In this document: one piece after another, positions 1 through 64,000 of the stretch
Layout of the letters: every line of letters begins with the position of its first letter
Numbering within the stretch: the first letter of the stretch is position 1
NCBI RefSeq assembly: GCF_030166655.1
Contig: NZ_CP126446.1
Span: 620,001-684,000 of the forward strand
From: Pontibacillus chungwhensis
GTDB lineage: Bacteria > Bacillota > Bacilli > Bacillales > BH030062
DNA: 64,000 bases
Direction: 5' to 3'
The notes under the pieces: generated by a model
Seen by the model: only the letters and a program-made list of their open reading frames with translations
Told to the model about the DNA's origin: nothing
The model's database searches: none
Program-made: the position numbers and the translations under genes

Positions 1-126
1 ACACCTGTTGGATTAGGGAGAGTTGTCGCATTAATAGAGGCAATGATTGGGTATGTACTACCCGCGGCCTTTTTTGTTCAATATATGCATCATCATCACC
101 AGGATGAGCCGCCTGATAAGTTGTAA
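1..126 (+). CDS. C-terminal end of a probable ion-channel membrane protein (partial)
   Basis: The reading frame is open from the first base to a TAA at 124-126 and encodes 41 residues; the start lies outside the window. The residues TPVGLGRVVALIEAMIGY followed by a hydrophobic stretch resemble the segment after the selectivity filter in two-TM potassium-channel pore domains, where the filter is followed by TP-x-x-x-GR and the last membrane helix. The tail carries four consecutive histidines and acidic residues. It lies 53 bp before bcp on the same strand. With only the tail visible, the channel assignment is tentative. Confidence 0.45.
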   Translation, partial: TPVGLGRVVALIEAMIGYVLPAAFFVQYMHHHHQDEPPDKL

Positions 127-179
127 GTTATCCTGAATTTGGTTACCCTTAAGAGAGATTATGCTCAGGAGGGATAGGA

Positions 180-650
180 ATGACTATAGAAATAGGTAAG
201 CCAGCACCAGATTTTGAACTTCCCGCTAATAATGGAGAGAAAGTGAAGCTTTCAGATTATAAGGGGAAAAATGTTATCTTGTATTTTTATCCGAAAGATA
301 TGACCCCAGGTTGTACGACAGAAGCGTGTGATTTCCGTGACCATCATGAAAGCTTCAAGGATTTGGATGCAGTGATTCTTGGTGTGAGTCCGGATCCGGT
401 TGATCGTCATCAGAAGTTTATCGATAAGCATGAACTTCCTTTTCTTTTATTAGCTGATGAGGAGCACGCTGTAGCTGAAGAATATGACGTGTGGAAGTTA
501 AAGAAGAATTTCGGTAAGGAGTATATGGGGATTGAGCGCTCAACATTTGTCATTGATAAAGATGGGAATCTTGTGAACGAATGGCGAAAAGTACGGGTAA
601 AAGGCCATGTTGAGGAAGCGCTTCAATATATAAGAGAAAACTTAAGCTAG
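180..650 (+). CDS. bcp: Thioredoxin-dependent peroxiredoxin, Bcp/PrxQ type
   Basis: A 156-residue cytosolic peroxidase that reduces H2O2 and organic hydroperoxides using thioredoxin. The AhpC/TSA fold is recognisable: the peroxidatic Cys45 lies in the motif TPGCTTEAC, and Cys50, five residues later, is the resolving cysteine of atypical 2-Cys PrxQ enzymes. Length is typical of the family. The start is set by AGGAGGGATAGGA just upstream of ATG 180. A good hairpin terminator follows immediately, so it is probably monocistronic. In B. subtilis the orthologue ygaF is next to perR; here two genes intervene, which keeps it in an oxidative-stress neighbourhood. Confidence 0.93.
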   Translation: MTIEIGKPAPDFELPANNGEKVKLSDYKGKNVILYFYPKDMTPGCTTEACDFRDHHESFKDLDAVILGVSPDPVDRHQKFIDKHELPFLLLADEEHAVAEEYDVWKLKKNFGKEYMGIERSTFVIDKDGNLVNEWRKVRVKGHVEEALQYIRENLS

Positions 651-653
651 AAA

Positions 654-680
654 TACCCTCCATCTGGAGGGTATTTTTTT
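654..680 (+). terminator. Intrinsic terminator of bcp
   Basis: TACCCTCC, a four-base loop and GGAGGGTA form a perfect 8-bp stem followed by seven T residues, starting 3 bp after the bcp stop codon. Confidence 0.88.
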
Positions 681-823
681 ACTTAGAGGCGGGGATAGAG
701 AAACATCTTAAACATAAGTGCCTATTTTAAAAACGCTAGGTAAAGGTCCATACCAAATGAATGCGAACAGCGTATAGTACAGTAATACACCAACCTCCCC
801 TTATTATATAGAGCAACATGTTA

Positions 824-850
824 AGCGCGAACCTGATTCGCGCTCTTTTT
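824..850 (+). terminator. Orphan intrinsic terminator in the bcp-hydroxyacid dehydrogenase gap
   Basis: AGCGCGAA and TTCGCGCT form a perfect 8-bp stem around a five-base loop, followed by CTTTTT. No coding gene precedes it between the bcp terminator at 680 and this hairpin, so the roughly 140 bp between could encode a small RNA or a decayed gene. I see no convincing small ORF there. Confidence 0.6.
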
Positions 851-874
851 ATGTACTAAGTCACTTCCTTTATT

Positions 875-945
875 GCGTTAAAGTGAGTGCGCGTGTCAGA
901 CACCCTTTAGTACGGTGCAGTGAAGCGGGAGCATGATTTCTATGA
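875..945. repeat. REP-like dispersed repeat, copy 1
   Basis: Contains GCGTTAAAG (875-883) and the core GCGTGTCAGACACCCTT (891-907), built on the near-palindrome GTGTC-A-GACAC. The same core occurs at 22531-22574 and 26525-26593. The copy is followed by a short G-rich tail and then the TTG-start gene at 1006. This copy lacks the full second arm seen in the other two. Confidence 0.6.
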
Positions 946-1005
946 TTTTTGTTGAATAGGTTATAGTATAGGGTGTAGGAGTTATAGCTATAGGGAGGGG
1001 ATTTT

Positions 1006-1956
1006 TTGTTTATTTTATCGTCATGCAAGATCAGAAGAGATTTAAGAGAGCGTTTAGTGGAGGCTTATCCGGCTCTAACGTTTCAGTTCACTGAATCGAT
1101 GGAAGAGGCTGCTTCTTATTTGCCGGAAGCGGACGTCCTTCTTACATACGGGGAAGATCTGACAGATGAACGTATAGAAGAGGCGAGTAAGCTTAAATGG
1201 ATTATGGTGTTATCCGCAGGGTTAGATAAAATGCCGTTTAAGAAAATAGAGGAGAAGGGAATTTTAGTTACAAATTCAAAAGGAATTCATAAGGTTCCAA
1301 TGGCAGAGTATGCTATAGCCATGCTTCTTCAAACAGCTAGAAAAACACGGTTATTGCTAGAAAATGAAAAAGCCCATGAATGGGACCGAGGGGTAAAGCC
1401 TGTAGAGATTACTGGGAAAACGATGTTGGTCGTTGGAACTGGGGCGATTGGACAAGAGGTAGCCAGACTTGCGCAGGCGTTTCGAATGTACACAATCGGC
1501 GTTTCGAACAGCGGAGCGGCCAAACAATATTTTGATAATGTGTATACGAAGGATGATTTTGAGGCGCAATTACCAGAAGCGGACTTTGTTATTTCTGTAT
1601 TGCCTAGTACTCCGGAAACGAAAGACTTCTTTAAAAGAAAGCATTTTGAAATGATGAAACCGGAGGCTGTCTTCTTGAATATGGGCAGAGGAGATGCAGT
1701 TAACAATGATGTACTGCTAGATGTAATGGAAGAGAGAATCATTTATCATGCGATATTAGATGTGTTTGAAACAGAACCTTTACCTGGTGCGCATCCGTTT
1801 TGGGAGATGGGAAATGTGACGGTCACCCCTCACTCTTCTGGGATGTCGCCGCACTATCAGCCGAGAGCTATGTCTATATTTGAAGAGAACCTACATACCT
1901 TCCGCTCTGGAGGGGAAGATTTAATCAACTTAATTGATCCAAGAAAGGGGTATTAA
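1006..1956 (+). CDS. D-isomer-specific 2-hydroxyacid dehydrogenase
   Basis: A 316-residue NAD(P)-dependent oxidoreductase that interconverts 2-oxo acids and D-2-hydroxy acids; the substrate cannot be read from sequence. The nucleotide-binding Rossmann motif GTGAIG spans residues 144-149, and the catalytic triad is visible as Arg228 (NMGRGD), Glu257 (VFETEP) and His276 (TPHSSG). The start is TTG 1006, chosen because AGGGAGGGG lies 6-14 bp upstream and no later ATG keeps the N-terminal domain. Its stop overlaps the next gene's start (TAATG), so the two are translationally coupled. Confidence 0.88.
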   Translation: MFILSSCKIRRDLRERLVEAYPALTFQFTESMEEAASYLPEADVLLTYGEDLTDERIEEASKLKWIMVLSAGLDKMPFKKIEEKGILVTNSKGIHKVPMAEYAIAMLLQTARKTRLLLENEKAHEWDRGVKPVEITGKTMLVVGTGAIGQEVARLAQAFRMYTIGVSNSGAAKQYFDNVYTKDDFEAQLPEADFVISVLPSTPETKDFFKRKHFEMMKPEAVFLNMGRGDAVNNDVLLDVMEERIIYHAILDVFETEPLPGAHPFWEMGNVTVTPHSSGMSPHYQPRAMSIFEENLHTFRSGGEDLINLIDPRKGY

Positions 1957-2516
1957 TGATGAAGATCTATACACGTTCTGGAGATAAAGGAGATACATCC
2001 CTCATTTATGGACAACGCGTTCCTAAAAATGATGCTAGGGTGGATGCATATGGGACTTGTGATGAAGCGAATTCGATGATTGGTTTAGCGTTAAGTTATT
2101 TAAGGAGAGAGGACTGGCCTGAGAAAGAAGTGTTCTGTGAGACGATGCATCGTGTACAAACCATTTTGTTTCACGTAGGCGCAGAGCTAGCAACGCCGCA
2201 AGGGAAAGAAGTGAAGTGGCAACTAACTCAAGGCCACATCGATGAACTTGAAAAACAGATCGACGACTGGGACCAGGAGTTACAACCTTTGCAAAACTTT
2301 ATACTGCCATCAGGACATGAAGCTTCAGCTACATTGCATACAGCTCGTACCATTGTAAGGAGAGCTGAAAGAAGTGCGGTCGTCGTTAAAGACGAATTAA
2401 ATAATCCACTCGTTCTGACTTATTTAAACCGTTTATCAGATTTCTTATTTGTAGCGGCTCGTTTTGTAAACAAGATGACAGGCGGAAAAGAAATTCCTCT
2501 AAAAGCTGATGTGTAA
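1956..2516 (+). CDS. Cob(I)alamin adenosyltransferase, PduO type
   Basis: A 186-residue enzyme that transfers the adenosyl group of ATP to cob(I)alamin, giving coenzyme B12. The N-terminal signature TRSGDKGDTSLIYGQRV and the following DAYGTCDEANS form the PduO-type ATP site; RRAERS near residue 130 and the C-terminal LTYLNRLSDFLF segment are also typical. It shares one base with the preceding dehydrogenase stop codon, suggesting co-translation. The resemblance is to the YvqK family of Bacillus. No B12-dependent enzyme is encoded nearby, so the pathway link is not visible here. Confidence 0.9.
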   Translation: MMKIYTRSGDKGDTSLIYGQRVPKNDARVDAYGTCDEANSMIGLALSYLRREDWPEKEVFCETMHRVQTILFHVGAELATPQGKEVKWQLTQGHIDELEKQIDDWDQELQPLQNFILPSGHEASATLHTARTIVRRAERSAVVVKDELNNPLVLTYLNRLSDFLFVAARFVNKMTGGKEIPLKADV

Positions 2517-2551
2517 GATTTGTAAATAAAGCTGATATCAAGCGAGTTACA

Positions 2552-2589
2552 TTGACAAAAAGAGGAGCAAAGGTATACACTAATTATAA
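2552..2589 (+). promoter_or_regulatory. perR promoter with probable PerR box
   Basis: TTGACA (2552-2557) is a perfect -35; TACACT (2576-2581) is a plausible -10 at 18-bp spacing, or TATACA at 16 bp. Overlapping it, 2575-2589 reads as a 7-1-7 element whose right half ATTATAA is a perfect PerR/Fur-type half-site and whose left half ATACACT matches at 4 of 7. This position would allow autorepression by PerR, as known in B. subtilis. Confidence 0.55.
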
Positions 2590-2647
2590 AGATTTTAATG
2601 TAATAATATTGTTTATTTGAAAATATGTGAAAGCGAGGTGCATGACG

Positions 2648-3079
2648 GTGTCTGATCATCGACTTCGTGAGGCTCTGGACACATTGAAAGAATCTGGCGT
2701 CCGTATTACACCCCAACGTCATGCGGTGCTTGAGTTTCTCATTGGTTCCATGTCTCATCCAACCGCAGATGAAATTTATAAAGCACTAGAAAACAAATTT
2801 CCAAACATGAGCGTGGCGACAGTATACAACAACCTTCGTGTTTTCCGTGAAATTGGGTTGGTACGTGAACTGACTTATGGAGATTCCTCGAGCCGGTTTG
2901 ATTGTAATACTACAGAACACTACCATGCTATTTGTGATAAGTGTGGAAAGATCGTTGATTTCCACTACCCATCTCTTGATGAAGTTGAATCACTAGCAGA
3001 ACAGGTTACTGGTTTTGAAGTGAGTAACCACCGCATGGAAGTGTATGGGATTTGTGAGGAGTGCAAATCGCAGCACTAA
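2648..3079 (+). CDS. perR: Peroxide-sensing Fur-family repressor PerR
   Basis: A 143-residue metal-dependent repressor of peroxide-stress genes. The start is GTG 2648, not the upstream in-frame GTG 2627 or ATG 2642: GAGGTG at 2635-2640 gives 7-bp spacing, and the resulting protein keeps exactly the B. subtilis PerR numbering. The regulatory Fe/Mn ligands His37, Asp85, His91, His93 and Asp104 and the structural zinc cysteines Cys96, Cys99, Cys136 and Cys139 are all in place. The winged-helix segment [13 protein letters not shown] is conserved. His37 and His91 are the residues oxidised by peroxide in the family. A terminator follows. Confidence 0.96.
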
Positions 3080-3081
3080 AG

Positions 3082-3114
3082 AGAGAGTTCTTTTTAAAAA
3101 GAGCTCTCTTTTTT
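3082..3114 (+). terminator. Intrinsic terminator of perR
   Basis: AGAGAGTTCTTTTT pairs with AAAAAGAGCTCTCT (one G-U), followed by TTTTTT, directly after the perR stop. Confidence 0.85.
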
Positions 3115-3123
3115 GTGAAATAT

Positions 3124-3164
3124 AAAAGAACCTTGAAGAATTTAGTTTCTTGCAAGGTTCTTTT
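3124..3164 (-). terminator. Terminator of ygzB (may work in both directions)
   Basis: AAAAGAACCTTG and CAAGGTTCTTTT form a 12-bp stem with an A-run on one side and a T-run on the other. It lies 15 bp past the minus-strand ygzB stop. Confidence 0.75.
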
Positions 3165-3178
3165 ACATTCGTATCATT

Positions 3179-3553
3179 TTACTTTTGATTTTCTGTATTT
3201 TTTTGATATCTTTTAGAGTTGTACCGTTCATCAAATTCTTTTCCTTCAAGATCTTTATCTAAAGTTAAGGGCTCATTACAGTGCATGCACGCATCAACGC
3301 GCCCTAAAAGTTTAGTTGGTTTGCCGCAATTCGGGCAAGCAACTTTTATTGTTTTGGTGGATAGCATCCCGATCCAAAAGTAGACAACTGTGCTCAGACA
3401 AACAGAGAGAAGACCAAGGATCATAAAGATGCTCATTAACCACATGGTTTCTTTGAATAGAAGACCAACATACATAATGCCAAAACCAATAAACACTAAA
3501 CTAAGCGCAAACGTGCGAATCTTATTTATTTTGTTCGAGTACTTAACGCCCAA
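3179..3553 (-). CDS. ygzB: YgzB family membrane protein with zinc-ribbon-like tail
   Basis: A 124-residue protein of the UPF0295/YgzB family, function unknown. Two membrane helices occupy about residues 12-60, followed by a cytosolic CPNCG...CMHC cysteine pair and the conserved [16 protein letters not shown] tail. The chosen start is TTG at 3553 (minus strand), because AGGAGGG lies 6 bp before it and the protein then begins [15 protein letters not shown], like the B. subtilis protein; the ATG further upstream precedes the ribosome binding site. It is divergent from ygxA and convergent with perR, the same layout as in B. subtilis. Confidence 0.88.
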
Positions 3554-3682
3554 CCTTTTCCCTCCTAACATTTTCAATTGGTAGTATAGCATATTTCCAG
3601 GAGAGAAATCGTCGTCGAAAAAAGGATTTTCTATGAATGTGTCGAAATTATCACTATCTTAGTATTTGGGGGAAAGCATGTT

Positions 3683-4558
3683 ATGGAAGATGTGTTACGT
3701 CCGATCTACCAGGAACGCGCCAGTCAAAAAAACACATTAGGAATTCTAATAATAGAAAAGAAAAAACCCATTAGCCCTGTCACGGATAACTTTGATGTCA
3801 TTTTGTTGATTATTGTAAGGGGAGCAGCTCAGCCCTGGTTTGTAAAACATTATGAATTCGGAAGCAAGAACGCTGCTATGCATATTGTTGATGAAAAACA
3901 ATTAACCAATTGGATTGACACCAGTTCGTTTCGACGTGCTGTAGAGTGGGTAATCGAGGGTCGTGTGATATTCGATCGTAACGAATATATTACGTCTTTA
4001 AAAGAAAACTTGCGTAACTTTCCGCAAGAAAAGCGAGATTTAAAGAAGGCTATTGAATTTGCCAAGCTAATCCGCACGTATGGCGAATGTAAAGATCTTT
4101 ATGAAACAGAGCAGTATATGGATGCTTTCAGTAAAATGATTCATTCTCTTCATTACTTAGCTCGTCTTTCTGTCATTGAAAAAGGATTCCATCCTGAAGT
4201 TACCGTTTGGAATCAGGTAAAACGAATTGAACCTGAGGTGTACAAGCTCCATCAAGAGTTAAGTAAGAGTAATGAGACGCTTGATAAGCGAGTTCAACTT
4301 ATGCTTTTGGCTACGGAGTTTGCCATTAATTCAAGAACCGTGAATTGTGCAAAGCATTTAATAGATGTAATGGGAAGTAAAGAAGAGCCTTGGGCCTATG
4401 GAGAATTAATGGTTCATCCGGACATCCAACCATATGCGCTAGATCTTGGCGCGTTCCTTGACTATCTTGTAGATAAGGAAGTTATCGAAGCTGTTCAGGT
4501 AGAAACCAAAGGGAAAGGGTTATTTCATAGAACATACAGGTTAAGGGAAAACGATTAA
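3683..4558 (+). CDS. ygxA: YgxA-like nucleotidyltransferase-fold protein
   Basis: A 291-residue cytosolic protein conserved immediately upstream of an rrn operon in Bacillus. The N-terminus MEDVLRPIYQERAS and a DVILLIIV strand fit the nucleotidyltransferase-like domain; the C-terminal third resembles a helical substrate-binding domain. I do not see an intact GS...DxD catalytic pair, so activity is unproven. GGGGGA precedes ATG 3683. The function is not established in the family. Confidence 0.8.
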   Translation: MEDVLRPIYQERASQKNTLGILIIEKKKPISPVTDNFDVILLIIVRGAAQPWFVKHYEFGSKNAAMHIVDEKQLTNWIDTSSFRRAVEWVIEGRVIFDRNEYITSLKENLRNFPQEKRDLKKAIEFAKLIRTYGECKDLYETEQYMDAFSKMIHSLHYLARLSVIEKGFHPEVTVWNQVKRIEPEVYKLHQELSKSNETLDKRVQLMLLATEFAINSRTVNCAKHLIDVMGSKEEPWAYGELMVHPDIQPYALDLGAFLDYLVDKEVIEAVQVETKGKGLFHRTYRLREND

Positions 4559-4564
4559 GCATTA

Positions 4565-4618
4565 TAAGAGTCTCTGTAATCTTTTCGAAAAAAAGGTTGC
4601 AAAGGAGGCTCTTTTCTT
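4565..4618 (+). terminator. Probable terminator between ygxA and the rrn promoters
   Basis: AAGAGTCTC and GAGGCTCTT form the base of an imperfect hairpin followed by TTCTTTT. A second possible pairing, AAAAGGTTGC (about 4590) with GCAACCTTTT (about 4651), overlaps it. Both would insulate the rrn operon from ygxA. Confidence 0.5.
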
Positions 4619-4692
4619 TTACTATAATTAAGCGGCTTTAAAAGAGGCCAGCAACCTTTTGAAAAAACATCAAAGAAAATTAACAAAAGTTA

Positions 4693-4721
4693 TTGACGAT
4701 GTTTTCATAGGGTGATATAGT
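4693..4721 (+). promoter_or_regulatory. rrn promoter P1
   Basis: TTGACG (4693-4698), 17-bp spacer, TATAGT (4716-4721), followed by ATTACTTGTCGC. A near-identical downstream block occurs after the promoter before 5S. Confidence 0.85.
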
Positions 4722-4797
4722 ATTACTTGTCGCTGAAAAAGCGCACACAATTTCGAACAGCTAACAAAACGGCATCGAAAAAAATTAAAAAACATTG

Positions 4798-4826
4798 TTG
4801 ACATCAAAACAACAAAATGTTAAGAT
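4798..4826 (+). promoter_or_regulatory. rrn promoter P2
   Basis: TTGACA (4798-4803), 17-bp spacer, TAAGAT (4821-4826), with an A/T-rich upstream region typical of strong rRNA promoters. Confidence 0.85.
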
Positions 4827-4884
4827 GATTAAGTCGCTGTCAAAAACGGCGCCAACAAGAAAGAAACACTTTAAAGAAACATTT

Positions 4885-4924
4885 GATCTTTGAAAACTGA
4901 ACGAAACAACATGTAACGTCAATG
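4885..4924 (+). promoter_or_regulatory. rrn boxA and 5' arm of the 16S processing stem
   Basis: ATCTTTGAAAACTG at 4886-4899 matches the Bacillus antitermination boxA. It runs into 4899-4924 (GAACGAAAC, AACATG, GTCAATG), which is complementary to 6614-6636 (CATTGAC, CATG, TTCGTTTCGTTC) behind 16S, giving the double-stranded RNase III substrate that releases pre-16S. Confidence 0.75.
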
Positions 4925-4983
4925 TCTTTAAATTGATTTTTAAAGCCAGTAATCATTTATTTTGATGCTAGGCAGACTCACAT

Positions 4984-6556
<1,573 letters not shown>

Positions 6557-6613
6557 TACGGAACTAGCGAGTCCTTCGGGACTTGCTAGCAGGCACACAT
6601 TGTGCCATTAAAC

Positions 6614-6697
6614 CATTGACCATGTTCGTTTCGTTCGGTTTTGGAAGCTCAAATGCTTTCAAACAGTACCTTGAAAACTAGATAAGAATTAGACATC
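6614..6697 (+). other. 16S-23S spacer: 3' arm of 16S stem, second boxA-like element, 5' arm of 23S stem
   Basis: 6614-6636 pairs with the 16S leader. CCTTGAAAACTAG (6669-6681) resembles boxA. 6668-6697 pairs with 9820-9850 downstream of 23S, with about one mismatch and one bulge, forming a stem of roughly 30 bp around 23S. No tRNA is encoded in the 6549-6759 spacer. Confidence 0.75.
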
Positions 6698-6759
6698 AAA
6701 CCAACGTTAGATTTAACGTAAGCATCATTATGATGCGTCTTTTCACATTGATTTTAGAT

Positions 6760-9674
<2,915 letters not shown>

Positions 9675-9819
9675 CTAAAGCGCAGACGACCGCTTAGACC
9701 CGTACGGATAAGACAGATTCTTGGAAAAGGCGTTAGCCTTTGGAAAGAAGATGACTTATACGCTAGGGTCTGGGAGTTGGAGCTGGAAGCCAGCTTAAGC
9801 GTAAAAACGTAAAAGGCAC

Positions 9820-9850
9820 GATGTCATAATTCTTATCTAGTTTTGAAGGT
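9820..9850 (+). other. 3' arm of the 23S processing stem
   Basis: The segment from GATGTC through AATTCTTATCTAG to TTTTGAAGGT is the reverse complement of 6668-6697 with about one mismatch and one bulge. It would place the 145 bp between the 23S end and this arm inside the 23S precursor. Confidence 0.75.
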
Positions 9851-9876
9851 ATTTAGAAAAAAATCTAAAATATCTA

Positions 9877-9905
9877 TTGACTTTCTTCTCTCAACAAGAT
9901 AAAAT
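9877..9905 (+). promoter_or_regulatory. Extra rrn-type promoter before 5S rRNA
   Basis: TTGACT (9877-9882), exactly 17 bp, TAAAAT (9900-9905), then ATAACTTGTCG, which closely matches the sequence after P1 (ATTACTTGTCG). It lies outside the 23S processing stem and 44 bp before 5S, so it could transcribe 5S and the tRNA cluster independently of 16S-23S. Confidence 0.65.
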
Positions 9906-9948
9906 ATAACTTGTCGTTAAAAGAAACGAAGAAAACGAACAACAAAGA

Positions 9949-10065
9949 GTCTGGCGGTTTTGGCGAAGAGGTCACACCTGTTCCCATGCCGAACACAGAA
10001 GTTAAGCTCTTCAGCGCCGATGGTAGTCGGGGTTTCACCCCCGCAAGAGTAGGACGCCGCCAGGC
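9949..10065 (+). rRNA. rrf: 5S ribosomal RNA
   Basis: Terminal helix GTCTGGCGG/CCGCCAGGC, with conserved internal blocks AGAGGTCACACCTGTTCC and CGAACACAGAAGTTAAGCTC and about 117 nt length. Flanking AACAAAG and CTTTGTT extend the helix for processing. Confidence 0.95.
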
Positions 10066-10115
10066 AAGTCACTTTGTTGACATTGATCAAGAGGCAAACG
10101 GCCTTTTGACATGAT

Positions 10116-10190
10116 TCCAACGTAGCTCAGTGGTAGAGCTATCGGCTGTTAACCGATCGGTCGCAGGTTCGAATCCTGCCGTTGGAGCCA
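10116..10190 (+). tRNA. tRNA-Asn (GTT)
   Basis: Acceptor TCCAACG/CGTTGGA, anticodon GTT in the loop of CGGCTGTTAACCG, TTCGAAT T-loop, and encoded CCA. First gene of the cluster after 5S. Confidence 0.96.
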
Positions 10191-10191
10191 T

Positions 10192-10283
10192 GGAGAGCTG
10201 TCCGAGTGGCCGAAGGAGCACGATTGGAAATCGTGTAGGCCCAAACACGGGTCTCGAGGGTTCGAATCCCTCGCTCTCCGCCA
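10192..10283 (+). tRNA. tRNA-Ser (GGA)
   Basis: Acceptor GGAGAGC/GCTCTCC, anticodon GGA (CGATTGGAAATCG), long variable arm typical of class II tRNA, and encoded CCA. Confidence 0.96.
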
Positions 10284-10296
10284 CCAACCTTTTATT

Positions 10297-10371
10297 GGCC
10301 CGTTGGTCAAGTGGTTAAGACACCGCCCTTTCACGGCGGTAACACGGGTTCGAATCCCGTACGGGTCACCA
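10297..10371 (+). tRNA. tRNA-Glu (TTC)
   Basis: Anticodon TTC within CCGCCCTTTCACGGCGG, TTCGAAT T-loop, encoded CCA. Confidence 0.95.
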
Positions 10372-10381
10372 CTTAAAATAT

Positions 10382-10457
10382 GGAGGATTAGCTCAGCTGG
10401 GAGAGCACCTGCCTTACAAGCAGGGGGTCGGTGGTTCGAGCCCGCCATCCTCCACCA
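10382..10457 (+). tRNA. tRNA-Val (TAC)
   Basis: Acceptor GGAGGAT/ATCCTCC, anticodon TAC (CTGCCTTACAAGCAG), encoded CCA. Confidence 0.96.
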
Positions 10458-10528
10458 TTTTAAAATACAATGCACAAGATCATTGTAAGTATCATATAAT
10501 TGGATATATAGTTGATATTCAACATTGT

Positions 10529-10605
<77 letters not shown>

Positions 10606-10606
10606 A

Positions 10607-10683
10607 GGTCCGGTAGTTCAGTTGGTTAGAATGCCTGCCTGTCACGCAGGAGGTCGCGGGTTCGAGTCCCGTCCGGACCGCCA
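10607..10683 (+). tRNA. tRNA-Asp (GTC)
   Basis: Acceptor GGTCCGG/CCGGACC, anticodon GTC (CTGCCTGTCACGCAG), encoded CCA. It begins two bases after tRNA-fMet. Confidence 0.96.
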
Positions 10684-10726
10684 TTTTTCAATTAAATAGT
10701 TTTGTTACTGTAAAGTACATAAGACT

Positions 10727-10802
<76 letters not shown>

Positions 10803-10810
10803 TGTTTTGT

Positions 10811-10883
<73 letters not shown>

Positions 10884-10899
10884 TACTTTCTCAAAACGT

Positions 10900-10985
10900 G
10901 GAGGGGTAGCGAAGTTGGCCAAACGCGGCGGACTGTAAATCCGCTCCCTCTGGGTTCGCAGGTTCGAGTCCTGCCCCCTCCACCA
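10900..10985 (+). tRNA. tRNA-Tyr (GTA)
   Basis: Acceptor GGAGGGG/CCCCTCC, anticodon GTA (GGACTGTAAATCC), long variable arm, encoded CCA. Confidence 0.96.
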
Positions 10986-11005
10986 TTTAAATTACTACAG
11001 TAAGT

Positions 11006-11079
11006 AGGGGTATAGTTCAAAGGTAGAACAGCGGTCTCCAAAACCGCCGATGTGGGTTCGATTCCTACTACCCCTGCCA
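11006..11079 (+). tRNA. tRNA-Trp (CCA)
   Basis: Acceptor AGGGGTA/TACCCCT, anticodon CCA (GCGGTCTCCAAAACCGC), discriminator G, encoded 3' CCA. Confidence 0.96.
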
Positions 11080-11091
11080 ATTTCATTTTAT

Positions 11092-11168
11092 GGCGGATGT
11101 GGCGAAGTGGTTAACGCACCGGATTGTGGCTCCGGCATTCGTGGGTTCGATCCCCATCATTCGCCCCA
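11092..11168 (+). tRNA. tRNA-His (GTG)
   Basis: G-1 opposite C73 extends the acceptor stem, the histidine identity element. Anticodon GTG (CCGGATTGTGGCTCCGG), encoded CCA. Confidence 0.95.
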
Positions 11169-11176
11169 TAAAACAT

Positions 11177-11251
11177 TGGCCCATAGCCAAGCGGTAAGGC
11201 AACGGTTTTTGGTACCGTCATGCGCTGGTTCGAATCCAGCTGGGCCAGCCA
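11177..11251 (+). tRNA. tRNA-Gln (TTG)
   Basis: Acceptor TGGCCCA/TGGGCCA, anticodon TTG (ACGGTTTTTGGTACCGT), encoded CCA. Confidence 0.95.
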
Positions 11252-11260
11252 AGAAGTTTC

Positions 11261-11335
11261 GCGGAAGTAGTTCAGTGGTAGAACACCACCTTGCCAAGGT
11301 GGGGGTCGCGGGTTCGAATCCCGTCTTCCGCTCCA
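11261..11335 (+). tRNA. tRNA-Gly (GCC)
   Basis: Acceptor GCGGAAG/CTTCCGC, anticodon GCC (CACCTTGCCAAGGTG), encoded CCA. Confidence 0.96.
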
Positions 11336-11344
11336 TTTTTATTT

Positions 11345-11418
11345 GGCGGCATAGCCAAGTGGTAAGGCAGAGGACTGCAACTCCTTTACCACCGGTTCGA
11401 ATCCGGTTGCCGCCTCCA
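11345..11418 (+). tRNA. tRNA-Cys (GCA)
   Basis: Acceptor GGCGGCA/TGCCGCC, anticodon GCA (AGGACTGCAACTCCT), discriminator T, encoded CCA. Confidence 0.95.
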
Positions 11419-11425
11419 TTTATAT

Positions 11426-11507
11426 GCCGGTGTGGCGGAATTGGCAGACGCGCACGACTCAAAATCGTGTTCCTCACGGAGTGTCGGTTCGAACCCGACC
11501 ACCGGTA
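11426..11507 (+). tRNA. tRNA-Leu (CAA), CCA not encoded
   Basis: Anticodon CAA (CACGACTCAAAATCGTG) and long variable arm. Acceptor GCCGGTG faces CACCGGT, so position 1-72 is G-U rather than G-C, and the sequence after discriminator A reads CTG instead of CCA. Last tRNA of the cluster. Confidence 0.9.
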
Positions 11508-11543
11508 CTGGAAAGTCTGAAATAGAATATTGAACATATTTTG

Positions 11544-11569
11544 AATCGCTGAGAAGAGCGATTTTTTTT
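11544..11569 (+). terminator. Terminator of the rrn-tRNA operon
   Basis: AATCGCT and AGCGATT pair around a short loop, followed by eight T residues, 37 bp after tRNA-Leu. Confidence 0.85.
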
Positions 11570-12050
11570 ATGTCTTTTTTTAGTATCTTCTTATGTAGAA
11601 ATTTGAAGTTGAGAGGGTGTTTCCGCTAGCGATAGATGGGTGTAAGGTGGTTGGGGAAATTATTCGCTTTCCACGGCGAGCTGGGAGGTCTCCTCAATCG
11701 GTACGCGCTTTCCTGGGTCTCCCTTATGCTCATTGGGAGTAACGGAAACATGCCATATTCATTAATCCTGTAACAGTCGCCGCCCTATGGTGTTGGACTG
11801 TTTGTAGAACAAAAACACTCCTTTCACTGATGAAATGGAGCGGCCTCTTCCAATTCGAATATCTCAAACCTCGAGTATTCCATATGAGGGTCTTTAGTTG
11901 AAGAAGAAGGAGCATTTTCCGACAGGGAACTTGCTCTTTTTTTGTAGTCGAAATTGGATGCGTTTTTGCACTTGAAATTGTATGTTTTCGACGGGGAATA
12001 TGATTTGCATTCTATTCTACAAATAGCACTGATAAACAAAGGTATAACCA
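11570..12050. other. Gene-free interval, possible decayed dispersed repeat
   Basis: No convincing gene is visible in about 480 bp between the tRNA terminator and the mnt terminator. The part around 11660-11730 (GCTTTCCACGGCGAGCTGGG and a later GCTTTCCTGGGTCTCCC) vaguely recalls the GCTTTCC-rich repeats scattered in Bacillaceae genomes, but it is too degenerate to name. Short open frames on both strands lack ribosome binding sites. Confidence 0.4.
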
Positions 12051-12051
12051 C

Positions 12052-12098
12052 AAAAAAAATGAGCATCAAATTGCTATGCAATTCAACGCTCATTTTAT
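12052..12098 (-). terminator. Terminator of the mntABCD operon
   Basis: AATGAGC..AATTGC and GCAATT..GCTCATT form an interrupted stem; read on the minus strand it is followed by a T8 run. It lies 11 bp after the mntD stop. Confidence 0.85.
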
Positions 12099-12108
12099 CT
12101 TGGTATCT

Positions 12109-13002
12109 TCACGATGCTCTCAGTTGTTTCTTTTGCTGTTGTTTCCGTCTGTACCATTTCGCTAGCATTCCGTGTTTTGGACTTAGGAAGAAAGCGAGAG
12201 TAAAGAGCACTCCTGTTGCAGTGGCCATGGCTCCTGATATCGATACATCTACAAAAAGAGCGAAGGTGTATCCTAGTAAGGAGGAGAGTGCGCCGATAAG
12301 AGCACTTAAGGCGATCATACCACCGAAGGAATCAGTGAGAAGGTATGAAGTTGCTCCTGGTACGATTAACATAGCTACAACAAGGATAGCTCCCACGCTA
12401 TCGAATGAGGCCACGGTAGAGAAGGATACCATCGACATTAATACATAATGAATAGCGACCACTGGCACTCCTATTGATATAGCTAACTGAGGATCAAAGG
12501 TGCTAATTTTAAATTCCTTATAAAATAGTAAGATGATGGATAGGTTTAAGATAAACACGAAGCCTAATAGCCATACTGCAGTGGGGCCTAAGTTTATCCC
12601 GTTCCATGTCCATGTATCCCATGGGACAAATGCAATTTCTCCCATTAAGGCGTGTTCAACGTCTAGGTGTACACTATCTCCTATAAAGGAGATCAAGACG
12701 ACGCCGAGTGCGAAGAGAGAAGTGAACACGACCCCGATTGCAGCATCGGATTGAACTCCGCTTGAATCGAGGAGTTGCACCATTAAAGCGGTTAGTATGC
12801 CTACTATGGCTGCTCCGATTAGCATGGGAACTCCATTTAGAGAATGGGTCACGAGAAATGCTCCTACAATCCCGAGGAGAACGGTATGACTGATGGCGTC
12901 TGCAAGCATCGACATTTTTCTAAGAACGAGTAAAGCTCCTGTCATACCACAAGTGATACCTACCAAGACTCCTGTTGTAATAATCCATAAACTATACGTC
13001 AT
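12109..13002 (-). CDS. mntD: Manganese ABC transporter permease MntD
   Basis: A 297-residue ABC-3 family integral membrane protein with 8-9 hydrophobic helices. The conserved N-terminal GMTGALLVLRKMSMLADAIS block and the LIVPGATSYLL segment are typical of Mn/Zn permeases. It ends in a basic, glutamine-rich cytosolic tail (RRKQQQKKQ). It overlaps mntC by 4 bp (ATGA) and is the last gene of the operon, before the terminator at 12052-12098. Together with MntC it should form the transmembrane channel energised by MntB. Metal choice (Mn rather than Zn) is inferred from the MntR-like boxes upstream of mntA. Confidence 0.9.
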   Translation of the reverse strand: MTYSLWIITTGVLVGITCGMTGALLVLRKMSMLADAISHTVLLGIVGAFLVTHSLNGVPMLIGAAIVGILTALMVQLLDSSGVQSDAAIGVVFTSLFALGVVLISFIGDSVHLDVEHALMGEIAFVPWDTWTWNGINLGPTAVWLLGFVFILNLSIILLFYKEFKISTFDPQLAISIGVPVVAIHYVLMSMVSFSTVASFDSVGAILVVAMLIVPGATSYLLTDSFGGMIALSALIGALSSLLGYTFALFVDVSISGAMATATGVLFTLAFFLSPKHGMLAKWYRRKQQQKKQLRAS

Positions 13003-13868
13003 GTTTGTCTCACCGCCTTTATTATAACTCCTTTACTGGCGCCAAATAATAAGGATAGGACAAAGATGAAAGAGGCACATAGGACAATGAGGGGACCTGT
13101 AGGAAGCCCTTCACCTGCTGTGCTGATTAACGTTCCGGTTACTCCTGATACGGCACCGAATAGACCTGCAATGACGCCCATCTTTCCTAAACGATCTGTC
13201 CAGTAACGGGCAGCGAGTGGGGGAGTAATTAGCAGTGCCGCTATCAGTACCACTCCAACCATTTGAATTCCGACAACCACTACACCTACTACTAGGGCCA
13301 TTAGAACGAAATTAAACACGCTAACCGGTAAGCCGATCCCCCTGGCGTAGTTTGGGTCGAAAATAGAAATCTTAAATTCTTTGAAGAATAGGGAGGAGAG
13401 TACAATGATTAAGAGAGATCCCACCGCAATTACTTGAATATCGCTCTTAACCATAGCAGCTGCCTGCCCGAATATGAAATCCTCAAGGCCGCTTTGATTG
13501 CCTTTTGCGTGCTTTGTTATATAGGTTAGCAACATAATTCCAAGTCCAAAGAAAACGGATAACACGACGCCAATAGAGGCATCCGTCTTGATCCTTGAAT
13601 GTTTCACGATGGCTTGAATAAAGTATGTGGCAAGTAATCCTGTTGTAGCAGCCCCTAGTAGAAAGAGGGGAATCGATTTAACGCCAAATAATAGAAAAGC
13701 TAAGCAGACGCCAGGAAGTGTCGCATGAGCCATGGCGTCTCCTATCAGACTTTGTTTTTTGAGTAGAACGAAACTACCAATTAAACCACTAGCAAAGCCA
13801 AGCAAGGAGGAGCCAGCTAATACCCATTGCGTGTTTGGGTTGGTTAATAGGCTTAAAAATTCACTCAT
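12999..13868 (-). CDS. mntC: Manganese ABC transporter permease MntC
   Basis: A 289-residue ABC-3 permease, paralogous to the adjacent MntD. GLIGSFVLLKKQSLIGDAMAHATLPGV near the N-terminus is the family signature, and the AALLITPPLAARYW motif lies near residue 200. GGAGGATAATATTC precedes ATG on the minus strand. It starts 5 bp after mntB ends and overlaps mntD, so all three are co-transcribed. Two different permeases per operon, as in B. subtilis mntCD, implies a heterodimeric channel. Confidence 0.9.
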   Translation of the reverse strand: MSEFLSLLTNPNTQWVLAGSSLLGFASGLIGSFVLLKKQSLIGDAMAHATLPGVCLAFLLFGVKSIPLFLLGAATTGLLATYFIQAIVKHSRIKTDASIGVVLSVFFGLGIMLLTYITKHAKGNQSGLEDFIFGQAAAMVKSDIQVIAVGSLLIIVLSSLFFKEFKISIFDPNYARGIGLPVSVFNFVLMALVVGVVVVGIQMVGVVLIAALLITPPLAARYWTDRLGKMGVIAGLFGAVSGVTGTLISTAGEGLPTGPLIVLCASFIFVLSLLFGASKGVIIKAVRQT

Positions 13869-13873
13869 GAATA

Positions 13874-14623
13874 TTATCCTCCTTGGGTAAGAATAGGACC
13901 ATTTCCTAAAAAGGATATGGCTCCTCCATAAGTTCGTTCCAGGTTATCAAGCGTGAAAACACTCTCTGTTGGTCCATAGTCCACTGGGGTTTTGTTAAGC
14001 AGCAGACAATGGTCAAAATAGTCTTTTACAGTCTGCAGGTCATGATGGACGACCAGGACTGTTTTGCCTTGTTCACGCCATTCTTGTAGCAGCTTCATAA
14101 TGGCTTTCTCCGTTGCGGCGTCTACGCCTGCGAATGGTTCATCCATGAAATAAATTTGAGCATCTTGTGCTAGTGCACGGGCTAAGAAAACACGCTGCTG
14201 TTGTCCTCCAGATAGTTGACTAATTTGTCGGTTAGCAAATTCTTTCATACCGACTTTTTCAAGACACTCATAGGCGAATTGTACTTCTTTTTTATTTGGG
14301 CGACGGATCCAACCAATATGGCCATAGCGGCCCATGAGAACTACATCTAATGCATTTGTGGGGAAATCCCAATCTACTTCACTTCTCTGTGGAACGTAGC
14401 CAATTAAATTACGCTGTTTTTTATATGGTTTCCCGTACACCGTTACATCCCCTGATAGACGAGGAATCAGATGCAGAATCGACTTAATTAAGGTGGATTT
14501 TCCTGCCCCGTTTGGTCCGATAATTCCAGTTAACGTTCCTTCTGGAATGGTGAAATTCACATTTTCTAGGACGGGCTGTCGTTCATAGGTTACAGCCAGG
14601 TTTTGAATTTCGATAGCTTTCAT
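13874..14623 (-). CDS. mntB: Manganese ABC transporter ATPase MntB
   Basis: A 249-residue cytosolic ATP-binding subunit. Walker A is GPNGAGKST (about residues 36-44), the Q-loop lies in YVPQRSE, the ABC signature is LSGGQQQR, Walker B leads into FMDEPFAGVD, and the switch histidine is in VVHHDL. AAAGGAGATGCTTAT precedes its ATG. It hydrolyses ATP to drive metal import through MntC/MntD and follows mntA by 48 bp on the minus strand. Confidence 0.94.
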   Translation of the reverse strand: MKAIEIQNLAVTYERQPVLENVNFTIPEGTLTGIIGPNGAGKSTLIKSILHLIPRLSGDVTVYGKPYKKQRNLIGYVPQRSEVDWDFPTNALDVVLMGRYGHIGWIRRPNKKEVQFAYECLEKVGMKEFANRQISQLSGGQQQRVFLARALAQDAQIYFMDEPFAGVDAATEKAIMKLLQEWREQGKTVLVVHHDLQTVKDYFDHCLLLNKTPVDYGPTESVFTLDNLERTYGGAISFLGNGPILTQGG

Positions 14624-14671
14624 ATAAGCATCTCCTTTCTTGGTAAGGCTGAAGGTACAGAAACAAATTTA

Positions 14672-15589
14672 TTACTTCAATGCACTTACAATCGTCTCGA
14701 TATTGTGTCTGAACATGCCAATATAGGTTCCTTCTTCAGTATCAGCTGGGCCCATCGCATCGGAATAAAGTTCTCCGCCGATTTTTAGGTTATGACCCTC
14801 TGCTTTAGCACCCTCTACTACAGCATTAATTGACCTTTTGTTTACACTACTTTCTACAAAGACTGCTTTAATATTTCTCTCAGAAACGGTATCGATAATA
14901 CGCTGCACATCTTTTAATCCATATTCTGATTCTGTGCTTAATCCCTGCAGTCCCATCACTTCTAGTCCATATGCTTTACCAAAGTAATGAAACGCGTCAT
15001 GGGCGGTGACGAGTACGCGGCTCTCTTCTGGAATTTGAGAAATTTGCTCTTTAGCATAAGTATGCGTTTCGTCTAATTTTTGTTTATATTTTTCTGCTTG
15101 TTTTTCATAATACGCTTGGTTTTCAGGGTCTAAATCGCTAAGACCTTTGGTCACTTCGTCAACAGCATACTTCCATAAGTTAATATCAAACCAGACGTGA
15201 GGATCTGGAATGTCCGGGTTGGCCGGGTCAGCATCAAGCATATCCTCTGGAATGGCTTCTGCTACAGCGTGCGTAGGTTTTTCGGAGCGCATTTTTGCGA
15301 ATACATCGTTCATTTGGCCTTCTAAGTGATGTCCGTTATAGAAGATCACATCCGCTTTTTGTAAGTTTTCAATATCACTCGTAGTGGCTTTATACGTATG
15401 CGGGTCCGTTCCAGGCCCCATTAAGCTCTTAACATTGACATGTTCACCGCCTATGTTTTCAGCAATATCACCGATTTGAGCTATGGTAGTAACAACCTTT
15501 ACTTTTTCATCTCCTGATGTGTCGTCTGAAGCATTACACCCAACTAAAGCAATCATTGTTAGGAATGCTATGGTTATTAATTTCTTCAT
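14672..15589 (-). CDS. mntA: Manganese-binding lipoprotein MntA
   Basis: A 305-residue solute-binding protein of cluster A-I (PsaA/ZnuA/TroA). A lipoprotein signal peptide ends in the lipobox LVGC, so the mature protein is anchored to the outer face of the membrane through its N-terminal cysteine. Metal-ligand candidates are the His in GTDPHTYKAT, the His in AHDAFHYFG, the Glu in FVESSVN and the Asp in MGPADTEEG. The histidine-rich loop of zinc-specific ZnuA is absent, favouring manganese. GGGAGGACATAGGAAAC gives a strong ribosome binding site. First gene of mntABCD. Confidence 0.92.
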   Translation of the reverse strand: MKKLITIAFLTMIALVGCNASDDTSGDEKVKVVTTIAQIGDIAENIGGEHVNVKSLMGPGTDPHTYKATTSDIENLQKADVIFYNGHHLEGQMNDVFAKMRSEKPTHAVAEAIPEDMLDADPANPDIPDPHVWFDINLWKYAVDEVTKGLSDLDPENQAYYEKQAEKYKQKLDETHTYAKEQISQIPEESRVLVTAHDAFHYFGKAYGLEVMGLQGLSTESEYGLKDVQRIIDTVSERNIKAVFVESSVNKRSINAVVEGAKAEGHNLKIGGELYSDAMGPADTEEGTYIGMFRHNIETIVSALK

Positions 15590-15623
15590 GTTTCCTATGT
15601 CCTCCCTTTTTGTACATGTTAAT

Positions 15624-15644
15624 AAAAGTTTCCTTTATGCAAAA
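15624..15644 (-). promoter_or_regulatory. MntR-like box 1 upstream of mntA
   Basis: On the plus strand AAAAGTTTCCTTTATGCAAA; on the minus strand TTTGCATAAAGGAAACTTT, which is very like the B. subtilis MntR sites upstream of mntABCD and mntH. A second copy lies at 15738-15758. It sits in the mntA leader, about 35 bp before the start codon. Confidence 0.7.
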
Positions 15645-15737
15645 AAATAATTAAAAAAATGACTTTTCGTTAGCTCTATAAAGATATGAGCGAAGTAGAA
15701 AAGTGTGCGTGTTTTTTAAAAAATTAACTCGAGCTAT

Positions 15738-15785
15738 AAAAGTTTCCTTAGTGCAAAATATATAGATAAATCAAAACGTTGTCAA
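15738..15785 (-). promoter_or_regulatory. mntA promoter with MntR-like box 2
   Basis: Read on the minus strand: TTGACA (15785-15780), 17-bp spacer, TATATT (15762-15757), immediately followed by TTTTGCACTAAGGAAACTTT (15758-15738), the second MntR-like box. The box covers the start of transcription, so Mn-loaded MntR would block initiation. Confidence 0.75.
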
Positions 15786-15850
15786 CAGTCTGGCATAAAC
15801 TAAATCTTATGGATGGTTTTTTATACGTTAAAATGAATAAAAAGTCTGTT

Positions 15851-15902
15851 TTTAAAGTTTTTATTCATAATTATTGAATACTTATACTTTTGGCGTTATA
15901 AT
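15851..15902 (+). promoter_or_regulatory. argG promoter with candidate ArgR half-sites
   Basis: TTGAAT (15874-15879), 17 bp, TATAAT (15897-15902) is a strong SigA promoter. TATTCA (15862-15867) and TGAATA (15875-15880) are outward-facing ARG-box half-sites, the latter overlapping the -35; further TGAATAAAAA lies at 15834. Repression by ArgR/AhrC in arginine is plausible, but no full 18-bp ARG box is present. Confidence 0.55.
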
Positions 15903-15943
15903 CATACATAATATAATAACCAAGGGAGAAGGAAAGGGGACTT

Positions 15944-17152
15944 ATGATGAACAAAACATGTGTGTTAGCTTATTCCGGAGGGTTAGATACTTCCGTTTCA
16001 ATTAAATGGCTTCAAGAGAAGTACGGATACGATGTGATTGCGCTTGGTCTTAGTGTGGGGGAAGGGAAAGACATGGAAGCGGTCCGTCAGAAAGCGTTAG
16101 ATGTGGGAGCTGTAAAGGCGATTATGATTGATGCAAAAGAAGAGTTAGCGGAAGATTTTCTTTTGCCTGCGTTAAAAGCAAATGCAATGTATGAAGGGAA
16201 GTATCCATTGTCATCAGCACTGTCTCGTCCATTGATTGCCAAAAAACTTGTTGAGATTGCTCATCAAGAGGGCGCAGAGGCGGTCGCTCATGGGTGTACA
16301 GGGAAAGGAAATGATCAGGTTCGGTTTGAAGTTGCTATTCAGGGATTAGACCCAGATCTTGAAGTGATTGCACCCGTTCGAGAGTGGAAGATGACACGGG
16401 ATGAAGAAATTGCTTATGCCAAGGAAAAGGGCATAAATATACCGATAACAGATGAGAATCCTTTCTCGATTGATGCGAACATCTGGGGACGGGCTTGTGA
16501 AGCGGGGGTGCTTGAAGACCCTTGGACAGAGGCGCCGGAAGCAGCATATGAATGGACGGCTCCTATTCACCTTACGCCTGATGAGCCAGAAACGATTGTC
16601 GTTTCATTTGAAAAGGGTAAACCGGTTGGTATAAACGGGAAAGCAATGTCTTTTGTCGACATTATTGAAAAGCTAAATATCCTCGGCGGAGAGCATGGTA
16701 TTGGGCGTATTGACCACGTAGAGAATCGTCTTGTGGGCATTAAATCACGTGAGGTTTATGAATGTCCTGCAGCCATGATTCTGATTCAAGCTCACAAGGA
16801 ATTAGAACACCTTACTCATACAAGAGATGTAGCTAAGTTTAAACCACAAGCTGAGCAACAACTAGCAGAGATGATTTATGAAGGATTGTGGTATTCACCT
16901 TTGCGTGAAGCGCTTCTAGCTTTCCATGAAGAGACTCAAGTGAACGTAACGGGAGATGTGAAAGTGAAGTGCTTTAAAGGTCAGGCGGTCGTTGTCGGTA
17001 CGAGAGCGGAAATGAGTTTATACGACGAAGAATTAGCTACTTACTCTAAAGGGGATGCCTTTGACCACGATGCAGCTGTCGGCTTTATTAAATTGTGGGG
17101 ATTGCCATCTAAAGTATATGCTAAGAAACAGAAAACAAAAGTGAACGTCTGA
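15944..17152 (+). CDS. argG: Argininosuccinate synthase
   Basis: A 402-residue cytosolic enzyme that joins citrulline and aspartate using ATP, the penultimate step of arginine synthesis. The N-terminal ATP-pyrophosphatase P-loop AYSGGLDTS is at residues 9-17, and the substrate-binding [14 protein letters not shown] block and [11 protein letters not shown] are also conserved. Length is normal. GGAAAGGGG precedes two adjacent ATGs; ATG 15947 has slightly better spacing. argH follows after 12 bp, so argGH form an operon. The candidate ARG half-sites upstream suggest arginine control. Confidence 0.96.
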
Positions 17153-17164
17153 GGGGGAAATAAC

Positions 17165-18550
17165 ATGTCATCAAAAGTATGGGGAGGACGCTTTACCACA
17201 AGTCCAAATCAGCTCGTAGAGGAAATGAATGCTTCGATTTGCTTTGATCAGGCATTGCTCGACGAGGACATTGAAGGAAGCCTTGCTCATGTAGCTATGC
17301 TTGCTCGGTGTGAAATTATAGAAGAGGGAGAAGCGCAAACCCTTACTGAAGGGTTAAAGACGGTTCATGAGAAGGTGGCATCAGGAGAAGCGACGCTCAG
17401 AGCCCAGTATGAGGACATTCATATGAATGTGGAAATGTTGCTTCATGAAGAAATAGGCAAACTCGCTGGTAAACTTCATACTGCGCGAAGTCGGAATGAT
17501 CAGGTTGCTACAGACATGCACTTATATTTGAAGAAGAAGGTACAGAATATAAGCAGTCTTCTGAACGATGTCCAGACTGTTTTATGCGAGAAAGCGGAAT
17601 CTCATATTGATACGATTGTACCTGGATATACGCACCTTCAGCGCGCGCAGCCCATTTCATTTGCCCATCATTTACTCGCTTATTTCTGGATGTTTCAGCG
17701 GGACGCAGGTCGATTAGAGGATAGTCTGAAACGAATTGACGTATCCCCCCTTGGGGCCGGGGCTATTGCAGGAACGACATTTCCAATTGATCGGGCGTTC
17801 ACAGCTGATCTATTAGGGTTCAAAGAAGTTTATCCGAACAGTATGGATGCTGTAAGCGACCGGGACTTTATAGTAGAATTTCTGAGCAATGCGTCTATCC
17901 TTATGATGCATATTTCCCGTCTGAGCGAAGAGATGATTATCTGGTCAAGCCAAGAGTTTAATTTTGTGGAATTCGATGATGCTTTCTGTACAGGATCTAG
18001 TATGATGCCTCAGAAGAAAAATCCGGATATGCCTGAACTTTTAAGAGGGAAGACAGGGCGAGTGTATGGCCATCTGATGGGGCTGTTAACAACGCTAAAA
18101 GGGTTACCACTTACGTATAATAAAGATATGCAAGAAGACAAGGAAGGTATGTTTGATACAGTGGAAACCCTGGAGAAGAGTTTGGCTATATTGGCACCAA
18201 TGCTTGAGACTATGGTTGTTAAGAAAGAGCAGATGTATGAATCGGTAAAACAAGACTATTCCAATGCAACGGATTTGGCTGATTATTTGGTGACAAAGGG
18301 GATGGCCTTTAGGCAAGCTCATGAAGTAACAGGGAAAATCGTCCTGTCAGCTATTCAGCAGAAGAAAAACTTACTAGATCTGAGTCTAGAAGAATATCAA
18401 TCTTTTTCTACTTTTATTGATTCAGATCTCTATGAGGCTTTGCGTCCGGAACAAGTCGTGTCTGCACGAGGGAGTATAGGTGGAACGGCACCCAATCAAG
18501 TAAAAAAACAACTAAACCATGCGAAATCTTTACTAAAGAGCAACTATTAG
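17165..18550 (+). CDS. argH: Argininosuccinate lyase
   Basis: A 461-residue enzyme of the fumarase/aspartase superfamily that splits argininosuccinate into arginine and fumarate. The signature [12 protein letters not shown] carries the catalytic serine loop, and the [13 protein letters not shown] block and [10 protein letters not shown] (catalytic His) are present. Family-typical length, homotetramer expected. GAGGGGGAAATAAC precedes the ATG, 12 bp after argG. The terminator stem begins inside the last codons. Confidence 0.96.
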
Positions 18551-18570
18551 GTTTAATAGTTGCTCTTTTT
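18537..18570 (+). terminator. Terminator of argGH
   Basis: AGAGCAACTATT and AATAGTTGCTCT form a 12-bp stem around GGTTT-type loop bases, followed by TTTTT; the argH stop codon lies within the hairpin. Confidence 0.88.
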
Positions 18571-18753
18571 GTATACACTATAAGAAAGATTCAAAGAATC
18601 ATAACTAAACAGAAAAATTACGGGTTTTCGACAATTTTTTTAAATTTCTATTGCTGAATTGTTAAGGATTTGTTAATATAATTTTTGTAGCTGATTTCAG
18701 CACATAATTAATACTACAAGCTTAGTATAAATAACTTAAGCATTGGTGCCAAT

Positions 18754-18827
18754 GCGGGTGTAGTTTAGTGGTAAAACCTCAGCCTTCCAAGCTGATGTCG
18801 TGGGTTCGATTCCCATCACCCGCTCCA
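18754..18827 (+). tRNA. tRNA-Gly (TCC), single gene
   Basis: Acceptor GCGGGTG/CACCCGC, anticodon TCC (CAGCCTTCCAAGCTG), TTCGATT T-loop, encoded CCA. It is isolated between argH and the ATPase gene. TATAAT at about 18677 may be its -10, though I find no good -35. A terminator follows at 18842. Confidence 0.95.
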
Positions 18828-18841
18828 TAATTTATGTTGCC

Positions 18842-18888
18842 AACGCAGTGTTTCGTTTAAAGGTGTGGAAACGAAGCATTGCGTTTTT
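18842..18888 (+). terminator. Terminator after tRNA-Gly
   Basis: AACGCAGTGTTTCGTTT pairs with AAACGAAGCATTGCGTT with two mismatches, followed by TTTTT. Confidence 0.75.
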
Positions 18889-18975
18889 ATATTGTCCAAA
18901 AAGGTTACATTGGTTATAAGGGGAATTCTGCCCTTTTGTAATAATCATGACCAAACAAGAAAGGGTGCCATTTGG

Positions 18976-20685
18976 ATGAAAGATTTACAGCAGAAACTAA
19001 AGCAAATTGATGGGAAGAGTTATAAAGCGTATAAAGACATTCAAGGAAGATATACGTTTCAGACGCATGCGGTAGCTATTGACTACGTGCAGGGTGACCC
19101 GTTTGCGGCTCCGTCTAAAATCAGACTAATTGTCCCATCAAATGAATATAAAATTGCAAGCGAGTGGATGGAGACGTCGACTCGATTGACGTATATAGAA
19201 GACCTTGTGGCTCGCCACGTCGCACGGGCGATCGCAAAGGATAAAACAGCAATTAGAGGATCCGGTAAGAGTGGGGCAATTTCGATCGATGCTCCCGGAC
19301 AGGAAATCCTTGAGCGAACAGCGGTTTCCATAACAGAAAAGCAAACAGAGATTTGCTTATCGATTGGACTGCCAGCGAACGGGCGTCGCATAAATGGTAA
19401 AGAAGCGGAAAAATTATTCTTACAAGTGCTTCCTTCCGTTCTTAAACAGTCCTTACTGATGATGAAAGATCAGGATTTTGAAGCAGCAGCTCAGTTAGCA
19501 GATCAGCATGATGCCATCAGAGCTAAGATGAAAGAAGAGGATTGGATATCATTTGTTGCAGATGAATCCATTCTTCCTCGCGAAAGTGGAATTAGTAACA
19601 GACCGATGAAAAAGGCAGTTCCGTTCACAAGTCCTGAGGAGAACCGCGTTTCTTTCACCATTCCGCATCGAAACGAACCGATTACGGGAATGGCGCTGAA
19701 AAAAGGAATCGTTCTTATTGTTGGTGGGGGCTACCACGGAAAAAGTACCCTATTGAAAGCTATTGAACGAGGGGTGTATCCTCATATTAAGGGAGATGGC
19801 CGTGAATATGTACTGACGGATCCGGATGCTGTGAAAGTTCGGGCTGAAGATGGACGTCAGGTATCTGGTGTTAACATATCACCGTTTATTAATCATTTAC
19901 CGCATGGAGAAGATACAGTGCGCTTCTCGACAGAAAACGCCAGTGGAAGCACGTCTCAGGCTGCGAATGTAATGGAAGCGATTGAAGCCGAGGCCTCTAC
20001 TTTGTTGATTGATGAAGATACAAGTGCTACGAACTTTATGATTAGGGATGCAAGAATGCAAGAATTAGTGGCGAAAGATAAAGAACCTATTACTCCATTT
20101 ATTGATCAGATTAAACGTCTACGGGATGAAGTAAATGTGTCGACCATCCTCGTAATGGGTGGTTCTGGTGACTATTTTGATGCAGCGGATGATGTGATCA
20201 TGCTTGATCAATATCTCCCTTATAACGTCACGGAGCAAGCGAAAGAAATTGCCCAGAAATACCCGTTCCACCGGGATGAAGAAAAAGCAGACCACTTCAA
20301 GACGATGCCAAAGCGTCATTTTCTACCTGGAAGCTTAGATAGCCGGAGAGGAAAGAAATCAAAAGTGCAAGCGAAAGGTCGTACGCTTATTCTCCTAGGA
20401 CGTTCTGAGATTTCACTCCATTATGTGGAACAGCTGGTAAGCGGATCGCAAACAAGAATGATTGCAGAAATTCTTCATCATCTAGAGCAGAAGAATTGGT
20501 TGAAAGACCAGCGGAGTTTCCCGGAATTATTAGATGCAATTGAAGCTCAGCTTGATCAAAAAGGTCTGGCATCGTTTACTGACTTTAAAGACCAGCATCC
20601 TGGTGATCTAGCCAGGCCACGTCGCCACGAGATCGCGGCTACTTTAAATCGTTTACGAACAAGTAAAGTCGATCAGTTCTCCTAA
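18976..20685 (+). CDS. P-loop ABC-ATPase domain protein (PF09818-like)
   Basis: A 569-residue cytosolic ATPase of the family annotated as ABC-ATPase domain-containing protein; its cellular role is unknown. Walker A is VGGGYHGKST and Walker B is STLLIDEDTSATNFM; VSTILVMGGSGDYFDAAD follows as the family's conserved third block. The start is ATG 18976, preceded by GAAAGGGTG, rather than an upstream in-frame ATG at 18865, which lies inside the tRNA terminator. It has no membrane segment and no partner permease nearby, so it is probably not a transporter. Confidence 0.78.
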   Translation: MKDLQQKLKQIDGKSYKAYKDIQGRYTFQTHAVAIDYVQGDPFAAPSKIRLIVPSNEYKIASEWMETSTRLTYIEDLVARHVARAIAKDKTAIRGSGKSGAISIDAPGQEILERTAVSITEKQTEICLSIGLPANGRRINGKEAEKLFLQVLPSVLKQSLLMMKDQDFEAAAQLADQHDAIRAKMKEEDWISFVADESILPRESGISNRPMKKAVPFTSPEENRVSFTIPHRNEPITGMALKKGIVLIVGGGYHGKSTLLKAIERGVYPHIKGDGREYVLTDPDAVKVRAEDGRQVSGVNISPFINHLPHGEDTVRFSTENASGSTSQAANVMEAIEAEASTLLIDEDTSATNFMIRDARMQELVAKDKEPITPFIDQIKRLRDEVNVSTILVMGGSGDYFDAADDVIMLDQYLPYNVTEQAKEIAQKYPFHRDEEKADHFKTMPKRHFLPGSLDSRRGKKSKVQAKGRTLILLGRSEISLHYVEQLVSGSQTRMIAEILHHLEQKNWLKDQRSFPELLDAIEAQLDQKGLASFTDFKDQHPGDLARPRRHEIAATLNRLRTSKVDQFS

Positions 20686-20723
20686 AACAATTATCATAAC
20701 TGGGAAGAAAGGAGGGAATGAAG

Positions 20724-21851
20724 ATGGACCTTCACGAGTTGAAAGAAGATGTTAAAGCCTATGCGAAAGAAATTGGCATAGATAAGATTAGATTTACAAC
20801 GCCAGATGTCTTTACTGAATTGAAGGAACGCCTTCGTACGCAGCAGAACCTTGGATACCAGTCTGGATTTGAAAAAGGGACTATAGAAGAGCGAACAGAA
20901 CCGAATCGGATCGTGCCTGAAGCCAAATCGATTATTTCAATTGCGCTTGCCTATCCGTCCAAATTGAAAGATGCACCAAGAAGTACAAGAGAAGATCGAC
21001 GAGGGTTATTCTGTCGCGCATCTTGGGGACAGGATTATCATGATGTCCTTCGTGACCGTTTAACCAAACTTGGAGAGTATCTAGAAAGCCGCGTAACAGA
21101 TTTTTATGGACGGTCCATGGTGGATACAGGAGAGCTATCTGACCGTGCTGTTGCGGAGCGAGCGGGTATTGGATTCACCGGTAAGAACACAAACTTAATT
21201 ACAGAAGAGTATGGTTCCTATGTGTACCTCGGCGAACTGTTGACCAACGTTGCATTCCCTCCTGATGAACCTGTCGATGATTCTTGCGGAGACTGCAATA
21301 TTTGTGTGGACGCTTGTCCTACAGGGGCCTTGATTGAGGGAGGGCAGTTAAATGCACAGAAATGCATTGCTTTCTTAACTCAAACAAAAGGTTTTCTGCC
21401 GGATGAATACCGCAGTGTCATTGGTAACCGTTTATACGGGTGTGACACGTGTCAGACGGTTTGTCCAAAGAACAAGAAGAAACACAATTTAATTCACGCA
21501 GAGTTTCAGCCAGATCCTGAGCGAGTGAAGCCGAGTTTGAAGCCGCTGTTGTCCATTTCTAACCGTGAGTTTAAAGAAACCTACGGGCAGATGTCTGGGT
21601 CGTGGCGAGGCAAGAAGCCCATTCAACGGAATGCGATCCTTGCCCTTGCCCATTATAAGGATGAAACGGCTATAGAGGAATTGACGCGTTTAATGAACCA
21701 GGATCCTCGTCCCGTAATTCGAGGAACAGCGGCTTGGGCTTTAGGAAAAATCGGGAACCCTTCTGCATATACTGCTATAACCGAAGCAAAAGGTAAGGAA
21801 ACAGATGAGGAAGTGATTGAAGAAATGGATAAAGGTTTAGCCTTGCTCTAG
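20724..21851 (+). CDS. queG: Epoxyqueuosine reductase QueG
   Basis: A 375-residue cobalamin-dependent iron-sulfur enzyme that reduces epoxyqueuosine in tRNA to queuosine, the last step of Q synthesis. Two 4Fe-4S cluster motifs are visible, CGDCNICVDACP and CDTCQTVCPK, followed by a HEAT-like repeat segment near the C-terminus (RLMNQDPRPVIRGTAAWALG). AAAGGAGGG places the start at ATG 20724, 8 bp downstream, rather than ATG 20718. Its B12 dependence fits with the adenosyltransferase gene in this window, though QueG uses cobalamin rather than strictly adenosylcobalamin. Confidence 0.93.
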   Translation: MDLHELKEDVKAYAKEIGIDKIRFTTPDVFTELKERLRTQQNLGYQSGFEKGTIEERTEPNRIVPEAKSIISIALAYPSKLKDAPRSTREDRRGLFCRASWGQDYHDVLRDRLTKLGEYLESRVTDFYGRSMVDTGELSDRAVAERAGIGFTGKNTNLITEEYGSYVYLGELLTNVAFPPDEPVDDSCGDCNICVDACPTGALIEGGQLNAQKCIAFLTQTKGFLPDEYRSVIGNRLYGCDTCQTVCPKNKKKHNLIHAEFQPDPERVKPSLKPLLSISNREFKETYGQMSGSWRGKKPIQRNAILALAHYKDETAIEELTRLMNQDPRPVIRGTAAWALGKIGNPSAYTAITEAKGKETDEEVIEEMDKGLALL

Positions 21852-21973
21852 TCTTCGACAATTTCTCCTAAAATTAGTCTATCTATTTATGTAAAAATGG
21901 TGGAAAAACACTTTTACAATCCATGAATACCATGTACAATAATAGAAAATCTGTTGTAAAAGAAGGGATAAAC

Positions 21974-22504
21974 ATGACGAAAGGTTCCTTCCTTTATTAC
22001 GATGAAATGGAAAGTCCTATTGGACCTTTAACACTCCTGGCAACGGAAAAAGGTCTTTGCCGAATTGACCATGGTTCGTTGCGAGATGTGGAATCCAAGC
22101 AAACCACGTGGGCCAGAAAATACTTCTTACACATTGAATATGTACACGACCCAGCCCAATTTAAGCAGTTAAAGAAGCAATTAGATGAATACTTTTCAAA
22201 CAAACGAGATCACTTTGAGGTCCAGCTTGATTTGTATGGAACTCCATTTCAGCAAAAAGTATGGAAAGCCTTAGCCGATATTCCTTTCGGCGAAACTCGT
22301 TCCTATAAAGATATTGCTTTAGCGATTCAAGCACCAAAGGCAGTGCGCGCCATAGGTGGAGCGGTTAATAAAAACCCTCTTTCGATTATTCTTCCATGTC
22401 ATCGTGTCATTGGAAGCAATGGAGCACTTGTCGGGTATGCAGGTGGTCTTGAGCGTAAAGAACATTTATTAGATCTAGAACATCAAAAAGCCGTTTCCTC
22501 CTAA
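21974..22504 (+). CDS. ogt: Methylated-DNA--protein-cysteine methyltransferase
   Basis: A 176-residue suicide repair protein that removes O6-methyl groups from guanine. The active-site motif PCHRV places the acceptor at Cys142; the helix-turn-helix region (RSYKDIA) and the Asn hinge (GGAVNKNP) are conserved. ATG 21974 is chosen because AGAAGGGATAAAC lies before it; the upstream frame from 21923 has no ribosome binding site. It is followed by a strong terminator. It separates queG from the amidase gene, which are adjacent in B. subtilis. Confidence 0.93.
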   Translation: MTKGSFLYYDEMESPIGPLTLLATEKGLCRIDHGSLRDVESKQTTWARKYFLHIEYVHDPAQFKQLKKQLDEYFSNKRDHFEVQLDLYGTPFQQKVWKALADIPFGETRSYKDIALAIQAPKAVRAIGGAVNKNPLSIILPCHRVIGSNGALVGYAGGLERKEHLLDLEHQKAVSS

Positions 22505-22526
22505 TGGGGGGAAACGGCTTTTTTTA
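22488..22526 (+). terminator. Terminator of ogt
   Basis: AAGCCGTTTCC and GGAAACGGCTT form an 11-bp stem followed by TTTTTT; the ogt stop codon is within the hairpin. Confidence 0.88.
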
Positions 22527-22530
22527 TATC

Positions 22531-22574
22531 GCGTGCCAGACACCCTTTATCGGAGTGAAGGGTGTCTGGCACGC
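22531..22574. repeat. REP-like dispersed repeat, copy 2 (perfect hairpin)
   Basis: GCGTGCCAGACACCCTT (22531-22547) and AAGGGTGTCTGGCACGC (22558-22574) are a perfect 17-bp inverted repeat around a 10-base centre. It lies between the ogt terminator and the end of the GntR gene, where it could also act as a transcription barrier. Confidence 0.8.
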
Positions 22575-22609
22575 AAAGGGAAGTGAATCAGGTTCTTTGT
22601 TTGCTGCTG

Positions 22610-23320
22610 TTAGGGTCTGGATGCGCGTAGAGTGAACTTGTACTCGTCGCTTTTGAAGTAGATGTCGCTGTATTCAAATACCGTTCCATCGTAGAAAACA
22701 CTGTGAAGTTGAATTTTCAAGATAGGGGTGGTCGCATCAAGGCGTAAAGAAGTGGCAACTTCCTGATCTGGCAGAATCGGGATGACCTCTTGGAAGCTTT
22801 CTTTTATTTTCATCCCTCGAATCTGCTCAATATAGTCGTATTTAGACCCGCTCATAATTTGATAGGAAAGGTCAGGGAACATGTTGACTGGAAGGTAGGT
22901 GTCTTCTAATACATAAGGTGTATCATCTACCAGACGCTGTCGCCTGATATAAAAGACCTTTTCCCCTTCTGATAATTGTAGAACCTCCCTTACCTTCTCG
23001 CTAGGTTCGATCATTTGAAAGTTTAAAACGTGATTAATAGGTTCTTTATTTAAACGTCTCATTTCTTCCGTAAAGCTTTGTAATTCAAAAATATTATGTT
23101 CAATTTTCTTCTCATTTACATAAGTGCCGCTGCCTTGCACGCGTTTTAATAAATCTTCTTCCACCAGACATTTAATCGCCTGCCTGATGGTAACGCGTGA
23201 AGCAGAAAATTGTTCAGAAAGGTGCTTCTCCGTAGGAATCGCTTCGCCTTCCCTCCAGTTTCCTGATTCTATTTCTTCTCTGATTTTGTGTGCAATTTGT
23301 CTATATAAAGGGGCTGCCAT
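22610..23320 (-). CDS. GntR/HutC-family transcriptional regulator with UTRA domain
   Basis: A 236-residue regulator. An N-terminal winged helix covers about residues 5-70 (PLYRQIAHKIREEIESG, then SRVTIRQAI). The C-terminal UTRA ligand-binding domain (about 95-235) ends with SDIYFKSDEYKFTLRA. GGAGGAATCACG precedes its ATG. It is divergent from the phospho-glucosidase/PTS genes, so it is their likely local repressor responding to a phosphorylated sugar. This differs from the RpiR-type MalR that controls the B. subtilis maltose PTS genes. Confidence 0.85.
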   Translation of the reverse strand: MAAPLYRQIAHKIREEIESGNWREGEAIPTEKHLSEQFSASRVTIRQAIKCLVEEDLLKRVQGSGTYVNEKKIEHNIFELQSFTEEMRRLNKEPINHVLNFQMIEPSEKVREVLQLSEGEKVFYIRRQRLVDDTPYVLEDTYLPVNMFPDLSYQIMSGSKYDYIEQIRGMKIKESFQEVIPILPDQEVATSLRLDATTPILKIQLHSVFYDGTVFEYSDIYFKSDEYKFTLRASRP

Positions 23321-23385
23321 CGTGATTCCTCCAGTTCTTCTATAAAACCATTATAACGGAAAAAGATAAAAATTTCGACAAAAGA

Positions 23386-23449
23386 TGTTGACGCTTTCAA
23401 AAATGTGTATTATATTCATATTAAGTTATTTTTAATACAAATATAATAC
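23386..23449 (+). promoter_or_regulatory. Promoter, cre-like site and operator palindromes of the alpha-glucoside operon
   Basis: TTGACG (23388-23393), 17 bp, TATATT (23411-23416). TGTTGACGCTTTCA (23386-23399) resembles a CcpA cre site and overlaps the -35. GTATTATATT (23407-23416) and AATATAATAC (23440-23449) are a perfect 10-bp inverted repeat covering the -10, with an inner TATTAA/TTAATA pair (23419-23437). The latter are candidate GntR-regulator operators. Confidence 0.65.
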
Positions 23450-23469
23450 CTTTCTTGGAGGTTATAACG

Positions 23470-24822
23470 ATGAAAAAACAAAATCTAGTCGTCGTAGGTG
23501 GCGGAAGCACGTATACAATCGGAATGATTATGAGTTTAATCGCTGAAAAAGAACAGTTTCCTTTGAAAACGATTACGTTTTACGATACAGATGGAGCAAG
23601 GCAAGAACAGATTGCAAAAGCGACTGAAATTATATTACGCGAAAAATATCCAGAACTAGAGTCGTTCTCCTATACAACGGATAAAGAAGAAGCCTTAAAG
23701 GGCGCTGACTTTGTCTTTGTTCAAATTCGTACTGGTGGACTGCAAATGAGAGAGAAAGATGAACAGATTCCTCTTCGGTACAATGCCGTTGGACAAGAAA
23801 CATGCGGGCCAGGGGGCATGGCTTATGGATTGCGTTCCATTGGGGATATGATTGATCTCGTGAAAGATATCCGTCACTATGCTCCGGATGCTTGGATTCT
23901 GAACTATACAAACCCTGCTGCCATTGTCGCAGAAGCCCTTAAACGAGAATTTCCAAACGATAAGAAGTTATTAAATATTTGTGATATGCCGGCAGCCATT
24001 ATGGTGAGTTACGCTGGGATTCTAGGAAAAGATGTATTTGATCTTGTGCCAGAATACTTCGGGTTAAACCACTTTGGCTGGTTTACAGGAATCTATGATA
24101 AAGACGGTAATGATCATACTCAAACCATCAAGCGTGCGATTACTGAAGATGGATTTATCCCAGAAGACGCTGAGATTGCCAATGACCCTTCTTGGATTAA
24201 GACATTTAAACAGGTAGAGCGTATGGTTAACGATTTCCCTGATTATCTTCCAAATACGTATCTTCAGTACTACTTATACCCAACTGAAATGGTAGAGAAA
24301 GAAGATCCGGAGAATACGAGAGCTCGTCAGGTTATTAACGGACGCCAAGAACGCGTACACGCTTTAGCGGATCAGATTGTGGCAGATGGAACGACTGCGA
24401 ATGTGGAATTAGAAGTTGATATCCACGGTCGATACATGATCCGTGTAGCGGCTTCAATGGCATATAATAACGGAGATATTTTCATCGTCATGGTTGAGAA
24501 CAACGGAACCATTGCGAATCTTCCGGATGACGCTATGGTAGAGGTGCCGGCTATGATGACGAACCGTGGCCCGAAACCGTTTGCTGTTGGACACATCCCG
24601 ACGTTCTACAAAGGTCTAATCGAAGGTCAGCTTGCTTATGAACAGCTCGTTGTGGATGCGTACTTTGAGAATAGTTATGAAAAAGCGTTACAGGCGCTGA
24701 CATTAAACCGGACAGTAGTAGATGCACCGGTAGCAAGACAGATTTTAGATGATCTGATTGATGCGAATAAAGCGTATTGGCCAGAACTTCATAAACGTAA
24801 GCAAGAAGCGGTCGTGCAGTAA
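23470..24822 (+). CDS. 6-phospho-alpha-glucosidase, glycoside hydrolase family 4
   Basis: A 450-residue NAD- and metal-dependent hydrolase that should split phosphorylated alpha-glucosides (such as maltose 6'-phosphate) delivered by the PTS. The N-terminal VVVGGGSTYT is the NAD-binding motif; QETCGPGGMAYGLRS, the metal-site cysteine in NICDMP and the histidine in GLNHFGW are GH4 landmarks shared with B. subtilis GlvA/MalA. The start is ATG 23470 after TTGGAGG, not the TTG at 23455, which is within the ribosome binding site. It is followed by its PTS gene after about 80 bp. Confidence 0.88.
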   Translation: MKKQNLVVVGGGSTYTIGMIMSLIAEKEQFPLKTITFYDTDGARQEQIAKATEIILREKYPELESFSYTTDKEEALKGADFVFVQIRTGGLQMREKDEQIPLRYNAVGQETCGPGGMAYGLRSIGDMIDLVKDIRHYAPDAWILNYTNPAAIVAEALKREFPNDKKLLNICDMPAAIMVSYAGILGKDVFDLVPEYFGLNHFGWFTGIYDKDGNDHTQTIKRAITEDGFIPEDAEIANDPSWIKTFKQVERMVNDFPDYLPNTYLQYYLYPTEMVEKEDPENTRARQVINGRQERVHALADQIVADGTTANVELEVDIHGRYMIRVAASMAYNNGDIFIVMVENNGTIANLPDDAMVEVPAMMTNRGPKPFAVGHIPTFYKGLIEGQLAYEQLVVDAYFENSYEKALQALTLNRTVVDAPVARQILDDLIDANKAYWPELHKRKQEAVVQ

Positions 24823-24903
24823 GGAACGGACCCGGACCACACCCCGGGTCTTCTCTTATTCCAACAAGGAAAGCGTTTTCGTTAAAAAAGGGGGATCGGA
24901 ATC

Positions 24904-26475
24904 GTGAAAAAATATTTTGGATCGTTACAGAAATTCGGGAAATCATTGATGGTTCCTGTTGCGCTTCTACCGGCAGCAGGTATCTTGTTAGGGTTTGGGG
25001 CGGCACTTACAGGTCCTTTAGCAGATACGGTGACGTTTTTACAAAATGATGTTGTGCAATTCATCGGCGAAGGGATGTCTGATATTGGGATTAGTATCTT
25101 TAATAATCTGGCTGTGATCTTTGCCATTGGAGTCGCGATAGGGCTGACGGGAGGGTCAGGCATTGCGGCACTAGCAGCGCTTCTTGGTTATGTAATTATG
25201 AATAAAACCATTTCCTTCGCCCTTGGTATTACAGCTGAACAGGTCGCTGAAAACGGGGAGTATGGAATGGCGCTTGGGATCCCGACGCTCGAGACAGGGG
25301 TGCTCGGGGGAATTGTTGTAGGCCTTCTAGCCGTTTGGGTATACAACAAGTTCCACGAATTTGATCCACCTGAAGTACTCGGATTCTTTGCAGGGGATCG
25401 ATCGGTTGGGATTGCTATGGTATTTACATCAATCTTCTTGGCAATGGCAATGATGGTTGTATGGCCACCCATTCAAGGTGGTATTAATGCCGTTGCCAAT
25501 GTGATCGCTAACGGAGCAACGAATCCTTTGTATATTGGTTTATACGGATTTCTTGAACGTGCTTTAATTCCTACTGGTCTTCACCATATTTGGTATGCGC
25601 CGTTTTTATGGACATCCCTTGGTGGAACGACAGAGGTTGCCGGACAAATGGTTTCTGGTGACCAATATATCTTCTTAGCTCAAATTGCTGAAGGTGTAGA
25701 GGTTACAGCTGGTCGCTTTATGGCCGGTAAGTTTCCAGTTATTATGTTCGGATTATTAGGTGCGGCACTTGCGATGTATCGTCAGGCAGACAAAGACAAT
25801 CGTCCGGTTGTGAAAGGGATGCTGATTGCGGCTGCCGGTACAGCGTTCTTAACAGGAATTACGGAGCCTATTGAATTTACCTTCTTATTCGTAGCTCCAC
25901 TTCTATTTTTATTCCATGCTTTTCTAGCAGGTGTATCATACGCTGTTACGTACATGCTCGACGTTCACTTAGGATGGGCCGGGGGCTCTGGATTCATTGA
26001 TTATGTTCTTGTGAACGCGATACCAGGGACAGAAAATTGGTGGATGAACATGGTTCTTGGTGCTGTATTCTTCGTGATTTACTTCTTCTCATTCTCTTTC
26101 GCCATTAAGAAATGGAACCTTGCCACACCAGGGCGTGGTGGACAAGAGAATAAGCTTTATACTAGGGCAGATTATAATGAGAAGAAAGGCGATGACAAAG
26201 GCGGTAAGAAAGAAAAAGGAAGCGCCAATAAAGAAACCGCTTTAGCTATCATGCAAGCTCTTGGAGGTCAGGAGAATTTAAAACACATCGATGCGTGCTT
26301 TACTCGCCTGCGTGTGGAAGTCAGTGATCGTGAGAAAATTGACGAAGATCATTTGAAAGCTTTAGGAGCAGCCGGGGTTGTAAAGGTAGACCACAACATT
26401 CAAGCTATATTTGGCGGACGTTCAGATTTATACAAAAACGAAATTAACCGAATCATAAAACAAGAAACAGCCTAA
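24904..26475 (+). CDS. PTS transporter subunit IICB, alpha-glucoside/maltose type
   Basis: A 523-residue membrane protein of the glucose superfamily. The N-terminal IIC domain has about ten hydrophobic helices and the GITEPIEFTFLF motif; a charged linker rich in K, G and D is followed by the IIB domain, with the phosphorylation site Cys465 in DACFTRLR. No IIA domain is fused, so a IIA from elsewhere (for example glucose IIA) must serve. GTG 24904 or the immediately following codon is used, with GGGGGATCGGAATC upstream. It imports and phosphorylates the sugar hydrolysed by the preceding enzyme. Confidence 0.87.
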   Translation: MKKYFGSLQKFGKSLMVPVALLPAAGILLGFGAALTGPLADTVTFLQNDVVQFIGEGMSDIGISIFNNLAVIFAIGVAIGLTGGSGIAALAALLGYVIMNKTISFALGITAEQVAENGEYGMALGIPTLETGVLGGIVVGLLAVWVYNKFHEFDPPEVLGFFAGDRSVGIAMVFTSIFLAMAMMVVWPPIQGGINAVANVIANGATNPLYIGLYGFLERALIPTGLHHIWYAPFLWTSLGGTTEVAGQMVSGDQYIFLAQIAEGVEVTAGRFMAGKFPVIMFGLLGAALAMYRQADKDNRPVVKGMLIAAAGTAFLTGITEPIEFTFLFVAPLLFLFHAFLAGVSYAVTYMLDVHLGWAGGSGFIDYVLVNAIPGTENWWMNMVLGAVFFVIYFFSFSFAIKKWNLATPGRGGQENKLYTRADYNEKKGDDKGGKKEKGSANKETALAIMQALGGQENLKHIDACFTRLRVEVSDREKIDEDHLKALGAAGVVKVDHNIQAIFGGRSDLYKNEINRIIKQETA

Positions 26476-26478
26476 ATA

Positions 26479-26524
26479 AAAAAAGCAGGGACCTTTACTT
26501 AACGTAAAACGTCTCTGCTTTTTT
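26479..26524 (+). terminator. Terminator of the PTS operon
   Basis: AAAAAAGCAGGGAC pairs with GTCTCTGCTTTTTT with one mismatch, ending in a six-T run, a few bases after the stop codon. Confidence 0.82.
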
Positions 26525-26593
26525 GCGTTAAAGCACGAATACGTGTCTGACACGCGTTCGTGCTTTAACGCATGGCAGGGTGTCTGGCACGCG
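26525..26593. repeat. REP-like dispersed repeat, copy 3 (47-bp palindrome plus half copy)
   Basis: GCGTTAAAGCACGAA (26525-26539) and TTCGTGCTTTAACGC (26557-26571) are a perfect 15-bp inverted repeat around CGTGTCTGACACG; a further half copy GGGTGTCTGGCACGCG (26578-26593) follows. It shares GCGTTAAAG with copy 1 and GTGTCTGGCACGC with copy 2. Confidence 0.8.
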
Positions 26594-26683
26594 TCAGTAT
26601 GGTAATGCGGTGAAGGGGGCGTCTGTGTGGTTTAGGGATGATTTGGGGTGGTGTTTCATAAAGTGGTAGAAAGGAGGGGAGCC

Positions 26684-27562
26684 ATGGGGATTCAGGAGAG
26701 ATTAAAGGATTACTGGGAGCGGTGTTTGAAAGGTGAAGGGCTGGAGAGGCGGACGCCTTCGTGGGTTTTACTGAAGATGCAATGTCATGAGAAGCGGGGA
26801 GCCAGAGTTGTACGTGTTACAGCGGAGGGGGCGCCTTATCGGTCATTAAGGCTGAATAATGGTGAACAACAGATCGATTACGCGCTCTATGTAACTTTTT
26901 TTATTCAACAAGGGGATCACTATTATATAGAAGAAGAGCAGCGGGATCATCGTGCTATATTTAAAGGGAATGAACTTCTTAAAGATGAAGCCTTACCTGT
27001 TCCAAAGGAGGAAGCCCCGCCCCGTGAAGCTCTTACTTTAATTAATGAAGAAGGCACGCTGTGGCGAGAAGATACGAGAAGCACATACGACCGGCAAAAA
27101 GCGGTTCAGTATGCAAACCTTTGGTGGAATACGCATAATCCTGCTTATCGACACTTCACAGATGATTGCACGAATTTTATCTCACAATGTCTGAAAGCCG
27201 GAGGAGCCCCAATGTGGGGATCGCCGCACAGGGGAAAGGGATGGTGGTACAACTATAAAGTATGGAGCTATAGCTGGACAGTAGCGAATGCGATGCGGTG
27301 GTACTTGAGCGGGGCTAAACAAGGAGTAAAGGGGAGAGAGGTAGAAAGAGCGAGTGACCTGATCTTAGGAGATATTATTTGCTATGATTTTGAAGGAGAC
27401 GGAAGGTGGAATCATACCACGATTGTTGTAGGGAAAGATGCCTTTGGGGAGCCTCTTGTGAACGCTCATACGTCTAATAGTTATCACCGGTATTGGGATT
27501 ATGAAGATTCAACGGCTTATACTCCTAATATTCAGTATAAGTTTTTCAGGATAGGAGAGTAG
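26684..27562 (+). CDS. Amidase-domain (Amidase_6, YhbB-like) protein
   Basis: A 292-residue protein with a C-terminal Amidase_6 domain (about 140-290). The cysteine of DCTNFISQCLKAGG and the histidine of WNHTTIVVG form the probable catalytic pair of a papain-like fold. The N-terminal half is a short uncharacterised domain. No signal peptide is visible, unusual for a wall-active enzyme, so the substrate is open. AAGGAGGGGAGCC fixes ATG 26684. The order queG, this gene, trmL matches yhbA-yhbB-cspR of B. subtilis, apart from ogt and the sugar operon inserted between. Confidence 0.8.
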   Translation: MGIQERLKDYWERCLKGEGLERRTPSWVLLKMQCHEKRGARVVRVTAEGAPYRSLRLNNGEQQIDYALYVTFFIQQGDHYYIEEEQRDHRAIFKGNELLKDEALPVPKEEAPPREALTLINEEGTLWREDTRSTYDRQKAVQYANLWWNTHNPAYRHFTDDCTNFISQCLKAGGAPMWGSPHRGKGWWYNYKVWSYSWTVANAMRWYLSGAKQGVKGREVERASDLILGDIICYDFEGDGRWNHTTIVVGKDAFGEPLVNAHTSNSYHRYWDYEDSTAYTPNIQYKFFRIGE

Positions 27563-27610
27563 AAAATATGATATAATACGGTAGTTATTACATGTTAGAG
27601 GTGACTGAAA

Positions 27611-28084
27611 ATGGCTCTTCATATCGTATTATATCAACCAGAAATCCCAGCCAATACGGGTAATATCGCAAGAACATGCCTGGCTACGGATACGGTATTG
27701 CACTTAGTTCGTCCGCTTGGTTTCTCAACAGATGATAAAATGCTTCGTCGGTCTGGCCTTGATTATTGGCACGATGTCGATGTTCGTTATCATGATTCGA
27801 TTGAGGAATTGTATGAAGCGCATCCGGACGGCAGTTTCTATTATATAGAGAACTTTGGTACAAAGTATTGGACGGATTATGATTACAGTAACCCTGAAGA
27901 AGAATTGTTCTTTGTCTTCGGACGGGAAACAGATGGGATTCCGAAATCTTTGCTTGAAGGGAAAGAAGACCGCTGTTTACGTATTCATATGTCGGATAAA
28001 GTTCGGTCTTTAAACTTATCCAATACGGCTGCCATTCTTGTGTACGAAGTGTTACGCCAGCAAGGATTTCCTGGTTTAAACTAA
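27611..28084 (+). CDS. trmL: tRNA (cytidine(34)-2'-O)-methyltransferase TrmL
   Basis: A 157-residue SPOUT-class methyltransferase that 2'-O-methylates the wobble base of tRNA-Leu isoacceptors using S-adenosylmethionine. The N-terminal LYQPEIPANTGNIARTC and C-terminal MSDKVRSLNLSNTAAILVYE motifs, which form the knot, are diagnostic. Length is normal. GAGGTGACTGAAA precedes ATG 27611. It is called CspR in B. subtilis. A strong terminator follows. Confidence 0.94.
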   Translation: MALHIVLYQPEIPANTGNIARTCLATDTVLHLVRPLGFSTDDKMLRRSGLDYWHDVDVRYHDSIEELYEAHPDGSFYYIENFGTKYWTDYDYSNPEEELFFVFGRETDGIPKSLLEGKEDRCLRIHMSDKVRSLNLSNTAAILVYEVLRQQGFPGLN

Positions 28085-28087
28085 AAA

Positions 28088-28128
28088 AAGAAGCCGATCG
28101 CCCCGTAACGAGGCGATCGGCTTTTTTA
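28088..28128 (+). terminator. Terminator of trmL
   Basis: AAGCCGATCGCC and GGCGATCGGCTT form a perfect 12-bp stem followed by TTTTTT. Confidence 0.92.
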
Positions 28129-28145
28129 TGGATGCAAAGAAATGT

Positions 28146-28346
28146 CTAGCTCTTAAACGTGTAACGCTCCTGCCATGTGTTGTGCTTGCGGTGCTTTAGA
28201 TAATCTGATCCCACCCAGGTGATATACACGAATGGTAATAATAGATTTAAAAGGCCACCTTCACCTGTAATTAAGTAATGGACGAAGTAGTAGATCAGCG
28301 CTGCTGTAAAGAGAAGTTTGATATAGAATACATGAATATTTTTCAC
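28146..28346 (-). CDS. Small membrane protein, two hydrophobic segments
   Basis: 66 residues starting at GTG (minus strand), with AAGGAGG nine bases upstream. Two hydrophobic helices (about residues 8-27 and 31-50) are separated by a short GEGG turn, and the tail is basic (LKHRKHNTWQERYTF). I do not recognise a family. It begins just after the terminator of the 25-residue gene, so it either has its own promoter or depends on readthrough. Confidence 0.6.
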   Translation of the reverse strand: MKNIHVFYIKLLFTAALIYYFVHYLITGEGGLLNLLLPFVYITWVGSDYLKHRKHNTWQERYTFKS

Positions 28347-28368
28347 CGTACAACGCCTCCTTCATTGT

Positions 28369-28402
28369 AAAAAAACCAGCATCTCTAGAGATGCTGGTTT
28401 TA
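28369..28402 (-). terminator. Terminator after the 25-residue gene
   Basis: AAAACCAGCATCTC and GAGATGCTGGTTTT form a perfect long stem. On the minus strand it lies just past the small gene ending at 28412 and is followed by T residues. Confidence 0.82.
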
Positions 28403-28411
28403 TGTAGTGGC

Positions 28412-28489
28412 TTATTTTGTATCGTAACCTGCTGAGAAGATCGAAATAACAAAAGTCACAATAACCCCAAGAACTAGCATTAATTTCAT
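28412..28489 (-). CDS. 25-residue single-helix membrane peptide
   Basis: MKLMLVLGVIVTFVISIFSA followed by GYDTK. GGGGGC lies 7-12 bp before the ATG, a good promoter (28537-28565) lies 50-75 bp upstream and a strong terminator follows directly, so this is a complete transcription unit despite its size. One helix fills nearly the whole peptide. Function is unknown; it may be a regulatory small membrane protein. A type I toxin is possible, but I see no antisense promoter to support it. Confidence 0.6.
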   Translation of the reverse strand: MKLMLVLGVIVTFVISIFSAGYDTK

Positions 28490-28536
28490 GTCTTATGCCC
28501 CCTTAGTCTAGAACGTCATAATGTTCGCTAATGTTT

Positions 28537-28565
28537 ATTATACCCAATTTGGACAAAAGTGTGAA
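28537..28565 (-). promoter_or_regulatory. Promoter of the 25-residue gene
   Basis: On the minus strand TTCACA (28565-28560), 17-bp spacer, TATAAT (28542-28537). Confidence 0.65.
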
Positions 28566-28612
28566 CATAGAATAGGTTTTTTCTAGGGAGAAATGTGAAC
28601 GTTTTATTTTCC

Positions 28613-28951
28613 TTAATCCGTATTGATTCTTTGGGCTGTGACTTTCATATCGTGTTTACTGTTCTTAGATTGTAGCGTTAACGTCTCCGTTGTTACAGAA
28701 TAGGCCCACATTAATTTCCCACTATCTGCTGCAATTCTCATATACTGATCTTCGATGAGTTCATATTCCGAAGTCCAGCCGTTAAGGGTGACAACTCCAT
28801 CTTCTTTTAAAACAAGGCGATCTCCGGAGTGGAAGGAGCCACCTTCTTCTAAGATGACCCATGTTCCTTTTAACGAAGGCGGCTTTTCTTGGCAACCTGC
28901 TAACACCATCATAAAAACAATCACGAGCCCTATACCTAATCGGTTGTTCAT
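28613..28951 (-). CDS. Small lipoprotein of unknown function
   Basis: 112 residues. The N-terminal signal MNNRLGIGLVIVFMMVLAGC ends in a clear lipobox (LAGC), so the protein is membrane-anchored outside the cell. The rest, GTWVILEEGG...DGVVTLNGW...LMWAYSVTTETLTL, has the alternating pattern of a small beta-barrel, like other lipocalin-type Bacillus lipoproteins. No relative is named. Divergent from the SMR-MarR operon. Confidence 0.7.
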   Translation of the reverse strand: MNNRLGIGLVIVFMMVLAGCQEKPPSLKGTWVILEEGGSFHSGDRLVLKEDGVVTLNGWTSEYELIEDQYMRIAADSGKLMWAYSVTTETLTLQSKNSKHDMKVTAQRINTD

Positions 28952-29015
28952 CCGGCCTCAGCTCCTTAATGATCTATATGCACCTGAAGTTGAAGGCATG
29001 TTCTAAATAAGTAAA

Positions 29016-29074
29016 TTGACAACGGTATAGAGAACCGTGTATAATTTAATTTAGTTAAGTTAACTAAATTAAAT
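29016..29074 (+). promoter_or_regulatory. SMR-marR promoter and 31-bp palindromic operator
   Basis: TTGACA (29016-29021), 18 bp, TATAAT (29040-29045). 29044-29074 is a perfect palindrome: ATTTAATTTAGTTAA, centre G, TTAACTAAATTAAAT. It overlaps the -10 and start site, the usual place for a MarR operator. A shorter ACGGT/ACCGT pair lies in the spacer. Confidence 0.8.
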
Positions 29075-29093
29075 GGTAAAGGGGTGGGTGTAC

Positions 29094-29423
29094 ATGGGTT
29101 ACATTTATCTACTAGCTGCCATAGTGACCGAAGTGTTCGGGAGTTCCATGTTGAAATGGTCCACAGTTGAGGGCATTTCAAAACTATGGGGAACGATTGG
29201 AGTAATATCAGGGTTTATGATGGCTCTATTCTTCCTGCAGCTCACTCTTCAGTACCTCCCATTAAATACAGCTTATGCCGTATGGGCTGGTGGGGGAACC
29301 GCGCTCACAGTAGCTATTGGCGCTCTGCTTTTCAAAGAACAAATCAATGGTATGATGATTGCAGGGATACTTTTGATTATAGGTGGGGTCTTCATCCTGA
29401 ATATGGCTAAGGCTGCCCACTAA
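29094..29423 (+). CDS. Small multidrug resistance (SMR) family efflux protein
   Basis: 109 residues with four hydrophobic helices, length typical of EmrE/QacE. The essential membrane Glu13 is in IVTEVFGSS, and the YAVWAGGGTA loop and the last helix LLIIGGVFILN are conserved. It works as a dimer, exchanging protons for cationic compounds; whether the substrates are drugs or guanidinium-type compounds cannot be told. AAAGGGGTGGG supports ATG 29094 over the frame start at 29073, which lies inside the operator. It is in an operon with the next gene. Confidence 0.88.
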   Translation: MGYIYLLAAIVTEVFGSSMLKWSTVEGISKLWGTIGVISGFMMALFFLQLTLQYLPLNTAYAVWAGGGTALTVAIGALLFKEQINGMMIAGILLIIGGVFILNMAKAAH

Positions 29424-29440
29424 TAGATAGAGGGGTCTTT

Positions 29441-29875
29441 ATGAAAGATAACGAGAAAGCTGCTTATTTGCAGCATTTATTTGAGGAATTTTGGAAGAAC
29501 TTAGCGGAAGAGGAAGACCGTTTTAAGAAATACGGTTTATCTTCTACCGTAGAAGTTCTTCTGACCACGGTCATTCGATTGGAACATCCAACGAGTACAG
29601 AAGTTGCTGAAAAACTAGATATATCGAAAAGCGCCGTAAGCCAAATGGTCTCTAAACTTGAGGAGGATTCTTTCTTAAAGAAATATGCAGACAAGAGCGA
29701 TAAACGCGTCCACCGCATTACCCTTGGAGAGAAAGGGAAAGCCTATGCGAAGGATCTTGAGCGGTATGACGACTATTTCTTCCGTCTCCTATCTGAGAGT
29801 TTAAATGAAGAAGAATTAAGCCAAACGGTGAATTCTTTCGAGAAGATCTTACAAGCTATGAACGTCAAAAACTGA
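29441..29875 (+). CDS. MarR-family transcriptional regulator
   Basis: A 144-residue winged-helix regulator. HPTSTEVAEKLDISKSAVSQM is the recognition region (about residues 47-68), and DKSDKRVHRITLGEKG forms the wing. GAGGGGTCTTT precedes ATG 29441, 17 bp behind the SMR gene. It probably represses its own operon through the 31-bp palindrome and is released by an efflux substrate. Terminator follows. Confidence 0.9.
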   Translation: MKDNEKAAYLQHLFEEFWKNLAEEEDRFKKYGLSSTVEVLLTTVIRLEHPTSTEVAEKLDISKSAVSQMVSKLEEDSFLKKYADKSDKRVHRITLGEKGKAYAKDLERYDDYFFRLLSESLNEEELSQTVNSFEKILQAMNVKN

Positions 29876-29898
29876 TTCCTGAATGGAATCAGTTTTTT
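29866..29898 (+). terminator. Terminator of the SMR-marR operon
   Basis: AAACTGATTC and GAATCAGTTT form a 10-bp stem around CTGAATG-type loop bases, followed by TTTT. Confidence 0.85.
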
Positions 29899-30029
29899 TA
29901 TATCCAATTGTTCCGCTCTTCTGCCGCCACTATGATAGGGCGCAGTGGAAAGGAAGGTGTTCCTAATACAGCCTTAGCATTTATCAAACTCACAGCGTCC
30001 TGCATTATGGGCGAATCTTTTCTTTCGAC

Positions 30030-30058
30030 TCATTTTTCCGAAACCTCGTACATAGACT
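30030..30058 (+). promoter_or_regulatory. SigE-like promoter of prkA
   Basis: TCATTTT (30030-30036), 14-bp spacer, CATAGACT (30051-30058). Against the B. subtilis SigE consensus (KMATAWT, 14-15 bp, CATACAHT) this matches 6 of 7 and 7 of 8 positions. prkA belongs to the SigE mother-cell regulon in B. subtilis. No SigA promoter is evident in the same stretch. Confidence 0.6.
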
Positions 30059-30103
30059 GTATTATTCAGTGCTTGCCTAACTTCAACAGGGGAGGTCTTT
30101 TGA

Positions 30104-30553
30104 GTGGATTTCTTAAAAAAGGTGCAAAGTTACAGGGAAGAAGAGGAGAACTTGAAGTGGGAAGGGACATTTGGTGAGTATTTAGACATGCTTCGTGAAC
30201 GTCCGTACCTGGCTCAGTCAGCTCACTCCCGTGTTTATAATATGATTAAACATGCGGGGATCGAAGAGCAAAATGGAAGGGTTCATTATAAGTTTTTTGA
30301 CGATCAGATCTTTGGATTAGAAGAAGCAATGGAGAAACTGGTGGAGGAATATTTCCACCCGGCAGCCAAGCGACTGGATGTTAAGAAACGGATTTTGTTA
30401 TTGATGGGACCAGTCAGCGGTGGTAAATCGACACTTGTTACGTTGTTAAAACGTGGTTTAGAGCGATTCTCTCATACAGATGAAGGGGCAGTTTACGCCA
30501 TTAAAGGTTGTCCGATGCATGAGGATGCATGCATTTCCTTAAACACCCATTAA
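30104..30553 (+). pseudogene. prkA: prkA, 5' part, interrupted by prophage insertion
   Basis: Codons 1-141 match the N-terminus of PrkA, an AAA+ protein (called a serine kinase, also described as Lon-like protease) active early in sporulation and about 631 residues in B. subtilis. GTG 30104 follows GGGGAGG with 8-bp spacing. Recognisable stretches include KWEGTFGEYLDMLRERP, LLLMGPVSGGKSTLVTLLKR (Walker A) and AIKGCPMHED. After HED the expected PLHLIPH is replaced by ACISLNTH and a stop, so identity ends at about 30526. The remaining roughly 490 codons should lie beyond the far prophage end. The frame is otherwise intact with no decay, suggesting the split is recent or reversible. Confidence 0.88.
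30511..30545. other. Probable attL junction of the prophage
   Basis: PrkA coding identity stops at 30524-30526 (GAT of HED). The junction area has short repeated words: GATGCATGAGGATGCATGCA at 30514-30533 contains GATGCAT twice and the palindrome ATGCAT. Serine integrases recombine at a 2-bp core within dissimilar flanks, so no long direct repeat is expected. The exact crossover cannot be fixed without attR. Confidence 0.6.
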
Positions 30554-30566
30554 AATAGAAAACGGA

Positions 30567-32021
30567 TTACCTGAATTGGTAATCCGTAATCTCAAGCACA
30601 GCTGGCTCAGCATTCTTGCCGGTTCGTGCTTTTTTTATGATATCTATGGTGACGGACTCGAAAATGGTTTGGATGGCAATTTTCTTGTCTTCAAATGACA
30701 TTTGAGGGTAGGTTTCCTTGATATTCTGTAGAACAAGCATTACATCTTCTTCGCTTGCTACTTCCGATACTTCTTCCTTTAGCATTTTCATTAGATCCTC
30801 CTCAGTGGATCGAGCATTCTCTAGTATATCTTTATAACGTTTCTTATCAATATCGCCCTCTAGATACATTTCTTCAGCGCGCTCACGTTTCAACTTAACC
30901 TTCTCAAGTTCATTCTCAATATGTTCTTTATCCACTTCTGGATCAGCATTAGAAGTCTCTTTCGATGGTTGGAAGTTATCAATGGATACTGTTAGTGCAT
31001 TGAAGAAGGTTTCTTCTAGCGTGTTTTCAGCAATAACAGGTTGATCACAAATACCAAACTTAAACCGTCCCTGGCATTTGTAGAATCTATGGACCGTGTT
31101 GTTTTTTCTTTTCTTACTACTACCCGTTAAGCTTTTACCGCATTTTCCACACTTTCCGATACCTGAGAATGGATAGGGGGTGTTTGCTTTAAAGGCCATT
31201 TTACTTCTGTTCTTCATAATTAAAGCTACCTCTTTAAAATCTTCCTCTTCAATAAGAGGTTCAAAGTCCTCTTGCTGGATAGGGGTAATAATATCTTCTC
31301 CAGTCAATTTCCCTTTAGCTAGACTTCGATGATTCCAACGAACTTGTCCAATGTAAATAGGATTGCGAAGCAAATAACGAACAGAGAAGTCACTCCAAAT
31401 CTCTCCCTTTTTCGTCTTGACTCCACGCTTGTTAAGTTGCTTAGCAATGTATTGAGAACCATGTGTGAGTGCTTTCTTAAAGATATATTTAACCCATTGA
31501 GCTTCATCATGATTTATTACAAGTTTACCTTCTATAATGTCATAACCATAGGGGGCAGGAGCTCCATTTCGATAGCCATTTTCACTACGGCTCATCATGT
31601 TTTCGAAAACACGTTCAGCTGTCTGCTCACGTTCCCATTGAGCCATAGCTGCAACCAGTGTAATAAATAAACGACCAGCAGCAGTAGTGGTGTCATAAAC
31701 CTCCGTCGCTGACTTAAACTTTACATCATGTTTCTCCATAAGTTTTAACAGCTTATGAAGGTCAGACACTGATCGGATGAATCTGTCCAAACGATAAACA
31801 AGCAGAACATCAAATTTCTCAGACTCGATGTCCTCAATCAACTGTTGCATTCCTGGACGTTTAAGGTCTTTAGCCGAGAAACCATCATCTACGTAGTCCT
31901 CAACACACGTCCACCCTTGAGAGGTGATGTAAGCATTAAGGCGCTCGTTCTGAGTTTCCAAACTGACACCTTTTTCAACTTGCATAATTGTTGAAACACG
32001 TCTGTATTTAGCTGCTCTCAT
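30567..32021 (-). CDS. Large serine recombinase (prophage integrase)
   Basis: 484 residues. The N-terminal resolvase domain (about 1-150) has the nucleophile Ser10 in YRRVS and the YRLDRFIRSVSDL catalytic block. The recombinase domain is about 155-260, the zinc-ribbon domain has CGKCGKSL and later C-x(9)-C (CQGRFKFGICDQ), and a long coiled coil spans about 365-440, as in SpoIVCA/SprA and phiC31-type integrases. The start is ATG 32021, 7 bp after GGAGGT; earlier in-frame GTG/ATG codons overlap the ribosome binding site. It ends 13 bp from the broken prkA frame, the normal place beside an att site. Confidence 0.95.
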   Translation of the reverse strand: MRAAKYRRVSTIMQVEKGVSLETQNERLNAYITSQGWTCVEDYVDDGFSAKDLKRPGMQQLIEDIESEKFDVLLVYRLDRFIRSVSDLHKLLKLMEKHDVKFKSATEVYDTTTAAGRLFITLVAAMAQWEREQTAERVFENMMSRSENGYRNGAPAPYGYDIIEGKLVINHDEAQWVKYIFKKALTHGSQYIAKQLNKRGVKTKKGEIWSDFSVRYLLRNPIYIGQVRWNHRSLAKGKLTGEDIITPIQQEDFEPLIEEEDFKEVALIMKNRSKMAFKANTPYPFSGIGKCGKCGKSLTGSSKKRKNNTVHRFYKCQGRFKFGICDQPVIAENTLEETFFNALTVSIDNFQPSKETSNADPEVDKEHIENELEKVKLKRERAEEMYLEGDIDKKRYKDILENARSTEEDLMKMLKEEVSEVASEEDVMLVLQNIKETYPQMSFEDKKIAIQTIFESVTIDIIKKARTGKNAEPAVLEITDYQFR

Positions 32022-32087
32022 GTTCATCACCTCCGTTAAATAATGTTACCTATATTATATAGAGCGTGAGCCTGTTAGTTCAACGAC

Positions 32088-32594
32088 TTATCCCAGGGAA
32101 CAAAAACCATTTCTCACAATTTCCTCCCATACCATCTTACCCAGGTATTGTTTTTCTAAATGTTGAAGTCTTTGGTTGGCAAAAGTATGTGTGACACCAA
32201 ATGTTTCAGCTATAAGTTCAACGGCTTCACAACGACGCTCTGGAAGATCTAATTTAAGTAACATGAAAGTAGGTACACAAAAGTGAAGAGCAAAATTCCT
32301 AGCTTGCCATTCTTGTTTCAGACGGTATGTGTTAGCCATAAAAAGCTGATTTCCCGCATGCCAAAGAACATGGCAGATTTCATGACCGAAGCTTTCCCAT
32401 TGTTCTTCAGGTGTATCATGAATTTGCAAATGAATGGAGTTTCCAGATCGAAAGGGTCCATGCTCTCCAATATTCAGATCTACTTTTAAAGAGGATGATA
32501 TATAACCTAGCTCCATATCAAACGGGCAATGGATCCCCATAGCTGTGTATAGTTCTTTGATTTGATCTTCTAACCTTGTGTATTCGTACTTCAA
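32088..32594 (-). CDS. ImmA/IrrE-family metallopeptidase
   Basis: A 168-residue predicted zinc protease. HEICH at residues 71-75 is the HExxH site, and the downstream EWQARNFALHF carries the family's third ligand region. In ICEBs1 ImmA cleaves the ImmR repressor to switch on the element. Here it lies between repressor and recombinase in the same orientation, so it is the likely anti-repressor. A candidate LexA-like motif lies in the 190-bp gap upstream. Confidence 0.88.
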   Translation of the reverse strand: MKYEYTRLEDQIKELYTAMGIHCPFDMELGYISSSLKVDLNIGEHGPFRSGNSIHLQIHDTPEEQWESFGHEICHVLWHAGNQLFMANTYRLKQEWQARNFALHFCVPTFMLLKLDLPERRCEAVELIAETFGVTHTFANQRLQHLEKQYLGKMVWEEIVRNGFCSLG

Positions 32595-32785
32595 TAAAGA
32601 ATCCTCCCACTTGTAACAAAACTATTTATGAACTGGAAAAGCCTTGTTATTTTATCAGGCTTTAGATAATTCTACTAAATAATTGAATTGCTATCCACTT
32701 CCAATTAGGAGAAAAAATAGAACAAATGTTCTTTTTTGGGTGAAAAATAAGACCAATAGGATTATAAGTTTATTTATAACCCTTA
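32595..32785 (-). promoter_or_regulatory. Repressor-immA gap with GAAC-N4-GTTC palindrome
   Basis: No gene. GAACAAATGTTC (32720-32731) matches the core of a Gram-positive LexA/SOS box. Because AAAAAA and TTTTTT flank it, the same bases form a terminator-like hairpin for the repressor transcript on the minus strand. The two readings cannot be separated here. Confidence 0.4.
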
Positions 32786-33181
32786 TTAGTCATCTTTTCT
32801 TTTCTTAGCTTTTTCTCGAACCCATTCGAAGTGATTTTTAATTTCTTCTATATCTTCACGCGTGAGGTCTTTCCATGAGTTAAGATCATAAAAGCTAAGA
32901 TCCATATCTTGCATGTTATTATCTATAAGGTATTGTTTGAGTTCCTCAAGGGGATCAAAGGCATCTTTCACCTCACTAGATTCTGCGTAGGATCTCCCCA
33001 GGATAAAGTCAGTACTAACATTATAGAAGTTAGCTATCTTATTTAGTGTTTCATAATCTGGATTTCTTTTTCCTAACTCGTAATGAGCGTAAGTTCCTCG
33101 ACTAATATTCAGTTTTTCAGCAAGCTCTCCTTGCGTAAGTTTTTCCCTCTGTCTCAAATATTTAAGCTTTTGACCAATCAT
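32786..33181 (-). CDS. XRE-family phage repressor (CI-like)
   Basis: 131 residues. The helix-turn-helix (LTQGELAEKLNISRGTYAHYELGKRNPD) occupies about residues 15-45; the remainder is an acidic-basic helical tail without a LexA-type peptidase domain, consistent with removal by ImmA rather than self-cleavage. ATG 33181 is chosen since AAAGGAAG lies 7 bp before it; the frame extends upstream into the operator region without a ribosome binding site. Divergent from the Cro-like gene across four operators. Confidence 0.88.
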   Translation of the reverse strand: MIGQKLKYLRQREKLTQGELAEKLNISRGTYAHYELGKRNPDYETLNKIANFYNVSTDFILGRSYAESSEVKDAFDPLEELKQYLIDNNMQDMDLSFYDLNSWKDLTREDIEEIKNHFEWVREKAKKRKDD

Positions 33182-33266
33182 CAAAGCACTTCCTTTAGTT
33201 AATATATTGATCATGTTTTGTTAAAAATGTATTTTTATATATTTTATAAACTATTTATATTATAAA

Positions 33267-33371
33267 GTAGCAATTTGCTACATGAAATAAATGTAGCAAA
33301 AAAGTACATGTTTGTGTTGACAGTTGCGTATTACTACATTATACTTTGGTTATACAGTCGCAAATCGCTGC
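33267..33371. promoter_or_regulatory. Four 15-bp operator-like sites between repressor and cro
   Basis: O1 GTAGCAATTTGCTAC (33267-33281, perfect palindrome), O2 GTAGCAAAAAAGTAC (33293-33307), O3 GTTGCGTATTACTAC (33323-33337), O4 GTCGCAAATCGCTGC (33357-33371). Centre spacings are 26, 30 and 34 bp. All four share the pattern GTNGC...CTAC-like ends. O1 sits over the leftward ATTATA (-10 on minus, 33264-33259), and O3 fills the spacer of the rightward promoter. Confidence 0.75.
33317..33345 (+). promoter_or_regulatory. Rightward early promoter (PR)
   Basis: TTGACA (33317-33322), 17 bp, TATACT (33340-33345), with operator O3 in the spacer and O4 downstream. Confidence 0.8.
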
Positions 33372-33387
33372 AAAAGGTGGTGAGTAA

Positions 33388-33627
33388 ATGAACCAACGAA
33401 TGTGGCTAAGTAAAATAAGAAAAAAGAAAGAATTAACGCAATTAGAGGTAGCAAAACAATCCAATATTGGGAGAGCATATTATACTCAAATTGAGAATGG
33501 AATCAGAAACCCTAGCGTTTCTGTAGCAAAAAAAATTGCCTCAACTCTAGACTTTGAATGGTCGATTTTTTTGAAGAACAATGTAGCGATTTGGAACAAA
33601 AAGGGCCGGGACAAGCCATTTAACTAA
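33388..33627 (+). CDS. XRE-family Cro-like regulator
   Basis: 79 residues, essentially one helix-turn-helix (LTQLEVAKQSNIGRAYYTQIENGIRNPS). First gene of the rightward transcript, with AAAGGTGGTGAGTAA before ATG 33388. It probably competes with the repressor for the four operators to favour lytic or excision genes. Confidence 0.82.
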   Translation: MNQRMWLSKIRKKKELTQLEVAKQSNIGRAYYTQIENGIRNPSVSVAKKIASTLDFEWSIFLKNNVAIWNKKGRDKPFN

Positions 33628-33699
33628 CTCGAACAGAAGTAACTTTTTATGGATAGTCTGAGGGGGCTTGCTCATAAACATGTGTAAAGGAGTGATTTC

Positions 33700-33852
33700 A
33701 TGAAAATCGTTTTAAACGAAGAGCAAACGCAAAAGTTTTTCCAAGCGCTTTACCCTTCAGCTGTTCGGATAGCGGCCGAAAAGCGCAAACGAGAACGTGA
33801 GCAAGAAGAACAGGAATCCACTTCAAATACCTCTGAGAAATCAGCATCATGA
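33700..33852 (+). CDS. Small phage protein, basic-acidic helix
   Basis: 50 residues starting at ATG 33700 after AAAGGAGTGATTTC. MKIVLNEEQTQKFFQALYPS leads into a highly charged helix (EKRKREREQEEQE) and a serine-rich end. Unrecognised; clean ribosome binding site and position in the early operon support it. Confidence 0.6.
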   Translation: MKIVLNEEQTQKFFQALYPSAVRIAAEKRKREREQEEQESTSNTSEKSAS

Positions 33853-33916
33853 ATCTGTTTAATGCCATTATATCGAATCACAAGATTTGTGAGGGTAAAA
33901 AAAGGAGGTAATTCTG

Positions 33917-34435
33917 GTGCCAATTGGTAAAGCACTTCAGAATGCTAGGAAACAATGTGGGGATAGTCAAACGAATTTGAGTATGGAAGCGAATTGTTCA
34001 AGAGAGACGATTTCTGCTTACGAGAACGGAAGAGCAAAAGTTCCATCTGATATCTTCCAACATGCTTTAGAGAAGTATCAAGATTTAGATATGGTGATGG
34101 AAGCTGCCGCCGATTACTTCGGTCCTTATTTCTTTCCTCAATTAAATGGAGATAACGTCGATCATCATCCTTCTTCTGTATTAATGAAGTCAGAGGAAGA
34201 ATTAGAAGAAGCGTTAGTTGCAGTGAAGAAAGCAAAGAAAATCATGCTCAAGCCAGGTTCATCCATATCAGACGTAGAACGCCGGGAGCTTGAAGAAATC
34301 GCTCAGGAGTATATTGAATCTATGACTTGCGGTTGGGTGTTCTTACGAGCTCTGGAACCATACGGATTACATTATACCAAACTGTTAGAAAATCATAACC
34401 GAGAGATGATCGCAAAAGGTTATGTGGTGAGGTAG
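33917..34435 (+). CDS. Helix-turn-helix (XRE-like) early phage regulator
   Basis: 172 residues from GTG 33917 after AAAGGAGGTAATTCT. The N-terminal 60 residues (KALQNARKQCGDSQTNLSME, SRETISAYENGRAKVP) are an XRE-type DNA-binding domain; the remainder is helical and acidic with no recognised fold. Probably an early gene regulator. Confidence 0.72.
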   Translation: MPIGKALQNARKQCGDSQTNLSMEANCSRETISAYENGRAKVPSDIFQHALEKYQDLDMVMEAAADYFGPYFFPQLNGDNVDHHPSSVLMKSEEELEEALVAVKKAKKIMLKPGSSISDVERRELEEIAQEYIESMTCGWVFLRALEPYGLHYTKLLENHNREMIAKGYVVR

Positions 34436-34465
34436 CTCAATAAAATTCAGAAAAGGAGCATTGTT

Positions 34466-34720
34466 ATGACAGAGGAAGAAAATCACAAAATCATTTCTGC
34501 TATCGCAAATCAAATCGAAGCTTCAGATGAAATTGCCCGAGATGTGAGGGATTCAATTCTCTTTGGAAGTCTTGATTGGATTGTAGAGAGAGCGTTAAAT
34601 ACAGGAGAAAAAATTGACCCAAAGACGATTATAGATGCTATGGAGCATGCGGTTGAATTTGGGTTAAAGGAGAAAGCGAGGAAAGAATCTTGCAATACGT
34701 CCAATACGCAAGCCGGTTGA
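34466..34720 (+). CDS. Hypothetical early phage protein
   Basis: 84 residues, mostly helical and acidic, after AAAAGGAGCATTGTT. No known motif. Its stop overlaps an in-frame ATG of the next small frame (TGATG). Confidence 0.55.
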   Translation: MTEEENHKIISAIANQIEASDEIARDVRDSILFGSLDWIVERALNTGEKIDPKTIIDAMEHAVEFGLKEKARKESCNTSNTQAG

Positions 34721-34848
34721 TGAAGGCGGGAGAGGCTAATGCATTAATTAAACAAGCTTTAGCCAATCGAAACCTAGTTGATCAAGCCGACCACTTTGTT
34801 AAATCACTAAATAAAACACAAAAAAAGGCAGCCAGCAAAGCCTGCTGA
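34690..34848 (+). CDS. Small early phage protein (52 or 42 residues)
   Basis: Either TTG 34690 after GAGGAAAG gives 52 residues, or ATG 34720 (overlapping the previous stop) gives 42. The sequence MKAGEANALIKQALANRNLV continues with a basic C-terminus (KKAASKAC). Its last codons coincide with the 34821-34853 hairpin. Unknown function. Confidence 0.45.
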   Translation: MQYVQYASRLMKAGEANALIKQALANRNLVDQADHFVKSLNKTQKKAASKAC

Positions 34849-34853
34849 CTACC
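34821..34853 (-). terminator. Minus-strand intrinsic terminator
   Basis: On the minus strand GGTAGTCAGC and GCTGGCTGCC form a 10-bp stem (two G-U) followed by TTTTTT. It would end a transcript coming from 34860-35070. Confidence 0.5.
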
Positions 34854-34892
34854 AACAACGTCTAGATTCATAATATCACTAAATGTATTAAA

Positions 34893-35045
34893 GGGCAAGT
34901 AGTCTTGCCCTCATGAATAGGGGCCCTTCCTTTCCTCCCAGATACGGAAGGTTGAAATGCCGAATTGCTCCTGTTCATGAGGGTGTGACTAAGCACCTTC
35001 GAGCATAAGAAAAGACCGCACTGGTATGCGGTCCCTCGAAAAAAC
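34893..35045. ncRNA. Structured non-coding region, candidate small RNA or leader
   Basis: A 225-bp gap without a gene holds nested inverted repeats: GGGCAAG/CTTGCCC (34893-34910), CCCTCATGAA (34908-34917) with TTCATGAGGG (34974-34983), CCTTCC/GGAAGG (34925-34951), GGTG/CACC (34982-34997), and GACCGCA/TGCGGTC (35014-35033) within TTCGAG/CTCGAA. Read on the minus strand the last hairpin is followed by TCTTTTCTT, like a terminator. Strand and function are undetermined. Confidence 0.45.
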
Positions 35046-35075
35046 TTTTATTAATCATATTATACCACAAAAGGG

Positions 35076-35276
35076 GTGAGATTACTTCTGGACAAGCGTG
35101 AATTCCCTATTCCGCACTGTTATTTGTGGATGACCAAAGATGCCCCTAACAGACGCGATCTGTTCGTTAGCTACGTTATAGGTTACTTGAGAAGCGTAGA
35201 ACCTGAATGGCGGCTAGCTGAGATCAAGGGCATGAAAGCTGTTTGTGTAAAAAGAATAAAGGAGGGTGGAGATTAA
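35076..35276 (+). CDS. Hypothetical early phage protein
   Basis: 66 residues. GTG 35076 is given as start, but AAGGGG lies only a few bases before it, so a later non-ATG start is possible. KREFPIPHCYLWMTKDAP and a short RSVEPEWRLAEIKG segment look like a small globular fold. The next gene starts right after its stop. Confidence 0.5.
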   Translation: MRLLLDKREFPIPHCYLWMTKDAPNRRDLFVSYVIGYLRSVEPEWRLAEIKGMKAVCVKRIKEGGD

Positions 35277-36152
35277 ATGGCTAGACCATACAAAGAAGGT
35301 ATTGACTACTTCCCACTCGATGTAGATATGGACCAGGACGACAAGGTAGCCATTATCGAAGCTAAACATGGGATAGAAGGTTTTGCGGTTTTAATGAAGC
35401 TCTTAATGAAAGTGTACAAGGAAGGTTACTACTACGAATGGAATGAACGCGAGCAATTACTATTCTCTAGAAGAGTTAATGTCAACATTAACTCAGTAAA
35501 AGAGATTGTCGCTGATTGCATCGAGGAAAATTTGTTCAATAAAGACGTGTACGCACAATATGCAGTCCTTACCAGTAAAGGGGTTCAGAGCCGATACTTA
35601 GAGGCTGTAAAACGTAGAAAAGAGGTTCGTTTTAAAGAGGAATACTTCCTTTTACAGGACTTTGAACATATTATTGGCAACTCTAAGACAGCAATAATAC
35701 TAACTAAACCCAACGGAAAGGAAGTTAATGTTAACAATAACTCAAAAAATGATAACAGTAATCCACAAAGTAAAGTAAAGGAAAGTAGAGTAAAGGAAAG
35801 TAAAGAAGAGGAGAGTAAAGCAGAAGAAGAAGAAGAAGATAACGGCCGAAACTCTCAGAATCCGTTCACATTCTTCGAGAATTGCTTCGGTCCTCTGAAC
35901 CATGTAACGACTGAAAAGATAGATCAATGGATTGACGATCTTGGAGAAGAGCTAGTTATAAAGGCAATGGATAAGGCTGCATTAGCAAACAAAACCTTCC
36001 CATATGCCAACTCTATTTTAAATAGCTGGTACCACGGCAATGTGAGGACATTGGCAGATGTTGAAGCTGAGGAGAAGCAATTTGCTAGAAAGAGAGAAGG
36101 TCCATCCTCCAATGTAACGCCTATGCCGAGTCGTTACCAAAATGCATTCTAG
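35277..36152 (+). CDS. Phage replisome organiser, DUF4373 plus DnaD-like domain
   Basis: A 291-residue protein expected to bind the phage origin and recruit the helicase loader encoded next. The N-terminal domain (about 1-125, MARPYKEGIDYFPLDVDM) is the DUF4373/Lin1244-type winged helix, and the C-terminal 195-270 part (NPFTFFENCFGPL, PYANSILNSWYHGN) is DnaD/DnaB_2-like. A Lys/Glu linker of repeated KVKES-type units joins them (35770-35850, low-complexity DNA). Phage origins often lie inside such genes, and this AGTAAAG repeat block is a candidate. Confidence 0.82.
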   Translation: MARPYKEGIDYFPLDVDMDQDDKVAIIEAKHGIEGFAVLMKLLMKVYKEGYYYEWNEREQLLFSRRVNVNINSVKEIVADCIEENLFNKDVYAQYAVLTSKGVQSRYLEAVKRRKEVRFKEEYFLLQDFEHIIGNSKTAIILTKPNGKEVNVNNNSKNDNSNPQSKVKESRVKESKEEESKAEEEEEDNGRNSQNPFTFFENCFGPLNHVTTEKIDQWIDDLGEELVIKAMDKAALANKTFPYANSILNSWYHGNVRTLADVEAEEKQFARKREGPSSNVTPMPSRYQNAF

Positions 36153-36163
36153 GAGGGTGAATG

Positions 36164-36988
36164 ATGAACGGAACTGCAGCCGGATTAAAACGAAACATGG
36201 AGCGCTTAAATATCGGACGGATTCAGCAGATCGGAACAAGAACATGTGAGTCATGCCAGGCTCAAGTACCCGTTATGGAACGAACAGATCGAGATGGAGT
36301 TGTTCATGAAGAATCGCTCTGCTTGGCTTGCGATACTCAAAAGCTTAAATCTAAAGCTCCTAAGGCTGAGGATATCAAAATTGAAAAAATAAAGCGCTTT
36401 GGCGAAAAGTATCAAAAGGTGCCAAGGAAATTGATCGGGAAGACAGTTGCCAAATATGTACCAGAAAATGATTCGGAAAAAGCGATGAAGGAAGCAATTG
36501 TTGATTATGTTCGTAATTTTGGAAAGACAGATCATCATTCGCTTGTCCTGAAAGGGCCAATGGGTCTAGGTAAAAGCCATTTAGCTTACGCTGCTTCCTC
36601 CGAAATCAGAAGACGCGGTTATAGTGTTATGTATATTGCGGCAGATGACTTTTTATCACTCATAAAGTCCACTTTCGATAAAAAATCTGACCTCACGGAG
36701 AGTAAGATTTTCGAAATGATTGAGCAACTGGACCTTCTTGTTTTCGATGAAATAGGGGCTGAGTACTTGAACAAAAAAGATGAGTTTGAGTCCTGGGCTT
36801 CTGAGAAAATCCTTAAAGTTACGGACCTAAGGGAAGACAAGCCCACCATCTATACGACTAACTACTCTGCACCGGAAATGGTGAAAAAGTACGGATCAAT
36901 ACAGGGCGGTCGTATTACATCAAGAATGGTAGCTGGAGCTAAACGGATAATGGTAGAAGGGCGAGATCGTCGCGAAGAATTATTTTAG
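36164..36988 (+). CDS. DnaC/DnaI-like helicase loader ATPase
   Basis: 274 residues. An N-terminal zinc-binding segment (CESCQ...CLACD) is followed by an AAA+ domain with Walker A GPMGLGKSHLAY, Walker B LLVFDEIGAEY, sensor 1 TTN, and an arginine-finger region GGRITSRM. It loads the host replicative helicase at the phage origin. AGGAGG favours ATG 36164 over ATG 36161. Confidence 0.9.
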   Translation: MNGTAAGLKRNMERLNIGRIQQIGTRTCESCQAQVPVMERTDRDGVVHEESLCLACDTQKLKSKAPKAEDIKIEKIKRFGEKYQKVPRKLIGKTVAKYVPENDSEKAMKEAIVDYVRNFGKTDHHSLVLKGPMGLGKSHLAYAASSEIRRRGYSVMYIAADDFLSLIKSTFDKKSDLTESKIFEMIEQLDLLVFDEIGAEYLNKKDEFESWASEKILKVTDLREDKPTIYTTNYSAPEMVKKYGSIQGGRITSRMVAGAKRIMVEGRDRREELF

Positions 36989-37000
36989 GGAGGTAAGGTT

Positions 37001-37180
37001 ATGTGCACAATTTGCGGAGGAGATTACGTGGTTCATACACCAGTAGAACACGGCTACTTTTTTGAACCATGTCCACAATGCGGGGAGCAACCTCAGGAGG
37101 AGCATGAAAAGGAGTTTGCTGAACTTTACAAGCAACTGGACGAGGCAGAGGCCAGGAATAAGGAGAAGCATTCGGCATGA
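37001..37180 (+). CDS. Small zinc-ribbon phage protein
   Basis: 59 residues. MCTICGGDY and PCPQCGEQ provide two CxxC pairs for one zinc, followed by a charged helix. GGGAGGTAAGGTT precedes ATG 37001. Its stop overlaps the next ATG (ATGA). Confidence 0.68.
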   Translation: MCTICGGDYVVHTPVEHGYFFEPCPQCGEQPQEEHEKEFAELYKQLDEAEARNKEKHSA

Positions 37181-37428
37181 GCAAGGATCGGCTTTACATC
37201 GCTCTTACTAAATGTAATTTGGATTGGAAAGAATCTGAGGTTAAGAGATTTCGAGAGTATTGGGATCAGGGCTACAGTTTTATGGCGATAGCCAAGATGT
37301 TGAAGCGATCACAAAAAGATGTGCTGGCATTGACACTGGATCAAACAACAGAAGGTCTCGTTTCTTGGAGACACGGAGGTGCTATAGGTGACGAATGGGG
37401 AAGAAAACCAGTTAAGAAAAGCAGTTAA
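37177..37428 (+). CDS. Small phage protein with possible helix-turn-helix
   Basis: 83 residues. EVKRFREYWDQGYSFMAIAK followed by MLKRSQKDVLAL resembles a sigma-region-4-type or homeodomain-like helix-turn-helix, so a small DNA-binding role is possible. It overlaps the preceding gene by 4 bp and the next frame by 41 bp. Confidence 0.6.
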   Translation: MSKDRLYIALTKCNLDWKESEVKRFREYWDQGYSFMAIAKMLKRSQKDVLALTLDQTTEGLVSWRHGGAIGDEWGRKPVKKSS

Positions 37429-37588
37429 TGCTTCAAGACGGAGACAATTTTTAATTGGTGTGCTACTTGATATGGATGTAGAAACCTCAGCGGCAGGTAA
37501 GTCTATTAAAGATTTATCGCTCTACGAATTAGAAGATCTGCACGCTAGTAAGAAATATCGCTTTGCTAATAGCGGGGTGAATTCGTGA
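37388..37588 (+). CDS. Fbp-like small protein
   Basis: 66 residues from GTG 37388. NQLRKAVNASRRRQFLIGVL and the later GKSIKDLSLYELEDLH segment resemble the Fur-regulated basic protein family (FbpA-type), which in Bacillus serves iron-sparing regulation; phage copies have no known role. The overlap with the preceding gene and the weak ribosome binding site lower confidence. Confidence 0.5.
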   Translation: MTNGEENQLRKAVNASRRRQFLIGVLLDMDVETSAAGKSIKDLSLYELEDLHASKKYRFANSGVNS

Positions 37589-37746
37589 AGATGCATAGGG
37601 GAGAAGTTACCACTTATATGCTCAGTCACCAGGAGTTAGAGAAAAAGCGAATCGGAGCAAAATGTGATCTAGAAGATCGAAAGCAAGCAAAGAGCGCAAA
37701 TTATTCATTAGTCAGGAACAAAAGGACTGGAAGAAAAGATGGGTAA
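37585..37746 (+). CDS. Small basic phage protein
   Basis: 53 residues from GTG 37585, overlapping the previous stop, with GGGGTGAATTC upstream. Rich in Lys and Arg (ELEKKRIGAKCDLEDRKQAK). Unknown function. Confidence 0.5.
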   Translation: MKMHRGEVTTYMLSHQELEKKRIGAKCDLEDRKQAKSANYSLVRNKRTGRKDG

Positions 37747-37870
37747 ACGGAAACGTAAGTGGTACTTGTTGTCCAGGCGTGAAAACTACCAGATGGTGCA
37801 TAGGTACGAACCATTGCACAAGTACGAACTCCTAAGTCGCAGGAAGAACGGATGGAGGGTAATAGAATGA
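37739..37870 (+). CDS. Very basic 43-residue phage protein
   Basis: MGKRKRKWYLLSRRENYQMV and on to a basic WRVIE end. It overlaps the previous gene by 8 bp and the next by 4 bp, the tight packing usual in phage early operons. Possibly nucleic-acid binding; not recognised. Confidence 0.5.
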   Translation: MGKRKRKWYLLSRRENYQMVHRYEPLHKYELLSRRKNGWRVIE

Positions 37871-38211
37871 GTCAGATCACATTAGAAGATCTAATCTACC
37901 AATTCGATGAATCTAAAATAAATGTACAACGAAGCTACTTTGATCAGTTGAAATACTTTGAGGTTAAGGCCTATATTCCCGAAGATGTTAAAGGACCCTT
38001 GGAGCTAGGCATGCGTCCTGAAGGGGAAGAGTTTCAAAGAAAACTAGATTTATGGTGTAAGTATGCTGTAGCTATTTGGGACTTTAATGATCTTACTTGG
38101 CTGGAAGCTACCGATCAGTTAAAGAAGTTTAGGGACTCTGATCAGCCTGTTGGTTTGAAGATTTGGTTACATTCAGATTTTCGTCCAGAAAGTGTAACTG
38201 AGTATTTGTAA
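37867..38211 (+). CDS. Hypothetical phage protein
   Basis: 114 residues. ATG 37867 has GGAGGG 7 bp upstream; the in-frame ATG at 37852 overlaps that ribosome binding site. Mixed alpha/beta, with a Trp-rich centre (DLWCKYAVAIWDFNDLTWLE). No family recognised. Confidence 0.6.
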   Translation: MSQITLEDLIYQFDESKINVQRSYFDQLKYFEVKAYIPEDVKGPLELGMRPEGEEFQRKLDLWCKYAVAIWDFNDLTWLEATDQLKKFRDSDQPVGLKIWLHSDFRPESVTEYL

Positions 38212-38258
38212 GCAACAGAGTAAGCATTGTGTGTAATTCAAAAAAGGAGGAATTATTA

Positions 38259-38999
38259 ATGAATTTAGAAAGCAGCGTTAAAGATGCTATTGCTAAGAAA
38301 TTATCTGACGGTACGGTTGAAAAGCTAATCGAGGAGCAAGTGGAAGAAGGAATTAAGAAGGCACTAAAAGATTTATTCGGACTCTTCGGTGATGCGAACA
38401 AAGTAATTGAACAGCAACTTAAATCAGTTATGGTTCCTTATCTTGAAAAATACGATTACAGCCAGTATGTAACAAAACTTGATGCAGTTTTAGTGGATGT
38501 ACTGAAAAGCTCTTCACTGGATAATAAGCAATTGCTTGATAACTTTAAAAACCTTATGAGTCCAGAGACCGAAAAAGTCACAAAGATCACGGAACTCTTT
38601 GAGCAATGGAAAGAGTACGTAGCACATAACGTTGATACAGATGATTTGGAAGTTGATCTCGATGATGAGCCTAGTTATGAACCTGTAGCTGTTTCAGTAC
38701 AAGTCGAATTTATGGAAGATCGCTCTTGGAGTTCTTTTCAAAACGGGATGATTACTTTTGAGTGTGAGCATGATGAAACATTGAATATTCAATTCCCTGT
38801 ACATCGTTGGGAGAAATTCGATAAAGAGGAATGGACGATTGACTATAAAACACCTCATGATCTGAGTTCTCTAAAACGCCTTGATGAGTTTGAAGTTCTA
38901 CTAATGAAAATGAATCAGAATAACACCAAGATCATTGTCGATGAAGAAATGATACATGACGATGTTTACCCAGAAGAAGAGCCAGAGGCGTCATTCTAA
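38259..38999 (+). CDS. Hypothetical phage protein, acidic
   Basis: 246 residues from ATG 38259 after AAAAAGGAGGAATTATT. The N-terminal half is helical (SVKDAIAKKLSDGTVEKLIE), the middle is very acidic, and the C-terminal part is beta-rich (VEFMEDRSWSSFQNGMITFE) and ends in a Glu/Asp tail. Two-domain appearance; no known motif. Possibly a structural or host-interaction protein of the early operon. Confidence 0.6.
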   Translation: MNLESSVKDAIAKKLSDGTVEKLIEEQVEEGIKKALKDLFGLFGDANKVIEQQLKSVMVPYLEKYDYSQYVTKLDAVLVDVLKSSSLDNKQLLDNFKNLMSPETEKVTKITELFEQWKEYVAHNVDTDDLEVDLDDEPSYEPVAVSVQVEFMEDRSWSSFQNGMITFECEHDETLNIQFPVHRWEKFDKEEWTIDYKTPHDLSSLKRLDEFEVLLMKMNQNNTKIIVDEEMIHDDVYPEEEPEASF

Positions 39000-39005
39000 T
39001 AGATT

Positions 39006-39242
39006 ATGGCGAGTGGGTGCATAGTTGGTGATTGCTACGTGTGTGGTTGGCTTGTATATGAGGATGAACAGACTTGGTACAACGATAGTCTTAAACACTC
39101 TACATGCAAATCTAAGCCACAACTAAAGCAAGAGAATGAAAGGCTTAAGGAAGAGTTAGCTGAGTACAGAAAGTGGTTTGGTCAAATGAAAATGACCGGA
39201 TGGGAAGAGGGAGCAAAGAAGCTCCAGAAAGAAACAAAGTAG
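39006..39242 (+). CDS. Small Cys-rich phage protein with coiled-coil tail
   Basis: 78 residues. CIVGDCYVCGW and a later His-Cys (KHSTCKS) could bind zinc; residues 40-78 form a charged coiled coil. ATG 39006 is 6 bp after the previous stop with a poor ribosome binding site, suggesting coupling. Confidence 0.55.
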   Translation: MASGCIVGDCYVCGWLVYEDEQTWYNDSLKHSTCKSKPQLKQENERLKEELAEYRKWFGQMKMTGWEEGAKKLQKETK

Positions 39243-39273
39243 CGATTGTGTGTAATAGATAAGAAGCTGAGCG

Positions 39274-39381
39274 TTATAAGAGGCTCAGCATCTGGACAAT
39301 AAACTCGATAACTAAGATCAACCATTCGTGTTTAACCACCTTGATTTCCAAATCGGCATTAAAAGATAGTGAAAATTTCAT
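39274..39381 (-). CDS. 35-residue membrane peptide on the opposite strand
   Basis: MKFSLSFNADLEIKVVKHEW then LILVIEFIVQMLSLL, a single C-terminal hydrophobic helix. AAGGGGAGATGTTTAC precedes ATG on the minus strand, and GCTGAGC/GCTCAGC followed by TTCTTAT forms a terminator-like hairpin overlapping its stop. It is the only minus-strand gene inside the rightward early block. I cannot identify a promoter with confidence. Function unknown; it may be a toxin-like or superinfection peptide. Confidence 0.5.
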   Translation of the reverse strand: MKFSLSFNADLEIKVVKHEWLILVIEFIVQMLSLL

Positions 39382-39512
39382 GTAAACATCTCCCCTTAAA
39401 GTCTAACTTGTCGATTTTCAGAGAGAGTCGTAACACACTTTTAAAAGTAAATTTGATTTTAGGCGATTGGAATTATTCATAGCAAAGCTAAAAGGAAGGA
39501 CGGACCAGACAC

Positions 39513-39839
39513 ATGAAGTACTACAAATTAAAAGGAGAGATATTGATGAAAGAGCTTAAAGTATCTGATGAAAAAGGATTGTAGGACGTTAAGGTATTCC
39601 AAGTTTGTGAAAGTGATGCTGTAGCTGCTTATTCTCTTGATGAAGCTATTGAATTTTACCAAAAACAAACTGGACTTGAAGATGATGAATTACATGGATA
39701 TGAGGATATGGAAGTTGTTCCTCTTGATTACAAGGTACGTGAAAGTGAGGGCAGCGAGGAGCTTATAACGGTTCGTGAAGTGATTGAAATGTATTGGGAA
39801 GGTAAGCCATTCATTGCACTTTCTACTGGGGGATATTAA
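39513..39839 (+). pseudogene. Phage early protein gene broken by an in-frame TAG
   Basis: ATG 39513 (or ATG 39546 after AAAAGGAGAGATATTG) opens a frame that meets TAG at 39582-39584, then continues open for another 84 codons to TAA 39837. The downstream part DVKVFQVCESDAVAAYSLDE... ending VIEMYWEGKPFIALSTGGY looks like a normal small phage protein. Otherwise the frame is undamaged, so either a recent nonsense mutation or suppressor/readthrough expression explains it. Confidence 0.7.
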
Positions 39840-39878
39840 GACGGATCACGAAGATTATGCGAAACAAGGAGGGTCAGC

Positions 39879-40067
39879 ATGAGTGAGCCAATTATAGCTA
39901 AGTGGCAAGATCGTTGGGGTGAGGAACACGTACTGTTGGAAGGTAAAGGTGAGGACATTTTATATGCAATACCCGAAAGAAAAGATGAAGAGGGAAATTC
40001 TCATGTTGAAATGTTGTCCAAAAAGGCTCTTCTGGAGTTTGTGGGTAAGTTGAACGAAACAAAATGA
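39879..40067 (+). CDS. Hypothetical small phage protein
   Basis: 62 residues after AAACAAGGAGGGTCAGC. MSEPIIAKWQDRWGEEHVLL suggests a small beta-sheet protein. No family recognised. Its stop overlaps the upstream frame of the dUTPase gene. Confidence 0.58.
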   Translation: MSEPIIAKWQDRWGEEHVLLEGKGEDILYAIPERKDEEGNSHVEMLSKKALLEFVGKLNETK

Positions 40068-40099
40068 TAGTTCAGTTGAATTGGGAGAGGGGTAAACGA

Positions 40100-40630
40100 A
40101 TGAATTTAGATAAGTTAATGGAGGTCCAGGGCGGTTTAGATTCTCATGTTGTTCTTGAAAAAGGATTGGAAGAGCAGGACTTGTTTAACCAAAAAGTCCT
40201 CGCTCTTCAAGTAGAAATTGCAGAATTAGCTAATGAGACTCGCTGCTTTAAATTTTGGTCGAGCAAAGAACCGAGCGAACCTGAAATACAACTAGAAGAA
40301 TACGTGGATGGGATTCATTTCTTTTTAAGCTTAGCAATTGATTTGAAAATGGAGCCAAGTAGCTTAATGGTTTGGGATGATTTTACGGAAGCAAACTTAA
40401 CGGAAACGTTGTTAAGCGTACTAAGTGAAATTTCAAGCCTGTATGTTTTAAAAGACGTTAATTTGCCAGCTTCTATTTTCTTAGAAGACCTACAAGAAAT
40501 CCTCCGGGAGGCCTTTCAGGTTTATGTAGGTATCGCTAGTAAGTTTTTAGGATTCTCCTGGGAAGAAGTAGAGGAAGCGTACTATAAGAAGAACAACATC
40601 AATCACCAGCGACAGCTTAACGGCTACTGA
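40100..40630 (+). CDS. Dimeric dUTP diphosphatase (dUTPase_2 family)
   Basis: A 176-residue all-alpha nucleotide pyrophosphatase that converts dUTP to dUMP and keeps uracil out of phage DNA. The metal-binding motifs LQVEIAELANETRCFKFW and EEYVDGIHFFLSL match the MazG-related dimeric dUTPases of Gram-positive phages. ATG 40100 after GAGAGGGGTAAACG is chosen over ATG 40064, which overlaps the previous stop. In Staphylococcus phages such dUTPases also derepress pathogenicity islands, but that is not implied here. Confidence 0.88.
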   Translation: MNLDKLMEVQGGLDSHVVLEKGLEEQDLFNQKVLALQVEIAELANETRCFKFWSSKEPSEPEIQLEEYVDGIHFFLSLAIDLKMEPSSLMVWDDFTEANLTETLLSVLSEISSLYVLKDVNLPASIFLEDLQEILREAFQVYVGIASKFLGFSWEEVEEAYYKKNNINHQRQLNGY

Positions 40631-40646
40631 TCGAGAGGTGGAACTC

Positions 40647-41414
40647 ATGAATGAACGTTACGTTGATGGCGAGTGGGTAACGGCAGAAGACTTAATTCGG
40701 AAGCATCGTAAGTTTATTTGGAAACAGGTAAAAAAGTACATTGCTAGAGGAAAAGGAGCAGGCTTTACACCAGATGATTTATATAGCTGCGCATGTATTG
40801 GAGTTATGAAAGCATTTGATAGTTTCGATGCAGAAAAAGGGTACAAGTTTCTCACTTATGCTGGCACAAAGATGATGGGGCAAATAGACGCGGAGATCAG
40901 AAAAAATTCCGGGCTCATCCATTTGCCGGCTCTACAAGATCAGCTTGTTCGTAAAATTAAAGCCGAGGATATGGTAGAAAAAAATGCTGAGGAAACCGCA
41001 AAACATTTCGAAGTGAAATTGGAACACGCTGAATTGGCCAAACAGTATTTGATGCCAAGAATTTCGACTGAAACGCCTATCAATGAAGAAGGGGACACTA
41101 CGTTAGGGGATTTCCTTGTAGGCGATAGTTTCGACGAATCTGTGGTAGTCGTAAATGACTTCCTTGAAACACTAACTGATTTAGAAAAAGACGTTTTGCT
41201 CATGAAGATGGAGTCACGAACAGTCTATGAAATTGGCGATAAATATAATAAGTCACGAGGATGGCCGGAGATAGTAATCAATAGGGTGAAAAAGAAATAC
41301 GTGAAGTATTATAAGGAAGTTAATGAGGTGGCTCAAGGAAATCTTGCCAAGGCAAAGCAGCTCCTAAGTGAAACAGACATAAGAGGTCAAGAGGTCGCTT
41401 TGGAAGTACATTGA
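40647..41414 (+). CDS. Sigma-70-family RNA polymerase sigma factor of the prophage
   Basis: 255 residues. Region 2 is clear (FTPDDLYSCACIGVMKAFDS, then GYKFLTYAGTKMMGQIDAEI), with the RKNSG turn; region 4 (LTDLEKDVLLMKMESRTVYE and the following SRGWPEI helix) is divergent. The layout resembles the SigF/SigG/SigB group. GAGAGGTGG favours ATG 40647 over GTG 40638. It follows dUTPase by 16 bp. It could redirect polymerase to late phage promoters, or respond to host development. Confidence 0.82.
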   Translation: MNERYVDGEWVTAEDLIRKHRKFIWKQVKKYIARGKGAGFTPDDLYSCACIGVMKAFDSFDAEKGYKFLTYAGTKMMGQIDAEIRKNSGLIHLPALQDQLVRKIKAEDMVEKNAEETAKHFEVKLEHAELAKQYLMPRISTETPINEEGDTTLGDFLVGDSFDESVVVVNDFLETLTDLEKDVLLMKMESRTVYEIGDKYNKSRGWPEIVINRVKKKYVKYYKEVNEVAQGNLAKAKQLLSETDIRGQEVALEVH

Positions 41415-41444
41415 GCATTTTAAGCAGATCGGAGGGGAGAGAAC

Positions 41445-41552
41445 ATGAATAAATGCGTTGAGTGTAAGAAAAAAGATGCAACTCATTGGTCTTGTCATCT
41501 TTGCGAGAAATGCTTTGAAGAAATCCTCGCTGATAAAGTAAAAAACAGTTAA
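41445..41552 (+). CDS. 35-residue zinc-binding phage peptide
   Basis: MNKCVECKKKDATHWSCHLC followed by EKCFEE gives C-x2-C and C-x2-C-x2-C patterns. GGAGGGGAGAGAAC precedes ATG 41445. Small zinc fingers of this sort recur in this operon. Confidence 0.6.
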   Translation: MNKCVECKKKDATHWSCHLCEKCFEEILADKVKNS

Positions 41553-41564
41553 GGGGGCATAATT

Positions 41565-41852
41565 TTGGTTAATGAAGAGCTATTTAATGCAATAAAAGAA
41601 TTTGGGAAGAAAATTGCTAATGTATTTAAAGCCGTCTGCTTAAAGTTTTCAGAACACCTCAGGTCAAAAGTTAAATATATTGCTAAGTTACACACGAAAA
41701 CTAAGGAAAAAAGTCACGAACAGATTGAGGAATTGAGAGTTTGGAAACGGAATATTACACTGCACAATCAATTGGCCCTTGTACAGCTGAAACAATATGA
41801 CTATAAGTATAAGCCAACTAGACTAACGAGCAGAGGGAAGACCCGTCAGTAA
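41565..41852 (+). CDS. Hypothetical basic phage protein
   Basis: 95 residues from TTG 41565 after AAGGGGGCATAATTT. Helical and strongly basic towards the C-terminus (KYKPTRLTSRGKTRQ). Unrecognised; possibly nucleic-acid binding. Confidence 0.58.
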   Translation: MVNEELFNAIKEFGKKIANVFKAVCLKFSEHLRSKVKYIAKLHTKTKEKSHEQIEELRVWKRNITLHNQLALVQLKQYDYKYKPTRLTSRGKTRQ

Positions 41853-41870
41853 TGGAAGGAAGCGTTCAAG

Positions 41871-41975
41871 ATGATCAAATATTTTTGTAGTTGCTGCGGG
41901 AAAGAATGGTGGTCACTGAAGATTGAGGTCATCCAGTGTTGTGGTTTTTATGTCGTACATGAAGAATTTGAGTAA
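41871..41975 (+). CDS. 34-residue Cys-rich phage peptide
   Basis: MIKYFCSCCGKEWWSLKIEV then IQCCGFYVVHEEFE; four to five cysteines in CxCC and CC pairs form a likely zinc site. ATG 41871 lies after GGAAGGAAGCGTTCAAG. Immediately followed by a reversed terminator-like hairpin. Confidence 0.55.
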   Translation: MIKYFCSCCGKEWWSLKIEVIQCCGFYVVHEEFE

Positions 41976-42003
41976 ATAAAAAAAGCCAGGGCGGACCCTG
42001 ACT
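41976..42003 (-). terminator. Minus-strand terminator-like hairpin before xtrA
   Basis: On the minus strand AGTCAGGG-TCCG-CCCTGGCT is followed by TTTTTTT. The same arrangement (A-run, GC hairpin, then A/T-rich gap and a ribosome binding site on the plus strand) occurs at 34821-34853 and about 35010-35033. Confidence 0.5.
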
Positions 42004-42054
42004 CTTAGCATAGTGCTTGCCAACTACTATTCTATCATATCGGGGGTCTGCTTT

Positions 42055-42243
42055 GTGGGACAAATTAAAATGGAAACAACAATAGATCTTTCTGAAAACG
42101 CAATGTATGTGGTAAGAGATGGTCAGATTACAAAAGTAAGCGCGAAGCCGTTTGGCTCAGATGAAGTTGTTTGGAAGGACGGAAAAGTGGTTGATGTGGT
42201 TAGAACTCAACGACAGCGTTTGAATGGGCAGGAGGTTATATAA
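42055..42243 (+). CDS. XtrA-like phage protein
   Basis: 62 residues. GTG 42055 follows GGGGGTCTGCTTT, and ATG 42070 is a shorter alternative; the frame upstream lacks a ribosome binding site. METTIDLSENAMYVVRDGQI and the following VSAKPFGSDEVVW segment resemble XtrA of PBSX, a small protein just before the late regulator in Bacillus prophages. Role unknown. Confidence 0.6.
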   Translation: MGQIKMETTIDLSENAMYVVRDGQITKVSAKPFGSDEVVWKDGKVVDVVRTQRQRLNGQEVI

Positions 42244-42444
42244 TGGACCAGCCAAATGGAAAATATTCAAAAATTGAAATGGAAATGGCCTTAGATCAAT
42301 TCATTAATTCTTTGGATATATTAATTGCAAAATCTGAGCACGATGCAAAGCTATAAAAAAAAGAAATATTAAGATTTGGTGTTAGCAGGATTTACAGAAG
42401 TACAGGCTATGGAAATTATTAAAGCAAGACCTTTGGTTGAATAA
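42243..42444 (+). pseudogene. Small phage gene apparently broken by a frame change
   Basis: ATG 42243 (overlapping the xtrA stop; AGGAGGTTATATA upstream) gives 37 residues, MDQPNGKYSKIEMEMALDQF to SEHDAKL, then TAA 42354. A second frame 17 bp on reads DLVLAGFTEVQAMEIIKARP and ends at 42444. The GFT-x-x-QA-x-E-x-IK-x-RP tail is a familiar ending of a phage small-protein family, so the two pieces probably formed one gene of about 65 codons, damaged around the A-rich stretch at 42354-42372. Confidence 0.5.
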
Positions 42445-42465
42445 ATATGTCTGAGCGAAGAACGC

Positions 42466-42511
42466 AGGACACAGATCAAGAGCACTAGGCTCTTGATCTG
42501 TGTCCTTTTTT
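42466..42511 (+). terminator. Strong intrinsic terminator within the prophage
   Basis: AGGACACAGATCAAGAGC (42466-42483) and GCTCTTGATCTGTGTCCT (42489-42506) are a perfect 18-bp stem, followed by TTTTT. It separates the early operon from the ArpU/late-control genes. Confidence 0.93.
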
Positions 42512-42535
42512 AAATATTTGGAAGGGAGTAACTCT

Positions 42536-42724
42536 ATGTCTGATCAATTAAGGGACCAGTTAAAAAAGTATAAAAAGAAACATGGCATTAAATCTCCTTC
42601 ACCTAAGAAAAAATCAAAAAAGGACAACAGTGAATCCTATTCTAGGAGTGAGATTGAAAGTCTCATGGGTATGAATCGTCCTACTTATAAACGTGGACCT
42701 GGTGGAGCTTATAAGCAAAAATAA
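42536..42724 (+). CDS. Small basic phage protein
   Basis: 62 residues from ATG 42536 after GGAAGGGAGTAACTCT. Lys-rich (KKYKKKHGIKSPSPKKKSKK) with a Gly/Tyr-rich end (YKRGPGGAYKQK). First gene after the strong terminator. Unrecognised. Confidence 0.6.
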   Translation: MSDQLRDQLKKYKKKHGIKSPSPKKKSKKDNSESYSRSEIESLMGMNRPTYKRGPGGAYKQK

Positions 42725-42739
42725 AGGAGTGTGGTTGTA

Positions 42740-43192
42740 ATGGCCAAGCAAATTAGTTTTGAATTACCAAAGATTAATCGTCCCAAAACTAAAGAAAGAG
42801 TGGAAGCTGCTCTAGAAAAGTACCGAATGTATAAGCTCATGGAGCCATTGGACGCATCCACGAAAATTACATCTTCTTTTAAAGAGGTTCCATCGAGCTC
42901 CGGTTTTGGCAGTCACTCCAAAACGGAAGAAGCTGCAGTTGAAAAGATTGATAAAGAAGCTGAAAGAGATGTCTATATGAGGCGGATTGAAAGAGCCTTG
43001 AAACGTCTTAACAGAAAAGAAAGCGCAGTAATCACTAAGAGATACATGCAAGAAGATGATGTGTTTGATTATGAAACCTATAACGATCTGGGCTTTAGCG
43101 AACGCACCTATTACAGGATAAAGGGTGATGCTTTTTACAAATTAGCCTTCATTTTAAAAGTTGCGGTTTATGAGGAGGTGGAGAAGCAATGA
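42740..43192 (+). CDS. ArpU-family late transcriptional regulator
   Basis: 150 residues. The ArpU/phage late control family is recognised by RIERALKRLNRKESAVITKR and a C-terminal sigma-region-4-like helix-turn-helix (GFSERTYYRIKGDAFYKLAF). Such proteins commonly precede the terminase genes and are thought to activate late transcription or packaging. AAAGGAGTG supports ATG 42740 rather than GTG 42731. It overlaps the next gene by 4 bp. Confidence 0.8.
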   Translation: MAKQISFELPKINRPKTKERVEAALEKYRMYKLMEPLDASTKITSSFKEVPSSSGFGSHSKTEEAAVEKIDKEAERDVYMRRIERALKRLNRKESAVITKRYMQEDDVFDYETYNDLGFSERTYYRIKGDAFYKLAFILKVAVYEEVEKQ

Positions 43193-43731
43193 ATTTTGTT
43201 CAACCTATAAGGGATCCTATAATGATTAATCAGGTCAAAGACTACTTGCTCGAGAAAAGCGAACGTAACTACATGCTCTTTGTAATTGGGATTAACACGG
43301 GTCTAAGGATTTCAGACATTCTCCAGCTAAAGGTAAAAGATGTTGAGGGGATGCATATCAATTTACGTGAAAAAAAGACAAAGAAACGAAAAAAAATAAG
43401 GATTACTCCCCAGCTAAGACGTGAATTAAAATGGTATATAGCAGACAAAGCCCCTAATGAATATTTGTTTAAGAGCAGGAAAGGAGGCAACAAAGCTATA
43501 GGGCGTAGTATGGCTTATAAGATACTGAGAGATGCTGCTGATCAATTTGGTTTAAAAGAGATCGGGACACATACCTTGCGCAAAACATTTGGATATCATT
43601 TTTATTTACAAACTAAGAACACAGCAATGCTTCAAGAGCTGTTTAATCATAGCTCTGAAAAAATTACTTTAATCTATATAGGAATAAATCAAGACACACT
43701 AGATAAAGCCATGTCTAAATTCAAAATTTAA
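43189..43731 (+). CDS. Short tyrosine recombinase (catalytic domain only)
   Basis: 180 residues. The catalytic residues of the phage-integrase fold are present: Arg in NTGLRISDIL, HTLR in GTHTLRKTFGYH, a His in LFNHSSEKIT and the nucleophile Tyr in LIYIGI. The usual N-terminal core-binding (SAM-like) domain is reduced to about 30 residues. It is fused by overlap to arpU, not located at the att site, so it is not the integrase. Related short recombinases are common at this place in Bacillus phages; the role may be dimer resolution. Confidence 0.85.
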   Translation: MNFVQPIRDPIMINQVKDYLLEKSERNYMLFVIGINTGLRISDILQLKVKDVEGMHINLREKKTKKRKKIRITPQLRRELKWYIADKAPNEYLFKSRKGGNKAIGRSMAYKILRDAADQFGLKEIGTHTLRKTFGYHFYLQTKNTAMLQELFNHSSEKITLIYIGINQDTLDKAMSKFKI

Positions 43732-43794
43732 AAAAGAGGTTAAGTGGGTAGTATTCAGGAATTAGATAAAGAATAAAAAAGTTTGGGTGGTTAT

Positions 43795-44673
43795 ATGAAA
43801 ATGGAAGTATTAATAACTACTATTGCGACCTCCACTGCAGCTTTAGTCGCAATTATAGGTGGATTTCTAGTAAGTAGAGTTTTAACTTTATCCAGTGAGC
43901 AGTCGGGTATTTTGAGGAAGGTACGTGAGATAAGTAAAGATATTCAAGCTAAAAAGCAGTTGTTAACAACTATTGATAAGCAACTTCTTGATTTAGATGC
44001 TGAAGATTTTATTCAAGAACATTACAAAAGATTAATTTCCGAACAGGACTTTGAAGCGATTTTAGAAGAGCACTATCAATACAGGGGATACGAAGAATTG
44101 AAGCCATATGTAAATGAATTGTATAGTGTATGGAATGATTTTTACAAGAGATCCCAACAGAATATAGAAAGCGAGCATCCGGAAGTAGAATTTAATCATT
44201 TTTTTAAGAAGTACAAGTTTGAATTCCCAAACCGAAGAAATTGGTATGAAATGCTTTTTGTATGGAGAGCCCAAGTAGAGAGTCATGATCCTATGAAGCG
44301 TCTATTGGAAGCCCATGATGTAATAATGCCTAACTCTGCCACAGAGGACTATAAACAAAAAGCTAACAACAAAGCAAATATGGAATATGAATTGAAAGTT
44401 CTAAGATTAAGAAGAGATGAACAGAAGAAGCTGCTTGGCGAGTTTGGTAAACCCAAGGGCCTTTGGATGGGATTGCTTGTTTTGGTTTATGCATGCGCAG
44501 TGGGGGTGGCCTACCCTATTACATTGTTGCCTTATCCAGTAGGAATTTATGATGATCAAAATACTAAGTCCTTATTATTATCTCTTTTCTTTAGCGAGCT
44601 TATATTTCTATTTGTCTATTTGGCTTACTACACCTTCATACTAACTAAAAGAGAAAATGAAGAATATAGGTAG
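43795..44673 (+). CDS. Membrane-anchored coiled-coil protein, possible moron
   Basis: 292 residues (ATG 43795; the following ATG 43801 is possible). One N-terminal hydrophobic helix (TTIATSTAALVAIIGGFLVS), a long cytosolic helical region of about 200 residues with coiled-coil character (LRKVREISKDIQAKKQLLTT), and two C-terminal helices (WMGLLVLVYACAVGVAYPIT and the later LSLFFSELIFLFVYLAYYTF). A terminator follows and no late gene precedes it, so it stands alone between recombinase and terminase. No family is recognised; superinfection exclusion or lysogenic conversion are guesses. Confidence 0.65.
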   Translation: MKMEVLITTIATSTAALVAIIGGFLVSRVLTLSSEQSGILRKVREISKDIQAKKQLLTTIDKQLLDLDAEDFIQEHYKRLISEQDFEAILEEHYQYRGYEELKPYVNELYSVWNDFYKRSQQNIESEHPEVEFNHFFKKYKFEFPNRRNWYEMLFVWRAQVESHDPMKRLLEAHDVIMPNSATEDYKQKANNKANMEYELKVLRLRRDEQKKLLGEFGKPKGLWMGLLVLVYACAVGVAYPITLLPYPVGIYDDQNTKSLLLSLFFSELIFLFVYLAYYTFILTKRENEEYR

Positions 44674-44679
44674 ATATAA

Positions 44680-44707
44680 ATACGCTTATCAGAAGCGTAT
44701 TTTTTAT
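44680..44707 (+). terminator. Terminator of the orphan membrane gene
   Basis: AATACGCTT and AAGCGTATT pair around ATCAG, followed by TTTTT. Confidence 0.88.
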
Positions 44708-44949
44708 TGGACAATAAATGTCTGCCTTTGAATGATACTTAAATATAGAGTTGTGTAATTCAATAATAAATGTGCAAATAAAACATATTTATCAAGGCTT
44801 TCAGCCTTTGGGTGAATGATTCAGTATATAAGATATGGGTAATTAGATAATATTGGCAGACTGTTGGCAGAATAAGGGCAGGTTGTTCGTGTTTTAATGC
44901 GTTATATTAATAGTATAGAAAATTAAATCAAACAGACCGATAACTTGGG
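44708..44949. other. A/T-rich gap before the packaging genes
   Basis: No gene is seen in about 240 bp. TATAAGATAT and TTATATTAATAGTATAG stretches could include the late promoter, but I cannot choose a clear -35/-10 pair. Confidence 0.35.
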
Positions 44950-44984
44950 AACCCGCGTCAACACTGATGTTGAGCGGGTTTTTT
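44950..44984 (+). terminator. Terminator upstream of the terminase genes
   Basis: AACCCGC and TCAACA pair with TGTTGA and GCGGGTT (one bulged G), loop CTGA, then TTTTT. It may attenuate late transcription or end an upstream transcript starting in 44880-44949. Confidence 0.8.
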
Positions 44985-44985
44985 A

Positions 44986-45114
44986 ATGCACATAGAAGTT
45001 TTGGGTCCTTCTGGAGAAACCGAACGTATGCGGGTGCGTTCGAGCGCGAAAATGGCCCAGTTTCAGGGACTCAAAGGTCGTTTCGTTTTCGCTCCCGGTG
45101 ATTCTGGGAAATAA
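44986..45114 (+). other. Candidate cos region or 42-codon frame upstream of terS
   Basis: A frame from ATG 44986 to TAA 45112 encodes MHIEVLGPSGETERMRVRSS and ends GRFVFAPGDSGK, but there is no ribosome binding site because the terminator T-run abuts the ATG. The DNA is richer in GC than its surroundings and holds inverted repeats: CGAACG/CGTTCG (about 45018-45039) and GCGAAAA/TTTTCGC (about 45046 and 45086). A cos site is expected just before a Nu1/GpA-type terminase, so this is the best candidate here. Confidence 0.4.
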
Positions 45115-45136
45115 TCGTAGGAGGTGGGTCGAAGCC

Positions 45137-45724
45137 ATGGCTGGTAAGGATTCAAGCGAAAGTAAATATGAAGTAACTACTAAAGAAATTAGCGAAATCC
45201 TAGGTGTTTCAACACGTAGAATTCAGCAGTTAGCCAAGGAAAATGCGCTAGTTCGCGTTTCGCATGGCAAGTTTGACCTTCCTTCGTCCATTAATGCTTA
45301 CTTGGAATTTCAAATGGAGAGAGAGCGATCGGATGAAGAAATAGATAAATACGTAGAAGAAGCTATGTGGACCAGAGCTAAACGAGAAAAAACTGAACTA
45401 GAGCTAAAGATCATGAAGGGGGAAGTTCACAGGGGAGATGATGTAAGGAGAGTAATAAGTGATATGTTGGCTTCCTTTAGAGGTCGTTTGCTATCATTCC
45501 CATCCAAGTATGCTCCTCAAGTGATTGGATTAACCGAAATTCCTCCTATCAAAGAAAAATTGAAACAGGGGATATTTGAAGCGTTGGAGGAGTTAGCTGA
45601 ATATGATCCTCATGTCTTTTACGATGAGAGCAGGGACAAGCTATATATAGAGGATGAGGAAGATCAAGAGGAAGAAGTTGATGAAGGAGAAGAGCTAAAG
45701 AACGATGGCCAGACGGAAGAATAG
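45137..45724 (+). CDS. Terminase small subunit, Nu1-like
   Basis: 195 residues. The N-terminal winged helix (VTTKEISEILGVSTRRIQQL, HGKFDLPSSINAYLEF) should bind cos, the middle is a charged helical oligomerisation region, and the C-terminus is acidic (EEDQEEEVDEGEEL). AGGAGGTGGG lies before ATG 45137 with long spacing. It overlaps the large subunit by 20 bp, as in lambda Nu1-A. Confidence 0.82.
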   Translation: MAGKDSSESKYEVTTKEISEILGVSTRRIQQLAKENALVRVSHGKFDLPSSINAYLEFQMERERSDEEIDKYVEEAMWTRAKREKTELELKIMKGEVHRGDDVRRVISDMLASFRGRLLSFPSKYAPQVIGLTEIPPIKEKLKQGIFEALEELAEYDPHVFYDESRDKLYIEDEEDQEEEVDEGEELKNDGQTEE

Positions 45725-47492
45725 CACTGAAAAACTTATTTCCTCTTTAATTAAAGACATTCTCCCTCCACCTCCTGATTTAACGGTTTCAGAATGGGCC
45801 GATCAGTTTAGAAAACTTTCTAGTGAAGCTTCAGCTGAGCCGGGACAGTGGCGTACTGATCGAGCTCCATATCAACGAGAAATTATGGATTCAGTTAATG
45901 ACCCAGAACTAAAAAAGATTGTAGTTATGTCCAGTGCTCAAGTTGGGAAAAGTGAATTGTTATTAAATACGGTTGGATATCATGTAGATTTCGACCCAGC
46001 ACCAATTCTCCTAATTCAACCGACTGAAGATAAGGCGAAGGCTTTTTCTAAAGAACGTCTAGCTCCTATGATTCGTGATACACCTGTATTACGGAAGAAG
46101 GTAGCAGATTCTAAGACGAGGGACGGCGGTAATACCACTTTGCAGAAAGCTTTTCCCGGTGGATATATAGCTTTAGGTGGAGCTAATGCACCAAGTGGTC
46201 TTGCCTCTCGCCCCATTCGTATCCTTCTGGCTGACGAAGTGGACCGTTTTCCGGTCAGTGCTGGTTCTGAAGGGGACCCTTTATCACTTGCCGAAAAGCG
46301 TACTAACAACTTCTATAATGCTAAGAAGATCTTTGTTTCCACACCAACGAATAAAGGTGTATCGAGAATAGAAAAGGAATTTGAACTGAGCACCCAGGAG
46401 CATTGGAATTTACCATGCCCTTCATGTGACGAGTATCAGCCTTTAAGGTGGGCTCAAATAAGTTTTGAATCTGTTTCCCACGCATGTAAATATTGCGGAT
46501 CACTTCATAATGAATATGAGTGGAAAAATCAGCACGGGAAATGGATAGCAGAAAATCCTGATTCGCCCACAAGAGGTTTCCATTTGAATGAATTGGTATC
46601 GCCGTGGAGCCCATGGCAGAAGATTATCGATGATTTTAAGACTGCTAAGAAGAATGGTCCTGAAGCTATGAAGGTTTGGGTGAATACCTCGCTTGGTGAG
46701 ACATGGGAAGAAGATGGGGAGCAAGTTGAAGAAGATGAATTGCTGGCTCGAAGCGAACATTACGAAGCAAGTATTCCGTATGGAGTTAAGCTTCTAACAG
46801 CTGCGGTCGATGTTCAAGATGATCGATTTGAAATAGAAGTTGTGGGGTGGGGATCCGGTAAAGAATCATGGGGCATTCACTATCACACTATATATGGAGA
46901 CTTGAAACAACAGGTCATCTGGGATGACCTTGATGAATACCTTAGTCGAACTTGGGAGAATGTCGAAGGAAATCGATATAGCATTGCCTGCACCTGCGTT
47001 GATAGTGGAGGTCACTTCACATCTGAAGTATATCGTTTCTGTGCACCGAGGAAGGTAAGAAGAATCTTCCCTATTAAAGGTGAAGGTGGTAATGGAGGCG
47101 AGCATAAACCATTACTTATTGGTGTTTCAAAACGCCAGAGAGAAAAGGTTAACTTGTTTAGAATAGGTGTTGACGAAGGAAAAGCAAAAGTAATGTCCCG
47201 TCTGCAGGTGGAAAACCAAGGACCTGGATACTGTCACTTTCCCATAGGTAATGGTTACGGCGCTAACTATTTTAAGGGGTTAACTGCTGAAAAGTTAGTA
47301 ACTAGATATAAGCAAGGTGTACCCTATCAAGTATGGCAAAAGGTACGAGAGAGGAATGAACCGATAGACTTGCGAGTTTATAACACAGCAGCTCTCGAAA
47401 TTCTTAACCCGGACCTAGATAATCAAACGCTAATGAGTCAACCTAAGAAACGAAAAAGAAAGAGGCGACGCAGATCGTCTCGTGGGATGTAA
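45705..47492 (+). CDS. Terminase large subunit, GpA family
   Basis: A 595-residue packaging motor and cos-cleaving nuclease. Walker A-like VMSSAQVGKSELLLNT and Walker B RILLADEVDRFP are visible; a zinc-ribbon-like CPSCDEYQPL...CKYCG insertion lies mid-protein. The C-terminal nuclease acidic residues are in AAVDVQDDRFE and TCVDSGGHFTSE. It ends in a very basic KKRKRKRRRR tail. GpA terminases generally cut at cos, so packaging is predicted to be site-specific. Confidence 0.93.
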   Translation: MARRKNSTEKLISSLIKDILPPPPDLTVSEWADQFRKLSSEASAEPGQWRTDRAPYQREIMDSVNDPELKKIVVMSSAQVGKSELLLNTVGYHVDFDPAPILLIQPTEDKAKAFSKERLAPMIRDTPVLRKKVADSKTRDGGNTTLQKAFPGGYIALGGANAPSGLASRPIRILLADEVDRFPVSAGSEGDPLSLAEKRTNNFYNAKKIFVSTPTNKGVSRIEKEFELSTQEHWNLPCPSCDEYQPLRWAQISFESVSHACKYCGSLHNEYEWKNQHGKWIAENPDSPTRGFHLNELVSPWSPWQKIIDDFKTAKKNGPEAMKVWVNTSLGETWEEDGEQVEEDELLARSEHYEASIPYGVKLLTAAVDVQDDRFEIEVVGWGSGKESWGIHYHTIYGDLKQQVIWDDLDEYLSRTWENVEGNRYSIACTCVDSGGHFTSEVYRFCAPRKVRRIFPIKGEGGNGGEHKPLLIGVSKRQREKVNLFRIGVDEGKAKVMSRLQVENQGPGYCHFPIGNGYGANYFKGLTAEKLVTRYKQGVPYQVWQKVRERNEPIDLRVYNTAALEILNPDLDNQTLMSQPKKRKRKRRRRSSRGM

Positions 47493-47494
47493 GA

Positions 47495-47526
47495 AGCCTA
47501 GTTGCGATGCAACGGGCTATTTTTTA
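47495..47526 (+). terminator. Hairpin with T-run between terL and the gpW-like gene
   Basis: AGCC-TA-GTTGC, loop GAT, GCAAC-G-GGCT, then ATTTTTT. It looks like an intrinsic terminator inside the late operon, so it may tune the ratio of terminase to head proteins. Confidence 0.6.
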
Positions 47527-47543
47527 TGGAATGAGGTGTTTCT

Positions 47544-47765
47544 ATGCCTGGCATCACATTAGAAGAGGCCAAGAGAAAATTGAAGATATGGCTTGATGCA
47601 GAAGATAAAGTAGCCACTGGCCAGTCCTATCGGATCGGTAACAGACAGATTCAAAGAGCAGATCTCCCAGAGATCCGTAAACAAATTAATTATTGGAGAA
47701 AAGAAATTGGGAGATTAGAAGGTGGACGGCGACGTGTACGACGAGCTGTTCCGAGAGATTGGTAG
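47544..47765 (+). CDS. Head-completion protein, gpW-like (DUF6148)
   Basis: 73 residues. ITLEEAKRKLKIWLDAEDKV, followed by SYRIGNRQIQRADLPEIRKQ, is the gpW-type pattern. In lambda gpW stabilises the filled head and forms part of the connector beneath the portal. Position between terminase and portal matches lambda. GAATGAGGTGTTTCT precedes the ATG. Confidence 0.8.
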   Translation: MPGITLEEAKRKLKIWLDAEDKVATGQSYRIGNRQIQRADLPEIRKQINYWRKEIGRLEGGRRRVRRAVPRDW

Positions 47766-47779
47766 GGAGGTGAACACTG

Positions 47780-49303
47780 TTGAACTTCTTTGATCGAGCA
47801 ATTGCTTTTGTAGCTCCCCAAAAAGCCTTGGAAAGAGCAGGGGCTAGAAAACGAATGGAAGTACTGAATCAAGGTTATAGTCACCATGGAGCTAGTACTA
47901 AAAAGAAAAGTTTAGTCGGATGGCTGACTCGCTCAGGCTCAGTTCTTGAAGATATTGAAAAGCACATACCTACTTTAAGAGAGCGATCGCGTGATTTATA
48001 TATGGGTTCTCCTTTGGCTACGGGCGCATTAAAGACAATGCGGACTAACGTTATTGGGAGTGGATTAAAACTAAACTCTCAAATAGATTATGAATATTTA
48101 GGCATGACTTTAGAAGAAGCGGACCGTTGGCAAACGCAAGTAGAACGAGAATTTGAACTATGGGCTGAGTCGGTTCATTGCGATGCTCAACGTATGAATA
48201 ACTTTTATGAACTCCAACAATTAGCTTTTCTATCGCAGTTAATGTCAGGCGATAGCTTTGCTTTACTACCATATATCGAACGACCCAATATGCCATATGA
48301 TTTGCGCGTGCAAGTATTAGAATCTGATCGGATTTGTACGCCAGAAGATAAGAAAATGGACATGGACAATAAGATCGTCAACGGAGTTGAAGTGAACAGC
48401 AGAGGAGAAGTGGTAGCTTATCATATTGCGCAGCAACATCCTAACTCTACTTCGCTCTCAAAAAATGATTGGAGACGAATTAGGAAGTATGGTTCGAAAA
48501 CAGGGCGCCCAAATATCATTCATTTGATGGAAACTGAACGACCGGAGCAAAGAAGAGGCGTTCCAGTTCTCGCTCCCGTCATAGAATCACTTAAACAATT
48601 AAGTCGTTATTCTGAAGCAGAGTTGATGGCAGCAGTTGTTAGTGGGATGTACACCGTATTCGTCAAAACAGAAGGCGGTGAAGAGGGGAACTTAGGACAG
48701 ATGTACGATTACGACGACGAAGAAATTGATGAACAAGATGAAGGTTCATATGAATTAGGGAACGGTTCGGTCGTTGAACTTGATGAAAATCAATCAGTGG
48801 AAGTTGCGAATCCCGGGAGACCTAACCCTGCGTTTGATGGCTTTGTTACCTCTATCTGTAGACAAGTAGGAGCTGCGCTTGAAATCCCTTATGAATTGTT
48901 ATTGAAACACTTTACAGCCTCATACTCAGCCAGTAGAGGAGCGCTATTAGAGGCATGGAAGATGTTTAAAATGCGTAGAGCATGGATGGCGAGTGATTTT
49001 TGTCAGCCGATCTATGAGGAGTTTTTAGCTGAGGGTGTAGCTAAAGGAAGAATTGATGCACCAGGCTTCTTTAGTGATCCAGTTGCAAGAAAAGCTTACG
49101 CAAACGCTGAATGGAATGGACCTTCTCAAGGGCAGTTAGATCCTTTGAAGGAGGTGAAAGCAGCTACCGAACGAGTCAATCAAGGGTTCAGCACTCGGAC
49201 GAGAGAAACGGTAGAACTCGGGAATGGAGATTTCTTCAGAAATAATTCATTAAGAGAAGTTGAAGAAAAAGCTAGGAAAGAAGGGGGGCTAGACAATGCC
49301 TAA
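47780..49303 (+). CDS. Portal protein, lambda gpB family
   Basis: 507 residues from TTG 47780, with GGGAGGTGAACACTG upstream. Landmarks: RERSRDLYMGSPLATGALKT, GSGLKLNSQ, VLESDRICTPEDKKM and IPYELLLKHFTASYSASRGA, all typical of lambda-family portals. It forms the dodecameric vertex for DNA entry. Its 3' end overlaps the protease gene by 8 bp. Confidence 0.93.
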   Translation: MNFFDRAIAFVAPQKALERAGARKRMEVLNQGYSHHGASTKKKSLVGWLTRSGSVLEDIEKHIPTLRERSRDLYMGSPLATGALKTMRTNVIGSGLKLNSQIDYEYLGMTLEEADRWQTQVEREFELWAESVHCDAQRMNNFYELQQLAFLSQLMSGDSFALLPYIERPNMPYDLRVQVLESDRICTPEDKKMDMDNKIVNGVEVNSRGEVVAYHIAQQHPNSTSLSKNDWRRIRKYGSKTGRPNIIHLMETERPEQRRGVPVLAPVIESLKQLSRYSEAELMAAVVSGMYTVFVKTEGGEEGNLGQMYDYDDEEIDEQDEGSYELGNGSVVELDENQSVEVANPGRPNPAFDGFVTSICRQVGAALEIPYELLLKHFTASYSASRGALLEAWKMFKMRRAWMASDFCQPIYEEFLAEGVAKGRIDAPGFFSDPVARKAYANAEWNGPSQGQLDPLKEVKAATERVNQGFSTRTRETVELGNGDFFRNNSLREVEEKARKEGGLDNA

Positions 49304-50417
49304 AGTTCTAATTAAGGGACCAATCATCCCAAACAGTCACCAGTGGATTTATGACTTATTTGACATGGAGGCTACAAGTCCTAAGAAAGTGTCAGATGAG
49401 CTTTCTAAATCCCAAAATCGAGACTTAGAGGTAGAGATTAATAGTGGTGGCGGTTCAGTATTTGATGCTTCTGAAATCTACACCGCATTGAAAAATCACA
49501 AAGGTAATGTACAAGTAAATATTGTGGGGATAGCAGCTAGTGCTGCGTCAGTTATTGCAATGGCTGGGAATAAAATATCAATGTCACCTACAGCACAGAT
49601 GATGATTCACAATGCATCTTCTGTCAGTCGAGGAGATTATAGGGATATGGATCGATCTTCGAATTTTCTTCAAAATGTCAATAAGACCATCGCAAATGCT
49701 TATAAGCTAAAGAGTGGAAAGTCGGATAAAGAGTTACTATCTATGATGGATGATGAAACTTGGATGACAGCTCAACAAGCACTTGAGCATAAATTGATTG
49801 ACGAAGTAATGTTCGAAAAGCAAGTAGGGGCTTCAGCAAGTGCTTCCTATGCAGATACGTTGCCCGAGCAAGTAATCGAGAAAATTCGGAATGAGTTTGC
49901 TAACGAGACTATGGAGCAGGCAAACAGCACACCGAAAACTGGTGCAAGTGGTGGAAACGAAGGTGGAGTTGTTCTGCCACAAAATACTCCCATGGCAAGT
50001 AACCAAACGAGTGTGAAAGGAGCGGAAGAAGATATGGATTTAGAAAAACTAAAGAATGATCACCCTGAACTCTTTAAAAAAGTGAAAGCAGAAGGTTATG
50101 ACGAGGGGGTCAAAGCAGAAAATACGCGCATTAAGGATATTGAGGACTTAGATATACCAGGAAGTCAAAACCTCATCCATACAGCTAAATTTGAAAATAA
50201 GGAAACAACAGCTGCTGACCTGGCTATTCAAATCGTAAGAGCCCAGAAGGAACAAGGGACGACGTTTTTAAATAATAGTCGCGATGATGCACAAGAATTA
50301 GATTCTGTACAAGGTTCTGCTGCTCCAGAAGGTAGCGGAGATCAACAACAGGACCAAGAAACTGCTGCAACTTCTATTGCTGATGTAGTCAATTCAATTC
50401 GAGGAGGTAGAGAATAA
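49296..50417 (+). CDS. Prohead protease (ClpP/SppA type) with C-terminal scaffold region
   Basis: 373 residues. The N-terminal 190 are a ClpP-like serine protease: INSGGGSVFDASEIYTAL, the active-site Ser in AASAASVIAMAG, and the His in MMIHNASSV. The rest (about 245-373) is charged and low in complexity, like the lambda C scaffold portion. An in-frame ATG at 50034 with AAAGGAG upstream could start a separate Nu3-like scaffold from the same frame. It ends one base inside the decoration gene. Confidence 0.9.
   Translation: MPKVLIKGPIIPNSHQWIYDLFDMEATSPKKVSDELSKSQNRDLEVEINSGGGSVFDASEIYTALKNHKGNVQVNIVGIAASAASVIAMAGNKISMSPTAQMMIHNASSVSRGDYRDMDRSSNFLQNVNKTIANAYKLKSGKSDKELLSMMDDETWMTAQQALEHKLIDEVMFEKQVGASASASYADTLPEQVIEKIRNEFANETMEQANSTPKTGASGGNEGGVVLPQNTPMASNQTSVKGAEEDMDLEKLKNDHPELFKKVKAEGYDEGVKAENTRIKDIEDLDIPGSQNLIHTAKFENKETTAADLAIQIVRAQKEQGTTFLNNSRDDAQELDSVQGSAAPEGSGDQQQDQETAATSIADVVNSIRGGRE
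50034..50417 (+). CDS. Possible nested scaffold protein (Nu3-like, internal start)
   Basis: ATG 50034 is in the frame of the protease gene. AAAGGAG (50016-50022) lies 11 bp upstream. The product, about 127 residues beginning MDLEKLKNDHPELFKKVKAE, has the charged helical character of phage scaffolds. In lambda, Nu3 is translated from within C in just this way. No experimental support is visible. Confidence 0.45.
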   Translation: MDLEKLKNDHPELFKKVKAEGYDEGVKAENTRIKDIEDLDIPGSQNLIHTAKFENKETTAADLAIQIVRAQKEQGTTFLNNSRDDAQELDSVQGSAAPEGSGDQQQDQETAATSIADVVNSIRGGRE

Positions 50418-50797
50418 TGCCAGAACAACTATACACGAAAACAGATGAATATTCACCAGACCGTCTTATTGCGGGTAATCAAATCCCTTTGATTGCAGAA
50501 GGTATTACGCTATCTGCGGATCAAGGGGTTTTAAAACGTGGTACAGTCATTGGAGTTGTGACAGCCAGCGGAGAAGGAGTACTTGTAGATAAAAGTAAGA
50601 CTGATGGTTCTGAGAAAGCCTATGCTGTATTGGCAGAAACCGTGGATACCACTGGCGAAGTAAAAGTAACACCAGGATATATTACAGGGTTGTTCAATGT
50701 TAATGAACTAGCATTTGCAGATGAGGATGCCATTGATGACCACAAAATTACAATGCGTGAACGCGGTTTGTATGTAAAAGATGTTATTTCTTATTAA
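50417..50797 (+). CDS. Head decoration protein, lambda gpD-like
   Basis: 126 residues. The fold is mainly beta: GTVIGVVTASGEGVLVDKSK, YAVLAETVDTTGEVKVTPGY and a C-terminal MRERGLYVKDVI. Decoration trimers bind the expanded capsid and stabilise packaged DNA. It overlaps the protease stop by one base (TAATG) and directly precedes the major capsid gene, the lambda C-D-E order. Confidence 0.85.
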   Translation: MPEQLYTKTDEYSPDRLIAGNQIPLIAEGITLSADQGVLKRGTVIGVVTASGEGVLVDKSKTDGSEKAYAVLAETVDTTGEVKVTPGYITGLFNVNELAFADEDAIDDHKITMRERGLYVKDVISY

Positions 50798-50815
50798 ATT
50801 TGAGGGGGAAACAAA

Positions 50816-51841
50816 ATGCCACCAGTAGATATTTATAGCACTCGTACAATGTTGAGCGCCATCTCTCAGATGAAGCCGGCTCGAACATTCTTAATGGACA
50901 CGTTCTTTCCAAACTTTGAGACAAAGGTAACGGAAAAAGTGGATGTAGATTTTAAGAAGGGTAAACGTAAAATGGCACCTTTCGTATCACCGCGTGTAGG
51001 CGGTAAAGTAGTAGAACGCCAAGGATTCCAAACTTATACCTATGCGGTGCCAAAGATTGCCCCTGAACGTGTAATGACAAGTGACGACATTACACGTCGC
51101 AGTATGGGGGAAGGTCTGTATAGTGCAAAGACGCCAGCCCAAAGAGCTGTAGAATTAATGGCTACAGACATTATGGATCTAGATGATTTGATTACGCGAC
51201 GTGAAGAGTGGATGTGTCGAGAAGTTCTCTTCGGTGGGAAAGTCCTTATGGTTGGGGATGGTATCGAACAAGAGGTCGATTATAATTTCACAAATAAAGA
51301 AACGCTATCGACAGGTTCTAAGTGGAATGAAGGTACATCCGAGAAGTTAGCCGATTTAAAACGCTGGCGTCTTCAAGTCATCCAAAAGACCGGGAAAGCT
51401 CCAAACGTTTGCATTATGGAATCAAGCGTTGTGGATGACTTCTTAGCTGATAAAGATGTTAGAGAGTTAATGGATTTACAGCGTTTAAACGTAGGAGCTA
51501 TTGAACCTTCTATTCAAAATGAAGCCGTTACCTTTATCGGGCGCCTTTCTTCATTGGGGATTGAAATTTACAGTTATGATGAATGGTATCTGGATGAAAA
51601 TGATGAAGAACAACCAATGGTGCCAGTGGGGCATGTGTTGCTTGGTTCACGAGGGATGAATAAACGTCTTTATGGTGCTGTAACTCAAATTGAAGATAAT
51701 AGTTTTGTGACGATCGAAGGGACTCGAGTTCCTAAATCGTGGATTGATAACAAAAACGAAGTTCGCATGATGCGTTTATCTGCTCGCCCGTTACCTGTAC
51801 CGGTGGATGTAGACAGCTGGTATGTGGCTAAAGTTAAGTAA
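50816..51841 (+). CDS. Major capsid protein, lambda gpE family
   Basis: 341 residues, normal for the family. MPPVDIYSTRTMLSAISQMK, VDVDFKKGKRKMAPFVSPRV and the GHVLLGSRGMNKRLYGAVTQ segment are typical of gpE-type HK97-fold capsids. GAGGGGGAAACAAA precedes ATG 50816. It builds the icosahedral shell together with gpD. Confidence 0.93.
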   Translation: MPPVDIYSTRTMLSAISQMKPARTFLMDTFFPNFETKVTEKVDVDFKKGKRKMAPFVSPRVGGKVVERQGFQTYTYAVPKIAPERVMTSDDITRRSMGEGLYSAKTPAQRAVELMATDIMDLDDLITRREEWMCREVLFGGKVLMVGDGIEQEVDYNFTNKETLSTGSKWNEGTSEKLADLKRWRLQVIQKTGKAPNVCIMESSVVDDFLADKDVRELMDLQRLNVGAIEPSIQNEAVTFIGRLSSLGIEIYSYDEWYLDENDEEQPMVPVGHVLLGSRGMNKRLYGAVTQIEDNSFVTIEGTRVPKSWIDNKNEVRMMRLSARPLPVPVDVDSWYVAKVK

Positions 51842-51853
51842 GGAGGGTTTAAT

Positions 51854-52204
51854 ATGGCTATTACTGCAAAGACTCGCATCTCCACTCGTAGAGAAGGCAG
51901 GCTTGAAACTTATGAATCAGGCGATGTAATAAATGGATTAAATAAAGCAGAAGAACAGCGTCTCGTCAAAGAAGGGGACGCTGTTTTTACTTATGCACCC
52001 TCTATTCCCGAAGATGACAAAACTGAAAATCATCCTAAAGAGCTATCGTTTGAGGGCATAGAACTCTCAGATTTAAAGGATGCTGCAACCGAAGCTGGTA
52101 TCACGTTCAATGGGAATATCGGTTTTGATAAGCTAGTAGATCGTATTCAAGAAGAAGGAAAAGCTGAAGAAGTCCTTGCCACTTTCGAAGATGAGGATGA
52201 GTAA
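51854..52204 (+). CDS. Head-to-tail linker region protein with C-terminal HeH-like motif
   Basis: 116 residues after AAGGAGGGTTTAAT. The N-terminal half is beta-rich and short; residues 70-110 (LSDLKDAATEAGITFNGNIG) look like a HeH/LEM-type helix-extended loop found in small phage structural proteins. It takes the gpFI position in the lambda gene order. The function is inferred from place. Confidence 0.55.
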   Translation: MAITAKTRISTRREGRLETYESGDVINGLNKAEEQRLVKEGDAVFTYAPSIPEDDKTENHPKELSFEGIELSDLKDAATEAGITFNGNIGFDKLVDRIQEEGKAEEVLATFEDEDE

Positions 52205-52206
52205 CA

Positions 52207-52512
52207 ATGTCAGCCTTTCGTGAAATGTTAGAGAGTGATATTAGTATTTTCATGGATATAGATGAATTTGGAATTGAGACTAATATTAACGGAGAGTTTT
52301 TTACCGTGGTAATGGATGAAGAAGAGATGGTCGAGGGGATTGAGCGTCCAGGCATCTACATGAACAAAGTGGCATTCTATATTAGAACGAATGATATTCC
52401 TAAACCTTATCGAGGAGAACGAATGATTTTCGATGAAGAGGACTATTATGTTGATTCAGTAGTTGAGCATGACGGCCTTTATCGAGTAGTACTAGAGGTG
52501 CTGGACTCATGA
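52207..52512 (+). CDS. Head-tail joining protein, lambda gpFII-like
   Basis: 101 residues. IETNINGEFFTVVMDEEE and RGERMIFDEEDYYVDSVVEH resemble the PF05354 attachment proteins, which cap the head-completion complex. It overlaps the following gene by 4 bp. Confidence 0.65.
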   Translation: MSAFREMLESDISIFMDIDEFGIETNINGEFFTVVMDEEEMVEGIERPGIYMNKVAFYIRTNDIPKPYRGERMIFDEEDYYVDSVVEHDGLYRVVLEVLDS

Positions 52513-53111
52513 GGGTAGATATAGCGACAGACAGAAGGGCTTTAAGGAATATAGAAAGGCGATTAGGGGCTTTGGAGAAGAAAGCCCCTAACGTTTTATC
52601 TAAGTCTTTAAATCGTGCTGCCACAAATGCCAAAAAAAATGTGTCTGTAGAAACTAGAAAGAAATATAGACTTTCTGCTGCAAAAATCAAAGAAACTATG
52701 AATGTGAAGCGTGCCAATTACAATTCTCTTAGCGCAAGTATTATCACTCGAGGTAATTTGATTGGATTAGATCATTTCAAGGTTTCCCCAAGCGAACCTA
52801 GACATCACACACCTCCTCGATCACTTAAGGCCGGAGTTGAAAAAGGGTCACTTAAAAAGATTCCTGGAGCGTTTGTAGCTAATGCTGGAAATGGCAATTT
52901 TGTGTTCCAACGTCAAGGTAATGCTCAACACAAATCGGTACGTAGTGGTGGAAGGGTTATTCAGTCGCAATTACCTATAAGGCGCTTATTTGGTCCTTCA
53001 GTCCCTCAAATGGTTGGTAATGAAGAAACGATGGATGTAGTGCGACGAAATGCACAAGAAATGTATGACCGCACTATCGATCACGAGATTGAGCGCATGT
53101 TGAGGAGGTAA
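52509..53111 (+). CDS. Minor tail protein, lambda gpZ-like
   Basis: A 200-residue very basic protein. ALEKKAPNVLSKSLNRAATN and KNVSVETRKKYRLSAAKIKE are gpZ features, with a C-terminal helix QEMYDRTIDHEIERMLRR. gpZ positions the tail completion complex and DNA end in lambda. It lies exactly between FII-like and tail-terminator-like genes. Confidence 0.8.
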   Translation: MRVDIATDRRALRNIERRLGALEKKAPNVLSKSLNRAATNAKKNVSVETRKKYRLSAAKIKETMNVKRANYNSLSASIITRGNLIGLDHFKVSPSEPRHHTPPRSLKAGVEKGSLKKIPGAFVANAGNGNFVFQRQGNAQHKSVRSGGRVIQSQLPIRRLFGPSVPQMVGNEETMDVVRRNAQEMYDRTIDHEIERMLRR

Positions 53112-53114
53112 TCC

Positions 53115-53585
53115 ATGATACCACTTGAATTGCAGGATGATTTGAAAAAGGAATTAGAAAAGTTATTTGTGGGCATCCCGTTCCCTTTGGCTGATGGAGA
53201 AGAGGGTCCTTTAAATATCTACGAACAATATCTCCCTACTAAAAGCGGAAGAAGAGATTCCAATCAGTACCCTTGTCTTTTAGTCAAGCTGTTAGAAGGA
53301 GAAGAGCAAGAAGAAGAAGCCCCTTATACCATACAGGTAACTTTGATGGCTGGGGTTTATGACGGTTCTGAGGAAAGGATAGGTCATGAGAGCGTTAAGC
53401 TAATCCTCAGGAAAGTCTACGATTTTCTTAAAAAGAAGCCAGTTATAGGTGGAAAGTTTGAGTGCACTTACCCTATCAAGTGGGCCCTAACAGATGAAGA
53501 TTTTCACCCTTACTATTACGGTGGAATTGAAGCAAGCTTTACAGTGCCGAAAACTATAAGAGAGGATGTGAATCACCTATTATGA
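53115..53585 (+). CDS. Probable tail terminator or tail-completion protein
   Basis: 156 residues. GIPFPLADGEEGPLNIYEQY and YPCLLVKLLEGEEQEEEAPY, together with RKVYDFLKKKPVIGGKFECT, are like tail-terminator folds (DUF3168/gpU related). The gene is between gpZ and sheath. It overlaps the next gene by 4 bp. Confidence 0.6.
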   Translation: MIPLELQDDLKKELEKLFVGIPFPLADGEEGPLNIYEQYLPTKSGRRDSNQYPCLLVKLLEGEEQEEEAPYTIQVTLMAGVYDGSEERIGHESVKLILRKVYDFLKKKPVIGGKFECTYPIKWALTDEDFHPYYYGGIEASFTVPKTIREDVNHLL

Positions 53586-53878
53586 CAAAAGCTGAGAAAA
53601 ATGAAGTTAAAACTTCAACAAATCGGACTAGAAAAATTAAAGATAAGCAGATGGTCTATGTCGGACCAAACTTATTGCAACTTAACACCTATACCGTATT
53701 TAAAGGCCCAGTCCCGAAGCATGTGGAGTCCTTGATTCAAAAACAACCAGCTGTTGAAAAGCTAATTGTACCTGTAGAACAACTTCGAGAAGCAGAGCAA
53801 GCTTCTAAAACAAAGGGGACGCTAGAACACCGTTATCGGACTGAGATAGAAGAATGGCTAAGAAAGGGTGATAAATAA
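53582..53878 (+). CDS. Small structural-region protein
   Basis: 98 residues. Charged, with VYVGPNLLQLNTYTVFKGPV suggesting a small beta domain and a C-terminal coil. A gene of this size commonly precedes the sheath gene in P2/Mu-like Gram-positive phages. Its function is unknown. TAATG overlap with the sheath gene. Confidence 0.55.
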   Translation: MTKAEKNEVKTSTNRTRKIKDKQMVYVGPNLLQLNTYTVFKGPVPKHVESLIQKQPAVEKLIVPVEQLREAEQASKTKGTLEHRYRTEIEEWLRKGDK

Positions 53879-55317
53879 TGTATCGTCACGGATCCTATAC
53901 CTCGGAGGTCCCGACTTCTCTGGTACCTCCAGCTAATAGTACTGCAAGTTTACCGGTCGTTTTCGGTACGGCCCCTATAAATCAATCTAAACGAGAAACA
54001 GCACCGGTTAACGAGCCGGTGCTTTGTTATACCTATAAAGAGGCTATTGAAGCCTTAGGTTATTCTAGTAACTTTAATGACTACACGCTATGCGAGTTTA
54101 TGAGTTCGCACTTTTCGTTGTATGCTCAAGCTCCAGTTGTTTTTGTTAACGTCTTAAGTCCTGAAGCACATAAAAAGTCAGGTACCCCAGCAACCTTAAC
54201 TGTAACAAAAGGAAAAGCAACGTTAGCAGAAAACGGCGTTCTGCTGGATTCACTTGTTATAAAATCTGATGACGGCTCAACGACTTATGCGAAAGATCAA
54301 GATTATGTCATAGAATTTGATGACAATGGTCATATTAATTTGTTCTTTAGTGTGAGCCCCGACATTTCTTCTGTCCAAGCAGAATTCGAGCAACTAGATC
54401 CAACAATGGTGAGTGGCCAAGACATTATTGGCGGAGTAAGTCCTGATGGTCGTATCGAAGGTCTGGAACTTGTAAATCAAATCTTCTCAAGGTTCCGTTT
54501 GGTGCCAGGGCAAATTCTTGCACCTAAATATTCTACGGATTCAGCTGTAGCAGCTGTCATGGCTGCAAAAGCATCTAACATCAATGGCCTTTTCAAAGCG
54601 GTAGCACTTATTGATATTTCAACAAGTGCAGTTTCGAGCTATACAGAGGTTCCGGCACACAAAAACGATAATAACCTGACGTCTCCATATCAATTCCCGT
54701 GTTGGCCAAAAGTTTCATTAGGGGGGACCCAATATCATTTCAGCACTCAGTTGGCGAGCGTTATCTGCCGTACAGATGTTGAAAACGAAGATATTCCATA
54801 TGTTTCACCCTCTAATAAAAATTTGCAAGCTGATAGCGCTGTTTTAGAAGATGGTTCTGAAGTTTACCTTGGGGTAGAGCAAGCAAACTACTTAAATGGT
54901 GAAGGGATTACAACAGCGCTCAACTTCATTGGTGGATGGAAAGTCTGGGGGAACCGTACAGGGGCATATCCAGGTGAGACGGATCCAAAAAATACCTTTA
55001 TTTCTGTTCGTAAAATGATGAATTGGATACAAAATCAGACAATTTTGACTTGTTGGCAAAAGGTTGATGATCCGACTAATAAAAGGCTTATAGAAACAGT
55101 AGTAGATAGTATGAACGTTTGGCTTAACGGCCTATCAGCCCGGGGCTTTATTTTGGGTGGACGAATTGAATTTGTAAAACCTGAAAATCCATTGACCAGC
55201 TTGATTGATGGAAAAGTCACATTTCATATTTTCGTGACTCCCCCTACGCCAGGTAAGGAATTGAATTTCCTGGTAGAGTTTGATCCGAATTATTTTGATA
55301 CATTATTTCCATCATAA
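53878..55317 (+). CDS. Contractile tail sheath protein (P2 FI-like)
   Basis: 479 residues. YRHGSYTSEVPTSLVPPANS, with VVFGTAPINQ, is the N-terminal sheath signature; the C-terminal third (SVRKMMNWIQNQTILTCWQK, then LSARGFILGGRIEFVKPENP) is the conserved sheath core that polymerises around the tube. The presence of a sheath makes the phage a myovirus. Confidence 0.93.
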   Translation: MYRHGSYTSEVPTSLVPPANSTASLPVVFGTAPINQSKRETAPVNEPVLCYTYKEAIEALGYSSNFNDYTLCEFMSSHFSLYAQAPVVFVNVLSPEAHKKSGTPATLTVTKGKATLAENGVLLDSLVIKSDDGSTTYAKDQDYVIEFDDNGHINLFFSVSPDISSVQAEFEQLDPTMVSGQDIIGGVSPDGRIEGLELVNQIFSRFRLVPGQILAPKYSTDSAVAAVMAAKASNINGLFKAVALIDISTSAVSSYTEVPAHKNDNNLTSPYQFPCWPKVSLGGTQYHFSTQLASVICRTDVENEDIPYVSPSNKNLQADSAVLEDGSEVYLGVEQANYLNGEGITTALNFIGGWKVWGNRTGAYPGETDPKNTFISVRKMMNWIQNQTILTCWQKVDDPTNKRLIETVVDSMNVWLNGLSARGFILGGRIEFVKPENPLTSLIDGKVTFHIFVTPPTPGKELNFLVEFDPNYFDTLFPS

Positions 55318-55333
55318 AAGGAGGTTGTAAGTG

Positions 55334-55852
55334 ATGAATAAAATTCCTGAAAAGCTGATTAACTACTCTGTCTATCGTGAAGGTGCAGAGTGGCTTGGGA
55401 CAGCTGACGTAGAATTGCCTTCATTGGAGGCATTGTCTGAAACGTTGAAAGGCGCTGGTATTGCTGGCGAAGTAGATAGTCCAGTATTGGGTCACTATGC
55501 AGCGATGACAGCTACATTGAACTGGAGGACGATGAACAAATCCCAATTTAAATTAGCAGCTCAAAAATCACATGCTCTTGATTTCCGGGGGGCGATGCAA
55601 GTGTTTGATGCAGGCTCGGGCACTTATGAACCGACAGGGGTACGCGTATCTATCCGAGGGGTGCCGAAGACAACGGGGATTGGGAAATTTGAAGTAGGAG
55701 CTACTACAGATAGTTCTAATGAATTATCTGTATCTTACTTAAAAATCGAAGTTGACGGCGAGAGAATCGTCGAGATTGATCAATTTAACTATATTGCTTT
55801 TATTGATGGTGAAGATGTTTTGGAAAAAGTAAGACAAATACTAGGACAGTAG
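55334..55852 (+). CDS. Tail tube protein (P2 FII-like)
   Basis: 172 residues from ATG 55334 (GTG 55331 is an alternative), after AAAAGGAGGTTG. KIPEKLINYSVYREGAEWLG and LPSLEALSETLKGAGIAGEV are typical of the FII tube family, as is the C-terminal IVEIDQFNYIAFIDGEDVL. It forms the inner tail tube. Confidence 0.93.
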   Translation: MNKIPEKLINYSVYREGAEWLGTADVELPSLEALSETLKGAGIAGEVDSPVLGHYAAMTATLNWRTMNKSQFKLAAQKSHALDFRGAMQVFDAGSGTYEPTGVRVSIRGVPKTTGIGKFEVGATTDSSNELSVSYLKIEVDGERIVEIDQFNYIAFIDGEDVLEKVRQILGQ

Positions 55853-55862
55853 GTGAACAAAG

Positions 55863-56195
55863 ATGACAAATGATAATAATGTAGAAGTAATTGAATTGGA
55901 AAACGAGGTAACCTTAAAGAAACCTATCACTTTTAATAATCAAGAATACCGCACTCTGAAACTAGACCTAGATAAATTAACAGGTCAGGATATTGAGGAT
56001 GCAGAGCTGCAATACACTGTTCGGAACCCGGATCTATCGGCTCAAACTCCAATGAAAGATCTTAGCAAAGGGTTTCAAGCTATCGTAGCGGCAAAAGCTG
56101 CTGGACTTCCTGTAGATGTAATCAAGTCTATGTCTGCTTCTGATTATGGAAAAGTAACTCGGATGGTTCAAGTTTTTTTACTAAAAGGGGACTGA
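55863..56195 (+). CDS. Tail assembly chaperone, P2 gpE-like
   Basis: 110 residues. ITFNNQEYRTLKLDLDKLTG and the later AAKAAGLPVDVIKSMSASDY segment mark the GpE/tail assembly family. It chaperones the tape measure during tail initiation. A slippery heptamer in its last codons allows extension into the next frame. Confidence 0.88.
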   Translation: MTNDNNVEVIELENEVTLKKPITFNNQEYRTLKLDLDKLTGQDIEDAELQYTVRNPDLSAQTPMKDLSKGFQAIVAAKAAGLPVDVIKSMSASDYGKVTRMVQVFLLKGD

Positions 56196-56350
56196 ATAAG
56201 CAACCTGGAGAGCTGATCAAACGATCAGCTCTTTATTGTGCCCGTAAATCCGAAACTCCCCTTGATTATTTCATGAATCAAACCGTTGATGGGTTACTTC
56301 GCTGGAAGAAGACCATAGAGAATGCCTTCCCTGATGAAGGGGGGAAATAA
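56174..56350 (+). CDS. gpE' extension produced by probable -1 ribosomal frameshift
   Basis: T TTT TTA (56174-56180) in the zero frame of the E-like gene is a classical -1 slippery heptamer. Shifting there opens 56 codons, TKRGLNKQPGELIKRSALYC and on to NAFPDEGGK, ending at TAA 56348, one codon before the tape-measure ATG 56351. A perfect 10-bp hairpin AGAGCTGATC/GATCAGCTCT (56209-56232) lies downstream. P2 makes E+E' by -1 frameshifting at the same place. The extension has no ribosome binding site of its own. Confidence 0.8.
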   Translation, partial: FFTKRGLNKQPGELIKRSALYCARKSETPLDYFMNQTVDGLLRWKKTIENAFPDEGGK

Positions 56351-58738
56351 ATGGCCAAAACTTATGAGCTCGCCTTTAAGCTAGGGGCAGAGCTTACCAA
56401 TAATTTTAAAAGTACGTTTAAACAAGCAGGAAAAGCAATTACTGGTGTGGGAGCAGCGGTTACCTCTGTAGCAGGAGCAGTGGGGGCCGGTGCTCTTTTG
56501 CATAATTTTGACCAGATGGCTGACAGTATGAATAAACTCCAGGCTGCAACAGGTGAAACGGGAAAGGATTTTGAAGAACTTAAAAGCCTTTCCCGTGATA
56601 TTTTTGCAAACAACTACGGGGAAAACTTTGGTCAAATTAATGATGCTCTGATCAGCGCTAAGAACATAACTGGAGAAACAGGTAAAGATCTGCAGAAATT
56701 AACTGAACATGCATTTTTGCTTTCAGATACTTTCGATTACGAGGTAAATGAAAGTGTAAAGGCTTCAGATGTTTTAATGAAGAACTTCGGATTATCGGGC
56801 GAGCAAGCTATGGCTTACATTGCTGAGGGGTCCCAAAAAGGGTTGAACTATGCTGATGATTTTATGGACACCATCCGGGAATATTCGGTACATTTTGATG
56901 CTGCTGGATTGAGTGCCCAGGACTTCATGGGAATGATGCAGAATGCAAAGAATGCAGGGGTTTTTAATCTTGATTATGCAGCGGATGCATTTAAAGAGTT
57001 CGGAATTATCATGCGAGAGGATAGCGATAGGGCTTCCAATGCATTATCTCAACTAGGTTTAAATTCAACAAAGCTGAGAAGTCAATTCGCACAAGGCGGA
57101 GAAGGGGCTAAACAAGCCTTCCAGACGATTGCCAAAGAGCTATCTAAAGTAAAAGACCCTCTTGATCAAAATGCAATAGGGGTAGAGCTCTTTGGTTCGA
57201 AGTTTGAAGACATGGGAGCTAAGGCTGTTCTTGAAATGGCTAAAACAAATGACGCCATCAAAGGCTCCACCGATACTCTTAACCAAATGAATGAGGTAAG
57301 GTATGATTCGATGGGCAACGCTTTTAAAGGGATGGGGAGAACTCTCCTAGTCGAGCTTGCTTATCCTATCAGCGATTACCTGCTTCCTGCGGTTAATAAC
57401 TTTGCTAATCATTTAAAAGACGTTCTACCTATTGCGGTAGATTATCTTAAGAATGTAATGCAAACGATCGGCCCGGTTATTCAACAATTGTGGGGGAACT
57501 TTCAAGCTATACTTCCAGCCCTTGGCCAAGCTTTCTCTTCTCTAATTCCATTATTGCAAAGCTATGCTATGGTATGGCAAGAGCAGGTTGGTAATTTAGC
57601 GAGTAATATTTTGCCTTTACTAGCGAATGCTGTAGCAACGATCTTTCCATTTATTCTTCAAGTGGTCCAACAAGCTGTCCCGTTTGCCGAAGTATTGTTA
57701 AGTTCTTTGATACCTGTAATATCCAGCTTAGCGTCTACTGTTCTTCCTATGCTTTTGCAATATGCTCAAGCTGTTTTCCCGGTTTTCTTATCTGTCATAC
57801 AGGCTGTTCTACCTATAGTAGTTAATTTAATACGGTCAATTATTCCGGTTATTATACAAATAGCTTCCACTGTACTCCCGATTCTATTACAAGTAGTGCA
57901 AACCATTTTTCCAATTTTACTCCAGATCATTCAATCAGTCATCCCGATTGTCATCTCGATCTTAAGCGGGGTAGCCTCAATAATTACTGGAGTAGTTCTT
58001 CCGGCTATTCGAGGCATATTAGCAATTGTCCGATTTGTGTTTCCATTAGTCCTAACTTTAGTACAAAATTCACTCACATTAATAGGTGGAGTACTAAAGA
58101 CATTTACTAAAGTGCTGCAAGGAGACTGGAGCGGGGCTTGGAAGGCGATAAAATCTACTGCCGTGGAAATCATGAATAATATAATTGGTTTCTTTAAAGG
58201 GATTGATTTATTAAGCATCGGTAAGAACATGATTGGTGGATTGGTCAAAGGTATTGGTTCTATGAAAGACGCTGTGCTAAATGCAGTGCTATCAGTAGTA
58301 CCAGGCTTCTTGAGAAATAAAGTGAAAAACTTTATCGGTGGCGGAAGCAGCAAGGGACAAGTTCCTCAGTATGCAACAGGCGGCATAGTATCGAATGCGC
58401 AGCTTGCCATGATTGGTGAAGGTGGCGATACAGAAGCTGTTATCCCTTGGAATAACACGAAGAGAGCTCTCGACTTGTGGACGTTGACGGGTCAAAAGAT
58501 TGGAGCTCTCGGGGGAACTGATCAAGGGCCTTCAGAAAGTCCATTCGATGTAAAACCAGCGAGTTATTCTTCTAATGATAACTCTAGTAATTTTGTCTAT
58601 CATGCAGGACCAACCAATGTCTATATCCAGGGAGATGCGGATAAAGATGAGGTAGCAAGAGGTATTGAAGAGGGAGAACGATCTGCCAGGGAAGAGTGGG
58701 AAGAAATGATAAAGGACCATGAGAGGACGAAATTTTAA
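56351..58738 (+). CDS. Tail tape measure protein
   Basis: 795 residues. The N-terminal third is helical (ELAFKLGAELTNNFKSTFKQ); residues about 345-580 are a long series of hydrophobic helices with repeated VLPIL/VVQTIFPILLQI-type motifs, typical of tape measures that also enter the host membrane; the C-terminal part holds YATGGIVSNAQLAMIGEGGD. The length sets tail length, predicting a short to medium tail. GGGGGAAATAA precedes ATG. Confidence 0.92.
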   Translation: MAKTYELAFKLGAELTNNFKSTFKQAGKAITGVGAAVTSVAGAVGAGALLHNFDQMADSMNKLQAATGETGKDFEELKSLSRDIFANNYGENFGQINDALISAKNITGETGKDLQKLTEHAFLLSDTFDYEVNESVKASDVLMKNFGLSGEQAMAYIAEGSQKGLNYADDFMDTIREYSVHFDAAGLSAQDFMGMMQNAKNAGVFNLDYAADAFKEFGIIMREDSDRASNALSQLGLNSTKLRSQFAQGGEGAKQAFQTIAKELSKVKDPLDQNAIGVELFGSKFEDMGAKAVLEMAKTNDAIKGSTDTLNQMNEVRYDSMGNAFKGMGRTLLVELAYPISDYLLPAVNNFANHLKDVLPIAVDYLKNVMQTIGPVIQQLWGNFQAILPALGQAFSSLIPLLQSYAMVWQEQVGNLASNILPLLANAVATIFPFILQVVQQAVPFAEVLLSSLIPVISSLASTVLPMLLQYAQAVFPVFLSVIQAVLPIVVNLIRSIIPVIIQIASTVLPILLQVVQTIFPILLQIIQSVIPIVISILSGVASIITGVVLPAIRGILAIVRFVFPLVLTLVQNSLTLIGGVLKTFTKVLQGDWSGAWKAIKSTAVEIMNNIIGFFKGIDLLSIGKNMIGGLVKGIGSMKDAVLNAVLSVVPGFLRNKVKNFIGGGSSKGQVPQYATGGIVSNAQLAMIGEGGDTEAVIPWNNTKRALDLWTLTGQKIGALGGTDQGPSESPFDVKPASYSSNDNSSNFVYHAGPTNVYIQGDADKDEVARGIEEGERSAREEWEEMIKDHERTKF

Positions 58739-58935
58739 TGGTATATGAGACTTTACAAGGAGATACTTGGGACGGCATTGCCTATAAATTCTATAAAGAT
58801 GAAACGAAAATGATCGAGTTATTGAGGGCTAATCCAGTGCACATTAACACGGTCATTTTTAGTGCTGGGATCTCGCTTGATATACCAGCTGTTGAAGTTA
58901 AACCGAAAGAAGAAAAACCCCCATGGTTGAGGTGA
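58738..58935 (+). CDS. Tail protein X, LysM-like (P2 gpX)
   Basis: 65 residues. ETLQGDTWDGIAYKFYKDET is the LysM-like gpX motif; the end is Pro/Lys-rich. It overlaps the tape measure stop by one base (TAATG). In P2-like tails it joins hub proteins. Confidence 0.88.
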   Translation: MVYETLQGDTWDGIAYKFYKDETKMIELLRANPVHINTVIFSAGISLDIPAVEVKPKEEKPPWLR

Positions 58936-58939
58936 TGAG

Positions 58940-59947
58940 ATGAAAGCAAGAAGAGCCAAAGTCATAATTGAATATCAAGGAGTCGATATTACAACGGATT
59001 TGGCTCCTTACTTGCTGAGTTTCGTTTACTCAGATAACGAAGGTAGAGCAGATGATATTCAAATCACGTTGCAAGATCGAGAAGCAAAATGGCATGGTCC
59101 TTGGTTGCCAGGCAAAGGTGATATTATTAAGGCCTCTATAGAAGTTGAAGCTTGGGATAAAGAAAATGATAATCGCAAGCTTAACTGTGGAGTATTTTAT
59201 GTTGATGCTGTTGATTTTTCCGGGCCACCCGACACCGTGAAAATTAAAGCTTTATCTGTACCTATTGCTCCAGGTGGTAAAAATTCTAAACGGTCACGAA
59301 CATGGGAAGGAGCAACGCTCTCTAAAATTGCAAGCGATATAGCAGATCAAGCTGAGTTAACCCTTCTTTTTGATGCAAAGGATGTAACCTACGACCGTGT
59401 GGATCAAGTTGAACGAACAGGACTTTCATTTTTATCGAACTTAGCTCGAAAAGAGGGAGCTGCCACAAAGGTAAATAGTGAACAACTAATCGTGTACGAT
59501 GAACAAAAATACGAAAGTAAAGCACCCATAAGGGAAATTGTTAAAGGGGAGTCCAAGGTATTGGGCTACTCCTTTTCTATTTCTACAGCGGAAAATGAAT
59601 ATAAAGAATGTACGGTTTCGTACTTTGATGAAGATCAGAAGAAGACACTAATTTATACGTATGTCGTACCTGGCGTAGATGAAGGTCCAACTCTTACCGT
59701 GAATCAGCGAGTGAAATCTCTAGCTGAAGCAAAAAGGCTAGCTCGCAAATCAGTTCGTAACAAGAATAAGTACGAGAGAACTGGAAAATTAAAAATGATG
59801 GGGAGTCCTGAGTTTGTTCAGGGGTTAACCATTATCACAAACGGGTGGGGGAAATACGATGATAAGTACTTTATTGAGTCTTCCGTACACCGCGTTAACA
59901 ACGGATATACTACAGATTTAAATATACGAAAGGCGTTGAATTATTGA
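58940..59947 (+). CDS. Tail hub protein, P2 gpD (late control D) family
   Basis: 335 residues. GVDITTDLAPYLLSFVYSDN and ADDIQITLQDREAKWHGPWL are gpD/gp27-like, and the middle has the RTWEGATLSKIASDIADQAE block. It forms the baseplate hub below the tube. Overlaps the spike gene by one base at ATG 59947. Confidence 0.9.
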   Translation: MKARRAKVIIEYQGVDITTDLAPYLLSFVYSDNEGRADDIQITLQDREAKWHGPWLPGKGDIIKASIEVEAWDKENDNRKLNCGVFYVDAVDFSGPPDTVKIKALSVPIAPGGKNSKRSRTWEGATLSKIASDIADQAELTLLFDAKDVTYDRVDQVERTGLSFLSNLARKEGAATKVNSEQLIVYDEQKYESKAPIREIVKGESKVLGYSFSISTAENEYKECTVSYFDEDQKKTLIYTYVVPGVDEGPTLTVNQRVKSLAEAKRLARKSVRNKNKYERTGKLKMMGSPEFVQGLTIITNGWGKYDDKYFIESSVHRVNNGYTTDLNIRKALNY

Positions 59948-60447
59948 TGTATCAATTTCAGTCAGCAAGCGCCCAAACAGCAGAAATACTTCGTGTAGGC
60001 GTAGTTGCCTCCGTAGATGCTACAAAAGGTACAGTCAGGGTACGTTTTGAAGATCGTGAGGATGTAACGTCCCACAACTTAAAAGTAATTGTTCCTCAAA
60101 CTATGAAGACCAAGTATTACCGAATGCCTGATATTGACGAAACAGTTTTATGTTGTTTTCTTCAAAATGGCATTGAAACGGGGTATGTCATTGGCTCTCC
60201 TTATTCGGAAGTGGACTCTCCGCCAGTGAGTGACGCAGATCTCAAAGGTGTTTGGTACGAAGATGGGACCTATATAGAATATAATGCTGAATCAAGTACA
60301 TTAACCATCCAAGCCTCTAATCCTATTAATTTAAATGGGGCTGTACGACTTGATGGCGATATTGAAGTCACTGGGAATATAAAGGTAAATGGAAATATTG
60401 ATCTGGCTAAGGATCTTCTAATAGGTGGAGATGTTATCAATAAGTAG
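59947..60447 (+). CDS. Baseplate spike protein, P2 gpV family
   Basis: 166 residues from ATG 59947 (sharing a base with the preceding stop). The N-terminal OB-fold (LRVGVVASVDATKGTVRVRF) and C-terminal beta-helix repeats (INLNGAVRLDGDIEVTGNIK) are characteristic of the membrane-piercing spike. No zinc or iron HxH tip motif is seen. Confidence 0.88.
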   Translation: MYQFQSASAQTAEILRVGVVASVDATKGTVRVRFEDREDVTSHNLKVIVPQTMKTKYYRMPDIDETVLCCFLQNGIETGYVIGSPYSEVDSPPVSDADLKGVWYEDGTYIEYNAESSTLTIQASNPINLNGAVRLDGDIEVTGNIKVNGNIDLAKDLLIGGDVINK

Positions 60448-60456
60448 GTGATATAA

Positions 60457-60846
60457 ATGATCGGAACATTGGGACCTGTTATTTTTTACACAAGCGAACA
60501 ATCAATGAGAACTTTTACGGACTTTCAAAGGTCAGAAGGCGGGCGTTGGGCTACACATGATCGAATGTTACAGAAACCAGCTTCAGAGTTTTTGGGCCCT
60601 GAGCTTGGAACTATATCTTTTAACATTCGTTTTGATGTTCAATACGGAATGAACCCCCGCAAAGAGATGGATAAGCTACTAAGCATGGTTCGGAACGGAG
60701 AAACGTATGTCCTAGTTATAGGCGGTAAGGGACTTGGGATGAAGCGTTGGAGCTTACAGAAAGTGGTCCAGAAATGGGAGCATGTAGATAATAGGGGGAA
60801 CCTGTTGGTGAGTAATCTCTCTGTTAGCTTGGAGGAATATGTATGA
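60457..60846 (+). CDS. Tail protein, P2 gpU-like
   Basis: 129 residues. GTLGPVIFYTSEQSMRTFTD and LGTISFNIRFDVQYGMNPRK match the gpU family, which is placed near hub and spike in contractile tails. GTAGGTGATATAA precedes ATG. It overlaps the next gene by 4 bp. Confidence 0.82.
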   Translation: MIGTLGPVIFYTSEQSMRTFTDFQRSEGGRWATHDRMLQKPASEFLGPELGTISFNIRFDVQYGMNPRKEMDKLLSMVRNGETYVLVIGGKGLGMKRWSLQKVVQKWEHVDNRGNLLVSNLSVSLEEYV

Positions 60847-61172
60847 GGTATACCATAACTGCGGAATCCAAGAAAATTAATTATAATCCCACCCCGGTTG
60901 AAGAAATTATCCAAAATGTTTATACAATTTTAACCACTGTTATGGGCACTGTTCCAATGGCACGAGAGCTTGGACTTTCAAACGACTATGTAGATGACCC
61001 ATTACTAATAGCCCAAGCGAAACTTTCCGCAGAAATAGTGGAGAAGCTGCAGGTGTATGAAGAACGTGCCGTTATTGTGGAGGTTAAATTCAGTCAGAAT
61101 CAAGCAGATGGTGTACTTCAGCCCATTGTAGTTATAAACATTGAAGAGGAGTATATAAGAGAACGGAGGTGA
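60843..61172 (+). CDS. Baseplate protein, P2 gpW/gp25-like
   Basis: 109 residues. NPTPVEEIIQNVYTILTTVM and VPMARELGLSNDYVDDPLLI follow the gp25/lysozyme-like baseplate pattern. gpW, J and I form the baseplate wedge, and these three genes occur here in that order. Confidence 0.88.
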   Translation: MRYTITAESKKINYNPTPVEEIIQNVYTILTTVMGTVPMARELGLSNDYVDDPLLIAQAKLSAEIVEKLQVYEERAVIVEVKFSQNQADGVLQPIVVINIEEEYIRERR

Positions 61173-61176
61173 TTTA

Positions 61177-62289
61177 ATGCCTAGATTCAATTTACCAAAT
61201 ATTGATTTTGTTTCAGTTGATCCGGATGAAATAGAAGCTAATATCCTCGCGGAATATAACAGGATATCAGGGCAGAAAATTGGACCTGCAGATCCTCGCA
61301 GGTTGTTCGTGAAGACAATTGTATATGCCTTAGTTGCTGTTAATAATAATATTGATCATTCAGCAAAACAAAACTTACTTGCTTACGCTTTAGGTGACGT
61401 ACTAGATCACAAAGGTGTAGATAGTAATACACCTCGGTTGGAGGCAACAGCTGCTACAACAATGATGAGATTTACACATAATATCAGTCAAATACAAAAC
61501 ATCCCAAAAGGTGCTGCAGTTACGGCAGGTGATGGGGTGTTTTTTGAATTAGAAGAGACTCTTATTGCTAACCCAGAGAATCCTTATACTGATGGAAAAG
61601 TGCGATGCACAAACGTAGGGGATATCGGAAATGGTTACTTGCCAGGAGAAATTAATCAACTCGTTCAGCCTTTGTATTGGGTTGCGAGAGTAGAGAACGT
61701 CACACAAAGTGAAGGCGGTAGTCAGAGAGAAGATGATGATCGTTACGCAGAGCGCATTAGACAATCTCCCGAAAAATTCTCAACTGCGGGTCCTGAAGAG
61801 GCCTATAAATATTGGGCTAAAACAGCGAGTTCACTAATAGGGGATGTGTCTGTGGATTCACCAAGTGATGCCACTGTGGAAGTTAGACCTCTTTTAAAAA
61901 ATGGACAGGTACCAGGACAAGAAATATTGGACGCTGTTGCAGACAAGCTAAATGATAGGAAAATACGGCCATTGACTGACCGTGTTAGCGTATTAGCTCC
62001 TGCTGTTGTCTCTTACGACATCGATGTAACTTATTGGATACACAGTAATGAGTCAGGTAAGGCAAGTTTCATCCAGGAGGAAGTTGATCAGTCCGTTCAG
62101 GAGTATCAACTTTGGCAAAAAGAGAAGCTTGGAAGAGATATTGACCCAACAGAACTTATAGCAAACATGAAAAAAAGCGGAGCTAAAAGAGTGATAGTAG
62201 CTTCTCCCATTTACCAATCCTTAAATAGGGGAGAAGTTGCTAGTGAATCTAATGTGAATGTTGTGTTCGGAGGTTTTGAAGATGATTGA
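61177..62289 (+). CDS. Baseplate assembly protein J
   Basis: 370 residues. ADPRRLFVKTIVYALVAVNN, ALGDVLDHKGVDSNTPRLEA and EDDDRYAERIRQSPEKFSTA are conserved in baseplate J family wedge proteins. CGGAGGTGATTTA precedes the ATG. The gene overlaps gpI by 8 bp. Confidence 0.92.
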   Translation: MPRFNLPNIDFVSVDPDEIEANILAEYNRISGQKIGPADPRRLFVKTIVYALVAVNNNIDHSAKQNLLAYALGDVLDHKGVDSNTPRLEATAATTMMRFTHNISQIQNIPKGAAVTAGDGVFFELEETLIANPENPYTDGKVRCTNVGDIGNGYLPGEINQLVQPLYWVARVENVTQSEGGSQREDDDRYAERIRQSPEKFSTAGPEEAYKYWAKTASSLIGDVSVDSPSDATVEVRPLLKNGQVPGQEILDAVADKLNDRKIRPLTDRVSVLAPAVVSYDIDVTYWIHSNESGKASFIQEEVDQSVQEYQLWQKEKLGRDIDPTELIANMKKSGAKRVIVASPIYQSLNRGEVASESNVNVVFGGFEDD

Positions 62290-63040
62290 TTTACAAACTT
62301 TTACGTTAGCAGGATTATTACCTTCAAGCCTTAAAGATGAAGATACAGCTAGTTTAGCTAGCGCATTCGATAAAGAACTAAGACGAGTAATCACTCGAAT
62401 TCCGAAAACAATTATAGAGAACAATTTAATGGACTTAGAAGAACCTTTGCTAGATGTACTAGCCTGGGAGAAGCATGTGGACTTTTATGAACCAGAGCTG
62501 TCCATTGAAACAAAAAGACAGTTAATTAAAGACTCTGAGATGCTTCACAAATATAAAGGAACTCCTTGGGCTGTAGAGAGACTGGTGTCTACAGTATTTG
62601 AAAAGGGGGCAGTAAAAGAGTGGTTTGAATACGGGGGAGATCCATATCATTTTAAAGTGGAAATTGAGGGAGCCTTTTCAGCTGAAAAAGATATAGATCG
62701 CTTAGGAAAGCTGATACAAAAAGCTAAGAATATTAGATCTAAATTTGAAGGCTTTTCTATTAATATGCCTAAATCAATCATTACTTTGAAAGAAGCCTCG
62801 CACTTCTTTAAAGTTCCTTATAAAATAACAAACCGTTTCCACACAGATGACCGCCAAGGAACCGGGATAAGTAGTCCTCTTAATTTTGAGAATAAACCGT
62901 ACTATTTTCCAGTTAATTATCCTGTTTGCGGAACCTTCAAAACAGCATCTGTTAAAGAAAAGAGCACTTCGTTCTTGAGTACAGGTCAAGTACTAAGTGT
63001 TTATGAGGAGGTAAACCAATGGCCCTACAACCCTTATTAA
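62282..63040 (+). CDS. Tail protein I (baseplate wedge)
   Basis: 252 residues from ATG 62282 after GGAGGTTTTGAAG; earlier ATG 62258 lies before this site. LLDVLAWEKHVDFYEPELSI and KYKGTPWAVERLVSTVFEKG are gpI hallmarks. It completes the W-J-I wedge and connects to tail fibres. It overlaps the next gene by 22 bp. Confidence 0.88.
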   Translation: MIDLQTFTLAGLLPSSLKDEDTASLASAFDKELRRVITRIPKTIIENNLMDLEEPLLDVLAWEKHVDFYEPELSIETKRQLIKDSEMLHKYKGTPWAVERLVSTVFEKGAVKEWFEYGGDPYHFKVEIEGAFSAEKDIDRLGKLIQKAKNIRSKFEGFSINMPKSIITLKEASHFFKVPYKITNRFHTDDRQGTGISSPLNFENKPYYFPVNYPVCGTFKTASVKEKSTSFLSTGQVLSVYEEVNQWPYNPY

Positions 63041-63318
63041 TTAATCAGACTGTAACTTACATTAACAATCTTATAGATAAAGCTAAGATTACTATAGACG
63101 ATGTTACTGAAGATTATCCAATTTACAATTCCTTGGTTGAAGGAAATTCAATTAAGAAGTACGTCTACTTAGATAACGCGACTGGATATATATCGGAAGC
63201 TAAACTTGTAGACTCTTTAGGACGTGATTTAAGCGTGAAACCATTAAAAATATCTAAAGGACAAGACGGATTTATGATGGTCTTCCTAATTGAGTTAAAT
63301 GTGAAGGAGGTAGAGTAA
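63019..63318 (+). CDS. Hypothetical tail-region protein
   Basis: 99 residues, overlapping gpI by 22 bp, with GAGGAGGTAAACCA upstream. TVTYINNLIDKAKITIDDVT and the beta-rich end suggest a small fibre-network or chaperone protein. Not recognised. Confidence 0.55.
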   Translation: MALQPLLINQTVTYINNLIDKAKITIDDVTEDYPIYNSLVEGNSIKKYVYLDNATGYISEAKLVDSLGRDLSVKPLKISKGQDGFMMVFLIELNVKEVE

Positions 63319-63951
63319 ATGCCAACCACTACAATAATTCCGTATGTGAAATCGATATGGGTGGATCACATAGTGGATCCCACTGAATTCGAGCGCGACT
63401 CTAATGGAGATGTAATAACTGATCCTGTTACAAATCAACCAAAGTTAAAGGTCATTCAAGAAGGTACCAGGTTTAACGCCCAGCGAGCTATGAATATAGA
63501 AAACGGCATCTACAATGCCTACGTTCGAATATTGGAAGCCGAGCAAGAAATGCAACGATTACGAGTCCAGGCGGAAATTGATGGTCGATCTCCTCAAAAT
63601 AGCGGTACTTTCTTTGATGCTTTGGATGGATCGGCGCCAAATAAAATGGTTCGCCAATCTACAGAAAGCTATGCAACTGCTGCAGTTACAGCAGGAGCTA
63701 CGACTATTTCTGTATATGATGAGAGCGGGTTTACGGTAGACACAGAGATAACGATTTACGACGATACAGCGAGTGAAAACGTAATGATTACGTCAGTAGC
63801 ACCAGGAGAATTGACGGTTTCCACTCTTACGAATAATTATAAAAAAGGCTCGAAAGTAGCGCGTACCAATGCTTTGATTAAAGGCGAAGAAAAAGAAATG
63901 ACATATTCTGCGTGGGGTACGTATTCCGTAACAGTTAGCGAGGTGGTGTAG
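63319..63951 (+). CDS. Tail fibre-associated protein
   Basis: 210 residues. TTTIIPYVKSIWVDHIVDPT and RFNAQRAMNIENGIYNAYVR are followed by a coiled region and a beta-sandwich-like C-terminus (GATTISVYDESGFTVDTEIT). Position after gpI and the domain style suggest a tail fibre or adaptor. The start directly follows the previous stop. Confidence 0.6.
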   Translation: MPTTTIIPYVKSIWVDHIVDPTEFERDSNGDVITDPVTNQPKLKVIQEGTRFNAQRAMNIENGIYNAYVRILEAEQEMQRLRVQAEIDGRSPQNSGTFFDALDGSAPNKMVRQSTESYATAAVTAGATTISVYDESGFTVDTEITIYDDTASENVMITSVAPGELTVSTLTNNYKKGSKVARTNALIKGEEKEMTYSAWGTYSVTVSEVV

Positions 63952-63952
63952 T

Positions 63953-64000
63953 ATGGCAGGCTATTACAAGTATTATTGGAAACGGTATGAAGTTGAAAAC
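63953..64000 (+). CDS. Partial gene at the right edge
   Basis: ATG 63953 opens 16 codons, MAGYYKYYWKRYEVEN, to the window end. Too short to name. Position suggests another tail-fibre gene. Confidence 0.5.
   Translation, partial: MAGYYKYYWKRYEVEN

Follow-up and report, generated by a model that had tools for sequence, protein, structure and literature searches.

Whether a phage lodged in the middle of the sporulation gene prkA has destroyed this gene, or has only suspended it until the mother cell needs it, is the question raised by this locus. The window, i.e. the whole 64,000-nucleotide stretch analysed (C1:620,001-684,000 of the host genome G000, which comprises 4.17 Mb in 2 contigs), contains on its forward strand a prkA frame with a GTG start (30104..30553) that agrees with intact PrkA for 141 codons (30104-30526), after which 8 foreign codons derived from the element lead to a stop ending at 30553. 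This frame corresponds to positions 2-127 of the 358 positions of the PF08298 (AAA_PrkA) profile, with an E-value of 1.6e-32, and its 141 residues are 98.6% identical to those of an intact PrkA from a congener. The frame comparison and the profile match bear out the initial annotation, which had read prkA as normal for 141 codons and then broken at the edge of a prophage, as do the 13 bp found between position 30553 and the recombinase frame (30567-32030), the very distance it had given.

The remainder of the gene, to be sought further to the right according to the same annotation, was located by a PF08298 and PF06798 search of the genome at C1:696,336-697,799, on the same strand and 45.8 kb downstream of the 5' part. 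It covers positions 121-357 of PF08298 and 1-255 of the 255 positions of PF06798, host sequence resuming from C1:696,348. A second complete prkA, which had been named as a result that would speak against this reading, is absent from the host genome in this search with the two profiles; a third PF08298 match, of 27.9 bits, lies within a 798-aa frame elsewhere, and a like match is present in all eight relatives. The two halves of the host gene are both open and in register, making up 631 codons together. Besides, prkA is unsplit in the eight relatives from the same GTDB family (seven of the same genus and one of another genus). Since none of the seven congeners carries a split prkA, the insertion may be recent, and the intactness of the halves need not mean selection.

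The attR that was likewise expected at the far end of the prophage is present there (GATGCACGGGGACCCGCTG) and has in common with attL (30514..30548, forward strand; GATGCATGAGGATGCATGC) the trinucleotide GGA, located at 30523-30525 in attL. Within it, the GA at 30524-30525, inferred to be the crossover dinucleotide, constitutes the first two bases of codon 141, referred to below as site A. The uninterrupted site of the relatives reads ATGCATGA(G/A)GA(C/T)CC in 8 of 8, coding MHEDPLHL(I/V)P, and their unsplit prkA reads KGCPMHEDPLHL(I/V)P across the insertion site. With a crossover placed in silico in GGA, the joined host halves encode exactly the protein of the relatives, in frame. The phage site attP rebuilt from the two junctions is symmetric about GA at 18 of 26 paired positions, compared with at most 13 for 14 other centres tried across the junction, and a symmetry of 18 or more is reached at 1 of 45,700 prophage positions; attB is without symmetry (6/26). 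The attP sites rebuilt in the same way from two other genomes split at site A (G062 and G068) have the same GA centre, again with 18/26, as does the real attP of the free phage Likha. A crossover in the common GATGCA was considered and rejected, its product MHGDPLHL being unlike that of the eight relatives and the attP symmetry being absent. Excision at GA would thus rebuild an in-frame prkA.

Between these sites extends a prophage of 45,824 bp core to core, whose left 33.5 kb fall within the window (30524..64000, forward strand), with attR at C1:696,348 and the prkA 3' part beyond. Next to attL, on the reverse strand, the 487-aa integrase of the element (30567..32030) is a large serine recombinase (LSR) with Resolvase (2.5e-38), Recombinase (6.7e-18) and Zn_ribbon_recom (1.8e-12) domains, and its Ser13, in the motif RRVST, is presumably the catalytic serine. 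Upstream of it, TTGAAC-N18-TATAAT (32054..32083, reverse strand) is a sigma-A-like promoter by consensus match. A lysogeny module follows, with a metallopeptidase that we take to be ImmA-like (32088..32594, reverse strand; phrog_87 metallo-protease, 7.4e-20), a putative CI-like helix-turn-helix repressor recognised by reading of the sequence (32786..33214, reverse strand), which has a match among the ORFs of the site-A element in G068 (5.6e-18), and a putative Cro-like regulator recognised in the same way (33388..33627, forward strand). Further along the forward strand are found a terminase large subunit (45705..47492; phrog_15, 3.5e-253), a portal protein (47780..49303; phrog_21, 1.2e-124), a head maturation protease (49296..50417; phrog_94, 1.6e-84), a major head protein (50816..51841; phrog_29, 4.4e-77), the sheath of a contractile tail (53878..55317; phrog_23, 4.5e-84), a tail tape measure protein (56351..58738; phrog_1272, 1.5e-74) and a baseplate wedge subunit (61177..62289; phrog_6, 1.7e-75). 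Overall, the PHROG scan of 10 prophage proteins assigned eight to terminase, portal, protease, capsid, sheath, tape measure, baseplate and endolysin, the other two being an FtsK/SpoIIIE-like protein near attR and the metalloprotease beside the LSR. The Resolvase, Recombinase and zinc ribbon integrase beside attL, together with genes for head, tail, packaging and lysis, give the element the appearance of a complete temperate phage with a contractile tail. No directionality factor with a mother-cell promoter was found in it; a 256-aa protein (38229-38999) was discarded as a candidate, only G068 sharing it among the compared loci and its homologues occurring in eight phage records of Bacillus and Ruminococcus. 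Two prophage ORFs (window 43189-43731 and L005:6260-7069) resemble tyrosine recombinases on reading of their sequence.

In order to place this insertion in a wider frame, prkA was surveyed with PF08298 in two overlapping draws, of 397 genomes of the order (378 matched at an E-value of 1e-15) and of 398 genomes of the class (262 matched), the follow-up being limited to genomes with a weak best match, 10 and 9 respectively. The gene is split in register in 16 genomes, the host included. The order draw contributes at least 8 of its 378 matched genomes and the class draw at least 9 of its 262, with G000 common to both; these counts are lower bounds, since the follow-up did not extend to eight members of one family that have one weak match each (E 1e-67 to 1e-79). 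The split lies at site A in G000, G062 and G068, and at a second position, site B (SADE|LIVAHTNE, codon 287), in 13 genomes (G102, G111, G197, G227, G292, G495, G496, G529, G543, G562, G621, G625 and G676). In 16 of 16, neither prkA part is interrupted and the two share one frame, the one stop counted for G000 being the codon that precedes its start. An LSR is present in all 16 as well, either between the prkA parts or, for G292 and G621, on the 5' contig, these two being split across two contigs, with the element covered in part and not seen as continuous; LSR identity was checked with Pfam for the window LSR, the others being named by similarity. Three genomes do not enter this count: G715, in which a 3' part and an LSR but no 5' part were found, G137, on account of a possible frameshift, and G064, which has no start. 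In terms of the distance between profile matches, the site-B elements measure about 2.2 kb (G496), 3.0 kb (G543), 3.9 kb (G562), 4.0 kb (G102), 6.2 kb (G676) and about 43 kb (G227), and the five of about 2-6 kb contain no phage genes by eye, six of their proteins having been scanned with Pfam. The G496 element (L099:1483-3623), of about 2.2 kb, holds an SprA-like LSR and a small, possibly SprB-like ORF. In that of G676 (L108:1524-7308), Pfam identifies a GerA/GerAC/spore-permease operon, i.e. a germinant receptor, beside the LSR.

Starting from LSR similarity, and so independently of prkA, further site-A insertions came to light in a Desulfoscipio geothermicus MAG, a Bacillota MAG, Paenibacillus alvei DSM 29 and three IMG/VR contigs. 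Six of the nine loci picked at a similarity of 50% or more adjoin prkA residues up to 141-144; as for the other three, L067 and L071 end at the LSR and L070 has an attP-like site instead. Twelve LSR matches were obtained in the order draw (E up to 1e-90), of which the three at 54% identity or more, the window's included, are all in prkA, and the nine at 46% or less belong to genomes whose single prkA match is full-length. More distant LSR relatives adjoin an asparagine synthase gene by Pfam (L123:2933-4228, G187) or type II secretion ATPase genes that are comGA-like by eye (L130:2948-3670, G328, and L131:2988-3707, G035, with Pfam T2SSE for G035), which might indicate other host genes as attachment sites. 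Three loci show less regular arrangements. G045 was rejected as a split, its prkA being full-length with a run of N inside and accompanied by a diverged partial copy, 93.6-96% identical; this copy starts at site A, 3 kb after the full-length gene (L059:804-7353), and is possibly the relic of a site-A insertion. At L063 (P. alvei DSM 29), the LSR of the site-A insertion is not one open frame, through decay or sequencing error, and at L109 (G715) the prkA 3' part from site A has an LSR of another kind close by, no 5' part being found.

The initial annotation had assigned the recombinase to the class that excises skin and SPβ, which holds in that its domains are those of a large serine recombinase, but not in terms of closeness to SprA, the LSR of SPβ. 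In a tree of 38 LSRs, the site-B proteins group together (support 97/98), a grouping partly due to selection since they were collected through sitting in prkA, while the site-A proteins, those past the first three having been gathered by LSR similarity, form a separate group with three relatives that have no assigned site (92/91); L063, for which no LSR in a single open frame could be found, is absent from the trees, and warnings concern a long branch (G715) and an odd composition in three site-B rows. After addition of SprA and three of its relatives, SprA is placed within the site-B LSRs, next to those of G227 and G529 (94/97, at a fork that is not starred), whereas the window LSR and three other site-A LSRs are parted from it by a 100/100 branch. 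In the same line, a tblastn search with the site-B LSR of G496 gave SPβ-type phages as best phage matches, with 38.7-40.6% identity. Mother-cell promoter patterns were matched in 6 of 20 regions upstream of LSRs, a count to which no chance expectation is attached.

Besides an SprA-like LSR, 9 of the 13 site-B elements encode a member of a family of small proteins of 55-99 aa, located beside attR in G111, G625, G495, G227 and G292, next to the LSR in G102, next to attL in G496 and away from these places in G529 and G197; no member was detected in G543, G562, G676 or the covered part of G621. In SPβ, SprB lies at the attachment site. Searched against 3,465 sequences, an iterated profile of the family has SprB of SPβL7 as first non-member (E 0.006), with Goe12 SprB at E 2 and the SprB proteins of SPβ and SPβL3 absent among the matches listed, and a profile-profile comparison with SprB gives P 0.00012 and a probability score of 55.6. 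The reverse search with an SprB profile yielded nothing significant, its best match (E 0.25) being an unrelated ORF, with the G197 (0.92) and G496 (2.5) members behind it; PHROGs gave a best E of 0.0042 for the nine small proteins. Nor did mother-cell promoters upstream of these genes stand out from shuffled sequences, 146 of 500 shuffles being as low for CATACAMT, 47 of 500 for CATANNNTA and 468 of 500 for a two-box sigma-K pattern. With moderate to low confidence, the small proteins are likely SprB relatives, a reading strengthened by the SprA-like LSRs that accompany them. In the available site-A sequence, which for several loci is that of one end, no SprB-like protein was detected better than E 0.25 with the SprB profile or E 0.9 with the family profile.

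Free phages add to the picture of site A. The LSRs of the Paenibacillus larvae phages Likha and phiERICV are 53.9% identical to the window LSR, and the attP of Likha has the symmetry and the dinucleotide of the inferred attP of the window phage, although host and phage are otherwise different. The integration site of these phages is not stated in the consulted parts of PMC11860570 and PMC6070908, the former calling lysogeny of P. larvae phages an open question. An IMG/VR contig (L066) carries an LSR identical to that of Likha, adjoining prkA residues 1-143, and its attL arm is the right arm of the Likha attP, so that such phages should integrate in prkA. No prkA DNA was found in the phage records.

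What, then, would the loss of prkA mean for the host? Upstream of the gene, CATTTTT (30031-30037) and, 13 bp further, CATAGACT (30051-30058) together form, on the forward strand (30031..30058), what we take to be a sigma-E-like promoter by likeness to the sigma-E consensus. The second box is present in the nine genomes of the GTDB family and the first in eight of them, G002 having CATTATT, while the other DNA upstream of prkA is mostly variable, the ribosome-binding region apart. Such a conserved promoter agrees with the initial description of prkA as a mother-cell sporulation gene, and an intact sigK-type gene is present in the host (373 bits against a cut-off of 298.65). According to PMC4415436, prkA of B. 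subtilis is sigma-E dependent, and its deletion makes sporulation later and lower with growth like that of the wild type, PrkA not being essential for sporulation and an earlier deletion being cited as without phenotype. In view of its sigma-E-type promoter and of its dispensability for growth in B. subtilis, the phage should cost vegetative cells little. Nevertheless, PrkA of another Bacillus is described as mattering also for osmotic stress (PMC13001217), so that growing cells might pay a price for losing it.

As regards selection, a gapless comparison of split prkA with the nearest available intact gene gives, where dS is unsaturated (9 of 16 5' parts and 10 of 16 3' parts), dN/dS values of 0.004-0.121, like those of intact pairs; the 5' part of G062 shows a dN of 0.413 with saturated dS, perhaps due to an indel misaligned by the gapless method. 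The low ratios fit a working prkA and cannot be dated to after the insertion. Compared with G001 and G004, the host 3' part (L005:13350-14823) shows a dS of 1.8-2.5 versus 0.5-0.7 for the 5' part (30104-30526), with few amino-acid changes, which suggests recombination or a different history of the two parts.

Like skin and SPβ, the window element lies inside the coding sequence of a sporulation gene of which both parts are kept, with a recombinase near the 5' part, a common att core and an in-frame joining in silico. The genes spoVR and prkA are functionally linked. In the passages of PMC4191935 consulted, skin in sigK (with SpoIVCA), vfbin in spoVFB and vrin in spoVR are likewise prophage-like elements with their own recombinase in mother-cell sporulation genes, but the genes are other ones and the window element looks like a complete phage. 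Closer still is SPβ in spsM of B. subtilis, a temperate phage which also splits a mother-cell sporulation gene, with an LSR at one end and in-frame rejoining (same passages); the site-B prkA elements share SprA-like LSRs with it and, in the nine above, have a protein possibly like its directionality factor SprB, whereas its target is spsM and the window LSR belongs to a distant group. Gene-intervening elements are also described, in the parts consulted, in gerE (gin, PMC5595907) and yabG (yin, PMC10747680); gin shows that non-phage elements can intervene, as several site-B elements appear to, although it measures 28.6 kb with three serine recombinase genes against about 2.2 kb and one LSR for the smallest prkA element. 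The sporulation genes thus named as targets are six (sigK, spsM, spoVFB, spoVR, gerE and yabG; PMC4191935, PMC5595907, PMC10747680), and the supposition that prkA had not been described as one is upheld, no such description being found in open-licence papers, judged by abstracts or passages. Relative to the literature searched, what is new is the target prkA, the fact that it recurs at two codons, and the existence of small elements of SprA type, and on sequence grounds prkA is a new, recurrent target of the known skin/SPβ kind of sporulation gene-intervening element.

The sequence itself shows that prkA is divided, where the attachment sites lie, that the joined product is in frame, which phage and LSR genes are present, that the promoter is conserved and that insertions by LSRs of one group recur at the same codon. 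From this we infer that the phage excises, at what stage it does so, that this is confined to the mother cell and that the phage has a directionality factor, and consider it probable that the window phage is a developmentally excised intervening element of prkA that rejoins the gene in the mother cell. A temperate tailed phage would use codon 141 as its bacterial attachment site, where a single crossover at GA, carried out by the LSR, would have split prkA without damaging either half or shifting the frame. The reverse crossover at this dinucleotide would make the reading frame whole again. During sporulation, a directionality factor would enable the LSR to release the phage from the mother-cell chromosome and PrkA to be restored there, while the spore chromosome would keep the prophage, as in SPβ/spsM. 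The mechanism, site-specific lysogeny by a serine integrase, would be ordinary and the place unusual, and by precedent it should be developmentally reversed. In SPβ, sprA is active in growing cells, the timing being set by the small sprB (PMC4191935), so that the sigma-A-like match upstream of the window LSR would fit a separate, timing-setting directionality factor.

The same promoter match can be read in favour of ordinary lysogeny, in which prkA is a convenient conserved attB and a lysogen without PrkA sporulates poorly, the gene being restored only upon phage induction; since sprA is also growth-expressed, we count the match as neutral for developmental excision. Ordinary lysogeny would equally account for the phage genes with their lysogeny module, for the sporadic distribution, with 0/7 congeners split, and for the related integrases of free phages. 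It is nevertheless rather unlikely in our judgement, given that 16 of the sampled genomes have prkA interrupted in frame, at two codons and by two LSR groups, that five elements of about 2-6 kb are devoid of phage genes by eye (six proteins Pfam-scanned), and that the site-B LSRs group with SprA, whose SPβ system is sporulation-controlled (PMC4191935). That the element is degraded and stuck, prkA being permanently lost in a host on its way to losing sporulation, is very improbable in view of the intact LSR frame with Ser13 and all three domains, the presence of attL and attR with a symmetric inferred attP, the intact sigK, and two open prkA parts with very low dN/dS. As to an assembly artefact joining a phage to prkA, no point speaks in its favour and it deserves next to no credence, both junctions lying inside one 4.14-Mb contig with a common GGA core and the same kind of junction recurring in other assemblies.

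As a tentative and possible extension, prkA may be a sporulation recombination hub, in which two LSR lineages would repeatedly colonise two codons across Bacillota, with elements ranging from complete phages to an SprA-like recombinase and SprB-like factor within about 2.2 kb. Such self-excising switches would add a DNA-level step between sigma-E and PrkA, the recombination system of SPβ would have arisen among prkA-resident elements, and some of these would carry spore-line cargo, such as the germinant-receptor operon of G676, discarded by the mother cell and kept by the spore. The fact that prkA is hit at two codons by two recombinase groups suggests that sporulation genes are often interrupted in this way, and at places that are not arbitrary. 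The small site-B elements are natural minimal candidates for a recombinase-plus-factor element, prkA is the predicted attachment site of cultured P. larvae phages, and the prkA elements may yield new LSR/att pairs.
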